Assembly (NCBI GenBank): GCA_026988235.1
Contig: JALSLQ010000048.1
Span: 1 to 49,976 of the forward strand
Reading direction: 5' to 3'
Source of the DNA: Sulfurimonas sp.
Lineage (GTDB): Bacteria > Campylobacterota > Campylobacteria > Campylobacterales > Sulfurimonadaceae
Length of the DNA: 49,976 nt
Below the pieces are notes generated by a model. The model did no database searches, was not told the origin of the DNA, and saw nothing but the letters and a program-made list of their open reading frames with translations. The translations under genes were made by a program, and so were the position numbers. Positions 1 to 49,976 of the stretch are shown here, piece by piece (the stretch's first letter is position 1; every line of letters begins with the position of its first letter).

Positions 1-692
1 GTTAGTTTTTCTCTTGGTGTGCCATCGTAACGGTGATTACGCTCACCACTTTTTCCTGAGAATTTTGCTTTGCCGTTTTCATCTTTGCCTAAAAATTTGT
101 TGGGTGATTTTTTCTTTTTTGCCCATTTATCCTCTTTTTTGTCATCACTTTTAAAGTCACGCTTTGGCTTATCAAACTTTGGCTTCTCCTGCGTAGAACT
201 CTCATAACGCTTTTTGGCAACTTCTCTTATTTCATCTTTTGAAAGTTTTTTTCTTGCAAATTCATCTGTGTTTTTAGTCTCTTTTTGAGGGTATTGGAAA
301 CCTTCAATTATTTCTTGCTTAATCGCACGTCCTAACAATGCTTCTATAGAATGAAGTGTTTTTTGTTCGCTCTCATCTAAAAGCATTACAGCTTTATTGA
401 CAGCTTTTGCAACTCTTGCCATATAAACGATGGCTTTTATCGGCATATCATAACTGATTAAAAAATCACATTTCAAATCTTTGTCTTTTACAAGTTCTCT
501 ATCTTCTATGACTTTAATGTTCTGATTTTGCAATTTTTCTTTTAAAGTAGCAGGTTCGATTGAGCAAACTACCAAAATATCTTCATTTTTGTTTTCTTGT
601 ATAATTTTATTTAAAAGTTCTAATTTTTTATCATGTGGACATTGATAAATACGATGGTTATTTGGTTTGATTGAAATTGTGTCAGCAGGCAT
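1..692 (-). CDS. Degenerate DEAD-box-helicase-C-like protein, 3' end outside window
   Basis: The frame is open from an ATG at 692 to the left edge (230 codons, C-terminus missing). An AGGA ribosome site lies about 6 nt upstream of the ATG. Residues about 1-130 have the layout of a helicase C-terminal (RecA2) domain: a CPHDKKLELL segment, then a strand DILVVC, then CDFLISYDMP, where helicases have the 'VINYDLP' segment. The motif VI region, HRIGRTGR in the neighbouring true DEAD-box protein, reads ARVAKAVN here, so the arginine fingers are gone. After about residue 140 the protein becomes very Lys/Arg/Asp-rich and low in complexity, like the RNA-binding tails of RhlE-type helicases. No ATP-binding RecA1 domain precedes it. 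I infer a non-catalytic RNA-binding paralogue. It is divergent from the DEAD-box gene, with the MITE-like element between. Confidence 0.6.
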   Translation of the reverse strand, partial: MPADTISIKPNNHRIYQCPHDKKLELLNKIIQENKNEDILVVCSIEPATLKEKLQNQNIKVIEDRELVKDKDLKCDFLISYDMPIKAIVYMARVAKAVNKAVMLLDESEQKTLHSIEALLGRAIKQEIIEGFQYPQKETKNTDEFARKKLSKDEIREVAKKRYESSTQEKPKFDKPKRDFKSDDKKEDKWAKKKKSPNKFLGKDENGKAKFSGKSGERNHRYDGTPREKL

Positions 693-764
693 TTTGCGTC
701 CTATAAAAGTATTTTTAAAATTATACCCATATATGTCATAAATTATGCTATTATATAGAATAAT

Positions 765-1032
765 AGACTTCTTGCATAACCTAGATATATCTCAGAAAAG
801 TAAAAAGTAGTGAGATAGTGCAAAATAAATTTTTATGCCTAGCCATAGCTAAGGATAAAATATTTTTTTGTGCTAGATTGCTACTTTTTACTTCTCCCTT
901 TGGGCATTTTAGAGAGAGCTTTACTCTGCGTTAGATAACCTTCACTGTAGCTACAGCTACACTGAAGAACATCTGCCTTGATTAAAACTCTCTCTAAAAT
1001 GCTGAGCTATGTCTAGGTTATGCAAGAAGTCT
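765..1032. mobile_element. MITE-like element, 268 bp, long terminal inverted repeats
   Basis: The ends 765-785 and 1012-1032 are perfect 21-bp inverted repeats (outer sequence AGACTTCTTGCATAACC). They extend to 31 bp (765-795 and 1002-1032) with two mismatches. The trinucleotide AAT flanks both sides (762-764 and 1033-1035), consistent with a 3-bp target duplication. Further inverted repeats are nested inside: 798-810 with 881-893, 904-918 with 988-1002 (perfect 15-mers), and 940-952 with 955-967 (one mismatch). There is no usable ORF. It looks like a non-autonomous, strongly folding insertion derived from an IS with such ends. It occupies the divergent promoter region of the two helicase-type genes. 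Confidence 0.75.
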
Positions 1033-1055
1033 AATATATAGATAGAGGAAAAACA

Positions 1056-2303
1056 ATTAAAAAAGAAACAACATTTCAATCACTCGGTTTATCGGCTCCG
1101 ATTTTAAAAGCCATAAAAGAACAAGGCTATGAGATACCAACTCCAATTCAGGCAAAAGCGATTCCTGTTATTATGGATAGAAAAGACATTTTAGCTGGTG
1201 CACAAACTGGTACAGGCAAAACAGCAGGGTTTACACTGCCAATTTTAGAACTTTTGTCGCGTGAAAAACCTACAAAACAAAAACATAAAATTCGAGTTTT
1301 GGTACTTACTCCTACACGCGAACTTGCCGCACAGGTCGGAGAGAGCGTTACAGTATATGGCAAGCATCTCTCTTTTAAATCTACTGTTATTTTCGGTGGT
1401 GTGAAAATCAATCCACAAATTACAAATTTAAGAAAAGGAATGGATATTGTAGTAGCGACACCAGGTCGTCTGCTTGATCACATTTCACAAAGAACTATTG
1501 ATTTGCGTGAAATTGAGTACCTTATACTTGATGAAGCAGATAGAATGCTCGATATGGGTTTTATAAATGATATTAAAAAGATTTTAAATGTCATTCCAAA
1601 TGAGCGACAAACATTACTTTTCTCAGCCACCTACTCCGATGCAATCAAAAAACTCTCAAATCAGTTTTTAAAATCTCCGACACTCATAGAAGTAGCCCGT
1701 GCAAATACTTCCAATGAAATTGTAAAACAGTCAGTGTACCCTGTTGATAAAACGCGTAAACATGAACTGCTGACACATCTTATCAATGAAGGAAAATGGC
1801 AGCAGATTTTAGTTTTTACACGAACAAAACATGGTGCAAACCGTTTAAGCGGACAGCTTGAAAAAGACGGCATTACTTCAGTTGCTATTCACGGCAATAA
1901 AAGTCAAAATGCAAGAACCAAAGCATTGGCTGATTTTAAAAAAGGTGATGTTAGAGTACTTGTTGCTACCGATATTGCTGCAAGGGGAATAGATATAGAC
2001 CAACTCCCTCATGTCGTCAATTATGAACTTCCAAATGTCAGTGAAGATTATGTGCATCGCATAGGAAGAACAGGTCGTGCGGGCAATGGAGGCGAGGCTA
2101 TTTCACTTGTTTGTGTAGATGAAGATGAATTTTTAGTCAATATTGAAAAGCTTATAAAAAAAGATATACAAAAAGTATGGCTCAAAGGGTTTAAACCTGA
2201 TCCAAGCATCAAAGCAGAACCTATAAATATGGGTGGAAATCGAGGCGCTAGAAATAAGCCCCGAGGGAATTCAGGAAGAAATAGAAATAGAAATAGAAGA
2301 TAA
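1056..2303 (+). CDS. DEAD-box ATP-dependent RNA helicase (RhlE type), non-canonical start
   Basis: ATP-dependent RNA unwinding for ribosome assembly or mRNA turnover. The Q motif (F7, then GYEIPTPIQ at about 24-32), Walker A AQTGTGKT (about 49-56), [26 protein letters not shown] and [10 protein letters not shown] are all present, and the protein ends in a short Arg/Asn-rich basic tail. The first ATG in frame (1173) would delete the whole Q motif. The frame is open back to a TAA at 1032-1034 with no ATG, GTG, TTG or CTG before 1173. I therefore place the start at ATT 1056, which has GAGGA 6 nt upstream and gives 415 aa, the usual family length for such a short-tailed protein. The MITE-like element ends only 23 bp upstream, so the native promoter is probably displaced. 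Function is certain; the start is inferred. Confidence 0.85.
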
Positions 2304-2319
2304 ACTTGAGAGAGTAAAC

Positions 2320-2835
2320 CTATAAAAAGTAACGAATTGAGGCAAATCCATAAGCATTTGTTTCTCGCACTGCCTCAATTTGTTCTTCACTGACAATACC
2401 ACCAAGAGCAAAAATATCGACATCAGTCATACCGATAATACTCTTTAAATCTTCTACACCTTTAGGCTCGCCCTTATCAGGAGAAGCAAATATAGGACTA
2501 TAAGTCACATAATCAGCGCCCATAGCTTCTGCAATGTGCACTTCATCATGGGTATGCGTGCTAATGATGACTTCAAGCCCCAACTCTTTTGCCTTTGGGA
2601 TATCATCAAACTGTTGTGAAGTCAAATGTATACCAAAAGCACCTAATTTTGCAGCCAAATTGTAATCTTGATGTAAAAATACTTTGAGTTCTTTGATCGG
2701 TTTGCACATTTGTATAAAATTTTGCGCTTCTATTGCATAGTTTTCATTTTGTTTATCGCGATAAAGTGCAAAATTAGGCATATATTTTCTGAGTTGAAAA
2801 TAAGAAGGGTTGGAGGTTATGAGATACTTTGTCAT
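2320..2835 (-). CDS. TenI/ThiE-like thiamine phosphate synthase family protein
   Basis: A TIM-barrel protein of the thiamine monophosphate synthase/TenI family. It is 171 aa, shorter than true ThiE (about 200-220 aa). Visible landmarks are GAFGIHLTSQ (the family GxHL motif), the SPIFASPDKGEPKG loop that binds pyrophosphate/phosphate in ThiE, and the C-terminal FALGGIV strand. It either joins the thiazole and pyrimidine moieties of thiamine or, as in TenI, isomerises thiazole phosphate; the short length and diverged N-terminus favour the TenI-like reading. Its ATG overlaps the stop of the upstream gene as TAATG, so the two are probably translationally coupled. The helicase gene ends 17 bp away, convergent. 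Confidence 0.7.
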   Translation of the reverse strand: MTKYLITSNPSYFQLRKYMPNFALYRDKQNENYAIEAQNFIQMCKPIKELKVFLHQDYNLAAKLGAFGIHLTSQQFDDIPKAKELGLEVIISTHTHDEVHIAEAMGADYVTYSPIFASPDKGEPKGVEDLKSIIGMTDVDIFALGGIVSEEQIEAVRETNAYGFASIRYFL

Positions 2836-3263
2836 TATTTTTTCAACAAAGGATTTTCAAAATCTATTCGCTGCACATCAACATCTTTTTCATAACGCTC
2901 TGCCATTGCATTAACATGGTATTGTAATCTCTCTAGCAAATAAAGTTCAGGTTTAGTATATTTTACTTTTGCTTCTTTTATATAATTTTGTAAAAATATA
3001 AGGGACTCTTTTTCATCTACAAACTGTATGTCTGCTATCATCTTTTTTATCACATCATACTCATTACCGCAGGCAGATAAAAAATCATAACTCAAATCCA
3101 TTGTTTTTAAAGTATCTAGTGCTTTTGAAAATGCAAAATTATTATAAAGCATACAGCCTACAAAATATTCAATATCCGAGGGCTCGTATTCCGAATACTG
3201 ATTTGCTTCTTCTGCAAAATGTTTGTGCCAAATATTTAAAATTTCTTCTATTTTTGTATTCAT
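2835..3263 (-). CDS. Hypothetical helical protein, 142 aa
   Basis: I do not recognise a family. The protein is acidic and apparently all-helical, without a signal peptide or membrane segment. Leu/Tyr-rich helices dominate the middle, with a single CGNEYD segment near residue 66. Its stop overlaps the start of the TenI/ThiE-like gene by one base, so the two form a small operon. Upstream (3264-3445) lies only the palindromic repeat cluster and the start region of the divergent FliK-like gene. Its coding status rests on frame length, the overlap and typical codon use. Confidence 0.65.
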   Translation of the reverse strand: MNTKIEEILNIWHKHFAEEANQYSEYEPSDIEYFVGCMLYNNFAFSKALDTLKTMDLSYDFLSACGNEYDVIKKMIADIQFVDEKESLIFLQNYIKEAKVKYTKPELYLLERLQYHVNAMAERYEKDVDVQRIDFENPLLKK

Positions 3264-3292
3264 TTTCTCTCTTTTTTTTATAAAAAATTTCT

Positions 3293-3396
3293 CGGAACCG
3301 GTACTTGAGTGCCGGCTGTTGCAACACTCCTGCCACTCTCGCCCGGACTAAAGTCCGCGTTCCAGAACATCTCGGAACCGGTACTTTAGTGCCGGC
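3293..3396. repeat. Cluster of three palindromic repeat units
   Basis: Two direct copies, 3293-3316 and 3373-3396, read CGGAACCGGTACTT-K-AGTGCCGGC and differ at a single base. Between them, 3341-3362 carries the same element in inverted orientation and diverged (CCCGGACTAAAGTCCGCGTTCC). Each unit can fold (GCCGGCAC with GGTAC-type pairing). Related units lie at 18981-19004 and 44934-44956. The cluster sits between two divergent transcription units, so it is not a terminator of either. Confidence 0.7.
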
Positions 3397-3445
3397 TATT
3401 GCTATCTTTTTTGCGTATTATACTCAAGTATGATAAACTTAGGCT

Positions 3446-4378
3446 ATGATAAAATTAAACAATGCCTCGTCCAAGCAGTTACATGTAATACTCCCTAACA
3501 CAAACAAGGCTTTGGCGGAGGTTTTAAAAGGTGCATCACCACAGGAGTTGCAAACACTTACCCAGTCCAAAGACCTTGGCTCAATCTTGGACACTCTGCT
3601 CAAACAATCCCAAACAGCAGACACAGCGCAAAACAAACTCCTGTTACAACTGCTAAAAAATAACCCTACCCTCAAAAGTCTATCGAGTGCAAATACGACA
3701 CTCAAAGAGCTGATTGTGACACTTAAACAAGACAAAAATCCTCTGCCCTTGGAAAAAGAACTTGAAAAATTTTTGACAAATATAAAAGATATAAATCCAA
3801 AAGAGCTCAAAACAAAAATGCAAAATTCCGGCGTATTTTTGGAAGCGAACATAAAAAACAGCCAAAATCCAAAAGAACTTTTCAACTCTGACATCAAAGC
3901 TCTTTTGCTCAAAGCACATGATGGATTAAGCAATGCTTCACAAGCAAACAAGCAAGAGATACTTAAAACCATAGACAAGCTTTTACTCCAAATTGACTAT
4001 AACCAGCTCACTTCAGCCCTTTCAAACGCTTCTTCTTTGTACATTCCTTATGAATGGAAAGAACTCCAAGAGGGCAATGTAACGCTCAAACATGCCAAAG
4101 ATAACAAATTTTTTTGTGACATTCATTTGCATCTAAAAAATTACGGAGAGCTCGATTTACGACTGGCTCTTTTTCAAGACAATCAACTGAGTATAAATAT
4201 CAGTACCCAAAATGAAACACTCAAATCTCTTTTGCAAAACAATCTGCAAAACTTAAAAAAACAACTCTTACATGTAAACATAACACCTAAAGACATTCGC
4301 TTTATAGATGTGCAGCAAAATGAATATGAAGCACAAACGGATGATGCCTTACAAATGGGATTTGAGGTAAAAGTATGA
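3446..4378 (+). CDS. FliK-like flagellar hook-length control family protein
   Basis: 310 aa. The N-terminal two thirds are helical and Lys/Gln/Asn/Ser-rich with low complexity (LLKQSQ, LLLQLLKNNPTLKSL), as expected of the secreted ruler part of FliK. Residues about 200-300 resemble the FliK C-terminal domain: a strand-rich stretch ending in a Leu/Gln-rich helix (LLQNNLQNLKKQLL) and then HVNITPKDIRFIDV. The stop overlaps the start of the FlhX-like gene as ATGA. FliK acts on FlhB to switch export specificity, and the partner gene encodes an FlhB-C-like protein, so the pairing supports the call. No clear sigma-54 motif was seen upstream; a TATTATACT -10-like box lies at about 3415. Sequence similarity in this family is weak, so the call leans on context. 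Confidence 0.65.
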   Translation: MIKLNNASSKQLHVILPNTNKALAEVLKGASPQELQTLTQSKDLGSILDTLLKQSQTADTAQNKLLLQLLKNNPTLKSLSSANTTLKELIVTLKQDKNPLPLEKELEKFLTNIKDINPKELKTKMQNSGVFLEANIKNSQNPKELFNSDIKALLLKAHDGLSNASQANKQEILKTIDKLLLQIDYNQLTSALSNASSLYIPYEWKELQEGNVTLKHAKDNKFFCDIHLHLKNYGELDLRLALFQDNQLSINISTQNETLKSLLQNNLQNLKKQLLHVNITPKDIRFIDVQQNEYEAQTDDALQMGFEVKV

Positions 4379-4629
4379 AAAAAAAAGCTGTCGCACTCAA
4401 GTATGATAAAGAAAAAAACCAAGCACCACTTGTCAGTGCTAAAGGCGAAGGAAAAACAGCACAAAAAATCATTCAACTTGCCAAAGAAAACGGCGTACCG
4501 CTAAAAAAAGATGAAGATTTAGTAGAACTTTTGTCAAAAGTAGAACTTGACAAAGAAGTACCACCGCAAATGTATAAAGCGATAGCCGAGGTTTTTAGTT
4601 TCATTTATTCTATAACGAGAAAAGAATAA
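4375..4629 (+). CDS. FlhX-like protein (stand-alone FlhB C-terminal domain)
   Basis: 84 aa, matching the small FlhB-homologous proteins of Campylobacterota (FlhX type) that resemble only the cytoplasmic C-terminal fragment of FlhB. Visible features are the KAVALKYD strand, APLVSAKGEGKTAQKI, NGVPLKKDEDLVELLSKVELDKEVPP and YKAIAEVFSFIY, all typical of FlhB-C. The autocleavage motif NPTH is absent, so it mimics the already-cleaved fragment. It has a 4-nt overlap with the FliK-like gene. Codons 2-4 form a run of nine A, a possible slippage site. Confidence 0.8.
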   Translation: MKKKAVALKYDKEKNQAPLVSAKGEGKTAQKIIQLAKENGVPLKKDEDLVELLSKVELDKEVPPQMYKAIAEVFSFIYSITRKE

Positions 4630-4650
4630 TAATTTAAAAATTTAAGTTAT

Positions 4651-4680
4651 GAAATTATTATAATATGTTATAATAATTTC
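4651..4680. promoter_or_regulatory. Perfect 30-bp palindrome upstream of the GAF-GGDEF-EAL gene
   Basis: Two 13-bp arms (GAAATTATTATAA and its exact complement) flank a TATG loop, ending 21 bp before the ATG at 4702. It contains TATAAT-like -10 boxes on both strands. It has no G/C stem and no T-run, so a terminator is unlikely. An operator or symmetric promoter is the simplest reading. Confidence 0.5.
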
Positions 4681-4701
4681 ACATTTTGATTGGAGACAAT
4701 T

Positions 4702-4797
4702 ATGGAACAAGAAGTTGCATGTGAAAATTTAAATATAGCAGAGCTTGATCAAATTGAAATAACTCCCAAAGAATATGAAAATATTCTTAATATTTAG
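4702..4797 (+). other. Interrupted 5' segment of the GAF-GGDEF-EAL gene (31 codons then TAG)
   Basis: ATG 4702 has GGAGA 5 nt upstream, the best initiation site here. The frame runs 31 codons to TAG at 4795-4797, then continues open in the same frame through the GAF, GGDEF and EAL domains to 6489. A single C-to-T change from CAG would create this stop. The interruption falls just before the GAF domain. Confidence 0.7.
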
Positions 4798-4845
4798 AGT
4801 GCCATCTTACATAAATTAGCTCTTAATCATAATTACGATGATATT

Positions 4846-6489
4846 TTGCAACATTTATGTCTCCTTACTGAGCAGCTTTTACCAAATTCTGTCGCTTCTA
4901 TTATGCTAATAAATCCACAAACCGGTTTAATGAGTGTTCTTTCTGCCCCTTCTATTCCTGAATCAGGATGGAAAGCCTTAGCAAACCTTAAACCGGGACC
5001 CGGTGGCGGTTCTTGTGGAAATGCAGTATTTCACAAAAAGCCTCAGTATGTTTTAAATACTTTTGAAGACGAACGATGGACGGATTTGCGTAAAGTAGCC
5101 TATGATTTCAATCTATGTTCTTGCTGGTCTATGCCAATTACAAATGAAGACAATGAGGTCATAGGTACTTTTGCCCTCTCTTCTTTTGAGCATCGTTTGC
5201 CTGCACCATTTCATAAAAAACTTTTGCAAACTGCTGCATTTATTGTAAGCATTGTACTTAAAAATAAAGAAATTGAAAGACAGATACAATATATGCTTTA
5301 CTATGACAGCTTAACAAACTTACATAATAGAACATATTTAGATGAGATATTGACACAAACAGGAGAAAAAACACTTCTGCTTTTAGATGTAAATAATTTT
5401 AGCTATATAAACAATACCTATGGCTTTGAAGTCGGAGATAAACTGCTTGTCAATCTTGCAAATATACTCAAAACAGACCTAGACTATCAAAAACTTTGTA
5501 AACTTGAAGCAGACCAATTTGCCCTTATTCTTGATGCAGATACCGACATAAAACAAGAAGTGCAAAAAATTAAAAAATATTTTTATGCACATGAACTTCT
5601 CATTGATTCTATAGCATTAAATATATCTTTTACTTATGGTGCAGCAGCAGGAAATGAAAATCTTTTTAAACATGCCATAATATCTTTAAAACATGCAAAA
5701 ATACAGGGCAGAAGTTCTCTTTATATTTTTAATAATGAAGAAGAAAATATATGCTTTACAAAAAGAAAACAATTTATAGAAGCAAATAATATTTTACATC
5801 ATGCGCTTGTGTCAGATAACATTGTTCCATTTTTTCAAGGGATTCGAGATAACAAAAGCGGTAAAATAAATAAATTTGAAGCGCTTGCTAGAATCAAACA
5901 AAACGACAAAATCATATCACCTTATTTCTTTTTGGAACCTACCCGTTCATCAGGTCTTTTACCGGAAATAACAAAAATTATGATAGATAAAACTTTTCAA
6001 ATAATGTCACAAAATGACTTTAAATTTTCTCTTAATCTCACCGAAGATGATTTAACAAGGCATTATATTTTAGATTACTTAAATAAAAAAGCAAAGCAAT
6101 ACAACATAGATTCCACGCGTATTATCTTAGAAATTTTAGAAGGCATCAGTGCAAACGGAAAGAAAAATCATATACAACAGCTCAATGACTTAAAAGAAGC
6201 AGGTTATTCTATTGCCATTGATGATTTTGGTGTTGAATATTCAAATTTTGAAAGAATTTTAAATCTTGACATAGACTTTTTGAAAATTGACGCAAAATAT
6301 ATAAAAGACATTGATACCAATCCAAAAAGTTATGAAATTACAAGAGCCATCGTCTTTTTTGCAAAAAATGCTAACATTCCTTGTGTTGCAGAATTTGTAC
6401 ACAATGAAAATGTACAAAAAGTAGTAGAAGATTTGGGCATTGAATACTCACAAGGCTATTACTTCAGCGAACCAAATCCATTACTTTAA
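4846..6489 (+). CDS. GAF-GGDEF-EAL cyclic-di-GMP phosphodiesterase-type protein
   Basis: The part downstream of the TAG is 547 aa counted from TTG 4846, which lacks a good ribosome site. GAF domain about 1-140 (SVASIMLIN, GGGSCGNAV). GGDEF domain about 150-295, with the active loop read as EADQF, so cyclase activity is very unlikely. EAL domain about 310-547 with the catalytic set intact: FEALARI, FSLNLTEDDL, ILEILEG, IDDFG, FLKIDAKY, CVAEFVHNE and QGYYFSEP. It should hydrolyse c-di-GMP under GAF control if translated. Whether it is expressed depends on readthrough, internal initiation, or the TAG being an error. Its 3' end overlaps the convergent polA by 9 bp. Confidence 0.8.
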   Translation: MQHLCLLTEQLLPNSVASIMLINPQTGLMSVLSAPSIPESGWKALANLKPGPGGGSCGNAVFHKKPQYVLNTFEDERWTDLRKVAYDFNLCSCWSMPITNEDNEVIGTFALSSFEHRLPAPFHKKLLQTAAFIVSIVLKNKEIERQIQYMLYYDSLTNLHNRTYLDEILTQTGEKTLLLLDVNNFSYINNTYGFEVGDKLLVNLANILKTDLDYQKLCKLEADQFALILDADTDIKQEVQKIKKYFYAHELLIDSIALNISFTYGAAAGNENLFKHAIISLKHAKIQGRSSLYIFNNEEENICFTKRKQFIEANNILHHALVSDNIVPFFQGIRDNKSGKINKFEALARIKQNDKIISPYFFLEPTRSSGLLPEITKIMIDKTFQIMSQNDFKFSLNLTEDDLTRHYILDYLNKKAKQYNIDSTRIILEILEGISANGKKNHIQQLNDLKEAGYSIAIDDFGVEYSNFERILNLDIDFLKIDAKYIKDIDTNPKSYEITRAIVFFAKNANIPCVAEFVHNENVQKVVEDLGIEYSQGYYFSEPNPLL

Positions 6490-9204
6490 TTCACTCCAAT
6501 TATCGCCAATATTTAAACTTGCTTGTAAAGGTACATGTAACTCCATAATATTTTCCATAATATCTCGAAATCGTTTACCAAGTTCTTCAGCTACATTCTC
6601 TTGCACTTCAAATATTAACTCATCATGAATTTGCAAAAGCATTTTTGCTTCTAATTTTTCCTCTCTTAAGAGTGTATCTATTTTATTCATACTCAGTTTA
6701 ATCAAGTCAGATGCACTCCCTTGAAAAACACTATTGACCGATTCTCTCTCATAGGCAGCTCTATACATCGGAGTCGCATTTTCATAATCAAAATAGCGTC
6801 TGCGTTTGAGCAGTGTTTCTACATAACCTTTCTCTTTTGAACCCTCAACTATAGAACGAAAATAGGCTTTTACAGTCCCAAAAGAAGCAAAATATTTTTC
6901 TATAATCTCTTTTGCTTCCTTAGTTGTAATGCCCAAAGTATCAGAGAGTTTTTTCTGTCCCATTCCATAAAGCAGTCCAAAGTTTACTGTTTTTGCTATA
7001 TTTCTCTTTTTAGGTGCTTCTTCTTCTCCAAAAAGAACTATGGCCGTTTGCAGGTGAATATCTTTGTCGTGCATAAAAGCATCCACTAAAACAGGGTCTT
7101 GTGAAAAATGTGCCAACAATCGTAATTCAATCTGAGAGTAATCAATACCTATAAGCTTTTTCCCCTCTCCTGCTATAAAAGCCTTACGAATTTTTGCACC
7201 GAGCGGTGTTCGTGTCGGAATATTTTGCAAGTTAGGATTTTTTGAGCTGAGTCTTCCTGTTGCTGTTCCTGTTTGGACAAAGGAGGTATGAATTCTATGA
7301 AATTCATCTTCATTTGCCAATTTTAAAAGAGGGTCTATGTAAGTAGAAGAGAGTTTATGAACCTCACGGTATTCTAACAATTTAGGAATTATAGGATGTT
7401 TCTCTTTTAATGAACTCAATACTTTTTCATCAGTAGAGTAGCCTGTTTTTGTCTTTTTTCCTACAGGAAGTTCAAGCTTTTCAAAAAGAATTTTGCCTAA
7501 CTGCTGCGTTGAATTAATATTAAACTCACTGCCCGCAAGTTCATAAATGCTTTTTGTTAAATGTTCTAGTGTCTCTTTTACCTCAACCAAAAACTTCTCC
7601 AAAAAGCCAGTATCTACTTCTATGCCCTCTTCTTCCATTGTAAGCAATGTATGAATAAAAGGAATTTCAACTGTTTTTGCTTCTTCTATAAGATGTGTAG
7701 CATCTTGGAGTTCAAGCTTTTGTAAAAAGAGTGTATAAAGTTTTCTTGTGATGAAAGCATCTTCTGCAGCATACACACAAGCATCATCAAGTTCCACGGT
7801 CGAAAAGTTTTCTCCTTTTTTTACCGTATCTTTAAAATGTACCATCTCATGCCCTAAAAGCTTGTCTGAGAGTTTATCCAAACTTAAAGCTGATTCAGGG
7901 TTAATCAGCCAGGCTAAAATCATACTGTCACAATGTACAGGCAACTCTTTTTCGTCTAAAAAACGCGAAACAAAATGTAAATCAAATTTTATATTGTGTC
8001 CGACTACACGAGAATTGAAAATTCTTCGCATTGCAACTTTTGCAACTTCTTGACTTACTTGATCGGCTACACCTAAGTAAAAATGCCCAAAAGGAACATA
8101 ATAGGCTTCTTCATCATTAAAAGAAAAGCTAAAACCGACGAGTTTGTTTTTAATATAGTCCAAACCTGTTGTTTCAGTATCAAAAGCGACAACTGTCTTG
8201 GCATCAAGTTTATCAAGAACGGCATTTAAGACTTTTTCATCGGTCAGCAAAATTGCTTTAAAATCTAGTTTTGAGGCTTTTTCTTCACAAGATTCTTGTA
8301 ATTTTTTTGCACTTTCTTGACGCTCCGGAGTGACCATATTTTTTGCATGAAGCATTCGTAAAATTGCATTTTGTTCATACTTGACAAGCTCGTCATAAAT
8401 ATTTAAAAATGGATTTTCAACATCCATTTTATACGCTTCAAAATCAAACTCATTACAGTTAAAAACATTAGGATGCAAAGTTACCAACTCTTTTGACATG
8501 TAAGCCTGTTCTTTGGACTCTATAAGCTTTTTTTGTGTTGCCCCTCTCATTTCTCCAATATGCGCATAAATATTGTCCAGTGTCCCATACTCTTTAAGAA
8601 GTTTTTCAGCCCCTACCTTTCCTATACCTTTAACACCGGGTACATTGTCGGCACTGTCTCCAAGTATAGACTGGTAATCTATAAACTGCTTTGGTGTTAC
8701 ACCATACTTATCATAACATGCCTTTTCATTCACATATTTTCTTTTAATCGCATCAACAATTACGACCTTATCATCATCTATCAACTGATATAAATCTTTA
8801 TCATGAGAGACAACTCTCACTTTATACTCTTTTTCTTTAGCACACTTAACAACCGTAGCAATAATATCATCCGCTTCAAAACCGACTTTTCCAAGCGTTT
8901 TATAGCCCATTTTATTGATCCACTCTATGGCGACGGGAAGTTGCTGTGTAAGTTCAGGCGGTGGCGCACTACGATTTGCCTTATAATTTACATCTATTTC
9001 ATTGCGAAATGTGTCTCCTTTAGAATCTATAGCAAAAACTATGTAATCACTGTCATGCTCTTTTTGCAAAGTTGCTATAAAATTTGTAAAACCTGTCAAA
9101 AGCCCTGTTGGGAAACCATCTTTCGTGCGAAGATGTTGCGGAAGCGCATAAAAACTCCGAAAGAAAAAGCCAAAAGTATCTATAACTGTAACGGTTTTAC
9201 TCAT
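6481..9204 (-). CDS. polA: DNA polymerase I
   Basis: 907 aa, full length for Pol I, acting in gap repair and Okazaki fragment maturation. The 5'-3' exonuclease is at about 1-290 (VIDTFGFFFRSFYALP at the start, GDSADNVPGVKGIG helix-hairpin at about 175). The 3'-5' exonuclease is at about 320-490 with FDTETTGLDY intact, so proofreading looks active. The polymerase is at 530-907 with motif A DYSQIELRLLAHFS (about 685), motif B RNIAKTVNFGLLYG (about 733) and motif C QIHDELIFE (about 855). The start overlaps the HDOD gene's stop as TAATG, so the two are co-translated. The 3' end runs 9 bp into the convergent EAL gene. Confidence 0.97.
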   Translation of the reverse strand: MSKTVTVIDTFGFFFRSFYALPQHLRTKDGFPTGLLTGFTNFIATLQKEHDSDYIVFAIDSKGDTFRNEIDVNYKANRSAPPPELTQQLPVAIEWINKMGYKTLGKVGFEADDIIATVVKCAKEKEYKVRVVSHDKDLYQLIDDDKVVIVDAIKRKYVNEKACYDKYGVTPKQFIDYQSILGDSADNVPGVKGIGKVGAEKLLKEYGTLDNIYAHIGEMRGATQKKLIESKEQAYMSKELVTLHPNVFNCNEFDFEAYKMDVENPFLNIYDELVKYEQNAILRMLHAKNMVTPERQESAKKLQESCEEKASKLDFKAILLTDEKVLNAVLDKLDAKTVVAFDTETTGLDYIKNKLVGFSFSFNDEEAYYVPFGHFYLGVADQVSQEVAKVAMRRIFNSRVVGHNIKFDLHFVSRFLDEKELPVHCDSMILAWLINPESALSLDKLSDKLLGHEMVHFKDTVKKGENFSTVELDDACVYAAEDAFITRKLYTLFLQKLELQDATHLIEEAKTVEIPFIHTLLTMEEEGIEVDTGFLEKFLVEVKETLEHLTKSIYELAGSEFNINSTQQLGKILFEKLELPVGKKTKTGYSTDEKVLSSLKEKHPIIPKLLEYREVHKLSSTYIDPLLKLANEDEFHRIHTSFVQTGTATGRLSSKNPNLQNIPTRTPLGAKIRKAFIAGEGKKLIGIDYSQIELRLLAHFSQDPVLVDAFMHDKDIHLQTAIVLFGEEEAPKKRNIAKTVNFGLLYGMGQKKLSDTLGITTKEAKEIIEKYFASFGTVKAYFRSIVEGSKEKGYVETLLKRRRYFDYENATPMYRAAYERESVNSVFQGSASDLIKLSMNKIDTLLREEKLEAKMLLQIHDELIFEVQENVAEELGKRFRDIMENIMELHVPLQASLNIGDNWSELK

Positions 9205-10022
9205 TAAGAGTCCTTCATTGCTTCAAGCATATCATCTATAGTCTCTTGAAGTAAGTTTTCATCATATCCTACATCATTAGCCCTTCTGAGTCCAAAATTA
9301 ATAGCTTGTTCTGAAAATGGATTGTTAATTGGCAAAAGAGTTTTTACTATATTTAAAGCAGTAGCATACTCTTTAATTTCATCTGGTGCAGCGGATGGAT
9401 TATCTGCATACTGAATCATTTTTACAAACTCTTTAGAAAATCCCCAATGCTCAAACACTTCTGCCGTCACTTCTGCACTTGTAACATCAACATATGCTTT
9501 TTCTACCTGTGCCAGATTATTTGAATGCTCGGCTTCTGATTGAAAGCTCACATCTTCATCTTCTTGAATGACATCACTGGCTATCAAAATTTTTCCTGTT
9601 TCTTGTAAAAATGCAGCTAAATAGAGCTTGTCGGCTTTTTGTTTATCTATTTTAGAGTACCATTTACGAACAAGTGTTGCCTGCATTGATGAAACTTCTG
9701 CAAACTTTTCACTTGTAATTCCATACGGTTGCATATCTACATTTAGCAAGTTACGAACAGAATTACCAAGTGCAATAGAACGGGTCATACTCATACCAAA
9801 AAGTGAAACAGCCTGTGCAACATTTCTAATCTCTCTACCAAATCCATAAAGTGGAGAGTTGGCATTTTTTAATAAATTAGCAACTATCATAGGATCACCT
9901 GCTATAACCTTTGCCAAATCACCAACACCTGACTCTTCATCAGCATACACTCTGTTTATATCTATAATAGTCTTAGAAAGAGGTGGAAGTGCTTTTATAC
10001 TCTCTATGATTGAGCTTTTCAT
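9204..10022 (-). CDS. HDOD domain protein
   Basis: 272 aa from ATG 10022. The HDOD fold covers about residues 5-200: SIKALPPLSKTIIDINR, VIAGDPMIVANLLKNANSPLYGF and AQAVSLFGM are textbook HDOD segments. The usual HD dyad position reads LQETGK, so it is not a phosphohydrolase. HDOD proteins are signalling or regulatory adaptors. A GTG at 10058 would add 12 residues, but a TATAAT box (10048-10053) sits in that stretch and AAGG lies 8 nt before the ATG at 10022, so I prefer the shorter form. It forms an operon with polA through a 1-nt overlap. Confidence 0.85.
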   Translation of the reverse strand: MKSSIIESIKALPPLSKTIIDINRVYADEESGVGDLAKVIAGDPMIVANLLKNANSPLYGFGREIRNVAQAVSLFGMSMTRSIALGNSVRNLLNVDMQPYGITSEKFAEVSSMQATLVRKWYSKIDKQKADKLYLAAFLQETGKILIASDVIQEDEDVSFQSEAEHSNNLAQVEKAYVDVTSAEVTAEVFEHWGFSKEFVKMIQYADNPSAAPDEIKEYATALNIVKTLLPINNPFSEQAINFGLRRANDVGYDENLLQETIDDMLEAMKDS

Positions 10023-10047
10023 CACATAAGCCTTTATTTTTTCTCTT

Positions 10048-10071
10048 ATTATATCCACATTATGCTAAAAT
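10048..10071. promoter_or_regulatory. Divergent promoters: HDOD-polA (minus) and DUF4010 gene (plus)
   Basis: On the minus strand, TATAAT at 10048-10053 is 26 nt before the preferred HDOD ATG. On the plus strand, an extended -10 TGCTAAAAT at 10063-10071 would start transcription near 10078, just before AAGGA and a short upstream ORF. -35 boxes are weak, as usual in Campylobacterota. Confidence 0.45.
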
Positions 10072-10092
10072 GTTTTCAAAAGGAATCAGTTC

Positions 10093-10149
10093 ATGAAAAA
10101 AAAAGAGTATACTAATTTTACGAGATTTTACAATGAATTTAAATATTGA
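10093..10149 (+). CDS. Possible 18-codon upstream ORF, or N-terminal extension by slippage
   Basis: ATG 10093 has AAGGA 8 nt upstream, a far better site than that of the 421-aa ORF at 10133. The 18-codon frame begins with nine A residues (10096-10104) and ends at TGA 10147-10149, overlapping the start of the long ORF. Losing one A would join this ATG to the long frame, adding 13 residues. It could be a leader peptide, a coupling ORF or a phase-variable start. There is no other evidence of expression. Confidence 0.35.
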   Translation: MKKKEYTNFTRFYNEFKY

Positions 10150-11398
10150 TTTAGTACATTTTTTAGTTGTTACCATTTTCAGTTTTCTTGTTGGATTAGA
10201 AGTAAAATCATATAAAAATCAAAATATTAATCCAACAGATGAAAATTATTTTTTTGGGGATGTTCGTACTTATAGTTTTGTAGGAATTTTAGGATTTATA
10301 TTATTTAAGGTAGATTCTAATTTACATATTTTATATGCGGTAGGGTTTTTGTCTATAACTCTCTTATATGCTTTATTGTATCAAAAAAATTTACAAGATA
10401 ATAAAAAAAGCATATTACTTTACATGGTTATGCTCTTAGTTTACTCGTTTGGTGCACTAATTCAAACACAAGCTTTATGGATGACAGCATTACTTTATGT
10501 CAGTATAGTATTTATTTTAAATATTAACCAAGGCGTTGAAAAGTTTACAAAAAACATTAATATCAATGAATTTCAAACATTAAGTAAAATGATATTGCTC
10601 TCAGCAGTTATTTTACCTCTTCTTCCAGATACAAAGATTATTCCTTACATTCCACTTTCTCCATTTAAAATTTGGCTCGCTGTGGTAGTTATTTCTGGTA
10701 TTAGCTACAATGGTTATTTGTTACAAAAATATTTTTTCCCTTCAAAAGGATACTACCTTACAGGAATATTTGGTGGTTCTTACTCTTCTACTGCCACAAC
10801 AGTCGTTTTAGCACGCAAAGCAAAACAACTTGGAGGTTATAGTGTTATAGATGCCGCGATTATTTCTGCTACATCTGTCATGTACCTGCGTTTGATTATT
10901 GTAGCTCTGATTTTTAATATTGATATAGGAAAAAATTTAATATTTCCATTTGTACTTTTATCTCTTATAGGATTTATAATTTCATTTTTTTATTTACAAC
11001 ACCAACAAAAAACTCAAGAACATGTAGCAATAGTAGATAAAAACCCTTTAGAATTAAAAACTGCCTTGCTATTTGCATTTCTTTTTGTTATTATGATTAT
11101 TGTAACTCATTTTGTTACAAAACATTACGGTACATCAGGCTTAGAAGTTCTCTCCTTTATGGTTGGTTTTACAGATATTGATCCGTTTATATTGTCTGTA
11201 CTAACAGGAAAGTTGCCAATTGCAAGCACACAAATAATAGCGGTTATAATGATAGCAGCAGGAAGTAATAATTTACTAAAAGCCATCTATGCTTTATGGT
11301 TTGGAGGGATTAAAAACACATATAAATCAGCTGTATGGATTTTTATGCTTGGAATTGTCACTATACTATGGGGACTTTATTTTGAACATACTATTTAA
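10133..11398 (+). CDS. DUF4010/MgtC-like integral membrane protein
   Basis: 421 aa with about 11-12 predicted hydrophobic segments. The N-terminus (FLVVTIFSFLVGLEVKSYK, then GDVRTYSFVGILGFIL) has the MgtC/SapB-like beginning found in DUF4010 (COG3174) proteins. The middle contains GIFGGSYSSTATTVVLARKAK and the C-terminal half GLEVLSFMVGFTDIDPFILS, both hallmarks of the DUF4010 part. Function is unknown; the related MgtC proteins are linked to Mg2+ limitation and acid survival. Only a weak GAG ribosome site precedes ATG 10133 (see the upstream ORF at 10093). Two small membrane-protein genes follow at 11-17 bp, likely one operon. Confidence 0.75.
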   Translation: MNLNIDLVHFLVVTIFSFLVGLEVKSYKNQNINPTDENYFFGDVRTYSFVGILGFILFKVDSNLHILYAVGFLSITLLYALLYQKNLQDNKKSILLYMVMLLVYSFGALIQTQALWMTALLYVSIVFILNINQGVEKFTKNININEFQTLSKMILLSAVILPLLPDTKIIPYIPLSPFKIWLAVVVISGISYNGYLLQKYFFPSKGYYLTGIFGGSYSSTATTVVLARKAKQLGGYSVIDAAIISATSVMYLRLIIVALIFNIDIGKNLIFPFVLLSLIGFIISFFYLQHQQKTQEHVAIVDKNPLELKTALLFAFLFVIMIIVTHFVTKHYGTSGLEVLSFMVGFTDIDPFILSVLTGKLPIASTQIIAVIMIAAGSNNLLKAIYALWFGGIKNTYKSAVWIFMLGIVTILWGLYFEHTI

Positions 11399-11412
11399 AG
11401 GATTATTTACAA

Positions 11413-11652
11413 TTGAAACCAAATAAAAACAAAATGAAAATGAAACACAAGGTAGCACTTTTTATAGTCTATTTTACACTTTTTGCTGTATTGTCAACTA
11501 TGGTAGATTATTATGCATATGATTTAATTAATCCATGGTTATTTGCAATACTTAGTGTAGTTGGAGCAGTATGGGCTACCGTAGTACATGTAAAGAGTAA
11601 AGATAAATCAAAAGTAGATGAATTAGCACATGATGTTGAAGAAATAATTTAA
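11413..11652 (+). CDS. Small two-TM membrane protein, hypothetical
   Basis: 79 aa from TTG 11413, with AAAGGA about 10 nt upstream. The later ATG at 11434 has no ribosome site. A Lys-rich N-terminus is followed by two hydrophobic segments (about 14-36 and 40-60: VALFIVYFTLFAVLSTMV and LFAILSVVGAVWATVVHV), then a charged C-terminal tail. No family recognised. It sits between the DUF4010 and DUF202-like genes with short gaps and is probably cotranscribed. Confidence 0.6.
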   Translation: MKPNKNKMKMKHKVALFIVYFTLFAVLSTMVDYYAYDLINPWLFAILSVVGAVWATVVHVKSKDKSKVDELAHDVEEII

Positions 11653-11656
11653 TACA

Positions 11657-12040
11657 ATGAAAAATAAAATAGACCCTAAAGATTTAATGGCGGTAGAAAG
11701 AGCGACAACAGCACTACTCGGTACTGCTATATCGCTCATTGTATTAGGATTCATTGTTGAAAAATTTGAACTTTTTTTGCATTTAATTGCTGCTGAAATA
11801 AAAGGAAAATCATACGAAAAAATTCCACAACTTACGCATATAGCATTTTATAATTATCTTGGTATCGTTATTGTTGCTGCAGGAGTTTTTCTTGCTTTAT
11901 ATACCTATCGTTATTATACTACTTGGATTAAACATCTTCAAAAAAAAGAAATTAGTACAGATAAAAGTATTTACTTTATTCTTGCTATTTTTATCGCTAT
12001 GATTGGTATTGTCCTTATTCTAAGTATGCTTATTTTGTAA
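11657..12040 (+). CDS. DUF202-like (YidH-type) membrane protein
   Basis: 127 aa with three hydrophobic segments. The N-terminus DPKDLMAVERATTALLGTAISLIVLGF corresponds to the DUF202 signature (an acidic residue plus ER/RT before a TM helix). A longer loop carries IKGKSYEKIPQ, followed by two more helices. DUF202 function is not established. It starts 4 bp after the preceding gene and completes a three-gene membrane-protein operon. Downstream is the relic-filled region. Confidence 0.65.
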   Translation: MKNKIDPKDLMAVERATTALLGTAISLIVLGFIVEKFELFLHLIAAEIKGKSYEKIPQLTHIAFYNYLGIVIVAAGVFLALYTYRYYTTWIKHLQKKEISTDKSIYFILAIFIAMIGIVLILSMLIL

Positions 12041-12369
12041 ATACACTAAATGTTAGACTTCTACACCAAGACTTTAACTCTCCCAAGATGGAATGCATAC
12101 ATCAGTAACAATAAAACAACAAACTACATTACACCTCAGGAGAGCTGGAATAAGATTGATTGAGATTGAAAAGGTGAAACAAGATTGAAAAATGGACTCA
12201 GCCAGTTCATAACTGGAGCCAAACAATATCGCAATTAGCTATATTTTTTGAGTGGAGACTGGATGAGTACTTAGAGCTGTAACAAGATGTTACTTTTGGT
12301 AGCTGACACAGAATTTTTTACGGTCTCGTTTAGTTTATTTCATGATAATCTAAATATTCTCATAATGAT
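12041..12369. other. Non-coding stretch with mobile-element remnants
   Basis: No intact gene. It contains a copy of the 18-bp CTCTCCC-R-AGATGGAATG repeat at 12078-12095 (its similarity with the 13271 copy extends through CATCAG-TAA) and a 30-codon transposase relic at 12190-12282. The remainder (12283-12369) shows nothing recognisable. Confidence 0.5.
12190..12282 (+). pseudogene. C-terminal remnant of an IS256/Mutator-type transposase
   Basis: The frame reads KWTQPVHNW, then SQTISQLAIFFEWRLDEYLEL and stop. This matches the usual last residues of Mutator-family (IS256) transposases, 'KW-x-P-x-x-NW ... L..F...F..R'. A TGA at 12175-12177 interrupts the frame upstream, and no further transposase sequence is seen, so it is a decayed fragment. 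The call is from memory of the family. Confidence 0.45.
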
Positions 12370-12645
12370 TTAATCCATTTGCATTATTACTTGTGTATCC
12401 ATATTTATCTGTTTTAAATTCATTGAAATTAATCCATTTTGCTTCAATGTATACGCAATGCTATTGCTTAAATTTATAAAATCATTAATTACATCAGTTT
12501 TTAAATTACCTGGGATATTTTTAATAAATACAACTATAGTTCCAGAATTTGTATATGTTCTGATTTTTGCTGTTCCTGATGTAGAAGAACCACCATTTTG
12601 AAAATATATTGAAAAATCATTAATATTAGGAATAACTATTTTTCC
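12370..12645 (-). pseudogene. Orphan ORF fragment without a start, ends at the inverted repeat
   Basis: An open frame of 91 codons, stop at 12370-12372, preceded by TGA at 12646-12648, with no ATG near its 5' end. It encodes VIPNINDFSIYFQNGGSSTSG and later VVFIKNIPGNLKTDVINDF. No family recognised. It starts exactly where the 18-bp repeat (12647-12664) begins, so it looks like a gene whose 5' part was cut away when that element arrived. Confidence 0.3.
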
Positions 12646-12646
12646 T

Positions 12647-12664
12647 CATTCCATCTCGGGAGAG
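12647..12664 (-). repeat. 18-bp repeat, inverted copy left of the toxin-antitoxin pair
   Basis: CATTCCATCTCGGGAGAG is the exact reverse complement of 13271-13288. It is extended by AGATGGAA into a 22-bp palindrome (12649-12670, arms TTCCATCTC/GAGATGGAA). With the right copy it brackets the BrnT/BrnA pair as a 642-bp unit. Confidence 0.7.
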
Positions 12665-12699
12665 ATGGAACGAGATAAGTTCAGAGTCTGTCTATTTTG

Positions 12700-12945
12700 T
12701 TATACAGTTACTTTGTGATGCTCAATTTGCATAATTTTATCAGCCAACCAAGTTTTAATGATAGCTTGACGACTTACTCCTATATGTTGTGCCTCTTTAT
12801 CAAGTTTTTTAACCATCCAAGTAGGAAAATCAATATTAATTCTCTTTGGTTCCAAATTTGGTCTTCTGATTGTAGATAAATCAAGGTATTCAATGATATC
12901 TTTTTCGTTATCATCAAATATTTTATCAAATTCTTCAGCTTTCAT
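12700..12945 (-). CDS. brnA: BrnA-type antitoxin (ribbon-helix-helix)
   Basis: 81 aa from ATG 12945, with AGGAG about 10 nt upstream. A TTG at 12954 would sit directly against the ribosome site and is unlikely. The C-terminal half (RINIDFPTWMVKKLDKEAQHIGVSRQAIIKTWLADKI, in parts) is a CopG/ribbon-helix-helix DNA-binding fold, and the acidic N-terminus is typical of BrnA. It neutralises the BrnT toxin and should repress the operon. Its start overlaps the end of the toxin gene by 11 nt; toxin-first order is normal for brnTA. Confidence 0.85.
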   Translation of the reverse strand: MKAEEFDKIFDDNEKDIIEYLDLSTIRRPNLEPKRINIDFPTWMVKKLDKEAQHIGVSRQAIIKTWLADKIMQIEHHKVTV

Positions 12946-13195
12946 AAATTTCAATCTCCTTTTTTCTTGCTCTTCGTGCAGAAATAATTCGTATGTTTTC
13001 TTTACGACAAGTTGTTACTACTGCATACATTTTTGCAGTAATTTTTCCAATGGTAATAAATCTTTCTTCATCTTCATAAGATGTTCTGATTTCAACCATT
13101 TTATCATCATTCCAAAGAAGCTTTGCTTCTTCAAAATCAATACCATGTTTTTGCTTATTTGATAAGCTTTTCTTTGTATCGTATTCAAACTTCAT
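12935..13195 (-). CDS. brnT: BrnT-type ribonuclease toxin
   Basis: 86 aa, the usual length. Family motifs visible: FEYDTKKSLSNKQKHGIDFEEA at the start (W/Y-D-xxK-xxxNxxKHG-I-x-F), then RFITIGK, YAVVTTCR and IRIISARRARKKE at the C-terminus. BrnT is a RelE-like ribonuclease that inhibits translation. It is followed by the antitoxin with an 11-nt overlap. A TATACT -10 box on the minus strand (13203-13208) lies very close to the ATG, implying a very short leader. Confidence 0.9.
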   Translation of the reverse strand: MKFEYDTKKSLSNKQKHGIDFEEAKLLWNDDKMVEIRTSYEDEERFITIGKITAKMYAVVTTCRKENIRIISARRARKKEIEIYES

Positions 13196-13270
13196 ATAAA
13201 GAAGTATATCATTTTTATATTAAATTGTAAAATTTCGAGAAATTATCTATCCATCATATTAAATAAACTT

Positions 13271-13303
13271 CTCTCCCGAGATGGAATGTATAATACATCA
13301 GGT
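13271..13303 (+). repeat. 18-bp repeat with extension, right of the toxin-antitoxin pair
   Basis: CTCTCCCGAGATGGAATG (13271-13288) is the exact inverse of 12647-12664. It is a direct copy, with one mismatch in 18, of 12078-12095. The sequence after it (TATAATACATCAGGTAA) also resembles that after the 12078 copy (CATACATCAGTAA). Confidence 0.7.
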
Positions 13304-13400
13304 AAAATCTATTTTATTTAAAATGTCAAAAAACTTAAAATAACCAACTATTTACTATTTAAGGAGTACAATATATTTAATCAATCAATGGAGGGTTATG

Positions 13401-15815
13401 ATGTCAAAAAATATTAAATGGTTTAATGAAATTGGCATAGATGATGTTGCTGCAGTCGGCGGTAAAAATGCTTCACTGGGTGAAATGTATCAAAACTTAA
13501 CAAGTGAAGGCGTACGCGTTCCAAATGGTTTTGCTATTACATCTAGTGCTTATGTTTACATGTTAGATGCAAATGATGCTTGGAAAAAGCTTCATGAACT
13601 TCTTGATACTATTGATGTCAATGATATTGATGAATTGCAGACAAGAGGCAAAGAGTGTAGAGAAATTGTTTATAATTGTCAAATTCCAGATGATTTAAAA
13701 ACAGAAATTTTAAAAGGGTATGCAGCACTTAAAGAAGAGTATGGTGATTCACTCTCTTTAGCAGTACGCTCATCTGCAACGGCGGAGGATTCTCCTGAAG
13801 CCTCTTTTGCAGGACAAAATGACACCTATTTACATATTTCAAGTGAAGATGAACTCCTCGATGCTTATAAACGATGTCTAGCATCAAACTTTACAGACCG
13901 TTCTATTCACTATAAGCATGATAATAATTTTGACTATCTCAAAGTATACCTTTCTGTTGTTGTTATGAAGATGGTTCGCAGTGACATTGGTGCGAGTGGT
14001 GTCATGTTTAGCCTCGATACAGAGACTGGTTTTGAAGATGTTGTTTTTATAAACGCAGCATTTGGGCTTGGTGAAAATGTCGTACAAGGTACCATTAATC
14101 CAGATGCTTTTTATGTCCATAAACCAACATACAACAAAGGGTTTAAAAATGTTTTGAAACGCTCTTTAGGTTCAAAAGAGAAAAAGATGATATTTACAGA
14201 TACCATTAATCTTGACAATATTGCTGTGGAGTACACAAAAAACATTCCTAGTACACAAGAAGAACAAACACATTTTTGTATCACCGATGAAGAGGTCATG
14301 GTTTTAGCAGATTATGCTATTAAGGTAGAAAATCATTACTCTCAAAAGGTAGGATTTACGAAACCTATGGATATGGAATGGGCAAAAGATGGAATAGATG
14401 GCGAACTTTATATGGTTCAAGCTCGCCCAGAAACGGTTCAATCACAAAAAAAAGGCAATATTTTAGAAATTTACCATTTGAAGGAAAAAGGCAAAGTACT
14501 CATAAAAGGGAGTGCTATTGGAACAAAAATAGGACAAGGAAAAGTACATTATATAAAAGATGTTCGTGACCTCAATCAATTTAAAGCAGGAGAAGTTTTA
14601 GTAGCAGATACAACAAACCCTGATTGGGAACCTATTATGAAAATAGCAGCTGCCATTATTACAAATAAAGGTGGTCGAACTTGTCATGCAGCAATTTTAA
14701 GTCGCGAACTTGGAATTCCTGCTGTTGTTGGATGTGATAATGCCACTGAAGTTCTAAGCGATGCAGGTGATGTTACTGTAAGTTGTGCAGATGGAGAAGA
14801 TGGACATGTTTATGAGGGTATCTTAAAATATGAAATAGTAAAAACTAATTTAACAAATTTACCAAAAACAAAAACAAAAATTATGATGAATTTAGGGAAT
14901 CCTGATTTAGCATTTTCTCTCTCTTCTTTACCTGTTGATGGTATAGGATTAGCGCGTATGGAATTTATCATAAATGAGTATATAAAAGCACATCCTATGG
15001 CACTTGTTCATCCTGATAAAGTTGACACTCAAACAAGAAAAAAACTTGAAGAATTAAGTGAAGCATATAATTCAATGGAAGACTTTTTTGTAAAAACACT
15101 CTCTGAGGGTGTCGCTACTATTGCCTCATGTGTCTACCCAAAACCTTGTGTTGTTCGCATGAGTGATTTTAAGTCAAATGAATATGCAACACTCCTAGGA
15201 GGAAGTACATTTGAGCTTCAAGAAGACAACCCAATGATTGGATTTCGTGGAGCTTCAAGATATGCACATCCAAACTATGAAGAGGGTTTTGCACTAGAGT
15301 GTAAAGCGATGAAAAGAGTTCGTGATGAAATGGGTTTTACCAATGTAACTTTGATGATTCCATTTTGTCGTAGAGTGCAAGAAGGACAATTAGTTATAGA
15401 CACTATGGCAAAATATGGACTCGTTCAAGGTGAAAATGGACTTGAAATCTATGTCATGTGTGAAATTCCAAATAATGTCATTCAAATAGATGCCTTTAGC
15501 GAAATCTTTGATGGTTTTAGCATAGGAAGTAATGACCTTACACAACTTACTTTGGGCGTTGACCGTGACAGTGAAGTTGTTGCGTTTGACTATGATGAAA
15601 GAGATGAGGGTGTTAAAATGATGATAAAAATGGCAGTTGAGGGATGTAAACGCAACAATCGTCATAGTGGTATTTGTGGACAAGCACCGTCAGACTACCC
15701 TGAAGTAGCAGAATATCTAGTAAGACTTGGTATAGATTCTATCAGTTTAAATCCAGACAGTGTTTTAAAAACTATAGAAGATATAGGAAAATTAGAACAA
15801 AAAATAGGAAAATAA
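13401..15815 (+). CDS. ppsA: Phosphoenolpyruvate synthase (pyruvate, water dikinase)
   Basis: 804 aa. It makes PEP from pyruvate and ATP, the entry step of gluconeogenesis. N-terminal ATP-binding domain about 1-350 (VGGKNASLGEM, VRSSATAEDSPEASFAGQ, MVQARPETV). Phosphohistidine domain with GGRTCHAAILSRELGIPAVVG, His near residue 428. C-terminal TIM barrel about 490-800 with GIGLARMEF, GSNDLTQL and GICGQAPSD (catalytic Cys). Two ATGs are adjacent (13398, 13401); GGAGGG at 13390-13395 is better spaced for the second. It opens the 30-kb carbon-storage cluster. A TACAAT box lies at about 13367. Allowing for AT-rich codons, nothing is missing from the family pattern. Confidence 0.95.
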   Translation: MSKNIKWFNEIGIDDVAAVGGKNASLGEMYQNLTSEGVRVPNGFAITSSAYVYMLDANDAWKKLHELLDTIDVNDIDELQTRGKECREIVYNCQIPDDLKTEILKGYAALKEEYGDSLSLAVRSSATAEDSPEASFAGQNDTYLHISSEDELLDAYKRCLASNFTDRSIHYKHDNNFDYLKVYLSVVVMKMVRSDIGASGVMFSLDTETGFEDVVFINAAFGLGENVVQGTINPDAFYVHKPTYNKGFKNVLKRSLGSKEKKMIFTDTINLDNIAVEYTKNIPSTQEEQTHFCITDEEVMVLADYAIKVENHYSQKVGFTKPMDMEWAKDGIDGELYMVQARPETVQSQKKGNILEIYHLKEKGKVLIKGSAIGTKIGQGKVHYIKDVRDLNQFKAGEVLVADTTNPDWEPIMKIAAAIITNKGGRTCHAAILSRELGIPAVVGCDNATEVLSDAGDVTVSCADGEDGHVYEGILKYEIVKTNLTNLPKTKTKIMMNLGNPDLAFSLSSLPVDGIGLARMEFIINEYIKAHPMALVHPDKVDTQTRKKLEELSEAYNSMEDFFVKTLSEGVATIASCVYPKPCVVRMSDFKSNEYATLLGGSTFELQEDNPMIGFRGASRYAHPNYEEGFALECKAMKRVRDEMGFTNVTLMIPFCRRVQEGQLVIDTMAKYGLVQGENGLEIYVMCEIPNNVIQIDAFSEIFDGFSIGSNDLTQLTLGVDRDSEVVAFDYDERDEGVKMMIKMAVEGCKRNNRHSGICGQAPSDYPEVAEYLVRLGIDSISLNPDSVLKTIEDIGKLEQKIGK

Positions 15816-15818
15816 AAT

Positions 15819-16409
15819 ATGTGGAAATGGCATAATAATCTTAATTTAGAGATGAACATCAATAAAAACCTTGTAGATAGTTTTAAAAAACATGCCAAAT
15901 TAGGTGGTGCACTTTTTGTACTTTTTGGTGCAGTTGGAATTTTATTTCCTACTTTGATGAGTCTTACTACTACACTTATAGTAGGCTATATAATGCTTTT
16001 TGCTGGCGTTTCAGCTGGAGCGCTAACATATAAAAGTAACCGTGAAGATTGGCATGGATGGCTAAAAAGTTTTATTTTAATCCTTTCATCCCTTTTTATT
16101 TTATTTTATCCTATACAAGGTGCCGCAGCACTTGGTCTTGTGTTTTCTATTTACTTTTTTACTGATGCCTTTGCAGGTTTTTCTTTGGCACTTTCACTTA
16201 GACCTCAAAAGATATGGTTAGTTTGGCTTTTTAATGCCATTACATCTTTAGCTTTAGGTGTGTTATTTATATTTGGTTGGCCAAAGAGTTCTCTCTTTTT
16301 GATCGGAATTCTTGTTGGTATTAGTTTATTGTTTGATGGCATTGCACTGTTGCTTGGCGGTGCTTTTGTACAAGATGTAGATGATAAAAGCAAAGGAGAA
16401 AAAAAATGA
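15819..16409 (+). CDS. HdeD/DUF308-like membrane protein
   Basis: 196 aa with six hydrophobic segments in pairs, the HdeD (DUF308) layout. It starts with an amphipathic stretch, then GGALFVLFGAVGILFPTLMSLTTT, and contains the internal repeat-like FWG/IFGWPKSSLFLIGILVGISLLFDGIALL. In E. coli HdeD belongs to the acid-fitness island; the molecular role is unknown. ATG 15819 starts 3 bp after ppsA stops; ATG 15852 is an alternative start. Its stop overlaps the aldolase start by 4 nt, so it is embedded in the carbon operon. Confidence 0.75.
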   Translation: MWKWHNNLNLEMNINKNLVDSFKKHAKLGGALFVLFGAVGILFPTLMSLTTTLIVGYIMLFAGVSAGALTYKSNREDWHGWLKSFILILSSLFILFYPIQGAAALGLVFSIYFFTDAFAGFSLALSLRPQKIWLVWLFNAITSLALGVLFIFGWPKSSLFLIGILVGISLLFDGIALLLGGAFVQDVDDKSKGEKK

Positions 16410-17308
16410 AATACAATATTCCAGCAGATGTGCCAAAAAACAAAGAGTCACTTTATAAAAAAAATCTTAAAAGTGTAACAAATGGGACAAATCGTTTGAT
16501 GCTCTTTGCAGGGGATCAAAAAGTTGAACACCTCAACAATGATTTTTATGGCAAAGACATTCCCTTAGAAGATAATTCCCCAGAACATATGTTTCAAATC
16601 GCTTCAAAAGCAAAAATTGGTGTTTTTGCAACACAATTTGGACTTATAAGCAGATATGGACGAGAGTATAAGAATATTCCTTATCTTGTAAAGCTTAATT
16701 CAAAAACTAACCTTGTGCCGTATGAAGAGCAAGACCCCTATTCACAAGCTTGGTTAAGTGTCGCTGATGTCGTTAATTTTGCTAAAACAAGTGGACTTGA
16801 CATCAAAGGTGTCGGCTATACACTGTATCTTGGTGGTGAGCACGAGCATGCAATGCTTGCACAAGCTGCACACATTGTCCATGAAGCACATAAAAATGGG
16901 CTTTTAGTGGTTTTATGGATTTATCCAAAAGGAAAGTTTATAAAAAATGAGCATGATGGACATTTAATAGCCGGTGCAGCTGGTGTTGGTGTAGCACTTG
17001 GTGCTGATTTTGTTAAGCTAAAAGTACCGTTTGATATAAGAGGAAACTTTGATTCAGAGGCTTTACAAGAAGTGACAATGGCAGCAGGGCGCAGTGGAAT
17101 TCTATGTGAAGGCGGTGCGAAAGTTGATGAAAAAGCATTTTTAACAGAGTTATATACACAGATACATGTAAGCAGAAGTCGCGGGAACGGAACGGGGAGA
17201 AATATTCATCAACGGCCACTAAAAGAAGCGATAAAAATGGCAAATGCCATCTATGCGATAACTTCAGAGAATGCTTCTGTCAAAGAAGCCTTAAAATTAT
17301 TGAAATAA
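16406..17308 (+). CDS. Class I fructose-bisphosphate aldolase (DhnA/archaeal type)
   Basis: 300 aa, DeoC/LacD-like TIM barrel. It condenses or cleaves fructose 1,6-bisphosphate and the triose phosphates. Key segments are LMLFAGDQKVEHLN near the N-terminus, the YTLYLGGEHE strand, GADFVKLKVP with the probable Schiff-base Lys near residue 203, and the phosphate-binding end VSRSRGNGTGRNIHQRP. There are no metal-binding motifs of class II aldolase, the type more commonly seen in this phylum. AAAGGAG precedes the ATG. It overlaps the HdeD-like gene by 4 nt and sits between PEP synthase and enolase, fitting a gluconeogenic role. It could in principle be a related DHAP-type aldolase. Confidence 0.85.
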   Translation: MKYNIPADVPKNKESLYKKNLKSVTNGTNRLMLFAGDQKVEHLNNDFYGKDIPLEDNSPEHMFQIASKAKIGVFATQFGLISRYGREYKNIPYLVKLNSKTNLVPYEEQDPYSQAWLSVADVVNFAKTSGLDIKGVGYTLYLGGEHEHAMLAQAAHIVHEAHKNGLLVVLWIYPKGKFIKNEHDGHLIAGAAGVGVALGADFVKLKVPFDIRGNFDSEALQEVTMAAGRSGILCEGGAKVDEKAFLTELYTQIHVSRSRGNGTGRNIHQRPLKEAIKMANAIYAITSENASVKEALKLLK

Positions 17309-17318
17309 GGTTGATACA

Positions 17319-17657
17319 ATGAAAACTAATGGCGAAAAACTTACAGAGATTAATGAATTAATCGCAAGATTAGGAAAAGATGTTCCTGCCGAAATTGAAG
17401 CATTTATGAAATTTGCACAACTCACAGAAAAAACAAATGTGCTAAATGCTAAAAATAAAGCACTGATTAATATAGCTTTGGCAATTTCAGCACAGTGCGA
17501 ATGGTGCATAGCGTTACATGTAAAAGATGCTGTAAAAGCCGGTGCAATAAAAACGGAAATAATAGAAGCGGCTATGCAGGCTGTTTTGATGCACGGTGGG
17601 CCAGCACTTATGTATATGATTCCAGTTGAAAATGCTATAGATGAATTTTTACAATAA
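17319..17657 (+). CDS. Carboxymuconolactone decarboxylase/AhpD-like protein
   Basis: 112 aa, the all-helical CMD fold. The CEWCIALHVKDAVKAGA segment is the AhpD-type CxxC(x)3H motif, near residues 64-70, suggesting a thiol-disulfide or peroxidase-linked activity rather than lactone decarboxylation. It is preceded by AAGG and lies 10 bp after the aldolase and 26 bp before enolase, so it is cotranscribed with both. Its contribution to carbon metabolism is not evident. Confidence 0.85.
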   Translation: MKTNGEKLTEINELIARLGKDVPAEIEAFMKFAQLTEKTNVLNAKNKALINIALAISAQCEWCIALHVKDAVKAGAIKTEIIEAAMQAVLMHGGPALMYMIPVENAIDEFLQ

Positions 17658-17683
17658 ACGCGTATTCAAAAGAGGACAATACA

Positions 17684-18961
17684 ATGGAAAATACAACGAT
17701 AAAAAGTGTTAAAGCGTTAGAAATTTTAGATTCACGAGGGAACCCTACAGTTCGCGTCTTATTAGAACTTGCAGATGGGACAAAAGTTTCATCTTCTGTG
17801 CCATCAGGTGCAAGTACTGGTGAATATGAAGCAGTAGAAATAAGAGATAATGACCCAAAAAGATATGATGGAAAAGGCGTGCGTACAGCTGTTTCTAATG
17901 TAAATAATCAGCTTGCTTCTTTGGTTGTAGGCATGGATGCCAAAGAACAAGCTAAAATTGACAAAGCAATGATAGCACTTGACGGAACACACAACAAGTC
18001 AAACTTGGGAGCAAATGCCATTCTTGGTGTTTCCATGGCAGTAGCAAAAGCTGCTGCAGATTCGAGTGGTGTGGAACTTTTTCGTTATTTGGGAGGAGCA
18101 GATACTAGACGCATACCTGTTCCATGTATGAACATACTCAACGGTGGAGAGCATGCCGACAATAGTGTAGATTTTCAAGAATTTATGGCAGTGCCTCTTG
18201 GAGCACCTTCATTTAGTGAAGGGCTTCGTTATGTGGCACAAACCTTTCATGCGCTTAAAAAGATTTTAGCTTCACGAGGGCTTGCAACATCTGTTGGTGA
18301 TGAAGGTGGCTTCGCACCAAATTTAAGTAGCAATGAAGAGGCGATGGACTTAATCATAGAGGCTATTAAAGCTGCTGGATTTGAACCAGGCAAAGACATT
18401 ATGATAGGAATTGATAGTGCTGCTACTTCATTTTGTAGCGATAAAAAAGGAAACTATAATCTGAAATGGTCTGGAGCAGGACATAAAACAAGTGATGACC
18501 TTATAGCACTTGCAAAAGAGTGGGTAGAAAAGTACCCTATCATTTTCTGGGAAGACCCATTAGCTGAAGAAGATTGGGAAGGTTTTGCAAAATTTACCGC
18601 AGAACTTGGTGATAAAATAGAAGTCATTGGCGATGATATCTTTGTAACAAATACTCAATTTATTGCTCGCGGAATTAAAGAACAAAGTGCAAATTCTTCC
18701 TTGATAAAACTCAATCAAATAGGCACAGTGACAGAAACAATTGATGCTGTAAGAATGTGTCGTGATAATGGTTGGAGATATTTAATCTCTCATCGTTCAG
18801 GCGAAACGGCAGATACTTTTCTCGCGGACTTTGCTGTTGCTATGGATGGAGGACATCTTAAAACCGGTTCAGCTTCACGCAGTGAAAGGTTGGCAAAGTA
18901 CAACAGACTGTTAGAAATTGAAATGCTCTTAGAAGATGAAGCGTTGTATAGCTGGAAATAA
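17684..18961 (+). CDS. eno: Enolase
   Basis: 425 aa, full length. It interconverts 2-phosphoglycerate and PEP. Landmarks are SRGNPTV at the N-terminus, PSGASTGEYEA (mobile loop), NLGANAILGVSMA, GDEGGFAPNL with the catalytic Glu, the metal ligands in GIDSAA, WEDP and IGDDIF, then LIKLNQIGTVTET and SHRSGETADTFLADFAVA with the catalytic Lys/His region. GAGG precedes the ATG. It lies inside the operon that starts with PEP synthase. The 97-bp gap to the next gene holds the palindromic repeat. Confidence 0.97.
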   Translation: MENTTIKSVKALEILDSRGNPTVRVLLELADGTKVSSSVPSGASTGEYEAVEIRDNDPKRYDGKGVRTAVSNVNNQLASLVVGMDAKEQAKIDKAMIALDGTHNKSNLGANAILGVSMAVAKAAADSSGVELFRYLGGADTRRIPVPCMNILNGGEHADNSVDFQEFMAVPLGAPSFSEGLRYVAQTFHALKKILASRGLATSVGDEGGFAPNLSSNEEAMDLIIEAIKAAGFEPGKDIMIGIDSAATSFCSDKKGNYNLKWSGAGHKTSDDLIALAKEWVEKYPIIFWEDPLAEEDWEGFAKFTAELGDKIEVIGDDIFVTNTQFIARGIKEQSANSSLIKLNQIGTVTETIDAVRMCRDNGWRYLISHRSGETADTFLADFAVAMDGGHLKTGSASRSERLAKYNRLLEIEMLLEDEALYSWK

Positions 18962-18965
18962 TTAG

Positions 18966-19040
18966 TCTTTAAGGACACAAAGCCCGCACTAAAGTACGGG
19001 TTCCAAAAAAAGCTGCTTAACTTAATGGTGTTGAAGGACG
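18966..19040. repeat. Dispersed palindromic repeat, long version
   Basis: The core 18981-19004 is AGCCCGCACTAAAGTACGGGTTCC. Similarity to the reverse complement of 44908-44972 extends on both sides: AAGGACACAAAG on the left, AAAAAAGCTGCTTAA and TGGTGTTGAAGGA on the right. The core can form a hairpin (CCCGCACT/AGTACGGG, one mismatch). No T-run follows, so it is not a classic terminator, although it may act as an RNA-stabilising stem between eno and glgP. Confidence 0.65.
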
Positions 19041-19058
19041 CCTACTAAAGGAAAAAGA

Positions 19059-21191
19059 ATGATAAATAATGACCCGTCAATTAATATAGCCATACCAATT
19101 TTACCAAAAAGAATTGCGGGGCTAAAAGACATCTCTTTAAATTTATGGTGGACATGGAACCCTCGGGGTAAAAACCTTTTTAAATTATTGAATCCTTATT
19201 TATGGAAAGAGACAAGGCACAATCCCATAGCAATGCTTAAAAATATGTCACAAGAAGAGCTGAATAATGCCTGTTCTGATGAATATTTTATACGCGAATA
19301 TGATTATGTTTATAATGCTTTTCAATTATATATACAAGATAATAATATTTATGCTGATGAGCCTCTTCCTATCGCTTATTTTTGTGCTGAGTATGGTTTA
19401 CATCATTCTGTTCCTATATATTCCGGTGGTTTGGGATTTTTAGCAGGTGATATTTTAAAAGAATCTAGCGATATGGGTTTACCAATGGTAGGCATCGGAT
19501 TTATGTACCCAAAAGGCTATGTTCGCCAAATCATAGGGACTGATGGCTGGCAAAATGGAGCTGAAGAACCTATAAATAAGGATGTGGCACCCATTGAGCG
19601 TGTTTTAGATGAAGATAAAAATCATTTTACCATTCAAGTTCCATTTATTGACCCACCAATTTTCGCAAGTGTATGGAAAATAAATGTAGGACGCGTAACA
19701 TTATATTTACTTGATACAGATATTGAAAAAAATGACCCTTGGGATAGACAAATATCTTCAAGACTTTATACCTCAGATATCAATCAAAGACTCCGCCAAC
19801 AAATTGTGTTAGGGATTGGAGGATATAGAGTTTTAGAAGAGTTAGGCATTGAGTATTCTATTTTACATCTTAACGAAGGATACCCCGCTTTTGCCCTTTT
19901 TGAAAGAGTAAGAAGTTTTATGGAAAATGAAAATTTGACACTTGATGAAGCAATTGAAAAAGTAAAACAAACTTCTGTCTTCACAACACATACCCCTCTT
20001 CAAGCAGCAACAGATGTTTATAATTTTGATATGATGAGTGCTGCCTTTAAAGATTATTGGGGGAAACTTGGCATGAGTAAAGAGCAGTTTATGAACTTTG
20101 GATTAAATCCAGATGACCCCAATGCAGGTTTTAATATGACTGTTTTTGGTCTCAATATGTGTGATAACAGAAATGCTGTAAGTAAAAAACATTGTGAAGT
20201 GGCTAATCAAATATGGTCACATGTCTTACCAAAAAAAGAAGATGCTACATCTACGATAGACTATGTAACAAATGGTGTTCATATCCCCACATGGCTTGGT
20301 GATGATTTAGCGAGTATACTAGATCAATCAATCGGTGAAAAATGGAAATTACTACAAGATAAGCTTTCATGTTGGAGTTTTATAAAAGATATTGAAAATA
20401 AAAAACTTTGGAATATTTCACAAAATAGTAAAGTTTTAATGGTAAATTACATCCGAGATAAAGTTCGTGTAAAGTATGCAAAAGAAGGTATAGACCCTGT
20501 TGTCGCTATGGCTGAAGGTGTACTGTTGGATCCTGACATATTAACTATTGGATTTGCACGCAGGATGACACAATACAAAAGACCAGATTTAATTTTAAGT
20601 GATTTAAATCGTTTGGAAAAGATTGTGAACAATAGAGATAAGCCTGTTCAAATAATTTTTGCAGGTAAAGCACATCCTGCAGATATAGTTGGAAAAAAAA
20701 TACTACAGCATATTTTTAAAACTGCACAAGAATCTCGGTTTGGAGGTCGCATAGCATTTATTGAAGATTATGGTGAAAATGTGGCAAAATATTTGATTCA
20801 TGGCGTAGATGTTTGGCTCAATAATCCGAAAATTCCAATGGAAGCTTGTGGTACAAGTGGTATGAAAGCTTCAATTAACGGAACTCTTCATTTATCTTCA
20901 TTAGATGGTTGGTGGCCAGAGGGCTATAACGGGGAAAATGGTTGGAGTTTTGGTGAAGAACCATCAGACGATACTAAAGATGCAGAAGCTTTATATGAAC
21001 TTATTGAAAATGAGATTGTCCCTCTCTATTATGATTATGAAAATGACACAATACCAAATAAGTGGGTCGATAAAATGAAAGAAGCGATGGTTACAATTCC
21101 ATCAGAATTTAGTGCAAGAAGAATGATGAAAGATTATTTAAGAAAGTTTTATATTCCTATTTCTCTCACATTACAAAAAAGTAAAAAGTGA
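19059..21191 (+). CDS. glgP: Alpha-glucan (glycogen) phosphorylase
   Basis: 710 aa, the shorter bacterial/archaeal type of glucan phosphorylase (E. coli GlgP is about 815 aa). It releases glucose 1-phosphate from glycogen. The N-terminus LKDISLNLWWTWNP is typical of this subgroup, then YFCAEYGLHHSVPIYSGGLGFLAGD, LHLNEGYPAF, TTHTPLQAATD and GFARRMTQYKRPDL. The PLP-lysine motif EACGTSGMKASING is near residue 600. AAAGGA precedes the ATG. It follows enolase in the same direction. The product feeds the phosphoglucomutase encoded just beyond the reversed YfdX gene. Confidence 0.95.
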   Translation: MINNDPSINIAIPILPKRIAGLKDISLNLWWTWNPRGKNLFKLLNPYLWKETRHNPIAMLKNMSQEELNNACSDEYFIREYDYVYNAFQLYIQDNNIYADEPLPIAYFCAEYGLHHSVPIYSGGLGFLAGDILKESSDMGLPMVGIGFMYPKGYVRQIIGTDGWQNGAEEPINKDVAPIERVLDEDKNHFTIQVPFIDPPIFASVWKINVGRVTLYLLDTDIEKNDPWDRQISSRLYTSDINQRLRQQIVLGIGGYRVLEELGIEYSILHLNEGYPAFALFERVRSFMENENLTLDEAIEKVKQTSVFTTHTPLQAATDVYNFDMMSAAFKDYWGKLGMSKEQFMNFGLNPDDPNAGFNMTVFGLNMCDNRNAVSKKHCEVANQIWSHVLPKKEDATSTIDYVTNGVHIPTWLGDDLASILDQSIGEKWKLLQDKLSCWSFIKDIENKKLWNISQNSKVLMVNYIRDKVRVKYAKEGIDPVVAMAEGVLLDPDILTIGFARRMTQYKRPDLILSDLNRLEKIVNNRDKPVQIIFAGKAHPADIVGKKILQHIFKTAQESRFGGRIAFIEDYGENVAKYLIHGVDVWLNNPKIPMEACGTSGMKASINGTLHLSSLDGWWPEGYNGENGWSFGEEPSDDTKDAEALYELIENEIVPLYYDYENDTIPNKWVDKMKEAMVTIPSEFSARRMMKDYLRKFYIPISLTLQKSKK

Positions 21192-21205
21192 GAGAAAAAA
21201 ATTAA

Positions 21206-22138
21206 CTATCTTTTAGGTGTCGCTTTTTTTGTGCTTTCTTTTTCATGTTTATGTATAAGAGAATCAAAACTTTTCACGACATGACTATAAAGTTTTTCGA
21301 CTCTGTTTTTTCCATGAATCTCGTTTTGTATATTTTTAATCTCGTTTTGAAGATTTTTATACTCTGATGTATGTTTTTTTGTATAGCCTAAAAAAACTGC
21401 TTTTTGAAGTTCATCTTGTGCCTCGTCCAATAACTTATTCGCTTCTTTCTTTTTAGTTTTATCTAACTTCGATGCTGACAATACTAAATCTTGAGCAGTT
21501 ATCAGAGGAAGAGGAATCATTGTTGTCTCCATAATGGTACTATTTAAAGCAGTTGCTAATGTTGTAAATGCAAGTTTTTTATGTCCTTTATTTAATTCTT
21601 TTAGTGCTTGATGTGTTGCAGCAGGATATGTAGCTAAAGGAAGTAGCGTTGTTGTCATATCCATTTCATCTTGCAGTGGCATCAAAATCTCTCTCGCAGC
21701 CTGAGTATCATGATCTTTTAGTAATTTTTGTGCAGAATCAATAATATGTTGCACCAACTTAGAATTACCGGTAAAATCATTCACGCGAATGTCATCGGCT
21801 ACTGGTATAAAATCCAATTTTGGATTATTTTTCAATGCTACATCAAAGAGTTTTGTTGCTTTTTGCAAAGCTTTTTTAGCTTCATCTACTTTATTGTGTT
21901 GCAACGCGCCAAGGGCAACTACACTTTGCTGAAGAGCATTTAACATCTCTTTTGGTGCTTTTTGTAGACCTTTTCTATGCTGTGTTGCCACTTTATTTAA
22001 AACTATTTTTAATCTTTTCGCTTTTTCCTGCTTCATCTCTGTTTTAGATGAAACGCTAGCACTCACATTTGCATATAAAGCCGATGTTGACAATAGCAAT
22101 GATGCTAAAACTGTTGAAACTATAACTCTTTTTTTCAT
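21206..22138 (-). CDS. YfdX family exported protein
   Basis: 310 aa. An N-terminal signal peptide (KKRVIVSTVLASLLLSTSALYANVSA, cleavage after the Ala near residue 23) is followed by a helical, Lys/Gln-rich YfdX domain (KEMLNALQQSVVALGAL, PVADDIRVNDF, and MPLQDEMDMTTTLLPLATYPAA, in parts). YfdX proteins are periplasmic and, in E. coli, controlled by the EvgA acid/multidrug regulator; their molecular role is unclear. AAGGATAAAGT precedes the ATG. It is the only minus-strand gene inside the otherwise one-directional 13.4-43.7 kb block, so it has its own promoter and was probably inserted. Confidence 0.85.
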   Translation of the reverse strand: MKKRVIVSTVLASLLLSTSALYANVSASVSSKTEMKQEKAKRLKIVLNKVATQHRKGLQKAPKEMLNALQQSVVALGALQHNKVDEAKKALQKATKLFDVALKNNPKLDFIPVADDIRVNDFTGNSKLVQHIIDSAQKLLKDHDTQAAREILMPLQDEMDMTTTLLPLATYPAATHQALKELNKGHKKLAFTTLATALNSTIMETTMIPLPLITAQDLVLSASKLDKTKKKEANKLLDEAQDELQKAVFLGYTKKHTSEYKNLQNEIKNIQNEIHGKNRVEKLYSHVVKSFDSLIHKHEKESTKKATPKR

Positions 22139-22273
22139 ACTTTATCCTTTGTGTATCAAGTTTGTTTAGTAAAATTATATAATTAAGTTGACAACAAAGA
22201 GTAAACAAAACATTTATTTGAGTTAAAGAATATTAAAAGTGAGTTGAGGGTATAATTAATAAAAGGGGTGTTT

Positions 22274-23926
22274 ATGATGGTAGATTCTTTAGCTGGAAAA
22301 TTAGTACCAAAAAAGGAACTTATAAATGTAGCGTTACTTGTCAGTGCCTATTATGAGCTTATACCAGATTCCTTTTCTGAAAATGAAAAAGTGACTTTTG
22401 GAACTTCCGGGCACCGTGGAAGTGCTTTAAAAAAAAGTTTTAATGAAGCACATGTAATGGCAATTACACAGGCTATTTGTGAGTATAAAAAGCAAATGGG
22501 TTATAAAGGAGTTCTTTATATTGGTAAAGACACGCATGCCCTTTCTACTCCAGCACAAATAACAAGCATAAGAGTATGTTGTGCAAATAAAGTACATGTA
22601 GCCATTGCTAAAGATGATGACTATACCCCTACCCCTCTTGTGTCCTTTGCCATTTTAGAGCATAACAAAAAGAGTCAAAATCATGCTGACGGCATAGTCA
22701 TCACTCCCTCACACAATCCTCCCCAAGATGGTGGTTTTAAATACAATCCACCAAACGGTGGACCGGCAGACACAGATGTGACGGCTATTATACAAAAAAG
22801 AGCCAACGAAATACTAAAAAATGGTTTGCAAGAGGTAAAAATTGTAAGTTATGAAGTAGCACTAGATTCCAAATATATTCAAGAGTTTGATTTTATAAGC
22901 CCTTATGTAAAAGCACTTGGGCAAATTATAGACATGGAAGCTATAAAAAATTCAAAGCTAAAACTCGCAGCGGATCCTCTTGGTGGTTCATCCATACCCG
23001 TGTATGAAAAAATAAAATCTTATTACAATCTTGATATGGAGATTATTCACCCTTATGCGGATGCAACATTTTCTTTTATGACACTTGATTATGATGGAAA
23101 AATTCGTATGGATTGCTCCTCTCCTTATGCTATGGCTTCATTACTAAAATTAAAAGACAATTATGATTTGGCTTTTGCAAATGACACCGATGCAGATAGA
23201 CATGGGATAGTGACACCAAAAGGTGGGCTGATAAATCCTAATCATTATCTTAGTGTGGCAATTTGGTACCTTTTTACATACCGCAAAAATTATGCAAAAA
23301 ATTTAAAAGTCGGTAAGACCTTGGTTTCTAGTTCTATGATAGACAAAATCTGTAGCAGTCTTGGTATAGATGTATATGAAGTTCCCGTCGGTTTTAAATG
23401 GTTTGTAGAGGGGCTTTATGAAGGCTGGCTTGGATTTGGTGGGGAAGAGAGTGCGGGAGCTTCGTATCTTCGATTTGATGGAAGCGTATGGAGTACCGAC
23501 AAAGATGGCATCATTATGACTCTTTTAGCGGCAGAGATTATGACTGTTACATGTAAAGATATAGCAGACATTTACGCTGAATTTGAAAAAGAATTTGGTA
23601 AAGCTTACTATGCTCGCATAGATGCACCTGCGACTTTAGAGCAAAAAAAGTTGCTTAAAGCCCTCAGTGCAGATGATATACAATTAGAGACTTTAGGTGG
23701 TGAAAAGATTGAGAAAATGCTTACACATGCAGCGGGAAACGGTGCTGCTATTGGTGGGCTAAAAATTGTAACACAAAACGGCTGGGTGGCAATGCGTCCA
23801 TCAGGAACGGAAGATATATATAAAATTTATGCTGAGAGTTTCATCTCACAAGAACATTTGCATTCTCTCCAAGAAGAGGCACAATCTGTAATGAAAATGT
23901 TATTTGAGAAGAGTAAAATAAAATAA
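22274..23926 (+). CDS. pgm: Phosphoglucomutase, alpha-D-glucose-specific
   Basis: 550 aa. It interconverts glucose 1-phosphate and glucose 6-phosphate, the link between glycogen and glycolysis. FGTSGHRGSA near the start is typical of the E. coli Pgm type. Active-site Ser in ITPSHNPPQDGG (about residue 146), metal loop NDTDADRHGIV, sugar-binding GGEESAGASYLR and phosphate-binding RPSGTEDIYK are all present. AGGGG lies 5 nt before ATG 22274; a GTG at 22268 overlaps that site and is unlikely. It begins the second block of the glycogen cluster, 13 bp from the next gene. Confidence 0.96.
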   Translation: MMVDSLAGKLVPKKELINVALLVSAYYELIPDSFSENEKVTFGTSGHRGSALKKSFNEAHVMAITQAICEYKKQMGYKGVLYIGKDTHALSTPAQITSIRVCCANKVHVAIAKDDDYTPTPLVSFAILEHNKKSQNHADGIVITPSHNPPQDGGFKYNPPNGGPADTDVTAIIQKRANEILKNGLQEVKIVSYEVALDSKYIQEFDFISPYVKALGQIIDMEAIKNSKLKLAADPLGGSSIPVYEKIKSYYNLDMEIIHPYADATFSFMTLDYDGKIRMDCSSPYAMASLLKLKDNYDLAFANDTDADRHGIVTPKGGLINPNHYLSVAIWYLFTYRKNYAKNLKVGKTLVSSSMIDKICSSLGIDVYEVPVGFKWFVEGLYEGWLGFGGEESAGASYLRFDGSVWSTDKDGIIMTLLAAEIMTVTCKDIADIYAEFEKEFGKAYYARIDAPATLEQKKLLKALSADDIQLETLGGEKIEKMLTHAAGNGAAIGGLKIVTQNGWVAMRPSGTEDIYKIYAESFISQEHLHSLQEEAQSVMKMLFEKSKIK

Positions 23927-23939
23927 TTAAAGGAAGCGT

Positions 23940-26441
23940 ATGAAAGCAGTAGTAATGGCAGGTGGTTTTGGAACTAGGATTCAACCACTCACAAATTCAA
24001 GACCTAAACCAATGTTACCAGTCATGAACAGACCTATGATGGAACATACAATGATGATGCTTAAAGATTTAGGCATCACAGAGTTCATTGTACTTTTATA
24101 CTTTAAACCCGAAGTTATTCAAAATTATTTTCAAGATGGGAGTAATTTTGGCATAAAAATAACCTACATTGTACCTGACAATGATTACGGAACCGCAGGG
24201 GCTGTTAAACTTGCACAAGAACAAATAGGAAATGAAAATTTCATCATCATCAGTGGTGATTTAGTGACTGATTTTAATTTTCAAAAATTATTTGATTTTC
24301 ATAGCTCTCAAAAAGCACAACTCTCTATAGGTCTTACTTCTGTTGAAAATCCTCTTGCTTTTGGAGTGGTTATTGCAAATGAAGACCATGTTATTGAAAA
24401 ATTTCTAGAAAAGCCTAGTTGGGGTGAAGTCTTTAGCGATACGATTAATACAGGAATTTACATTATTGAGCCTAAAATTTTGGATTTTATTCCCAAAGAA
24501 GAAAATTTTGATTTTGCAAAAGATTTGTTTCCTAAACTTATGGAAGAAAAAATCCCTTTAATGGCATATAATTTGAAAGGGTATTGGCGGGATGTCGGGA
24601 ACCCGCAAAGCTACAGAGAAGTGCATGAAGATATTTTTAATAAAAAAATAAAAATACATTTCTCTGGAAAAAAGAAAAAATACTCAGAGGGTGTTTTATA
24701 TACAAATAGCAAAAATAAAGTAGCGAAATCTGTAGAAATTATGGGAACAGTGCTTCTTGGCAAAAATGTAACAATTGAAAAAAATGTCAAACTCAAGGAT
24801 GTAGTGATTGGAGACAATGTTACCATCGGTGAATCATGTAAAATTAAAAACAGCGTATTGTGGGAAAACATTGAAGTACAAAATAATGTACTGTTAGATA
24901 ATAGCGTTATATGCAACCATAATTTCATAGGCAGAAATGTTGTTGCAAATGCCGGTCTCATCTTAGCGGAGAATTGTGACATAGGAGAATTAACAAAAAT
25001 AGAAAAAGATGTGACAATCTGGTCAGATAAAAAGATAGAACCGGCTTCTATTGTTACAAATAATCTTATTTTAGGGAACAAATATAAAAACTCTATCTTT
25101 GAAGACGGAAGTATCTATGGTAAAAGCAATGTAGAACTCTCCTGTGAAATGGCTACAAAAATAGCTGAAGCTTTTGGCGCCCAATTACCAGTTGGTTCTA
25201 CTGTTATAGCAGGGCGAGACCATGATAAAAATTCACATATGATAAAGCGTGCTTTTTTAGGTGGCTTAGTCTCTTCGGGCATAAATATTTTAGATTTAAA
25301 AGATGCACCTCCCTCAGTGCTTCGATATACATTAGCAAATGACAAAAATTTAATTGCAGGCATTCACTTTAAAAGATGTTTAAACGATACAGCAAGCTCG
25401 GAGATTACACTTTTTAATGAAGAGGCGATGCGAATTCATTCTGATTCTGCCAAAATAATTGAAAAAGCTTTTTTTTCAGAAAAATTTCGTCGTGTTGAGT
25501 TTACAAAAATTGGCTCCATAATAAATTCAGAACATCATATTGAATGTTTTAATTATCAACAAAAAATCAAAGAGAAAATTGACCACAACATTGTAAAAGA
25601 AGAAAATTTTAAAGTTGTTTTTGATTTAATGCATGGAATAGCAGGTGATGTTTTAACAAAAATTATTAATGAAATTTTAATTGAAAATATAATGTTAAAT
25701 ACATATTATGATGCAACAATACTAGCAAATATTGACATATTAAAAAAGAAATCTTTTTCTAATGTTTCTAAGATAGTTACTTGCCTTGGGTATGATATGG
25801 GAATTATTATATACCCAAATGCACAGCAACTTACCTTAGTAAGTGAAACGGGTGCTGTGCTGAACAAAATAGAGACTTTATATGCAGTTTTAGAATTATT
25901 AAATCTAGATGCAATGAATGAAAAAAGAAAGGTTTTTCTACCAACATGGGCACCAGATATGAGGCACTTTAAAAATCTCATTATTCATAGAGGCAGGTAT
26001 GCTGATTTTAATGTTTCAAAGCTAAAAGAGTATGATTTAATCGCCACAACAGATGGCAACTTTGCTTTTACTGAATTTACCTATACACGCGATGCCATCT
26101 ATGCATCTCTAAAAATCATGGAGCTACTCAGCAAATACAAACTTAATCTCTCACAACTCGTGGCATCCTTAGAGAAATTTTATTATAAACAATTAAAGGT
26201 AGCTTGTCCTCAAAAACTCAAGGGTAAAATGATGAGAAAGTTTTTGAAATATGCACAAGATAAAAAATCATGCTCAGAAGTCGGTGTCAAAATCTGGGAA
26301 GATAAAAATGATTGGATTTTGATGATACCTGATCAGTACAGTGAACATTTAAAGTTATATATTCAAGCCAAAGATGACACACGCGGAGAGATAATTCTTC
26401 AAAAGTATCTTGAAAAAATAGAGTTGTGGTCTAAAGAGTAA
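23940..26441 (+). CDS. Sugar-phosphate nucleotidyltransferase fused to a degenerate phosphohexomutase domain
   Basis: 833 aa. Residues 1-230: nucleotidyltransferase with MAGGFGTRIQPLT, RPKPMLPV, ISGDLVTDF and LKGYWRDVGNP, most like mannose-1-phosphate guanylyltransferase or GlgC-type enzymes. About 250-375: left-handed beta-helix (hexapeptide repeats such as VVIGDNVTIGESCKI). About 390-833: phosphohexomutase fold (IAGRDHDKNSHMIKRAFLGGL, then FRRVEF), but the catalytic Ser-His-Asn-Pro loop reads HFKRCLNDTASSE and the DGDxDR metal loop reads LGYDMGIIIYPNAQ. Fusions with an inactive mutase part are known in several phyla, usually annotated GDP-mannose pyrophosphorylase. No canonical glgC is in the cluster, so this gene may supply the NDP-glucose for glycogen synthesis; that is inference. 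Confidence 0.8.
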   Translation: MKAVVMAGGFGTRIQPLTNSRPKPMLPVMNRPMMEHTMMMLKDLGITEFIVLLYFKPEVIQNYFQDGSNFGIKITYIVPDNDYGTAGAVKLAQEQIGNENFIIISGDLVTDFNFQKLFDFHSSQKAQLSIGLTSVENPLAFGVVIANEDHVIEKFLEKPSWGEVFSDTINTGIYIIEPKILDFIPKEENFDFAKDLFPKLMEEKIPLMAYNLKGYWRDVGNPQSYREVHEDIFNKKIKIHFSGKKKKYSEGVLYTNSKNKVAKSVEIMGTVLLGKNVTIEKNVKLKDVVIGDNVTIGESCKIKNSVLWENIEVQNNVLLDNSVICNHNFIGRNVVANAGLILAENCDIGELTKIEKDVTIWSDKKIEPASIVTNNLILGNKYKNSIFEDGSIYGKSNVELSCEMATKIAEAFGAQLPVGSTVIAGRDHDKNSHMIKRAFLGGLVSSGINILDLKDAPPSVLRYTLANDKNLIAGIHFKRCLNDTASSEITLFNEEAMRIHSDSAKIIEKAFFSEKFRRVEFTKIGSIINSEHHIECFNYQQKIKEKIDHNIVKEENFKVVFDLMHGIAGDVLTKIINEILIENIMLNTYYDATILANIDILKKKSFSNVSKIVTCLGYDMGIIIYPNAQQLTLVSETGAVLNKIETLYAVLELLNLDAMNEKRKVFLPTWAPDMRHFKNLIIHRGRYADFNVSKLKEYDLIATTDGNFAFTEFTYTRDAIYASLKIMELLSKYKLNLSQLVASLEKFYYKQLKVACPQKLKGKMMRKFLKYAQDKKSCSEVGVKIWEDKNDWILMIPDQYSEHLKLYIQAKDDTRGEIILQKYLEKIELWSKE

Positions 26442-26445
26442 CAGT

Positions 26446-28467
26446 GTGAATTTAAGTTTTTTATGGCATATGCACCAACCTGACTACCGTAACAAAGAAG
26501 GTATAATGCAGATGCCATGGGTCTTTTTACATGCAATCAAAGACTACTATGATATGCCTTGGATGATGGCTAGGCATAAAAGTATAAAAGCTACATTTAA
26601 CATAACACCTACGCTTATAGAACAACTCAAACTTTATTATCATACTCCCGAGCAAAACGATAAGTTTTTATCTCTTTGGCTAAGAGACCCTGCTTTATTA
26701 GAAGAAGATGAGCGTAAATGGCTTATAAAAATTTGCAATATCTCTCAATTTGAAACAATGGTAAAACAGTTTGACAGATACACACAACTCTTTAATCAGA
26801 AGCATCTTAATAACAATGAACTCATTGATTTAGAAGTATTGTTTATACTCTCATGGTGTGGGGTTTATTTGCGTACACATAATGATTTTATACAAAAACT
26901 AATACAAAAACAAAAAGATTATACTTTAGATGATAAAAAAATGCTCTTAAAAGAGTTGTCACATTTTATATCAGGTATATTTGATTACTATACGCAACTG
27001 CATAATGACAAGCGCATAACAATAGCAACTACACCATTTTATCACCCTATTTTGCCACTTTTACTAGATATGAAAAATGCTACAAAGGCAAATATAAATA
27101 CTAAAATACCAACAAATTACATAAAAATGGAAGACGACGCACGGTTGCATATAAAACGGGCAAAGAGAGTATTTGAAAATACTTTCGGATTTGAAGCAAA
27201 TGGATTTTGGCCGGCAGAGGGAGCCGTTGATACAGCAAGTGTAAAACTCTTCCACTCATTTGGCGTCAAGTGGGTAGCCACAGATGAGGCCATACTCTAT
27301 AAATCTTTACATGTAAACAATAAAAATTTGATTTATGTGCCTTATCACTATAATGATATGATTATAGCTTTTCGAGATCATCATTTAAGTGATTTGATAG
27401 GTTTTGAATATAGATACAAAAAAGCTGATGAAGCTGCTAAACATTTTATATCACAACTGCAAAACATACAAAACATAGATCAAAAGAGTACTGCATTTGT
27501 TATTTTAGATGGTGAAAATGCTTGGGAATTTTACAAAAACAATGGTTTTGATTTTTTTGAAGCACTCTACACTGCACTCGAACAAACCAGTTGGTGCAAA
27601 AGTATTACAATGGATGAAGTGACAAGTTTACCATCACGCGAACTCACAAATTTAGAACCGGGAAGTTGGATAAATGCAACATTTGACACTTGGGTTGGAA
27701 ATGCGCAAAAAACAAGAGCGTGGGAACTGCTTTTTTTGACTAAAAAAGATTATGAACATCATAAAGCATCATTAAATCAGGCAAAGAAAGATACAATAAC
27801 AGATCACTTTTTAGCAGCTGAATGTTCTGATTGGTTTTGGTGGTATGGAGAGGATCATTATACTGATTTTGGCAGAGAATTTGATGAATTATTTAGGAAT
27901 CATCTTATTGACATATATGATTTGATGGAAATTGTTCCACCCGCGGACTTATTTATTCCAATTACAAAGGGTAAAAGTTTTGGCGACTTTTGGATAAAAC
28001 CACAATATAACATCACACCGACAATAGATGGAAAAAAAGATTCGTTTTTTGAGTGGCTCGGTTGTGGGGTGATTGATGAGAATAAACTCTTTTCAACTAT
28101 GGACAGAAAAAGAGGGCCAATCAAAAAAATATATTATGGCCAAGATGACAAAAACTTGTATTTTTTATTTGAAGGAGAGATGCAAAGTTTATGCACAAAA
28201 GCAATATTGACGATTTTTATGAAGCCTTCTAATACTCCATTAAAAGTTGCATTTAATGCCGGAGAAGTAGCGGTAAATAATGTCAAAATTAATGTTATAT
28301 GTAAAGAGTCTTTAGAATTTAGTATAGCAAAAGAAACACTCTTTACAAATGAAGTATCTTTGCGATTTGAAATTGATAATGGTGTAAAGGCACTCCAAAT
28401 TCTTCCTAGTTTTGGTGAGCTTCAAATAAATTTGCATGATGATTATAGTCAAAATTGGTTTATATAA
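26446..28467 (+). CDS. Glycoside hydrolase family 57 alpha-glucan enzyme
   Basis: 673 aa from GTG 26446; the upstream gene ends 5 bp before and the ribosome site is poor. The N-terminus FLWHMHQPDYR is the GH57 signature. Catalytic Glu is in GFWPAEGAVD (about residue 257) and catalytic Asp in ILDGENAWEFY (about 356). The C-terminal third is beta-rich and follows a WFWWYGEDH segment typical of the alpha-amylase/amylopullulanase-like GH57 group. It probably trims or rearranges alpha-glucan in the cytoplasm, since there is no signal peptide. It is followed at 14 bp by a second, different GH57 gene. Confidence 0.88.
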   Translation: MNLSFLWHMHQPDYRNKEGIMQMPWVFLHAIKDYYDMPWMMARHKSIKATFNITPTLIEQLKLYYHTPEQNDKFLSLWLRDPALLEEDERKWLIKICNISQFETMVKQFDRYTQLFNQKHLNNNELIDLEVLFILSWCGVYLRTHNDFIQKLIQKQKDYTLDDKKMLLKELSHFISGIFDYYTQLHNDKRITIATTPFYHPILPLLLDMKNATKANINTKIPTNYIKMEDDARLHIKRAKRVFENTFGFEANGFWPAEGAVDTASVKLFHSFGVKWVATDEAILYKSLHVNNKNLIYVPYHYNDMIIAFRDHHLSDLIGFEYRYKKADEAAKHFISQLQNIQNIDQKSTAFVILDGENAWEFYKNNGFDFFEALYTALEQTSWCKSITMDEVTSLPSRELTNLEPGSWINATFDTWVGNAQKTRAWELLFLTKKDYEHHKASLNQAKKDTITDHFLAAECSDWFWWYGEDHYTDFGREFDELFRNHLIDIYDLMEIVPPADLFIPITKGKSFGDFWIKPQYNITPTIDGKKDSFFEWLGCGVIDENKLFSTMDRKRGPIKKIYYGQDDKNLYFLFEGEMQSLCTKAILTIFMKPSNTPLKVAFNAGEVAVNNVKINVICKESLEFSIAKETLFTNEVSLRFEIDNGVKALQILPSFGELQINLHDDYSQNWFI

Positions 28468-28481
28468 AGGAAAACGATAAA

Positions 28482-30470
28482 ATGAAAAAAGTATCTCTAT
28501 TATTTGGTATTCATATGCATCAGCCGGTAGATAATTTTGATAAAGCAGTAGAAAAAGCGGTCAAACTTTCTTATGCTCCTTTTTTTGCAACCATGAAAAA
28601 ATACCCTGATTTTAAATTTTCTCTGCATTGTAGCGGATGGCTCCTTGAAAAGATTCGCCTTGAGTACCCTGAACTTTTTCAAAACATGCAATATCTTACA
28701 AATACAGGTTCGATAGAGTGGTTAAGTGGCGGTTATTATGAACCTGTTTTAAGTGCTATACCATCAAAAGACAGACGCGCACAGATAAAAAAACTAAGTC
28801 GATATATTCAAAAATATTTTGGACAAACCCCTCATGGATTATGGCTTGCAGAGCGTGTTTGGGAAAGCTCTTTAGTAGGTGATTTGCAAGCATGCAAGAT
28901 TGAGTATGCCATGGTAGATGATTATCATTTTTTAAGTAATGGCTATGATGAAATGAATGGATATTACACGACAGAAGATAACGCAAAAGAGCTTAAACTC
29001 TTTCCTATAGCAAAATCACTACGATATGCCCTGCCCTTTTCTCAAGTAGAAGATTCCATCACATCCATAGTAAAATATTCACATGAAGACAATGCTAGTG
29101 CCATCTTTTTTGACGATGCTGAAAAATTTGGACTTTGGCCACAAACAAATAAATGGGTTTATAAAGAAAAATGGCTTGAAAAATTTGTACAAGCGGTGTT
29201 AGATCATAAACAAATATCTACACAACACTATAGCAATTATGTCGCTACAAGCAAATCATTGGGCTTGGCTTATTTAGACAATTGCTCTTATTTTGAAATG
29301 GCACAATGGAGTTTACCCCCAAAAGAAGCCGAAACTTTTGAAAAATTAAGAGAGCATCACCCTCTCTTAAAAGGAGGCATTTGGAAGAACTTTTTTATAA
29401 AATACCATGAAAGTAACTATTTGCATAAGCGTATGCTCTCTCTTAGCCTGAAACAAAAATCTTTTAGCAAAGACGCATTAGAAGCACTCTATAAATTACA
29501 AACAAACGATACTTTCTGGCATGGTGTTTTTGGTGGTTTTTATCTTCCTAGTCTTCGTGACAATGCTTATAAATATCTTTTAACCATAGAAAAGCAACAG
29601 CATAAAAAAGGCTTAGAATTTACAGTTTTAGACATAAATAAAGATGGTTTTGATGACCTTAAAGTTCTCACAGATGATTACAGTGCCATCATCAGTACAA
29701 AAAATGGTGCGCAACTCATTGAGTTTGGTTCTTTAGATACACTTTTTAATTGGCAAAATACGATTATGCGAAGAAAAGAACTCTACCATAAAAAAATTCT
29801 GCATCCCCAAGTGCAAAACCAAGAAATAAAAAGTAATACGGTACAAACCATCCATGAGAGAACACTCCACATTAATAATAGCTTGCGGGCTGAACTTATT
29901 TATGACTGGCATGAAAAAAACTCTTTTATTGAACATTTTAGTTTAGAGCCTTTTACATTAGAAAACTTCAAAACATTGACATTCAGAGAAATAGGCGATT
30001 TCGCCAATAAATCCTTTACCTTAAAAAATAAAAAATTTATTCGCAAAGGAAATCTCTATTTGAATGCCGGAGTGTATCCATCAAAATTAAAAAAACAGTA
30101 TAGTTTTTTAAAGAATAAAATTGTACTACAAAATAAATTTAAAAGTGCCTATACAAAGAAGATTTATTTTGCAGAAGAGTTTAATTTGCATTTTGCACAT
30201 CCCAAGAAAGTAACGCTGAATGAAAAATATGTTCAAGATGGTTTTTGTGAACTTAATTGCAATACATTACGCATTGCAGATGATTTTACACACAAGAGTA
30301 TGATAATAAAAACAAATCAAAAATGCACTATTTATGCTTTTGTTTTACATACTGTTTCTCAATCTGAACAAGGATTTGAGAAAATAGCGCAACAGATTAG
30401 TTTTATATTTACAACATCTTTTTCTGTAAAATTAGCATTAGAGTTTTCCATAGAGGTTATTGATGTCTGA
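28482..30470 (+). CDS. GH57 4-alpha-glucanotransferase-like enzyme
   Basis: 662 aa from ATG 28482 with AAGGA upstream; a TTG at 28455 is in frame inside the previous gene and is unlikely. LLFGIHMHQPVDNF at the start, catalytic Glu in LAERVWESS (about residue 124) and catalytic Asp in FFDDAEKFGLWP (about 212) match the GH57 glucanotransferase/amylase branch. The C-terminal half (about 380-660) is a beta-rich domain of the kind appended to those enzymes (DUF1925/1926-like). It transfers maltooligosaccharide segments, complementing phosphorylase and branching enzyme. It overlaps the GalT-like gene by 8 nt. Confidence 0.88.
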   Translation: MKKVSLLFGIHMHQPVDNFDKAVEKAVKLSYAPFFATMKKYPDFKFSLHCSGWLLEKIRLEYPELFQNMQYLTNTGSIEWLSGGYYEPVLSAIPSKDRRAQIKKLSRYIQKYFGQTPHGLWLAERVWESSLVGDLQACKIEYAMVDDYHFLSNGYDEMNGYYTTEDNAKELKLFPIAKSLRYALPFSQVEDSITSIVKYSHEDNASAIFFDDAEKFGLWPQTNKWVYKEKWLEKFVQAVLDHKQISTQHYSNYVATSKSLGLAYLDNCSYFEMAQWSLPPKEAETFEKLREHHPLLKGGIWKNFFIKYHESNYLHKRMLSLSLKQKSFSKDALEALYKLQTNDTFWHGVFGGFYLPSLRDNAYKYLLTIEKQQHKKGLEFTVLDINKDGFDDLKVLTDDYSAIISTKNGAQLIEFGSLDTLFNWQNTIMRRKELYHKKILHPQVQNQEIKSNTVQTIHERTLHINNSLRAELIYDWHEKNSFIEHFSLEPFTLENFKTLTFREIGDFANKSFTLKNKKFIRKGNLYLNAGVYPSKLKKQYSFLKNKIVLQNKFKSAYTKKIYFAEEFNLHFAHPKKVTLNEKYVQDGFCELNCNTLRIADDFTHKSMIIKTNQKCTIYAFVLHTVSQSEQGFEKIAQQISFIFTTSFSVKLALEFSIEVIDV

Positions 30471-31476
30471 CATAAGATTTGATGTATTGCATAACACTCA
30501 TAGCATTATAGCACCCGAACGCTTGCATCGTCCAAATTTACTGCAGCACGAGTCTATAACAAAAAGAAAAATAAAATGCCCATTCTGTGAAGGCAATGAA
30601 AATTTAACACCGCCTGAAATTTTTGCTATGCGTAACAATAAAGCAAACACTTCGGGATGGAAAACAAGAGTCGTGCCAAATCTTTATAAAGCGCTTCAAA
30701 TAGAAGTAGATGAAGACTCACAAAGAAATGGATTTTTTGAATCTATCAACGGATTTGGAGCGCATGAGATTTTGATAGATTCTCCTTGTCATACATGTAA
30801 TATGAATGCACTCAAAAAGGAAGGTATCCAAAACTGGCTGAGAACTATCATAATTCGTAAAAATGATTTGAAAAAAGATACACGATTAATATATCTGCAA
30901 GTTTTTAAAAATAGCGGACAAAATGCAGGCGCTACACAAGAACACCCTCACACACAACTGATAGCACTTCCCTTAGTACCCGAAGCAACACTTCTTTTTT
31001 TACAAAGAAATCAAGAGTATTTTGAGATTCATGGCAGAGGTTTGCTTGCAGATATAGTGCATAATGAACAACTTGCAAAAGTGAGAGTTATTGATGAAAC
31101 AGGCGCATTTATAGCCTACTGTCCTTATGCCAGCGCATATGCTTTTGAAGTCATAATAGCGCCTACGGAAAACATTTATAATTTAGATAGTTGCAGTAGA
31201 GAAAATGTGAGTGATTTAGCACTACTACTGCAAAAAGTTTTTGCAATGCTAAACAAACAGCTTGGCAAATTCGCTTACAATATAAACTTCCATTTTGCAC
31301 CGCTCAATAGGAACTTTGAAAATGAAAAATATATGCAAAATTTAGAAAAAAATTTCAGGTTTTACATAAGAATAACTCCCAGAATCTACACTTTAGGCGG
31401 ATTTGAATTAGCAACATCTATGGCAATTAACAGCGTCGCCCCTGAAACCGCGGCAAAACTACTTAGAGGAGACTAG
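30463..31476 (+). CDS. GalT-like nucleotidyltransferase (HIT superfamily)
   Basis: 337 aa from ATG 30463, with GAGG 6 nt upstream. Zinc-site-like CPFCEGNENLTPPEIFA at about 39-55, then WKTRVVPNLYKAL and the active-site histidine motif GATQEHPHTQLIALPLVP at about 157-175. It will be annotated galactose-1-phosphate uridylyltransferase. The residues after the histidines (QLIALPLVP) resemble, from memory, the plant GalT-like ADP-glucose phosphorylase more than E. coli GalT. No galK or galE is nearby; all neighbours are glycogen genes. I infer a nucleotide-glucose phosphorylase or transferase role at the glucose 1-phosphate step. Confidence 0.85.
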   Translation: MSDIRFDVLHNTHSIIAPERLHRPNLLQHESITKRKIKCPFCEGNENLTPPEIFAMRNNKANTSGWKTRVVPNLYKALQIEVDEDSQRNGFFESINGFGAHEILIDSPCHTCNMNALKKEGIQNWLRTIIIRKNDLKKDTRLIYLQVFKNSGQNAGATQEHPHTQLIALPLVPEATLLFLQRNQEYFEIHGRGLLADIVHNEQLAKVRVIDETGAFIAYCPYASAYAFEVIIAPTENIYNLDSCSRENVSDLALLLQKVFAMLNKQLGKFAYNINFHFAPLNRNFENEKYMQNLEKNFRFYIRITPRIYTLGGFELATSMAINSVAPETAAKLLRGD

Positions 31477-31479
31477 AAA

Positions 31480-32808
31480 ATGAAAATTCTTTTTGCCTCA
31501 AGTGAAATCTATCCTTATGCCAAAACAGGCGGATTAGCAGATGTTTCAAGTGCTTTGCCTATAGCCTTAAAAAAATATAGCAATATTTCGCGCGTGATGC
31601 CTTTGTATGGTTGTATGAATACAGAAAAGTTTGCTTTTTATGATGATTTTAGTGTAAGTTTAGATGGCAATACCTATAGTATTCAAGTGTTCAAAGATGA
31701 AAAAAAAGGGGTGTGCAGCTATTTTATCAAAGCACCGTTTTTAAGTGAGACAAAGAGATTATATGGAGATGACAAAGGTGACTATAAAAACAATGCCTTG
31801 CGTTTTGGTATATTTTGTATGGCAATTGTTCAACTTTCTCTTCGCTTAAATATCACTGTCATTCATCTCAATGACTGGCATACAGCACTTGTAGCACTTT
31901 TTGTAAAAGATTTGGAACTTGGCTTAAAAACAGTATTTACAATTCACAATCTTGCATATCAAGGTCTTTTTGATGCAACGGTATTAGAACTTTTAGGCAT
32001 CCCTTCTAAATATTTTACCATGGAGAGCTTGGAATTTTATGAAAAAGTAAATTTTTTAAAAGCAGGCATTGCCTACAGTGATATTATTACAACGGTCAGT
32101 CCAACATATGCAAAAGAGATACTGACCCCTGAATTTGGTTGTGGTCTTGATGGATTTTTAAGACAACACCAGCATAAATTGGTAGGCATTTTAAATGGTA
32201 TTGATACCATTTCACAATATAATGATGAAATAAATCTCATAAATATAAAAGCAAAATATAAAGATGATACTTTGCCTCTTTTTGTGATGATAACGCGTTT
32301 AGTTGCCCAAAAAGGAATTGATTTATTGATTGATTCATTTTCCTCCCTCATGCAAGAAAACATTAATCTCTTTATACTTGGTGATGGCGATGCACACATC
32401 ACACAAAAGTTAAAAGAACTTGCACACAAATATGAAAATTTTTATTTTTTTAGTGGCTATGATGAAAAGCTGTCACATCAGGCATATACGGCAGCTGATT
32501 TTTTATTGATGCCTTCAACATTTGAGCCTTGTGGTCTCAATCAGTTTATCGCTATGTATTACGGTACCATCCCTATAGTACATAGCGTTGGAGGATTGCA
32601 AGACAGTGTCCACGAAAAGGAAATAAAATGCGGACGGGGTATTGGCTATAAAAATCAAACAAAACAGGAATTTGTGTCTGCCATAAAGAGAGCCTTAGCC
32701 CTGAGTAAACAAGAGAGAAAAAAGATTGTTGCCTTTAATAGACACTGTGACTTTTCTTTTCACAAAAGTGCTTTGAAATATCTCAAATTATATAAGAGTC
32801 TCGTATGA
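31480..32808 (+). CDS. Glycogen synthase-like glycosyltransferase (GT5), short paralogue
   Basis: 442 aa, about 40-50 shorter than GlgA. The N-terminus FASSEIYPYAKTGGLADVSSALP has the KTGGL ADP-glucose motif; HLNDWHTALV, TIHNLAYQG and GILNGID follow. The C-terminal domain has MITRLVAQKGIDLL and PSTFEPCGLNQF (about 345-356) with the catalytic Glu. The segment after GILNGID that normally reads W-x-P-x-x-D ... K-x-x-LQ is missing: NGIDTISQYNDE passes directly to KYKDDTLPLF. GAGGAGAC precedes the ATG. It overlaps the glucokinase by 4 nt. It may be a specialised synthase or a regulatory paralogue of the full-length GlgA downstream. Confidence 0.85.
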   Translation: MKILFASSEIYPYAKTGGLADVSSALPIALKKYSNISRVMPLYGCMNTEKFAFYDDFSVSLDGNTYSIQVFKDEKKGVCSYFIKAPFLSETKRLYGDDKGDYKNNALRFGIFCMAIVQLSLRLNITVIHLNDWHTALVALFVKDLELGLKTVFTIHNLAYQGLFDATVLELLGIPSKYFTMESLEFYEKVNFLKAGIAYSDIITTVSPTYAKEILTPEFGCGLDGFLRQHQHKLVGILNGIDTISQYNDEINLINIKAKYKDDTLPLFVMITRLVAQKGIDLLIDSFSSLMQENINLFILGDGDAHITQKLKELAHKYENFYFFSGYDEKLSHQAYTAADFLLMPSTFEPCGLNQFIAMYYGTIPIVHSVGGLQDSVHEKEIKCGRGIGYKNQTKQEFVSAIKRALALSKQERKKIVAFNRHCDFSFHKSALKYLKLYKSLV

Positions 32809-33647
32809 TTTTAGGTATTGATATAGGTGGTTCTTATCTTCGATATGAGTTAAGAAAAAATAATATTCTTGTTACAAGAAATGTGCTAAAAAGTGTACAA
32901 ACAGGACTGTATGCTTTTTTAAAAGGTATATTAGATGAACACCACACAATAACTACAGTTTTCATCTCTTATGCCGGGCAGGTAAATAATGGCGTAATTT
33001 TATCTGCCCCAAATATAGCAATAGATGAACATAATATCAAAGCAAGCATAGAAGAAAAATATAGCGTAGAATTATTTATAGAAAATGATCTTAATTGTGC
33101 AGTTCTAGCAGAATCGGCTCTTTATAAAAGCAATGACATCTGTGCTATTTCTGTCGGAACAGGTCTTGGACTTGGTGTCATCAGTTCTACAACACTCATA
33201 AAAGGATTTGAAAATATTGCTACGGAATTAGGACATATTCCCTATAAAGAATCCCCCTTTACATGTAACTGCGGGAAAAAAAACTGTATAGAACTTTTTT
33301 GTTCCGGCAGTGGACTTATGAAATGGAAAAAAGAGTATGGACTGGATGAAAGTCTCACACTCAAAGAATTAAAAAACAGTTATAATAAAGATGCAAAAAG
33401 AATTTATGATGAGTTTTTTAAGGCACTTTTTCATGCGTTTGGCACGATTATTACACTGTTTAACCCTCAAATTTTAGTTTTAGGGGGAGGCATAATACTT
33501 AACAATAAATATATTCTCCAAGAAGTCAAGAAAAATATCAAAAACTATGCTCTGCCACTTGCTTTGAAAAATATAAAAATAGTACACACACAATTAAAAA
33601 ATGCCTCTCTTGAAGGTGCATTTTTATTAAAGGATTTTCATGCCTAA
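32805..33647 (+). CDS. ROK family glucokinase
   Basis: 280 aa. It phosphorylates glucose with ATP. The N-terminal phosphate motif LGIDIGGSYLRYE, sugar-binding ENDLNCAVLAE, VGTGLGLGVI and the ELGHIPY segment with the catalytic region are present. The ROK zinc motif reads CNCGKKNCIELFCSG (about 154-168), and LGGGIILNN lies near the C-terminus. Overlaps with both glycogen synthase genes (4 and 8 nt) indicate one polycistronic mRNA. Free glucose released by the GH57 enzymes or the glucanotransferase would be its substrate. Confidence 0.9.
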   Translation: MILGIDIGGSYLRYELRKNNILVTRNVLKSVQTGLYAFLKGILDEHHTITTVFISYAGQVNNGVILSAPNIAIDEHNIKASIEEKYSVELFIENDLNCAVLAESALYKSNDICAISVGTGLGLGVISSTTLIKGFENIATELGHIPYKESPFTCNCGKKNCIELFCSGSGLMKWKKEYGLDESLTLKELKNSYNKDAKRIYDEFFKALFHAFGTIITLFNPQILVLGGGIILNNKYILQEVKKNIKNYALPLALKNIKIVHTQLKNASLEGAFLLKDFHA

Positions 33648-35112
33648 CAAAAAATTAAATATTTTATTTGCTGCAGCTGAAGTTGTTCCATTTGCTAAAA
33701 CTGGCGGTTTAGCTGATGTTGCAGGTGCTTTGCCAAAAGCCATTAGAAAACTAGGACATAACATTATCGTTGTAATGCCAAGGTATTATGAAATAGATAC
33801 TACTCAACTAGAAAAGCTTCCTGCTCCCTTAGGTGTTCCTATGGGCGTGATGGGTGAGTTTTGGGCTGCTGTTTACAGTACGACCTTGCCCCAGAGTGAT
33901 GTCAAAATTTATTTTATTGATTATGAACACTATTTTGGAAGACGCAATTTATATGAAGATGATAATGGTGGGTATCATGACAATGACAATAGATTTGTCT
34001 TTTTTTCAAAAGCAGCACTTCAACTTTGTAAGATGTTGCATTTTACACCTGATATTATTCACGCAAATGATTGGCATACCGCAGCAATGCCACTTTTAAG
34101 CACTACAAGATTTGTCCATGATTTTGCCAATGCCGCTTCCGTTTTAACAATTCATAATCTGCAACATCAAGGAACTTTTTATAAAGGCATCATAGATGTG
34201 CTTGAAGTTGGTTGGGAGCATTTTAATCCACATGAGCTTGAAAGTATGGACAGCGTAAATTTACTCAAAGGAGGCATAGCCACAGCGAACGCAATTACAA
34301 CTGTTTCAAAAAAATATGCACAAGAGATACAAACATCTGAATTTGGTTTTGGACTTGACCATCACATCCGTGCACACAATGGAAAACTCTTTGGTATTTT
34401 AAATGGTGTAGATTACGATGAATGGAGTCCAACAACCGATACATACATAGCTCAAAACTATGACATCAACAATATGTCAGGAAAAAAGGTGTGTAAAAAA
34501 GATTTGCAAAAACATTTTGCTCTGCCACAAAGAGATGATGTCGTCTTGATTGGTTTTGTGGGTCGATTGGTTGAACAAAAAGGTATAGGGCTTATAGCAG
34601 GTGTAATTAACGGTCTACTGGGTCATGACATTCAAGTCGTTATGCTAGGAACAGGAGAACAATGGGCAGAAGATTTTTTTAATGAAGTTGCCTATAATAG
34701 AGAGAATTTTGCCTTACATGTAGGCTATAGTAATACTTTAGCCCATAAAATAGAAGCAGGCTGTGATATGTTTCTCATGCCATCTTTATTTGAGCCATGT
34801 GGACTCAACCAAATATATAGCCTTGCCTATGGAACACTCCCCATAGTAAGAGCAACAGGCGGTCTTGATGATACCATCGTAAACTTTGATACACAGCATA
34901 AACATGGCAATGGATTTAAGTTTTACGATGCAACGCAAGAGGCTCTTTATTATACAGTTTTATGGGCGTTAAATATTTACTATAAGGAGAAAGAAGCTTT
35001 TAAGGAAATGCAAAAAGTTGCAATGCAGGAACATTTTAGTTGGGAAGATTCAGCAAAAGCCTATATAGATGTATATAGATTTGCTTTAAACAATAAAAGG
35101 AATGCGTTATGA
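33640..35112 (+). CDS. glgA: Glycogen synthase
   Basis: 490 aa, standard length. It elongates glycogen from an NDP-glucose, ADP-glucose in most bacteria. LFAAAEVVPFAKTGGLADVAGALP (ADP-glucose site Lys near residue 21), HANDWHTAAMP, TIHNLQHQG, GILNGVDYDEWSP, IGFVGRLVEQKGI and PSLFEPCGLNQI with the catalytic Glu are all present. The ribosome site AAAGGA sits within the end of glucokinase (8-nt overlap). It is followed by the branching enzyme with a 4-nt overlap, giving the classic glgA-glgB order. Confidence 0.97.
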   Translation: MPNKKLNILFAAAEVVPFAKTGGLADVAGALPKAIRKLGHNIIVVMPRYYEIDTTQLEKLPAPLGVPMGVMGEFWAAVYSTTLPQSDVKIYFIDYEHYFGRRNLYEDDNGGYHDNDNRFVFFSKAALQLCKMLHFTPDIIHANDWHTAAMPLLSTTRFVHDFANAASVLTIHNLQHQGTFYKGIIDVLEVGWEHFNPHELESMDSVNLLKGGIATANAITTVSKKYAQEIQTSEFGFGLDHHIRAHNGKLFGILNGVDYDEWSPTTDTYIAQNYDINNMSGKKVCKKDLQKHFALPQRDDVVLIGFVGRLVEQKGIGLIAGVINGLLGHDIQVVMLGTGEQWAEDFFNEVAYNRENFALHVGYSNTLAHKIEAGCDMFLMPSLFEPCGLNQIYSLAYGTLPIVRATGGLDDTIVNFDTQHKHGNGFKFYDATQEALYYTVLWALNIYYKEKEAFKEMQKVAMQEHFSWEDSAKAYIDVYRFALNNKRNAL

Positions 35113-37025
35113 AATATGAAATTTTTTATGATATTACACTTTTTAGTGCGTTAGATATTTACCTTTTTAAAGAGGGTACACACGCAAAACTTTATAATCA
35201 TTTAGGCTCACATAGACTTCAAAGAGAAGGTGTCACTGGTGTTTATTTTGCTGTTTGGGCACCCAATGCAAAAAATGTTTCTGTCGTGGGTGATTTTAAT
35301 GCGTATGATGAGACAAAACATTATCTGAAAAAACGAGAAGATGAATCTGGAATATGGGAGGGTTTTATCACAAATATTGTAGATGATATGACTTATAAAT
35401 ACTTCATTCACTCAGCAAATAATGCGAATCCATACAAAGCAGACCCTTATGCTTTTTATGCAGAAGTAAAACCAAAATCAGCTTCTAAAATTTGGAGCTT
35501 AAATGGATACAGCTTCAAAGATTCAAAATGGATGAAACAGCGCGCAAAAAGAAATTCTCATAAAGAAGCACTCTCAATATATGAAGTACATTTAGGTTCT
35601 TGGAGGAGAAAAGTTGAAGAAGATAATCGGTATTTGAGCTATCTTGAATCAGCACATGAACTTGCAGCGTATGTCAAAGAGATGCAATTTACTCACATTG
35701 AACTCCTTCCGATAATGGAGCATCCTTTTGATGGTTCTTGGGGCTATCAGACAACGGGTTATTTTGCACCAACATCGCGTTATGGCACACCACAAGAATT
35801 TATGGAATTTGTAGATATCATGCATCAAAACGACATCGGGGTTATTATGGACTGGGTACCGTCGCATTTTGTAACGGACGGGCATGGGCTTATGAATTTT
35901 GACGGCACTTGTTTATATGAACATGCCGATCCAAAAAAAGGCTACCATCCAGAGTGGAAAAGTGCTATATTTAATTATGACAGAAATGAAGTGCGTGCTT
36001 TTTTAATCAGTTCTGCTATGTATTGGTTTGATTTTTATCATATAGATGGTATCCGCGTTGACGGGGTAGCTTCTATACTTTATCTTAATTATGCGAGAAA
36101 AGAAGGAGAATGGACACCCAATGAAGACGGAAGTAATATTAATCGTGGTGCTGTCAAATTTTTAAAACAACTCAATACAAGCGTATATGAAAACTTCAAA
36201 GATATCATAATGAGTGCAGAAGAATCTACGAACTATTCTATGGTGACGGGAATGGTTGACAAAGGCGGTCTAGGCTTTGGGTATAAGTGGAATATGGGTT
36301 GGATGCATGATATATTAAAATATATGAAAGTAGATCCACTTTATAGAGAACATCATCACAAAGATTTGACTTTTAGTTTTGTTTATATGTTCCATGAAAA
36401 TTATGTGCTTCCACTAAGCCATGATGAGGTTGTACATATGAAAGGCTCTTTGATAAATAAAATGCCTGGAGATAATTATAGAAAATTTGCAAATTTACGG
36501 GCTTTATATGCTCTTATGATGGCACATCCTGGGAAAAAGCTTCTTTTTATGGGTGGCGAATTTGCACAGTTTAATGAATGGCATTATGAACAGAGTTTAG
36601 ATTGGCACTTATTAAAGCAAGATGAACATAAAGGCGTGCAAAACTGTATGAAAACTTTAAATGCTTTATATAAATCAGAACCATCTCTCCATAGAAACGA
36701 TGTCATCAATGAAGGTTTTTCATGGATAGATGAAAATGATGCAAGTGCCAATGTCATTGCTTTTATTCGTAAAGGAGCAAGAAATCAAAAGCCTGTTATC
36801 ATCATATGTAATTTTGCAGATAAAGAACATGAAAATTATGGGGTTGGTTTACCATCCAAAGGATTGTATGAAGAAATTTTTACTTCTGATTATGTAGAAT
36901 TTGGTGGTGCTAGTAAAAAAATGCGAACCATACAATCAAAAGCAAAAGAGTATAACGGAAGAAAAAATATGTTACATATTACACTGCCACCACTGAGTGT
37001 AATCTATTTAAAAAAAATGAGCTAA
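35109..37025 (+). CDS. glgB: 1,4-alpha-glucan branching enzyme
   Basis: 638 aa, GH13. It introduces alpha-1,6 branches into glycogen. The N-terminal CBM48 domain (VYFAVWAPNAKNVSVVGDFNAYD) is at about 35-130. The barrel has ELLPIMEHPFDGSWGYQ, DWVPSHF, nucleophile Asp in GIRVDGVASILY (about 318), acid Glu in SAEEST (about 369) and LPLSHDEVVH (about 437). The C-terminal beta domain ends at 638. It lacks the extra N1 domain of E. coli GlgB. It overlaps glgA by 4 nt and sits 13 bp before the isomerase. Confidence 0.97.
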   Translation: MKYEIFYDITLFSALDIYLFKEGTHAKLYNHLGSHRLQREGVTGVYFAVWAPNAKNVSVVGDFNAYDETKHYLKKREDESGIWEGFITNIVDDMTYKYFIHSANNANPYKADPYAFYAEVKPKSASKIWSLNGYSFKDSKWMKQRAKRNSHKEALSIYEVHLGSWRRKVEEDNRYLSYLESAHELAAYVKEMQFTHIELLPIMEHPFDGSWGYQTTGYFAPTSRYGTPQEFMEFVDIMHQNDIGVIMDWVPSHFVTDGHGLMNFDGTCLYEHADPKKGYHPEWKSAIFNYDRNEVRAFLISSAMYWFDFYHIDGIRVDGVASILYLNYARKEGEWTPNEDGSNINRGAVKFLKQLNTSVYENFKDIIMSAEESTNYSMVTGMVDKGGLGFGYKWNMGWMHDILKYMKVDPLYREHHHKDLTFSFVYMFHENYVLPLSHDEVVHMKGSLINKMPGDNYRKFANLRALYALMMAHPGKKLLFMGGEFAQFNEWHYEQSLDWHLLKQDEHKGVQNCMKTLNALYKSEPSLHRNDVINEGFSWIDENDASANVIAFIRKGARNQKPVIIICNFADKEHENYGVGLPSKGLYEEIFTSDYVEFGGASKKMRTIQSKAKEYNGRKNMLHITLPPLSVIYLKKMS

Positions 37026-37038
37026 AAAAGGATTAAAT

Positions 37039-38292
37039 ATGCTGAACTATGAAAATGATTTTAACTGGGATAAAAATGAGACAACACAAACACTCATGGA
37101 TGAAACATATAAGAAAATAGTTGATGAAAAAGAGAATAAAGTTTCTGGTTATTACACGCTAGGTGAAGATTCTTTACCTATTGTTGACGCCGTTCTTGCA
37201 CAAATTGAGTCAAGTGAATTTATACAAAAATGCGATACAGTCGTTGTTATCGGTATAGGTGGTTCTTCTCTTGGAACCAAAGCAATCCATTCTAGTGTAA
37301 AACATCAATATGAAAATGCAAAAAGAATTATGTTTTTAGAAAATCCTGATGAAATAGATTTATCTGAGAAACTCGCAACAATAAAAAAAGAAAAAACAAT
37401 TTTTATAATTATTTCTAAATCTGGTTCTACTGTAGAGACGCTCTCTATTTTTAAAGAAGTGATAGCAAGATTTTCATTAGATTATGCAGGCAAAAATAAA
37501 AAACAAATTATAGCGATTACCGATTTTGATTCTGCTTTATATAAATTTGCACAACATTATGGTATTCAAACATACAATATTCCAAAAAATGTAGGAGGTC
37601 GCTTTTCAGTTTTAAGTGCTGTGGGAATTGTGCCTTTAACCTTAGCAGGCTATGACACAAAAGCTCTTTTAAACGGTGCATCTATGATGTCTGAGAACTT
37701 TTTTGCTTTAAAAGAGAAGCATCTTTTAGAAAAAGCTGCTTTTTTTACCGCATATAAAGAGCAGTATCCAATGAATGTAATGTTTTCTTATGCAAACTGT
37801 TTGGAGGATTTTACCAAGTGGTATGTACAATTATGGGGTGAATCTTTAGGAAAAATTGACAAAGAGGGTGAAAATGTAGGGCTTACTCCCATTGGGCATA
37901 TAGGTTCTGTTGATCAGCACTCTTTTTTACAGTTAATTATGGAAGGTCCACGAGATAAAACGGTTACTTTCATTAAACTTGAGAATTTTGAAAAAAAGAT
38001 TAAAATACCAACTATTAGTTTGAAATTTCTTGAAAAAGCAGACTATATCAATGGATATACCTTCAACGAACTCATAGACGGTGAATGTGAAGCTACAAAA
38101 GAGAGCATTATACAACAAGGGATCAATGTTGATGAGATTGCTTTAGATAAACTCAATGAAAGCAATATTGGAAAGTTGATTATGTATTATGAATTACTCA
38201 CTTCACTCTGTGGCAAAATGCTTCACATAGATACATATAATCAACCCGGAGTAGAATTAGGCAAGCAAATTTTGGTGAAAAAATTCAACTAA
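37039..38292 (+). CDS. pgi: Glucose-6-phosphate isomerase
   Basis: 417 aa, the short form found in Campylobacterota (E. coli Pgi is about 549 aa). It interconverts glucose 6-phosphate and fructose 6-phosphate. VVVIGIGGSSLGTKAIHSS, IIISKSGSTVETLS, the active-site arginine region VGGRFSVLSAVG, catalytic Glu region WGESLGK, and HSFLQLIMEGPRDKT are present; the C-terminal NQPGVELGK carries the active-site Lys. AAAAGGA lies 7 nt before the ATG. It joins the glycogen and gluconeogenic halves of the cluster. Confidence 0.95.
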   Translation: MLNYENDFNWDKNETTQTLMDETYKKIVDEKENKVSGYYTLGEDSLPIVDAVLAQIESSEFIQKCDTVVVIGIGGSSLGTKAIHSSVKHQYENAKRIMFLENPDEIDLSEKLATIKKEKTIFIIISKSGSTVETLSIFKEVIARFSLDYAGKNKKQIIAITDFDSALYKFAQHYGIQTYNIPKNVGGRFSVLSAVGIVPLTLAGYDTKALLNGASMMSENFFALKEKHLLEKAAFFTAYKEQYPMNVMFSYANCLEDFTKWYVQLWGESLGKIDKEGENVGLTPIGHIGSVDQHSFLQLIMEGPRDKTVTFIKLENFEKKIKIPTISLKFLEKADYINGYTFNELIDGECEATKESIIQQGINVDEIALDKLNESNIGKLIMYYELLTSLCGKMLHIDTYNQPGVELGKQILVKKFN

Positions 38293-38345
38293 ATATTTAA
38301 TAAAAAAGAGTATTATATTAAAAGAAATTATATGAGGAAAAAACA

Positions 38346-39353
38346 ATGAAAAAGCGTGTAGCAATTAATGGTTTAGGTCGTATTGGCAATCAGGTGTTAA
38401 GACATTACATAAATAATCTTCCAAAAAATTGTGAGATTGTTGCAGCGAATACTTCAAGTGTAGAGGATGCTGCTTATCTTTTAAAATATGATTCTGTTCA
38501 TGATAAAGCAGATTTTGACATTACTACAAAAAAAAATAAACTCATTGTGGATGGGCATGAAATTACTATAGTGAGCAGTCATAATCCTTTGGACTTACCT
38601 TGGAAAGAGATGAAAATTGACATTGTTTTAGAATGTACTGGGAGATTTACAGAGGGTTCACTCGCCGCACAACATATTACCGCAGGGGCAAAAAAAGTAA
38701 TTATTTCAGCACCAGGGAAAAATATTGATTTTACAATTGTAAAAGGTGTCAATGAGAAAAAATATGAGAATGAAAAACATCATATTATCTCAAATGCTTC
38801 GTGTACCACGAACTCTTTAGCGCCTGTAATGAAAGTATTAGAAGATAATTTCGGTGTTATCAATGCAATGATTACAACCACCCATGCTTACACATCGTCT
38901 CAAGTAACAGTTGATAAACGAGCAAAAAAACGCAGACGCGGTCGTGCAGCTGCTGTCAATATCATACCGACAACAACCGGCGCTGCCATTGCGACTGTTG
39001 AAGTCATTCCTGAATTAGCCGGTAAAATGGAAGCCATGGCATTGCGTGTTCCTGTTCCTGATGGTGCAATTACTGAAGTCGTAGCACTTTTAAACAAAGA
39101 TGTAACAAAAGAGTCTTTAAATGATACATTTCAAAAAGCTTCACAAAATGAACTCTCTGAAATTTTAGAGTTTACAACAGAAGAAATCGTATCATCAGAC
39201 ATCATTGGCAATCGTCATTCAAGCATCGTTGATGGTCTTTCAACGGCAGTTGTTGGAGGAAAAATGGTGAAAATAATGGCATGGTATGATAATGAATATG
39301 GATATTCTCAAAGATTGTTAGAAGTTGCTGATTATATCGCTCAGGAGATGTAG
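38346..39353 (+). CDS. gap: Glyceraldehyde-3-phosphate dehydrogenase, probably NADP-preferring
   Basis: 335 aa. NAD(P)-binding INGLGRIGNQVLRHYINN, catalytic Cys in SNASCTTNSLAPV (about residue 154), TTHAYTSSQVTVD, RRRGRAAAVNIIPTTTGAA and WYDNEYGYSQR. The second beta strand ends VAANTSS (residues 32-38), where NAD-specific enzymes have an Asp (VAINDL in E. coli). B. subtilis GapB, an NADP-using gluconeogenic enzyme, also lacks that Asp. I infer an anabolic, NADP(H)-using GAPDH. GAGGA precedes the ATG. A 53-bp gap with a TATTATATT box may hold its own promoter. Confidence 0.92.
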   Translation: MKKRVAINGLGRIGNQVLRHYINNLPKNCEIVAANTSSVEDAAYLLKYDSVHDKADFDITTKKNKLIVDGHEITIVSSHNPLDLPWKEMKIDIVLECTGRFTEGSLAAQHITAGAKKVIISAPGKNIDFTIVKGVNEKKYENEKHHIISNASCTTNSLAPVMKVLEDNFGVINAMITTTHAYTSSQVTVDKRAKKRRRGRAAAVNIIPTTTGAAIATVEVIPELAGKMEAMALRVPVPDGAITEVVALLNKDVTKESLNDTFQKASQNELSEILEFTTEEIVSSDIIGNRHSSIVDGLSTAVVGGKMVKIMAWYDNEYGYSQRLLEVADYIAQEM

Positions 39354-39355
39354 TT

Positions 39356-41998
39356 ATGCCAGAAAAAACAAAAGATATCAATCTTGACAATTTAACTGGT
39401 TTAAATGAACAAGATGTTAAAGAACGACTTGAAAAATATGGTTATAACGAAATAAATGAAAAAGAAGAGAGTTGGTTACACCGTCTTTTTAGAAGATTTT
39501 GGGGTCCAATTCCATGGATGATAGAAATTGCCGCTATTCTTTCTGCCATTGCACAAAGATGGGAAGATTTTTTTGTTATTATGTTTATGCTTCTCGTGAA
39601 TGCTTTTGTTGATTTTTATCAAGAATCAAAAGCACTTAATGCCATTTCTGTATTGAAAAAAAAGTTAGCTAGAAAAGCACTTGTAATGCGTGAGGGAGAG
39701 TGGAAAAGTGTTGATGCAAAAGAGATAGTCCCTGATGATATCATTAAAATAAAAATTGGAGATGTTGTTTCGGCTGATTGTAAACTGCTTGGTGGTGGTG
39801 ATTTCCTTCAAGTTGATCAATCCGCACTTACAGGAGAATCACTTCCTGTCAATAAAGTAGCAAATGAAGACTTATATGCCAATGCCATCATCAAACAGGG
39901 TGAAATGATTGCACGCGTAACAGGAACAGGACTCAACACCTATTTTGGAAAAACTGTAAAACTTGTGGCTAAAGCTGAAAAAGAGGAGAGTGGACATTTT
40001 CAAAAAATGGTTATTAAAGTAGGTGATTATCTTATTTTTATGACGATTTTTCTTGTTGGGATTATTATTTGGCATGGAATACAAAAACATGAGCCAGTTT
40101 TAGATTTACTTATCTTTGCGCTTATTTTAACTATTTCTGCTATTCCTGTTGCAATGCCTGCTGTTTTAACAGTTACTATGGCATTAGGTGCTCGCGTACT
40201 TGCTACAAAAGAGGCGATTGTCACAAAACTCTCAGCCATAGAAGAAGCAGCGGGAATGAATATATTATGTTCTGATAAAACAGGAACACTCACGCAAAAT
40301 CTTATGAGTTTGGCTGATCCTTATCTTGTAAATAATTATACGCAAGACAATTTAATGCTTTATGCCGCATTTTCGAGTAAAAAAGAAAATGAAGATCCTA
40401 TTGAAAAGCCTATATTTGATTATCTTGATGAACATAATCTTCTCCAAAAATTTACAAAAGAAAAAATGAAAAAATTTATTCCTTTTGATCCAGTTCATAA
40501 AAAAACAGAAGGGATTTTTACGAATGATATGCTCTACACAAAAGGAGCACCTCAGATTATTATCGAGCTATGTAACGCAGAAGAGTTTGATAAAAAAGAA
40601 GCCTATGAACAAGTAGAATCTTTTGCACAAAAAGGATTTCGGACTTTAGGTGTCGGATATAAAAAAGAAGGTGAGGATAAGTACCATTTTGTAGGACTCG
40701 TTCCACTTTTTGATCCTCCTCGTGAAGACTCTAAAGAGGCGATTGCTGAAGCAAATGCTAAAGGTGTAGCCGTTAAAATGGTAACAGGGGACAATATCTC
40801 TGTTGCAAAATACATTTCTGGTATTTTAGATATTGGACAAGATATTGAAGATATAAAAGAGCTTAAAGGGCAAAGTACCCAAGAGTATGTTTTTCTTGCA
40901 AAAATTCTTTCTCGTTCTATCTTAAAAACAATACAAGAAAATATTGACGAAAAAACTTTAACTAAAGAGGTTGACTCGATAATTTCTAATGTCCAAAAAG
41001 AGCTTAATTCACAAACTCTTCCCTCAGGAAGCGTGAAACAGCATGAGAGTGAGATTGTGCAAATCATTGAAAAAGCCAATGGGTTTGCACAAGTCTTCCC
41101 AGAGGATAAATATTTCATTGTTGATAAGCTCCAAAAAGCAGGTCATATTGTGGGCATGACAGGTGATGGAGTCAATGATGCACCAGCATTGAAAAAAGCA
41201 GACTGTGGAATAGCGGTAAGTGGTGCAACAGATGCCGCTAGAGCAGCCGCAGATATAGTGCTAATGGCACCGGGACTTCGTGTTATAGTTGATGCAATAG
41301 AACAAGCAAGAATTGTTTTTGAAAGAATGAAAAGTTATGTCGTGTACCGTATTGCAGAGACAGTAAGAATTTTAATTTTTATGACACTTTCTATTGTTAT
41401 TTTTGACTTTTATCCAATTTCAGCAATTATGATTATTCTTTTGGCACTCCTTAATGATATTCCTATAATGACCATAGCCTATGACAATACAAAAGTAGAA
41501 AAAAAACCGGTACGATGGGACATGAAGCCTGTCTTTGTTCTTTCGACATGGCTTGGTGTTGCGGGAGTTCTTAGTTCATTTACAATCTTTTACATTACGA
41601 TGGTTTATCTTAAATCCCATCCTGATAATGCAATGTTTTTACCAGAAATTCCGTCATGGGTTAATATGAAAGATGACAAATCTTTCTTAGGTTTTGTACA
41701 GACACTTTTTTTTGTAAAACTCATCATTGCCGGGCACTACACAATTTTCAATACTCGTATTGCAGATTGGTTCTTTAAAAAACCATACCCATCTTGGCCT
41801 TTACTAACAGCATCTATTGTAACTGCATTAGGTGGTACAGCCATGGGTCTTTACAGCTTTGGTTTAATACCACAAATAAATTGGCAATGGGCACTCTTTT
41901 TGTGGGGCTATGTAACCGCTTGGTTTATCTTTAATGATTTTGTGAAAATGGGTGTGATAAGATACTATAAAAAAAGATATGGCAAAGAAGCATTATGA
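39356..41998 (+). CDS. Plasma-membrane-type H+-transporting P-type ATPase (P3A)
   Basis: 880 aa. It pumps protons at the cost of ATP, with an aspartyl-phosphate intermediate. Order: cytoplasmic N-terminus, M1-M2 (PIPWMIEIAAILSAIAQRW), DQSALTGESLPVNK, then DKTGTLTQN with the phosphorylated Asp near residue 308, KGAPQIIIELC (nucleotide domain), FDPPREDS, MTGDGVNDAPALKKAD, and M5-M6 with YRIAETVRILIF and LLALLNDIPIMTIAYD, typical of the fungal/plant Pma1-like group. About ten TM segments in total. It is 2 bp after gap and overlaps the LOG-family gene by 4 nt, an unusual place for an ion pump. Confidence 0.93.
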   Translation: MPEKTKDINLDNLTGLNEQDVKERLEKYGYNEINEKEESWLHRLFRRFWGPIPWMIEIAAILSAIAQRWEDFFVIMFMLLVNAFVDFYQESKALNAISVLKKKLARKALVMREGEWKSVDAKEIVPDDIIKIKIGDVVSADCKLLGGGDFLQVDQSALTGESLPVNKVANEDLYANAIIKQGEMIARVTGTGLNTYFGKTVKLVAKAEKEESGHFQKMVIKVGDYLIFMTIFLVGIIIWHGIQKHEPVLDLLIFALILTISAIPVAMPAVLTVTMALGARVLATKEAIVTKLSAIEEAAGMNILCSDKTGTLTQNLMSLADPYLVNNYTQDNLMLYAAFSSKKENEDPIEKPIFDYLDEHNLLQKFTKEKMKKFIPFDPVHKKTEGIFTNDMLYTKGAPQIIIELCNAEEFDKKEAYEQVESFAQKGFRTLGVGYKKEGEDKYHFVGLVPLFDPPREDSKEAIAEANAKGVAVKMVTGDNISVAKYISGILDIGQDIEDIKELKGQSTQEYVFLAKILSRSILKTIQENIDEKTLTKEVDSIISNVQKELNSQTLPSGSVKQHESEIVQIIEKANGFAQVFPEDKYFIVDKLQKAGHIVGMTGDGVNDAPALKKADCGIAVSGATDAARAAADIVLMAPGLRVIVDAIEQARIVFERMKSYVVYRIAETVRILIFMTLSIVIFDFYPISAIMIILLALLNDIPIMTIAYDNTKVEKKPVRWDMKPVFVLSTWLGVAGVLSSFTIFYITMVYLKSHPDNAMFLPEIPSWVNMKDDKSFLGFVQTLFFVKLIIAGHYTIFNTRIADWFFKKPYPSWPLLTASIVTALGGTAMGLYSFGLIPQINWQWALFLWGYVTAWFIFNDFVKMGVIRYYKKRYGKEAL

Positions 41999-42903
41999 TA
42001 CAAAAAGAGACAACGCTCCCTTGGGAACATCCTAAATTACAAGAAGAAGATCCACAAGCATTGGAACTCATAGAAAAAATAATGCAAAGTCCTACCTATG
42101 TTCTCTCTGAACAAGATATGGATTTTATGAGCTCCTATCAGGCTAGAGGTATACGCCTTGAGCTTGATTACTTAAAAGCAGAACTCAAAATGAATGAGTA
42201 TGGTATTGAACATACTATTGTAGTCTTTGGAAGTGCACGCATTGTGGAAAAAGAGACTGCATTGAAGCGTCTTTCTGATGTTCAAGAGATGATACAGAAA
42301 AAACAAAATGACAGGAATCTTTTGCGTGAACTTTATATAGCAGAACGCATGGTTGGTAAAAGTATCTATTATGATGATGCCAGAAATTTTGGACAACTTG
42401 TCAGTAAAAGTGGAAAAAAAGTCGAAGATTGTCGTGTAACAATAATGACAGGAGGCGGTCCTGGTATTATGGAAGCCGCAAATCGTGGTGCATATGATGT
42501 AGGCGCCAAAAGTATAGGACTCAACATCAAACTTCCGCATGAGCAATACCCAAACCCTTATATTACCCCAGACTTATGTTTTTTATTTCACTACTTTGCC
42601 ATTAGAAAGCTTCATTTTTTAAACCGCGCAAAAGCGCTTGTTGTCTATCCTGGAGGTTTTGGAACTTTTGATGAACTTTTTGAAACATTAACCTTGATTC
42701 AAACAAAAAAAACACAAAATATCCCTGTGGTACTCATTGGAAAAAGTTACTGGGAAAAAGCAATTAATTTTGAATTTTTAAAAGATGAGGGTGTTATTGC
42801 ACCGCAAGATATGAATATTTTTAAATTTGCGGACAATGCAGAAGAAGCATGGAATTACATTTTATCATGGCACAAAGAACAAGGTAATCCTCTTTTTAAT
42901 TAG
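41995..42903 (+). CDS. LOG-family Rossmann-fold nucleotide-binding protein
   Basis: 302 aa. The LOG/lysine-decarboxylase-like motifs are clear: IMTGGGPGIMEAANRGAYDVGAKSIGLNI at about 150-180 and YPGGFGTFDELFE at about 217-229. The first 140 residues are an extra helical part followed by IVVFGSARI. LOG proteins hydrolyse nucleoside monophosphate N-glycosidic bonds (cytokinin-activating or PpnN-like activity). At about 300 aa it belongs to the longer bacterial group. It overlaps the ATPase by 4 nt and closes the long co-directional run apart from the next membrane gene. Confidence 0.85.
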   Translation: MIQKETTLPWEHPKLQEEDPQALELIEKIMQSPTYVLSEQDMDFMSSYQARGIRLELDYLKAELKMNEYGIEHTIVVFGSARIVEKETALKRLSDVQEMIQKKQNDRNLLRELYIAERMVGKSIYYDDARNFGQLVSKSGKKVEDCRVTIMTGGGPGIMEAANRGAYDVGAKSIGLNIKLPHEQYPNPYITPDLCFLFHYFAIRKLHFLNRAKALVVYPGGFGTFDELFETLTLIQTKKTQNIPVVLIGKSYWEKAINFEFLKDEGVIAPQDMNIFKFADNAEEAWNYILSWHKEQGNPLFN

Positions 42904-42925
42904 TTGATGCCATACAAGGGAAAAA

Positions 42926-43669
42926 ATGGATTTATATTTTGCAGTATTAAACTTTACACTCTCTGGAGTCATAGGCGTTGTCGGAATTTTAACATTAAGA
43001 AAAATAAGTACTCCTAATGAAGTGGTTTTTGCCGCGATTCCTTTACTTTTTGCTCTACATCAGCTCACAGAAGGTTTTGTTTGGCTTGGCATAGATGGGC
43101 ATATTAACACTCGTGCTTTGGAAATTGCTACGGGCATATTTGTTTATTATGCACAAGGGCTTTTGCCTTTTTTAATACCGTTGGCTATTTGGTTAATAGA
43201 AAAAAAAGGCTATAAAAAAAACTTAATTGGCATATTGGCAATTTTAGGTCTTACACTGGCAATTTATACAATGTATGGACTCTCAACCATATCTACAATA
43301 GTAACAGTTATAAATAATACACTTTTTTACACGAATCCTTGGACTGCGAATATATATGATGCTCTCATATATATTTTAACTACATGTGGAGCCTTAATGC
43401 TCAGTAGTAGTATTTCTATACAACTCTTTGGCTTTTTAAACCTAATTGGGCTTATTCTTATAGCTTTACTTAGACCTTATGGATTTACTTCTTTATGGTG
43501 TTTATATGCTGCTGTTATCAGTGGGCTTTTATATTTTTATTTTCTAGAACGCCGTATTAACTTCTTGCAAGAACTCAAAGAAAAAAAAGAAGATTTAGAA
43601 GAAAAACTCGAACAAGAGTTAAATAGACTTAAAAAAGCCCATCCAAAACTTTTTACTGCACACCTCTAA
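42926..43669 (+). CDS. Multi-TM membrane protein with C-terminal coiled coil
   Basis: 247 aa with about seven hydrophobic segments over residues 1-210 (DUF6629-like: an ALHQLTEGFVWLGIDG segment follows the second helix). The last 35 residues, LQELKEKKEDLEEKLEQELNRLKKA, in parts, form a charged coiled coil that should lie in the cytoplasm. No enzymatic motif is seen. AAGGG precedes the ATG. Its stop overlaps the convergent TauE/SafE gene by 4 bp. Function unknown. Confidence 0.65.
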   Translation: MDLYFAVLNFTLSGVIGVVGILTLRKISTPNEVVFAAIPLLFALHQLTEGFVWLGIDGHINTRALEIATGIFVYYAQGLLPFLIPLAIWLIEKKGYKKNLIGILAILGLTLAIYTMYGLSTISTIVTVINNTLFYTNPWTANIYDALIYILTTCGALMLSSSISIQLFGFLNLIGLILIALLRPYGFTSLWCLYAAVISGLLYFYFLERRINFLQELKEKKEDLEEKLEQELNRLKKAHPKLFTAHL

Positions 43670-44373
43670 TGACACTGCAACAGTGTTCTTAGAGGGTTTG
43701 TTAGGTAATCGTACCCGTTATAAATTGTAAATGCTCCATACAAAATAACGGCAACAGAAGAGAGGCTCATCATCATATTTCTAAAGCTCGTAGCAGAAGC
43801 GAGTGAAGATAAAAAGCCCAAAGAGAACATTGCGGGAATGGTGCTTATACCAAATATAAACATCACTAAAGCACCGTACAAAGGGCTAGCCGTACTCGCT
43901 GCAGTAATAGCAAAAAAGTAGACAAAACCACAAGGAAGCAGACCGTTTAGCATGCCAAGTATGAAAAAACTTGTATTTGATTTTGAATGTAAAATAGCCT
44001 GAAAAGATTTTTTATAAAAATTTGATGACGACAAAGAATGTTCTATTAATGTTAAAAACTTTATTTTTCCCATCAAAGACAAACCTGCTAAAATCATGGC
44101 AATTCCAGCGATAATGAGCAAAGTGCCGTTTGCTGTATTACTAAAAGTTGCTACGCCACCGATTGCTCCAAAAAGAGCACCCAAAATGGTATATGTCAAA
44201 ACACGACCAAAATTGTAAAGCAGATGTGCTATCGTTTTAGAAACCTTGGAGCTTGCAGGTTGGATTTTGATAGTTGAATACGCAAGAACGATACCGCCAC
44301 ACATTCCTATACAATGTCCAAAAGAACCTAAAAAAGCAATAGTGACAATTGTTAATAAATTTACTGTATCCAC
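43666..44373 (-). CDS. TauE/SafE (UreH/DsbD-like) membrane transporter
   Basis: 235 aa with six TM segments. GSFGHCIGMCGGIVLAYS at the N-terminus and LNGLLPCGFVYFFAITAA in the middle are the paired Cys motifs of the SafE/DsbD-like family often called 'sulfite exporter TauE/SafE', found near cytochrome oxidase maturation and metal-handling genes in Campylobacterota. The start is GTG 44373, with AGGAAA upstream. An ATG one base out of frame runs into a stop. The ribosome site lies inside the end of the NosL-like gene, so the two are coupled. A copper or thiol-redox role is inferred from the partner. Confidence 0.8.
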   Translation of the reverse strand: MDTVNLLTIVTIAFLGSFGHCIGMCGGIVLAYSTIKIQPASSKVSKTIAHLLYNFGRVLTYTILGALFGAIGGVATFSNTANGTLLIIAGIAMILAGLSLMGKIKFLTLIEHSLSSSNFYKKSFQAILHSKSNTSFFILGMLNGLLPCGFVYFFAITAASTASPLYGALVMFIFGISTIPAMFSLGFLSSLASATSFRNMMMSLSSVAVILYGAFTIYNGYDYLTNPLRTLLQCH

Positions 44374-44374
44374 A

Positions 44375-44878
44375 TTACTTTCCTAATAACTGTTTTCTTA
44401 TTTTTGGATCTTTCATCGTCTCACCTCGAAGCATTCTTAGACGCATCGTGTTAAAGTCAACTCTTCCCTCTTTTTTATGTTCATACGCACCGAACCCATA
44501 GCCCATAGGTGTTATTTCATTGAGTGAATAGTAAGCTTTACGCCCATTAATCCATTTATGTGTATCTCTGCTCATTACCCATATCACAGCAGAATCTTTA
44601 AATTTTTTATCGCTCAACCAATGCACGAAATCTCCATGATCATGAAAAAACCAAGTCTTTCCATCGGGTGCAACAACCTGAGAGGCATAAGTTAAATCAT
44701 CTATAACCATACCACAATCACTGTCTTGAAACTTGTGCAACTCCATTTTTAGAGGTAATTGTTTCAAATTTCCTTCTTTGATAACAACCATTTGCTGCGT
44801 TTTTTCCAAAGACAGAAAAAGTGTAATTATCACAATTATAATAATTCCGATAAGTATAATCGGCATAAATTTTTTCAT
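44375..44878 (-). CDS. NosL-like membrane-anchored protein
   Basis: 167 aa. An N-terminal hydrophobic anchor (IILIGIIIIVIITLFLSL, about 6-23) is followed by a domain with DSDCGMVIDDLTYASQVVAPDG and WFFHDHGDFVHWL. The C-G-M and 'AAQ...G' spacing is the NosL copper-binding pattern (residues about 54-80). NosL-like proteins deliver Cu(I) to copper enzymes such as nitrous oxide reductase. No nos gene is in the window. Cotranscribed with the TauE/SafE gene, 1 bp apart. Confidence 0.75.
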   Translation of the reverse strand: MKKFMPIILIGIIIIVIITLFLSLEKTQQMVVIKEGNLKQLPLKMELHKFQDSDCGMVIDDLTYASQVVAPDGKTWFFHDHGDFVHWLSDKKFKDSAVIWVMSRDTHKWINGRKAYYSLNEITPMGYGFGAYEHKKEGRVDFNTMRLRMLRGETMKDPKIRKQLLGK

Positions 44879-44907
44879 ATTTTTTAAACCTTTATTTGAG
44901 ATATATC

Positions 44908-44996
44908 TTTCAGCTCCATTAAACAGCTTTTTAGGAACCCGTACTTTAGTGCGGGCTTTATGTCTTTCAAGCCTAACGCCTAGGTTAAAACCTAGG
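44908..44996. repeat. Dispersed palindromic repeat plus CCTAGG palindrome
   Basis: 44908-44972 is the inverse of the 18966-19040 repeat, with core 44934-44956 (GGAACCCGTACTTTAGTGCGGGC). It is followed by an 18-bp palindrome, CCTAGGTTAAAACCTAGG, at 44979-44996 and another GTTCC end. It lies between the NosL-like gene and the 3' end of the HD gene, both minus strand. Confidence 0.65.
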
Positions 44997-45035
44997 TTCC
45001 GAAAAACATTATATAGCTAAATTGTTACAGTTGTA

Positions 45036-45512
45036 TTAATCTCTTCTCTTTTTGCCTTTTCCAAGATCATCATAGTGTAAAAATCTTTGTAAATCTTCTT
45101 GTAAATCTTTGTCTAAAGAATCCCAGATTGCTTTTTTTTGCGCATATCTTTTTAGATCTTCTTTTTTTGATTTTTTTATATCTCGAATAAGGTAATGGTA
45201 GCGTACAATCTTTTTTGTGTATTCGCTGATAAAAGACCAGTTTTTTATTATTTGATAACTTCTCTCTTCATGGTCGGTAAAACTCCATTCGTTAAACTCA
45301 TAATCTTCTTCATCTTTTTTAAAAGCAGTAAAAGGCTTGCCGATATCATGCAAAAGTCCTGCAGCAAAAAACTTAAAATCACCCGCTTTGAGAGCATAAT
45401 AAGTAACACGCAAAGTATGGAGTAAAACACCATGCTGATGCCATTTATTTTGCGTAAAGAAGAGTGAATCTAAAAAAGCAAAAGAAAATATATTATTGTT
45501 TATTCTATTCAT
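45036..45512 (-). CDS. HD-domain protein (predicted metal-dependent phosphohydrolase)
   Basis: 158 aa from ATG 45512, which overlaps the recombinase stop as ATGA and has AGGA 6 nt upstream. An in-frame ATG at 45539 is inside the recombinase gene. The HD signature is HGVLLHTLRV, then FFAAGLLHDIGKPF (about 30-65), with further His residues in FTDHEERS and VRYHYL. Such small HD proteins hydrolyse nucleotides or related phosphates; the substrate cannot be told. The C-terminus is very basic (GKGKKRRD). Confidence 0.8.
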   Translation of the reverse strand: MNRINNNIFSFAFLDSLFFTQNKWHQHGVLLHTLRVTYYALKAGDFKFFAAGLLHDIGKPFTAFKKDEEDYEFNEWSFTDHEERSYQIIKNWSFISEYTKKIVRYHYLIRDIKKSKKEDLKRYAQKKAIWDSLDKDLQEDLQRFLHYDDLGKGKKRRD

Positions 45513-46336
45513 AATTTTTCCTGAGCCATAGGATGACACGCTTCGACTGTATCTTTTAAATCCTGTTTTTGAATATGTGTATATATTTGTGTCGTTAAGA
45601 GTGAAGCATGTCCTAAAAGCTCTTGTACTACTCGCAAATCTGCTCCACCACGAATAAGTGAAGTTGCATAAGAGTGACGTAGTACATGTGGTGAAACACC
45701 AAGATACTTTTGTGTTATTTTATATGCAGATATCCGACTGAGTTTGCCGCCTTTATAATTACACCAAACATACTCTTTATCCATGTTACATGTAAGCATA
45801 TACTCATCTATTGCTTTTTTTGCAACTTTTGCCAAAGGAACTATTCTCTCTTTTTCTCCTTTGGCATGCCTTACATGTAACCATTCTCCTTCAATATCCC
45901 CCAGCATCAGCTCCAAACACTCACTGATTCGCGTACCGCTTGCATATAAAAAAAGTATAAGCGCATAATCCCGTTTACCAATCCAGCTTGTTGTATCTAT
46001 CAAATCCAAACCATGCAGTATATCTTCATAAGATAAAAATTTCGGAAGAAGTTTGGGGATTTTTGCAAATTTGAGTTTTGTTTTTTCACTGCTGAAATGC
46101 TCTTTATAACAAAACTCAAAAAAAGCATTGACTGATGAGAGTTTTCTGTTGAGTGTGCGTTTGTTTTTATACAAAGACAGAACACTCATCAGCTTTTGCG
46201 TATCAAGAAAAATGAGTGGCTTTGAGAGTTTTTCTTCAATTGCACAGAGGTCACTTTTATATGCCTCTATACTCTTTTTACTTAAAGCTCTTGTTACAGT
46301 AATATACTCTAAAAAAGCTTCTAGTTCATTTGACAT
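45509..46336 (-). CDS. Tyrosine recombinase (XerC/XerD-like)
   Basis: 275 aa. N-terminal SAM-like DNA-binding domain about 1-90 (FLEYITVTRALSKKSIEAYKSDL). Catalytic domain with Arg in YASGTRISE (about 138), Lys in HAKGEKERIVPL, HVLRHSYATSLI (about 217-228), LLGHASLLTTQIYTHI with the nucleophile Tyr near 250. All five catalytic residues are present. It is shorter than the XerH (about 360 aa) that resolves dimers at difH in Campylobacter and Helicobacter, so it may be an XerD-type accessory or the main Xer of this organism. It lies in a minus-strand operon with the envelope genes upstream. Confidence 0.9.
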   Translation of the reverse strand: MSNELEAFLEYITVTRALSKKSIEAYKSDLCAIEEKLSKPLIFLDTQKLMSVLSLYKNKRTLNRKLSSVNAFFEFCYKEHFSSEKTKLKFAKIPKLLPKFLSYEDILHGLDLIDTTSWIGKRDYALILFLYASGTRISECLELMLGDIEGEWLHVRHAKGEKERIVPLAKVAKKAIDEYMLTCNMDKEYVWCNYKGGKLSRISAYKITQKYLGVSPHVLRHSYATSLIRGGADLRVVQELLGHASLLTTQIYTHIQKQDLKDTVEACHPMAQEKL

Positions 46337-47332
46337 CTATTTTATAAGAATTTTCTCATCATCGACATAAAAAGCTTTGTCTCCGACAAAAACAAGTCCG
46401 TCATTTAAATCTACTTCATGTATAGTATAGTCAAAAGTTTTTTTATTGACGACTATTATATAGCCTTCTTTTTCTAAAACATATAAATTATCGCCATCGC
46501 TAATCATGCCTAAAAAGTGTGCAAAAGGAAACTTCACTTTGGAATCAACTTGTAAAGAAGGGGTCAAAGAGATAATTTCACCCTGTTTTGTTGTGATAAA
46601 TATATTTTTATCATCATGAACTATATTTCTTACTTCAAATTTAGCACGTACCTCTTTTTGTGCAAGTGCCAAAATCTTAGAGTCACTCGCTGCAATAATC
46701 TTGTCACCAAAAATACTAAAATAAATAATATTGTTAAAATAATCATCAGATGAAATAATGACGGTTCTTAATCTTTTTTTCAATTTTGAATTCACAATAA
46801 TTACTTTTCCGTCAAGCGTTGAAAAAATTACTAAGTCATTCATAAAATAAGGCTGTACTATTCTAATATCGTTTGCAAGTGCCTTACCACCCTGCTCTTT
46901 AAAGAGTAATTCTTTGGAGTCAATATCATATAAGGCTATTTCATTATTTGCAAATAAAACCGCCAAAATATTATCTTTTATACCTGCTGTGGCTATTGTT
47001 TTTTTTAAGACAAAATGTTTGACAAGTTTAAGTGTTTTTTGCGATGTAGCTGTTAAGTTTCCATCAATAGAAGCGGATAAAACCCAGCCGTCGCTCTCGC
47101 CAAGCACTCTTTGGTTTTCACTGTCTATTTGTATAGTGACCTTGCCGTCTTTACCGAGAATTTTACCATTATCTAAAAGTGCAGCATTGGATGTTATATC
47201 GACAATATCATCTTCAATATCAGCATACTTTTCCCAATCGTTAGAAACTTTTTTCGGTTCAAAAACTTCTTTTGTACTACACGCACTGAACAATAAAACA
47301 ATGACTGATGCAAGAAATATATATGTTTTCAA
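46337..47332 (-). CDS. BamB-like beta-propeller lipoprotein
   Basis: 331 aa. The signal peptide ends in a lipobox LFSAC (Cys about residue 18), followed by repeated beta-propeller blades of the PQQ type: for instance ILGKDGKVTIQIDS, IALYDIDSKELLF, VIIVNSKLKK and IIVVNKKTFDYTIHEVD. It is shorter and more diverged than E. coli BamB (392 aa). The gene immediately upstream is YfgM-like, and yfgM-bamB order is conserved in proteobacteria, which supports an outer-membrane assembly role. Confidence 0.75.
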   Translation of the reverse strand: MKTYIFLASVIVLLFSACSTKEVFEPKKVSNDWEKYADIEDDIVDITSNAALLDNGKILGKDGKVTIQIDSENQRVLGESDGWVLSASIDGNLTATSQKTLKLVKHFVLKKTIATAGIKDNILAVLFANNEIALYDIDSKELLFKEQGGKALANDIRIVQPYFMNDLVIFSTLDGKVIIVNSKLKKRLRTVIISSDDYFNNIIYFSIFGDKIIAASDSKILALAQKEVRAKFEVRNIVHDDKNIFITTKQGEIISLTPSLQVDSKVKFPFAHFLGMISDGDNLYVLEKEGYIIVVNKKTFDYTIHEVDLNDGLVFVGDKAFYVDDEKILIK

Positions 47333-47335
47333 AAT

Positions 47336-47932
47336 TTACTTTACCCCATAATGCATTAAAGCACGAGAAACCTGTGCCAATGGAGAGCTACTGCTAATCA
47401 TACTTAATTTAGCGTGTGCCTCATCCAACTTTTTTTCTTTCATTAAAATAATTGCGGCTTGAACCTGTGCCAAATCTCTGTAGATTGCATTTTGTTTCTC
47501 GCTGTAATTTTCAAGTTTGTTTAAATCCTGCAAGTTCTGTGCAGCTTCGTATGCTGACAAATCACCTATCAATAAAGCTTTTGAATTTTCTAGCATTTGT
47601 AGCTCTTTTACATTTTTAGAAACAACTGCTTGAGAATATACCCATACATCATGTAAAGTAGGACTTAATGTCTCTAAAGTAGCTAATTTTGCTTTGTCTT
47701 TTGGATTTTTTTCTAATTGTAAAAGTACTTGATTTGCAGCTTTAAGTGTATGCTCTTTATTGATATTGTAAGCAATACTTCCTGCAACATAAAGTGTAAT
47801 TGCGACAACAGAACCAATCATTGCTTTTTTATATTTTTTTACAAATCTTTCTGTAACGACTGCTTTTTCAAAAAACTTCTCTTCTGAAGTAAGTTCTTCT
47901 TGCACCATTTTAATATTTTCTTTTAAACTCAA
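47336..47932 (-). CDS. YfgM-like membrane-anchored TPR protein
   Basis: 198 aa. A cytoplasmic N-terminus (about 1-35, charged) precedes one TM helix (AMIGSVVAITLYVAGSIAYNI, about 37-57), then a helical TPR-like periplasmic domain (AANQVLLQLEKNP, QAAIILMKEKKLDEAHAKLSMI). In E. coli YfgM is a SecYEG-associated periplasmic chaperone encoded just before bamB, the same order as here. The gene is 3 bp before the BamB-like start. Promoters for this minus-strand operon and for gatC must share 47933-48040. Confidence 0.75.
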   Translation of the reverse strand: MSLKENIKMVQEELTSEEKFFEKAVVTERFVKKYKKAMIGSVVAITLYVAGSIAYNINKEHTLKAANQVLLQLEKNPKDKAKLATLETLSPTLHDVWVYSQAVVSKNVKELQMLENSKALLIGDLSAYEAAQNLQDLNKLENYSEKQNAIYRDLAQVQAAIILMKEKKLDEAHAKLSMISSSSPLAQVSRALMHYGVK

Positions 47933-48040
47933 AAATTTTCCTCATATTTATATAAAGTTTCTAATATTACCCATAAATAAGTTAAAGTTTTATCAAATAT
48001 ATGATAAAATCGAAAAAATAGAATATTCACAGGATAAAAA
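47933..48040. promoter_or_regulatory. Divergent promoter region, yfgM-like operon and gatC
   Basis: 108 bp of AT-rich sequence between divergent genes. On the plus strand ATATGATAAAAT at about 47998-48009 is a -10-like box, with AGGA 6 nt before the gatC ATG. The minus-strand -10 is less certain. Confidence 0.4.
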
Positions 48041-48331
48041 ATGCAAGTAGATGATGCACTATTAACACGATTAGAAAAACTTTCTTATTTACATGTAAGC
48101 GATGATAAACGCGAAGAGATTATATCGCAACTCTCCCAAATCGTAAGTTTTGTAGACAATTTAAGTGAACTGGATACAGACGGTGTGGATGATACTTTTG
48201 CTATGAGTAACAAAGCGACACCTTTAAGAGAAGATATTCCAAACTGTGATGCTTCAATCAGTCAAGCAATTTTAAAACATGCACCAAAAAGTGCAGATGA
48301 TTTTTTTATTGTTCCAAAAATCATAGAGTAG
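48041..48331 (+). CDS. gatC: Aspartyl/glutamyl-tRNA amidotransferase subunit C
   Basis: 96 aa, normal length. GatC bridges GatA and GatB in the complex that converts Glu-tRNA(Gln) and Asp-tRNA(Asn) to their amide forms. The N-terminal helix LLTRLEKLSYLHVSDDKREEI, in parts, with LSQIVSFVDNLSELDTDGVDD and the PLREDIP loop are diagnostic. AGGATAAAAA precedes the ATG. gatA and gatB are not adjacent, as usual in this phylum. Confidence 0.93.
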   Translation: MQVDDALLTRLEKLSYLHVSDDKREEIISQLSQIVSFVDNLSELDTDGVDDTFAMSNKATPLREDIPNCDASISQAILKHAPKSADDFFIVPKIIE

Positions 48332-48335
48332 CATC

Positions 48336-48677
48336 ATGATAACAGTGTATGGTATTAAAAACTGTGACAGTGTTAAAAAAGCATTAACATTTTTTAAAAA
48401 ACATAATATAGCTTATGAACTTTTTGATTTTAAAACACAAGAACTTTCTTGTGAAAAAATACAATACTGGGTTTCAAAAGTCACTATAAAACCTCTTTTT
48501 AACGCCAGAAGTACTACCTATAGAAATCTAAAACTCAAAGAGTTAAACCTCAATGAAATACAACAACAAGAGTGGCTTTGTAAAGAAAATCTTCTTATCA
48601 AACGCCCCATAATTGAATATAATGATACTCTCATTGTAGGATTTAATGAAGAACAATACCAAAGGAGTTTCTTATGA
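48336..48677 (+). CDS. ArsC/Spx-fold (YffB-like) reductase family protein
   Basis: 113 aa thioredoxin-fold protein. VYGIKNCDSVKKALTFFKKHNI at the start carries the single N-terminal Cys (about 10) in a CxxS arrangement. The C-terminal half has NARSTTYRNLKLK and LLIKRPIIEYND, the ArsC/Spx/YffB pattern with the conserved Arg-Pro. No arsenic genes are nearby, so a YffB-like glutathione- or thiol-dependent role is more likely than arsenate reduction. It ends 4 nt into the PilT gene. Confidence 0.85.
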   Translation: MITVYGIKNCDSVKKALTFFKKHNIAYELFDFKTQELSCEKIQYWVSKVTIKPLFNARSTTYRNLKLKELNLNEIQQQEWLCKENLLIKRPIIEYNDTLIVGFNEEQYQRSFL

Positions 48678-49771
48678 GTGAAGAAGTAGCTACAGAGAGT
48701 TCATCTCAACGAATGGATATTAAAAAACTATTAAAAAGTGTTTTAGCATTTAAATCTTCTGATTTACACCTCGTTGTCGGAAGTGAACCACAAATTAGAA
48801 TAGACAAAGAGTTGCGTGCTTTAAACCTTCCGGTACTTACTGCCAATGATGTTGAAGAGATGGCATATTCGCTCATCGAAGATAAACAAAAGAAAGTTTT
48901 TGAAGAACATAACGAACTAGATTTTTCTTTTGAACTGAAGGATATTGGTCGTTTTCGTGCAAACTTTTATAGAACTATTCACGGAATTGCCTGTGCATTT
49001 CGTATGATTCCTATTGATATTCCTACACTTGACGAATATGGAAATCCTCCGATTTTTAAAGAGCTTGTAAAAAAAGAAAAAGGACTGATTTTAGTAACCG
49101 GTCCTACGGGTTCCGGTAAATCAACAACACTTGCATCAATGCTGCATGAAATAAATATGACGGAACGCCGTCATATTATCACGATTGAAGATCCGGTGGA
49201 GTTTGTTCATAAAAATATCAAGTCACTTTTTTCTCAGCGTGATGTAGGAAGCAATACAGAATCATTTGCCGCAGCACTCAAATACTCTCTGCGTCAAGAT
49301 CCCGACATTATTCTTATCGGGGAAATGCGTGATGCCGAAACCATCGGTGCCGCACTCACCGCAGCAGAAACAGGTCACTTGGTATTTGGAACATTGCATA
49401 CCAACTCTGCACCGGGAACTATTAACCGTATTATTGATGTATTTGACGGGGAAGAACAAGCGCAGGTAAGAGCGCAGCTAGCTTCTTCACTCGTCGCTGT
49501 AATTTCACAAACACTTATTCCAAGAGTAGGTGGTGGAAAAGTTGCAACGCAAGAGATTCTCATTACAAACCCGGCTGTTCAAAATCAAATTCGAGAAGAT
49601 AAAGTACATCAAATTTATTCGCAAATGCAACTCAATCAACAAGAAACACATATGACAACGCAGACACAACAACTCATTGAACTGCTGCAGAAAAAAGTCA
49701 TTTCAAAAGAAAATGCTATTAAAAATTCTAACAGACCAGAAGAATTGATGAAAATGATCAGTAATATTTAA
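48674..49771 (+). CDS. pilT: PilT-type twitching/retraction ATPase
   Basis: 365 aa, hexameric AAA-type secretion ATPase that retracts type IV pili. N-terminal PAS-like domain (SDLHLVVGSEPQIRID). Walker A GPTGSGKSTT (about 143-152), Asp box TIEDPVEF, Walker B IILIGEMRDAET, His box TGHLVFGTLHTNSA. The C-terminal segment PAVQNQIREDKVHQIYS occupies the place of the AIRNLIRE motif of PilT. AAAGGAG precedes the ATG. No other pilus genes are in the window. Confidence 0.92.
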   Translation: MSEEVATESSSQRMDIKKLLKSVLAFKSSDLHLVVGSEPQIRIDKELRALNLPVLTANDVEEMAYSLIEDKQKKVFEEHNELDFSFELKDIGRFRANFYRTIHGIACAFRMIPIDIPTLDEYGNPPIFKELVKKEKGLILVTGPTGSGKSTTLASMLHEINMTERRHIITIEDPVEFVHKNIKSLFSQRDVGSNTESFAAALKYSLRQDPDIILIGEMRDAETIGAALTAAETGHLVFGTLHTNSAPGTINRIIDVFDGEEQAQVRAQLASSLVAVISQTLIPRVGGGKVATQEILITNPAVQNQIREDKVHQIYSQMQLNQQETHMTTQTQQLIELLQKKVISKENAIKNSNRPEELMKMISNI

Positions 49772-49853
49772 TAAAAGCTTAAATATTTAAACTTAATACT
49801 TTTGTAACACTCTTTTTATATTATACGCCTTGAAATAAAAAAAAAGGACAAAA

Positions 49854-49976
49854 ATGAAAAGAGATGTTACCCTTTCACTTTTATGTGCTATAGCTATAAA
49901 TTTATCAGCTGCCACTTTAGATACCATTGTAGTAGAATCTTCTACTATTGATGATTTAGGAACCGACCTTGCGACA
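49854..49976 (+). CDS. Probable TonB-dependent outer-membrane receptor, 5' end only
   Basis: 41 codons before the window ends. A signal peptide (MKRDVTLSLLCAIAINLSAA) is followed by TLDTIVVESSTIDDLG, the usual opening of a TonB box/plug region ('L..IVV.....'). AAAAAGGACA precedes the ATG. A TATTATAC box lies at about 49819-49826, and nine A residues (49837-49845) separate it from the ribosome site. No Fur box was recognised. Identity rests on the short N-terminus only. Confidence 0.55.
   Translation, partial: MKRDVTLSLLCAIAINLSAATLDTIVVESSTIDDLGTDLAT

Follow-up and report, generated by a model that had tools for sequence, protein, structure and literature searches.

What makes the glucosyl donor for glycogen synthase in an operon that encodes two synthases and a branching enzyme, and in which no glgC is found? 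The question is raised by a window of 49,976 nucleotides (the whole stretch of DNA analyzed here) from Sulfurimonas sp., which carries a series of genes in the order pgm-fusion-GH57-GH57-galT-glgA-ROK-glgA-glgB-pgi, all on the forward strand and either overlapping or separated by a few bases. The gene for an intact alpha-D-phosphoglucomutase, the source of glucose 1-phosphate (pgm, 22268..23926), ends 13 bases upstream of a fusion gene (23940..26441). Downstream follow a GH57 protein (26446..28467), whose gene is the commonest one directly 3' of the fusion in relatives, a second GH57 protein of the alpha-amylase/4-alpha-glucanotransferase type (28455..30470), a member of the GalT-like hexose-1-phosphate uridylyltransferase family with an HPHTQ motif (30460..31476), the glycogen synthase GlgA1 (31480..32808), a ROK-family sugar kinase (32805..33647), the glycogen synthase GlgA2 (33640..35112), the branching enzyme GlgB (35109..37025) and glucose-6-phosphate isomerase (pgi, 37039..38292). 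An alpha-glucan phosphorylase family protein is encoded upstream on the same strand (19059..21191). A sequence-only reading of this DNA had described GlgA and GlgB without a canonical GlgC in the cluster, and this description holds: there are two glgA genes and one glgB, and profile searches of the window ORFs did not find glgC. Among the operon genes (pgi, pgm, the two glgA, glgB and the degradation genes), the fusion is the only candidate for a donor-making enzyme.

The two glycogen synthases of the operon are approximately 40% identical, and both possess the KTGGL and EPCG motifs. The GalT-like gene is conserved throughout the order and also in Cryosericum; its product could be an NDP-glucose phosphorylase or could link galactose to glycogen. 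The operon is flanked by genes for a PPDK/PEP-synthase-type protein (13398-15815), a DeoC/LacD-type aldolase (16406-17308), enolase (17684-18961) and glyceraldehyde-3-phosphate dehydrogenase (38346-39353), with which it forms a gluconeogenesis-to-glycogen gene block.

The source genome (1.8 Mb, 92.6% complete), the enzyme inventory of which rests on family searches, contains no match to the GlgC model TIGR02091 that reaches its cut-off; a canonical glgC elsewhere in the genome, which the sequence-only reading had proposed to look for, was thus not recovered. None of the 99 genomes of the order (the source and 98 relatives) had a TIGR02091 match at E<=1e-50, nor did any of the 397 genomes sampled from the phylum at E<=1e-60, and the NF003670 model gave no glgC match either. 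Bacillus subtilis, a known glgC carrier in the control set, was missed by both glgC models at E<=1e-50, while its glgA was found. The search can therefore miss glgC, and "absent" is to be read here as not found by these searches.

The distribution of the fusion closely parallels that of glgA. Among relatives at least 95% complete and at most 5% contaminated, 34 carry both genes, 26 carry neither, none carries glgA only and one carries the fusion only; in this last genome the 6.8-kb contig with the fusion breaks off after the second GH57 gene, inside the operon. An evenly drawn sample of the phylum gave the same picture, with the fusion and glgA together in 21 genomes and neither in 139 (n=160; the query combined GlgA2 of the window with the pseudo-mutase part, matches to each being separated by query range, and about 9 of the 21 genomes were new with respect to the first sample). 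Within at least five families, as well as within the window's own genus, the fusion and glgA are jointly present or absent, indicating that their link is not a single shared event. A separate set of 42 fusion-bearing genomes, mostly from other phyla, was reached by a DNA pattern and selected for the fusion, and is therefore only descriptive: a glgA match was present in 25 (24 above the curated cut-off) and a glgC match in 8, all of them within these 25.

Gene order is conserved as well. The arrangement fusion-GH57-GH57-galT-glgA-ROK-glgA is kept in most of the 40 regions from relatives, and two records labeled "Campylobacterota bacterium" encode fusions 64-65% identical to that of the window between the same upstream and downstream genes. 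In two Cryosericum genomes, which belong to another phylum, GH57, glgA and the fusion are adjacent, and glgC was not found. In several relatives, an ORF for a glycosyltransferase-like protein of 550-570 aa with a weak glgA-profile match adjoins the fusion (G048:C2:540677-542032 and G002:C3:192390-193742, for example); its place is taken by pgm in the window.

The fusion also occurs in other settings. Some Campylobacterota copies stand alone outside the operon; the tree does not separate lone and operon copies into two clades, implying that the protein can also function away from it. One such setting was observed on plasmid pSULKU01 of Sulfuricurvum kujiense, where a fusion 58% identical to that of the window (L041, 12035-14572) overlaps a gene for a patatin-like phospholipase, with phospholipase A and efflux pumps close by and no glycogen gene nearby. 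Fusions of Clostridia, Armatimonadota and Actinomycetota have different neighbors which, together with the lone copies, suggests that the family may serve several pathways.

The fusion ORF (23940..26441, forward strand) encodes a single protein of 833 aa, in which the ORF list, Pfam matches, an AlphaFold2 model and structure matches concur on a nucleotidyltransferase, a left-handed beta-helix and a pseudo-phosphohexomutase. The NTP_transferase domain (residues 2-232, 23943..24635; Pfam, E 4.9e-57) is followed by a left-handed beta-helix/hexapeptide domain (LbH_EIF2B, residues 253-353, 24696..25037; Pfam and model). Mutase domains I (PGM_PMM_I, residues 387-517, 25098..25490) and II (PGM_PMM_II, residues 539-638, 25554..25853) were recognized by Pfam, domain III (25860..26189) by a weak PGM_PMM_III match (residues 707-746) and by structure match, and domain IV (26190..26438), missed by Pfam, by the AlphaFold2 model and the family motifs KGxxMR and W-x-L-x-x-PD. 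The model (mean pLDDT 87, pTM 0.63), for which 41 diverse homologues were aligned, contains all four mutase domains, and its C-terminal part superimposes on Thermococcus phosphoglucomutase 9du5 with a Z-score of 40.5 and an rmsd of 2.6 over 437 residues; the protein thus has the four-domain fold of phosphohexomutases. A further 25 full-length homologues from the same order could be aligned and, given these and the conserved gene order, chance is not a concern.

The nucleotidyltransferase site, described as intact in the sequence-only reading, is indeed so: GGxGxR, PKP, SGD107, E157-K158-P159, NTG and D218 are invariant in all 41 aligned sequences. These include D107 of SGD (24258..24260) and D218 of YWxDxG (24591..24593), both predicted to bind metal, and K158 of EKP (24411..24413), predicted to bind the sugar phosphate. 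With its catalytic residues present and a score of 193.8 bits against a cut-off of 21.2, the protein belongs to PF00483, and its transferase half looks active. Assignment to a characterized subfamily is less straightforward. The fusion scores 136 bits against TIGR02091, for which the curated cut-off is 424.9, and is accordingly not a GlgC; nor is it a ManC/GMP-PMI (TIGR01479), as it lacks a phosphomannose isomerase domain. Its top NCBIfam match is NF052502, mannose-1-phosphate guanylyltransferase (236.9 bits, below the cut-off of 440). The best profiles and structures for this half are mannose-1-phosphate guanylyltransferases and GMPP, which it resembles more than GlgC; the model of the N-terminal part matches GDP-mannose pyrophosphorylases with a Z-score of approximately 38, the nearest solved structures being eukaryotic GMPPB/VTC1 (25-29% identity). 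This leaves room for GDP-mannose or another NDP-sugar as product. We know of no decisive residue near the GTAG motif that determines the nucleobase.

Taken with the operon and the glgA pairing, these features make it quite probable that the fusion acts as the NDP-glucose pyrophosphorylase in a glycogen pathway that lacks GlgC, and feeds GlgA. The same resemblance to guanylyltransferases would also suit a mannose-1-phosphate guanylyltransferase that supplies the synthesis of envelope glycans with GDP-mannose and whose place in a glycogen operon is historical, and fusions of other phyla often adjoin genes for GT4 glycosyltransferases. The source genome offers little to such an enzyme. It encodes four PF00483 proteins, namely the fusion, GlmU, an HddC-like protein and GalU (matched in two pieces); besides the fusion, the PF02878 mutases comprise Pgm and GlmM, with no dedicated phosphomannomutase, and ManC gave no TIGR01479 match at E<=1e-60; no route to mannose 1-phosphate is therefore visible. 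Furthermore, the fusion follows glgA and not ManC, with which it shows no association among the relatives of the order (p ~0.4; the p-values for co-occurrence, with glgA as well as with ManC, ignore phylogeny), and every profile score is far below the curated cut-off. We consider a mannose enzyme unlikely.

Equally unlikely, in our judgment, is that GlgA receives UDP-glucose made by GalU, either by itself or together with the GalT-like protein, while the fusion produces a different nucleotide sugar or has a purely regulatory part. GalU is encoded in the genome, the GalT-like gene with its HPHTQ motif almost matches the fusion in its conservation in the operon (40 regions), and Pseudomonas aeruginosa, which is without GlgC, is described as pairing a UDP-glucose pyrophosphorylase with GlgA (PMC11046441). 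This arrangement would leave unexplained why the fusion is found in all good-quality genomes of the order that have glgA and is missing from those without it, and why its catalytic residues are intact.

Supply of NDP-glucose by the fusion, as put forward in the sequence-only reading, is strongly supported by synteny, by co-occurrence with glgA, by the failure to find glgC and by the lack of a visible mannose-1-phosphate route.

The mutase half differs sharply from its active relatives. Alignment to three intact mutases revealed that all four catalytic loops are degenerate in the window protein, which is thus not an active alpha-D-phosphohexomutase: the Ser loop reads KRCLND (25371..25388; TASHNP in active enzymes), the metal loop YPNAQQ (25812..25829; DGDxDR), the sugar loop ATTDG (26043..26057; GExSG) and the phosphate loop IPDQYS (26325..26342; RxSGTE). 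The loss of the Ser and DGDxDR loops had been recognized before, and that of the other two is added here. The loops are likewise degenerate in the 25 aligned homologues of the same order, and they are not intact in the fusions of Streptomyces and Nonomuraea, nor in those of Clostridia, Armatimonadota, Elusimicrobia, Spirochaetes, Chloroflexi and others, indicating that the loss is old. Across 73 aligned fusions, the Ser at the catalytic position is kept in 29, the three Asp residues (DGDGDR) in a single one and both in none; no member with all four loops was encountered among the fusions tested from many phyla. The protein with DGDGDR, from Clostridiales bacterium AS15tlH2ME_109 (L136, 253-2673), no longer has its Ser, sugar and phosphate loops and is possibly an intermediate in the decay of the mutase. 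Judged by its sequence, then, the mutase half has long been a pseudo-enzyme, with a loss of loops common to the family across many phyla.

The dead half is nonetheless under purifying selection, as its dN/dS between the closest pairs (approximately 0.06 vs 0.04-0.05 for the transferase half) is low. Such strong selection suggests a role in ligand binding, regulation or scaffolding, and a sensor or binding domain, as envisaged in the earlier reading, is plausible for a fold that is kept while its four catalytic loops are absent. That the mutase half might still be partly catalytic, so that the fusion makes its own glucose 1-phosphate, is very improbable: the retained fold, the low dN/dS and the residual Ser and DGDGDR residues would be in keeping with it, but the Ser and the three Asp are not combined in any aligned fusion, all four loops are missing from the window protein, and an intact mutase gene adjoins the fusion in the window as well as, directly 3', in Endomicrobium (L122, 2952-4373) and Geothermocultor (L157, 3484-4890; PGM/PMM in both).

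In the pathway that we favor, with the fusion as donor-making pyrophosphorylase, Pgi and Pgm of the operon would provide glucose 1-phosphate, which the N-terminal nucleotidyltransferase would convert with an NTP (ATP, UTP or GTP) into NDP-glucose and pyrophosphate; GlgA1 and GlgA2 would then polymerize glucose from NDP-glucose, and GlgB would introduce branches. Glucose 1-phosphate as substrate and the role of the product as GlgA donor are what pathway logic and co-occurrence lead us to infer. The beta-helix domain probably oligomerizes the protein, by analogy with GDP-mannose pyrophosphorylases. The pseudo-mutase is most likely a binding module for a ligand or partner and would control the transferase or hold it in position, a task that would be comparable to what GlgC achieves through its own allosteric sites.

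The fusion shares with GlgC the nucleotidyltransferase fold, the left-handed beta-helix, the proposed pathway step and the place in the gene cluster, and differs from it in a C-terminal pseudo-mutase of approximately 450 residues that GlgC lacks. This pseudo-mutase in turn has the four-domain fold of archaeal-type phosphoglucomutases/phosphomannomutases (9du5 and 1wqa; Z-score ~40 over ~440 residues, 21-22% identity) without their four catalytic loops. Another non-GalU nucleotidyltransferase with a beta-helix, tlr0611 (8x7s; 29-30% identity), is by its PDB name a UDP-glucose pyrophosphorylase, with glucose 1-phosphate as substrate, but has no mutase domain and a different sequence around the GTAG motif. 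The fused mannose-1-phosphate guanylyltransferase/phosphomannomutase, which we take KEGG K16881 to denote (Synechocystis sll1496, for example), resembles the aligned Streptomyces, Nonomuraea and clostridial homologues in domain order and length, a likeness of architecture alone; the K16881-type annotation implies an active mutase, whereas none of the aligned fusions has all four loops. A precedent for regulation by a dead relative is GMPPA, described as a non-catalytic, GDP-mannose-binding protein that pairs with the active pyrophosphorylase GMPPB (PMC11228364); it is no evidence for the case of the fusion, where the dead partner is a mutase rather than a nucleotidyltransferase, is fused to the enzyme and stands in a glycogen context.

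Donors made without GlgC are in principle already known for bacterial and archaeal GlgA, and nucleotidyltransferase/PMM fusions are already annotated. Besides the Pseudomonas case, the precedents are a GlgC of Aeromonas that makes UDP-glucose and a GDP-glucose pyrophosphorylase of Haloarcula (PMC11046441), and Bacteroidetes have been reported to be without GlgC (PMC10395257). Our literature searches on glycogen synthesis without glgC in Campylobacterota and on fused or inactive phosphomannomutases yielded nothing on point; neither the dead mutase of the fusion nor its proposed replacement of GlgC was described in the literature covered. As far as the searched literature shows, the family-wide loss of loops, the selection on the dead half and the pairing with glgA in a phylum without a found glgC are new.

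More generally, we tentatively propose that in this phylum and in at least one unrelated lineage (Cryosericum) GlgC may have been replaced by an enzyme regulated by its fused pseudo-mutase, a dead metabolic enzyme that might sense hexose phosphates or glucose 1,6-bisphosphate allosterically. Such fusions usually bear the label of a bifunctional mannose enzyme whose mutase is active. If our reading of the fusion is right, it would fill in the glycogen pathway of a whole bacterial group, correct an annotation found in many phyla and offer a system, simple to work with experimentally, in which a metabolic enzyme has become a regulatory domain attached to the enzyme that follows it in the pathway.
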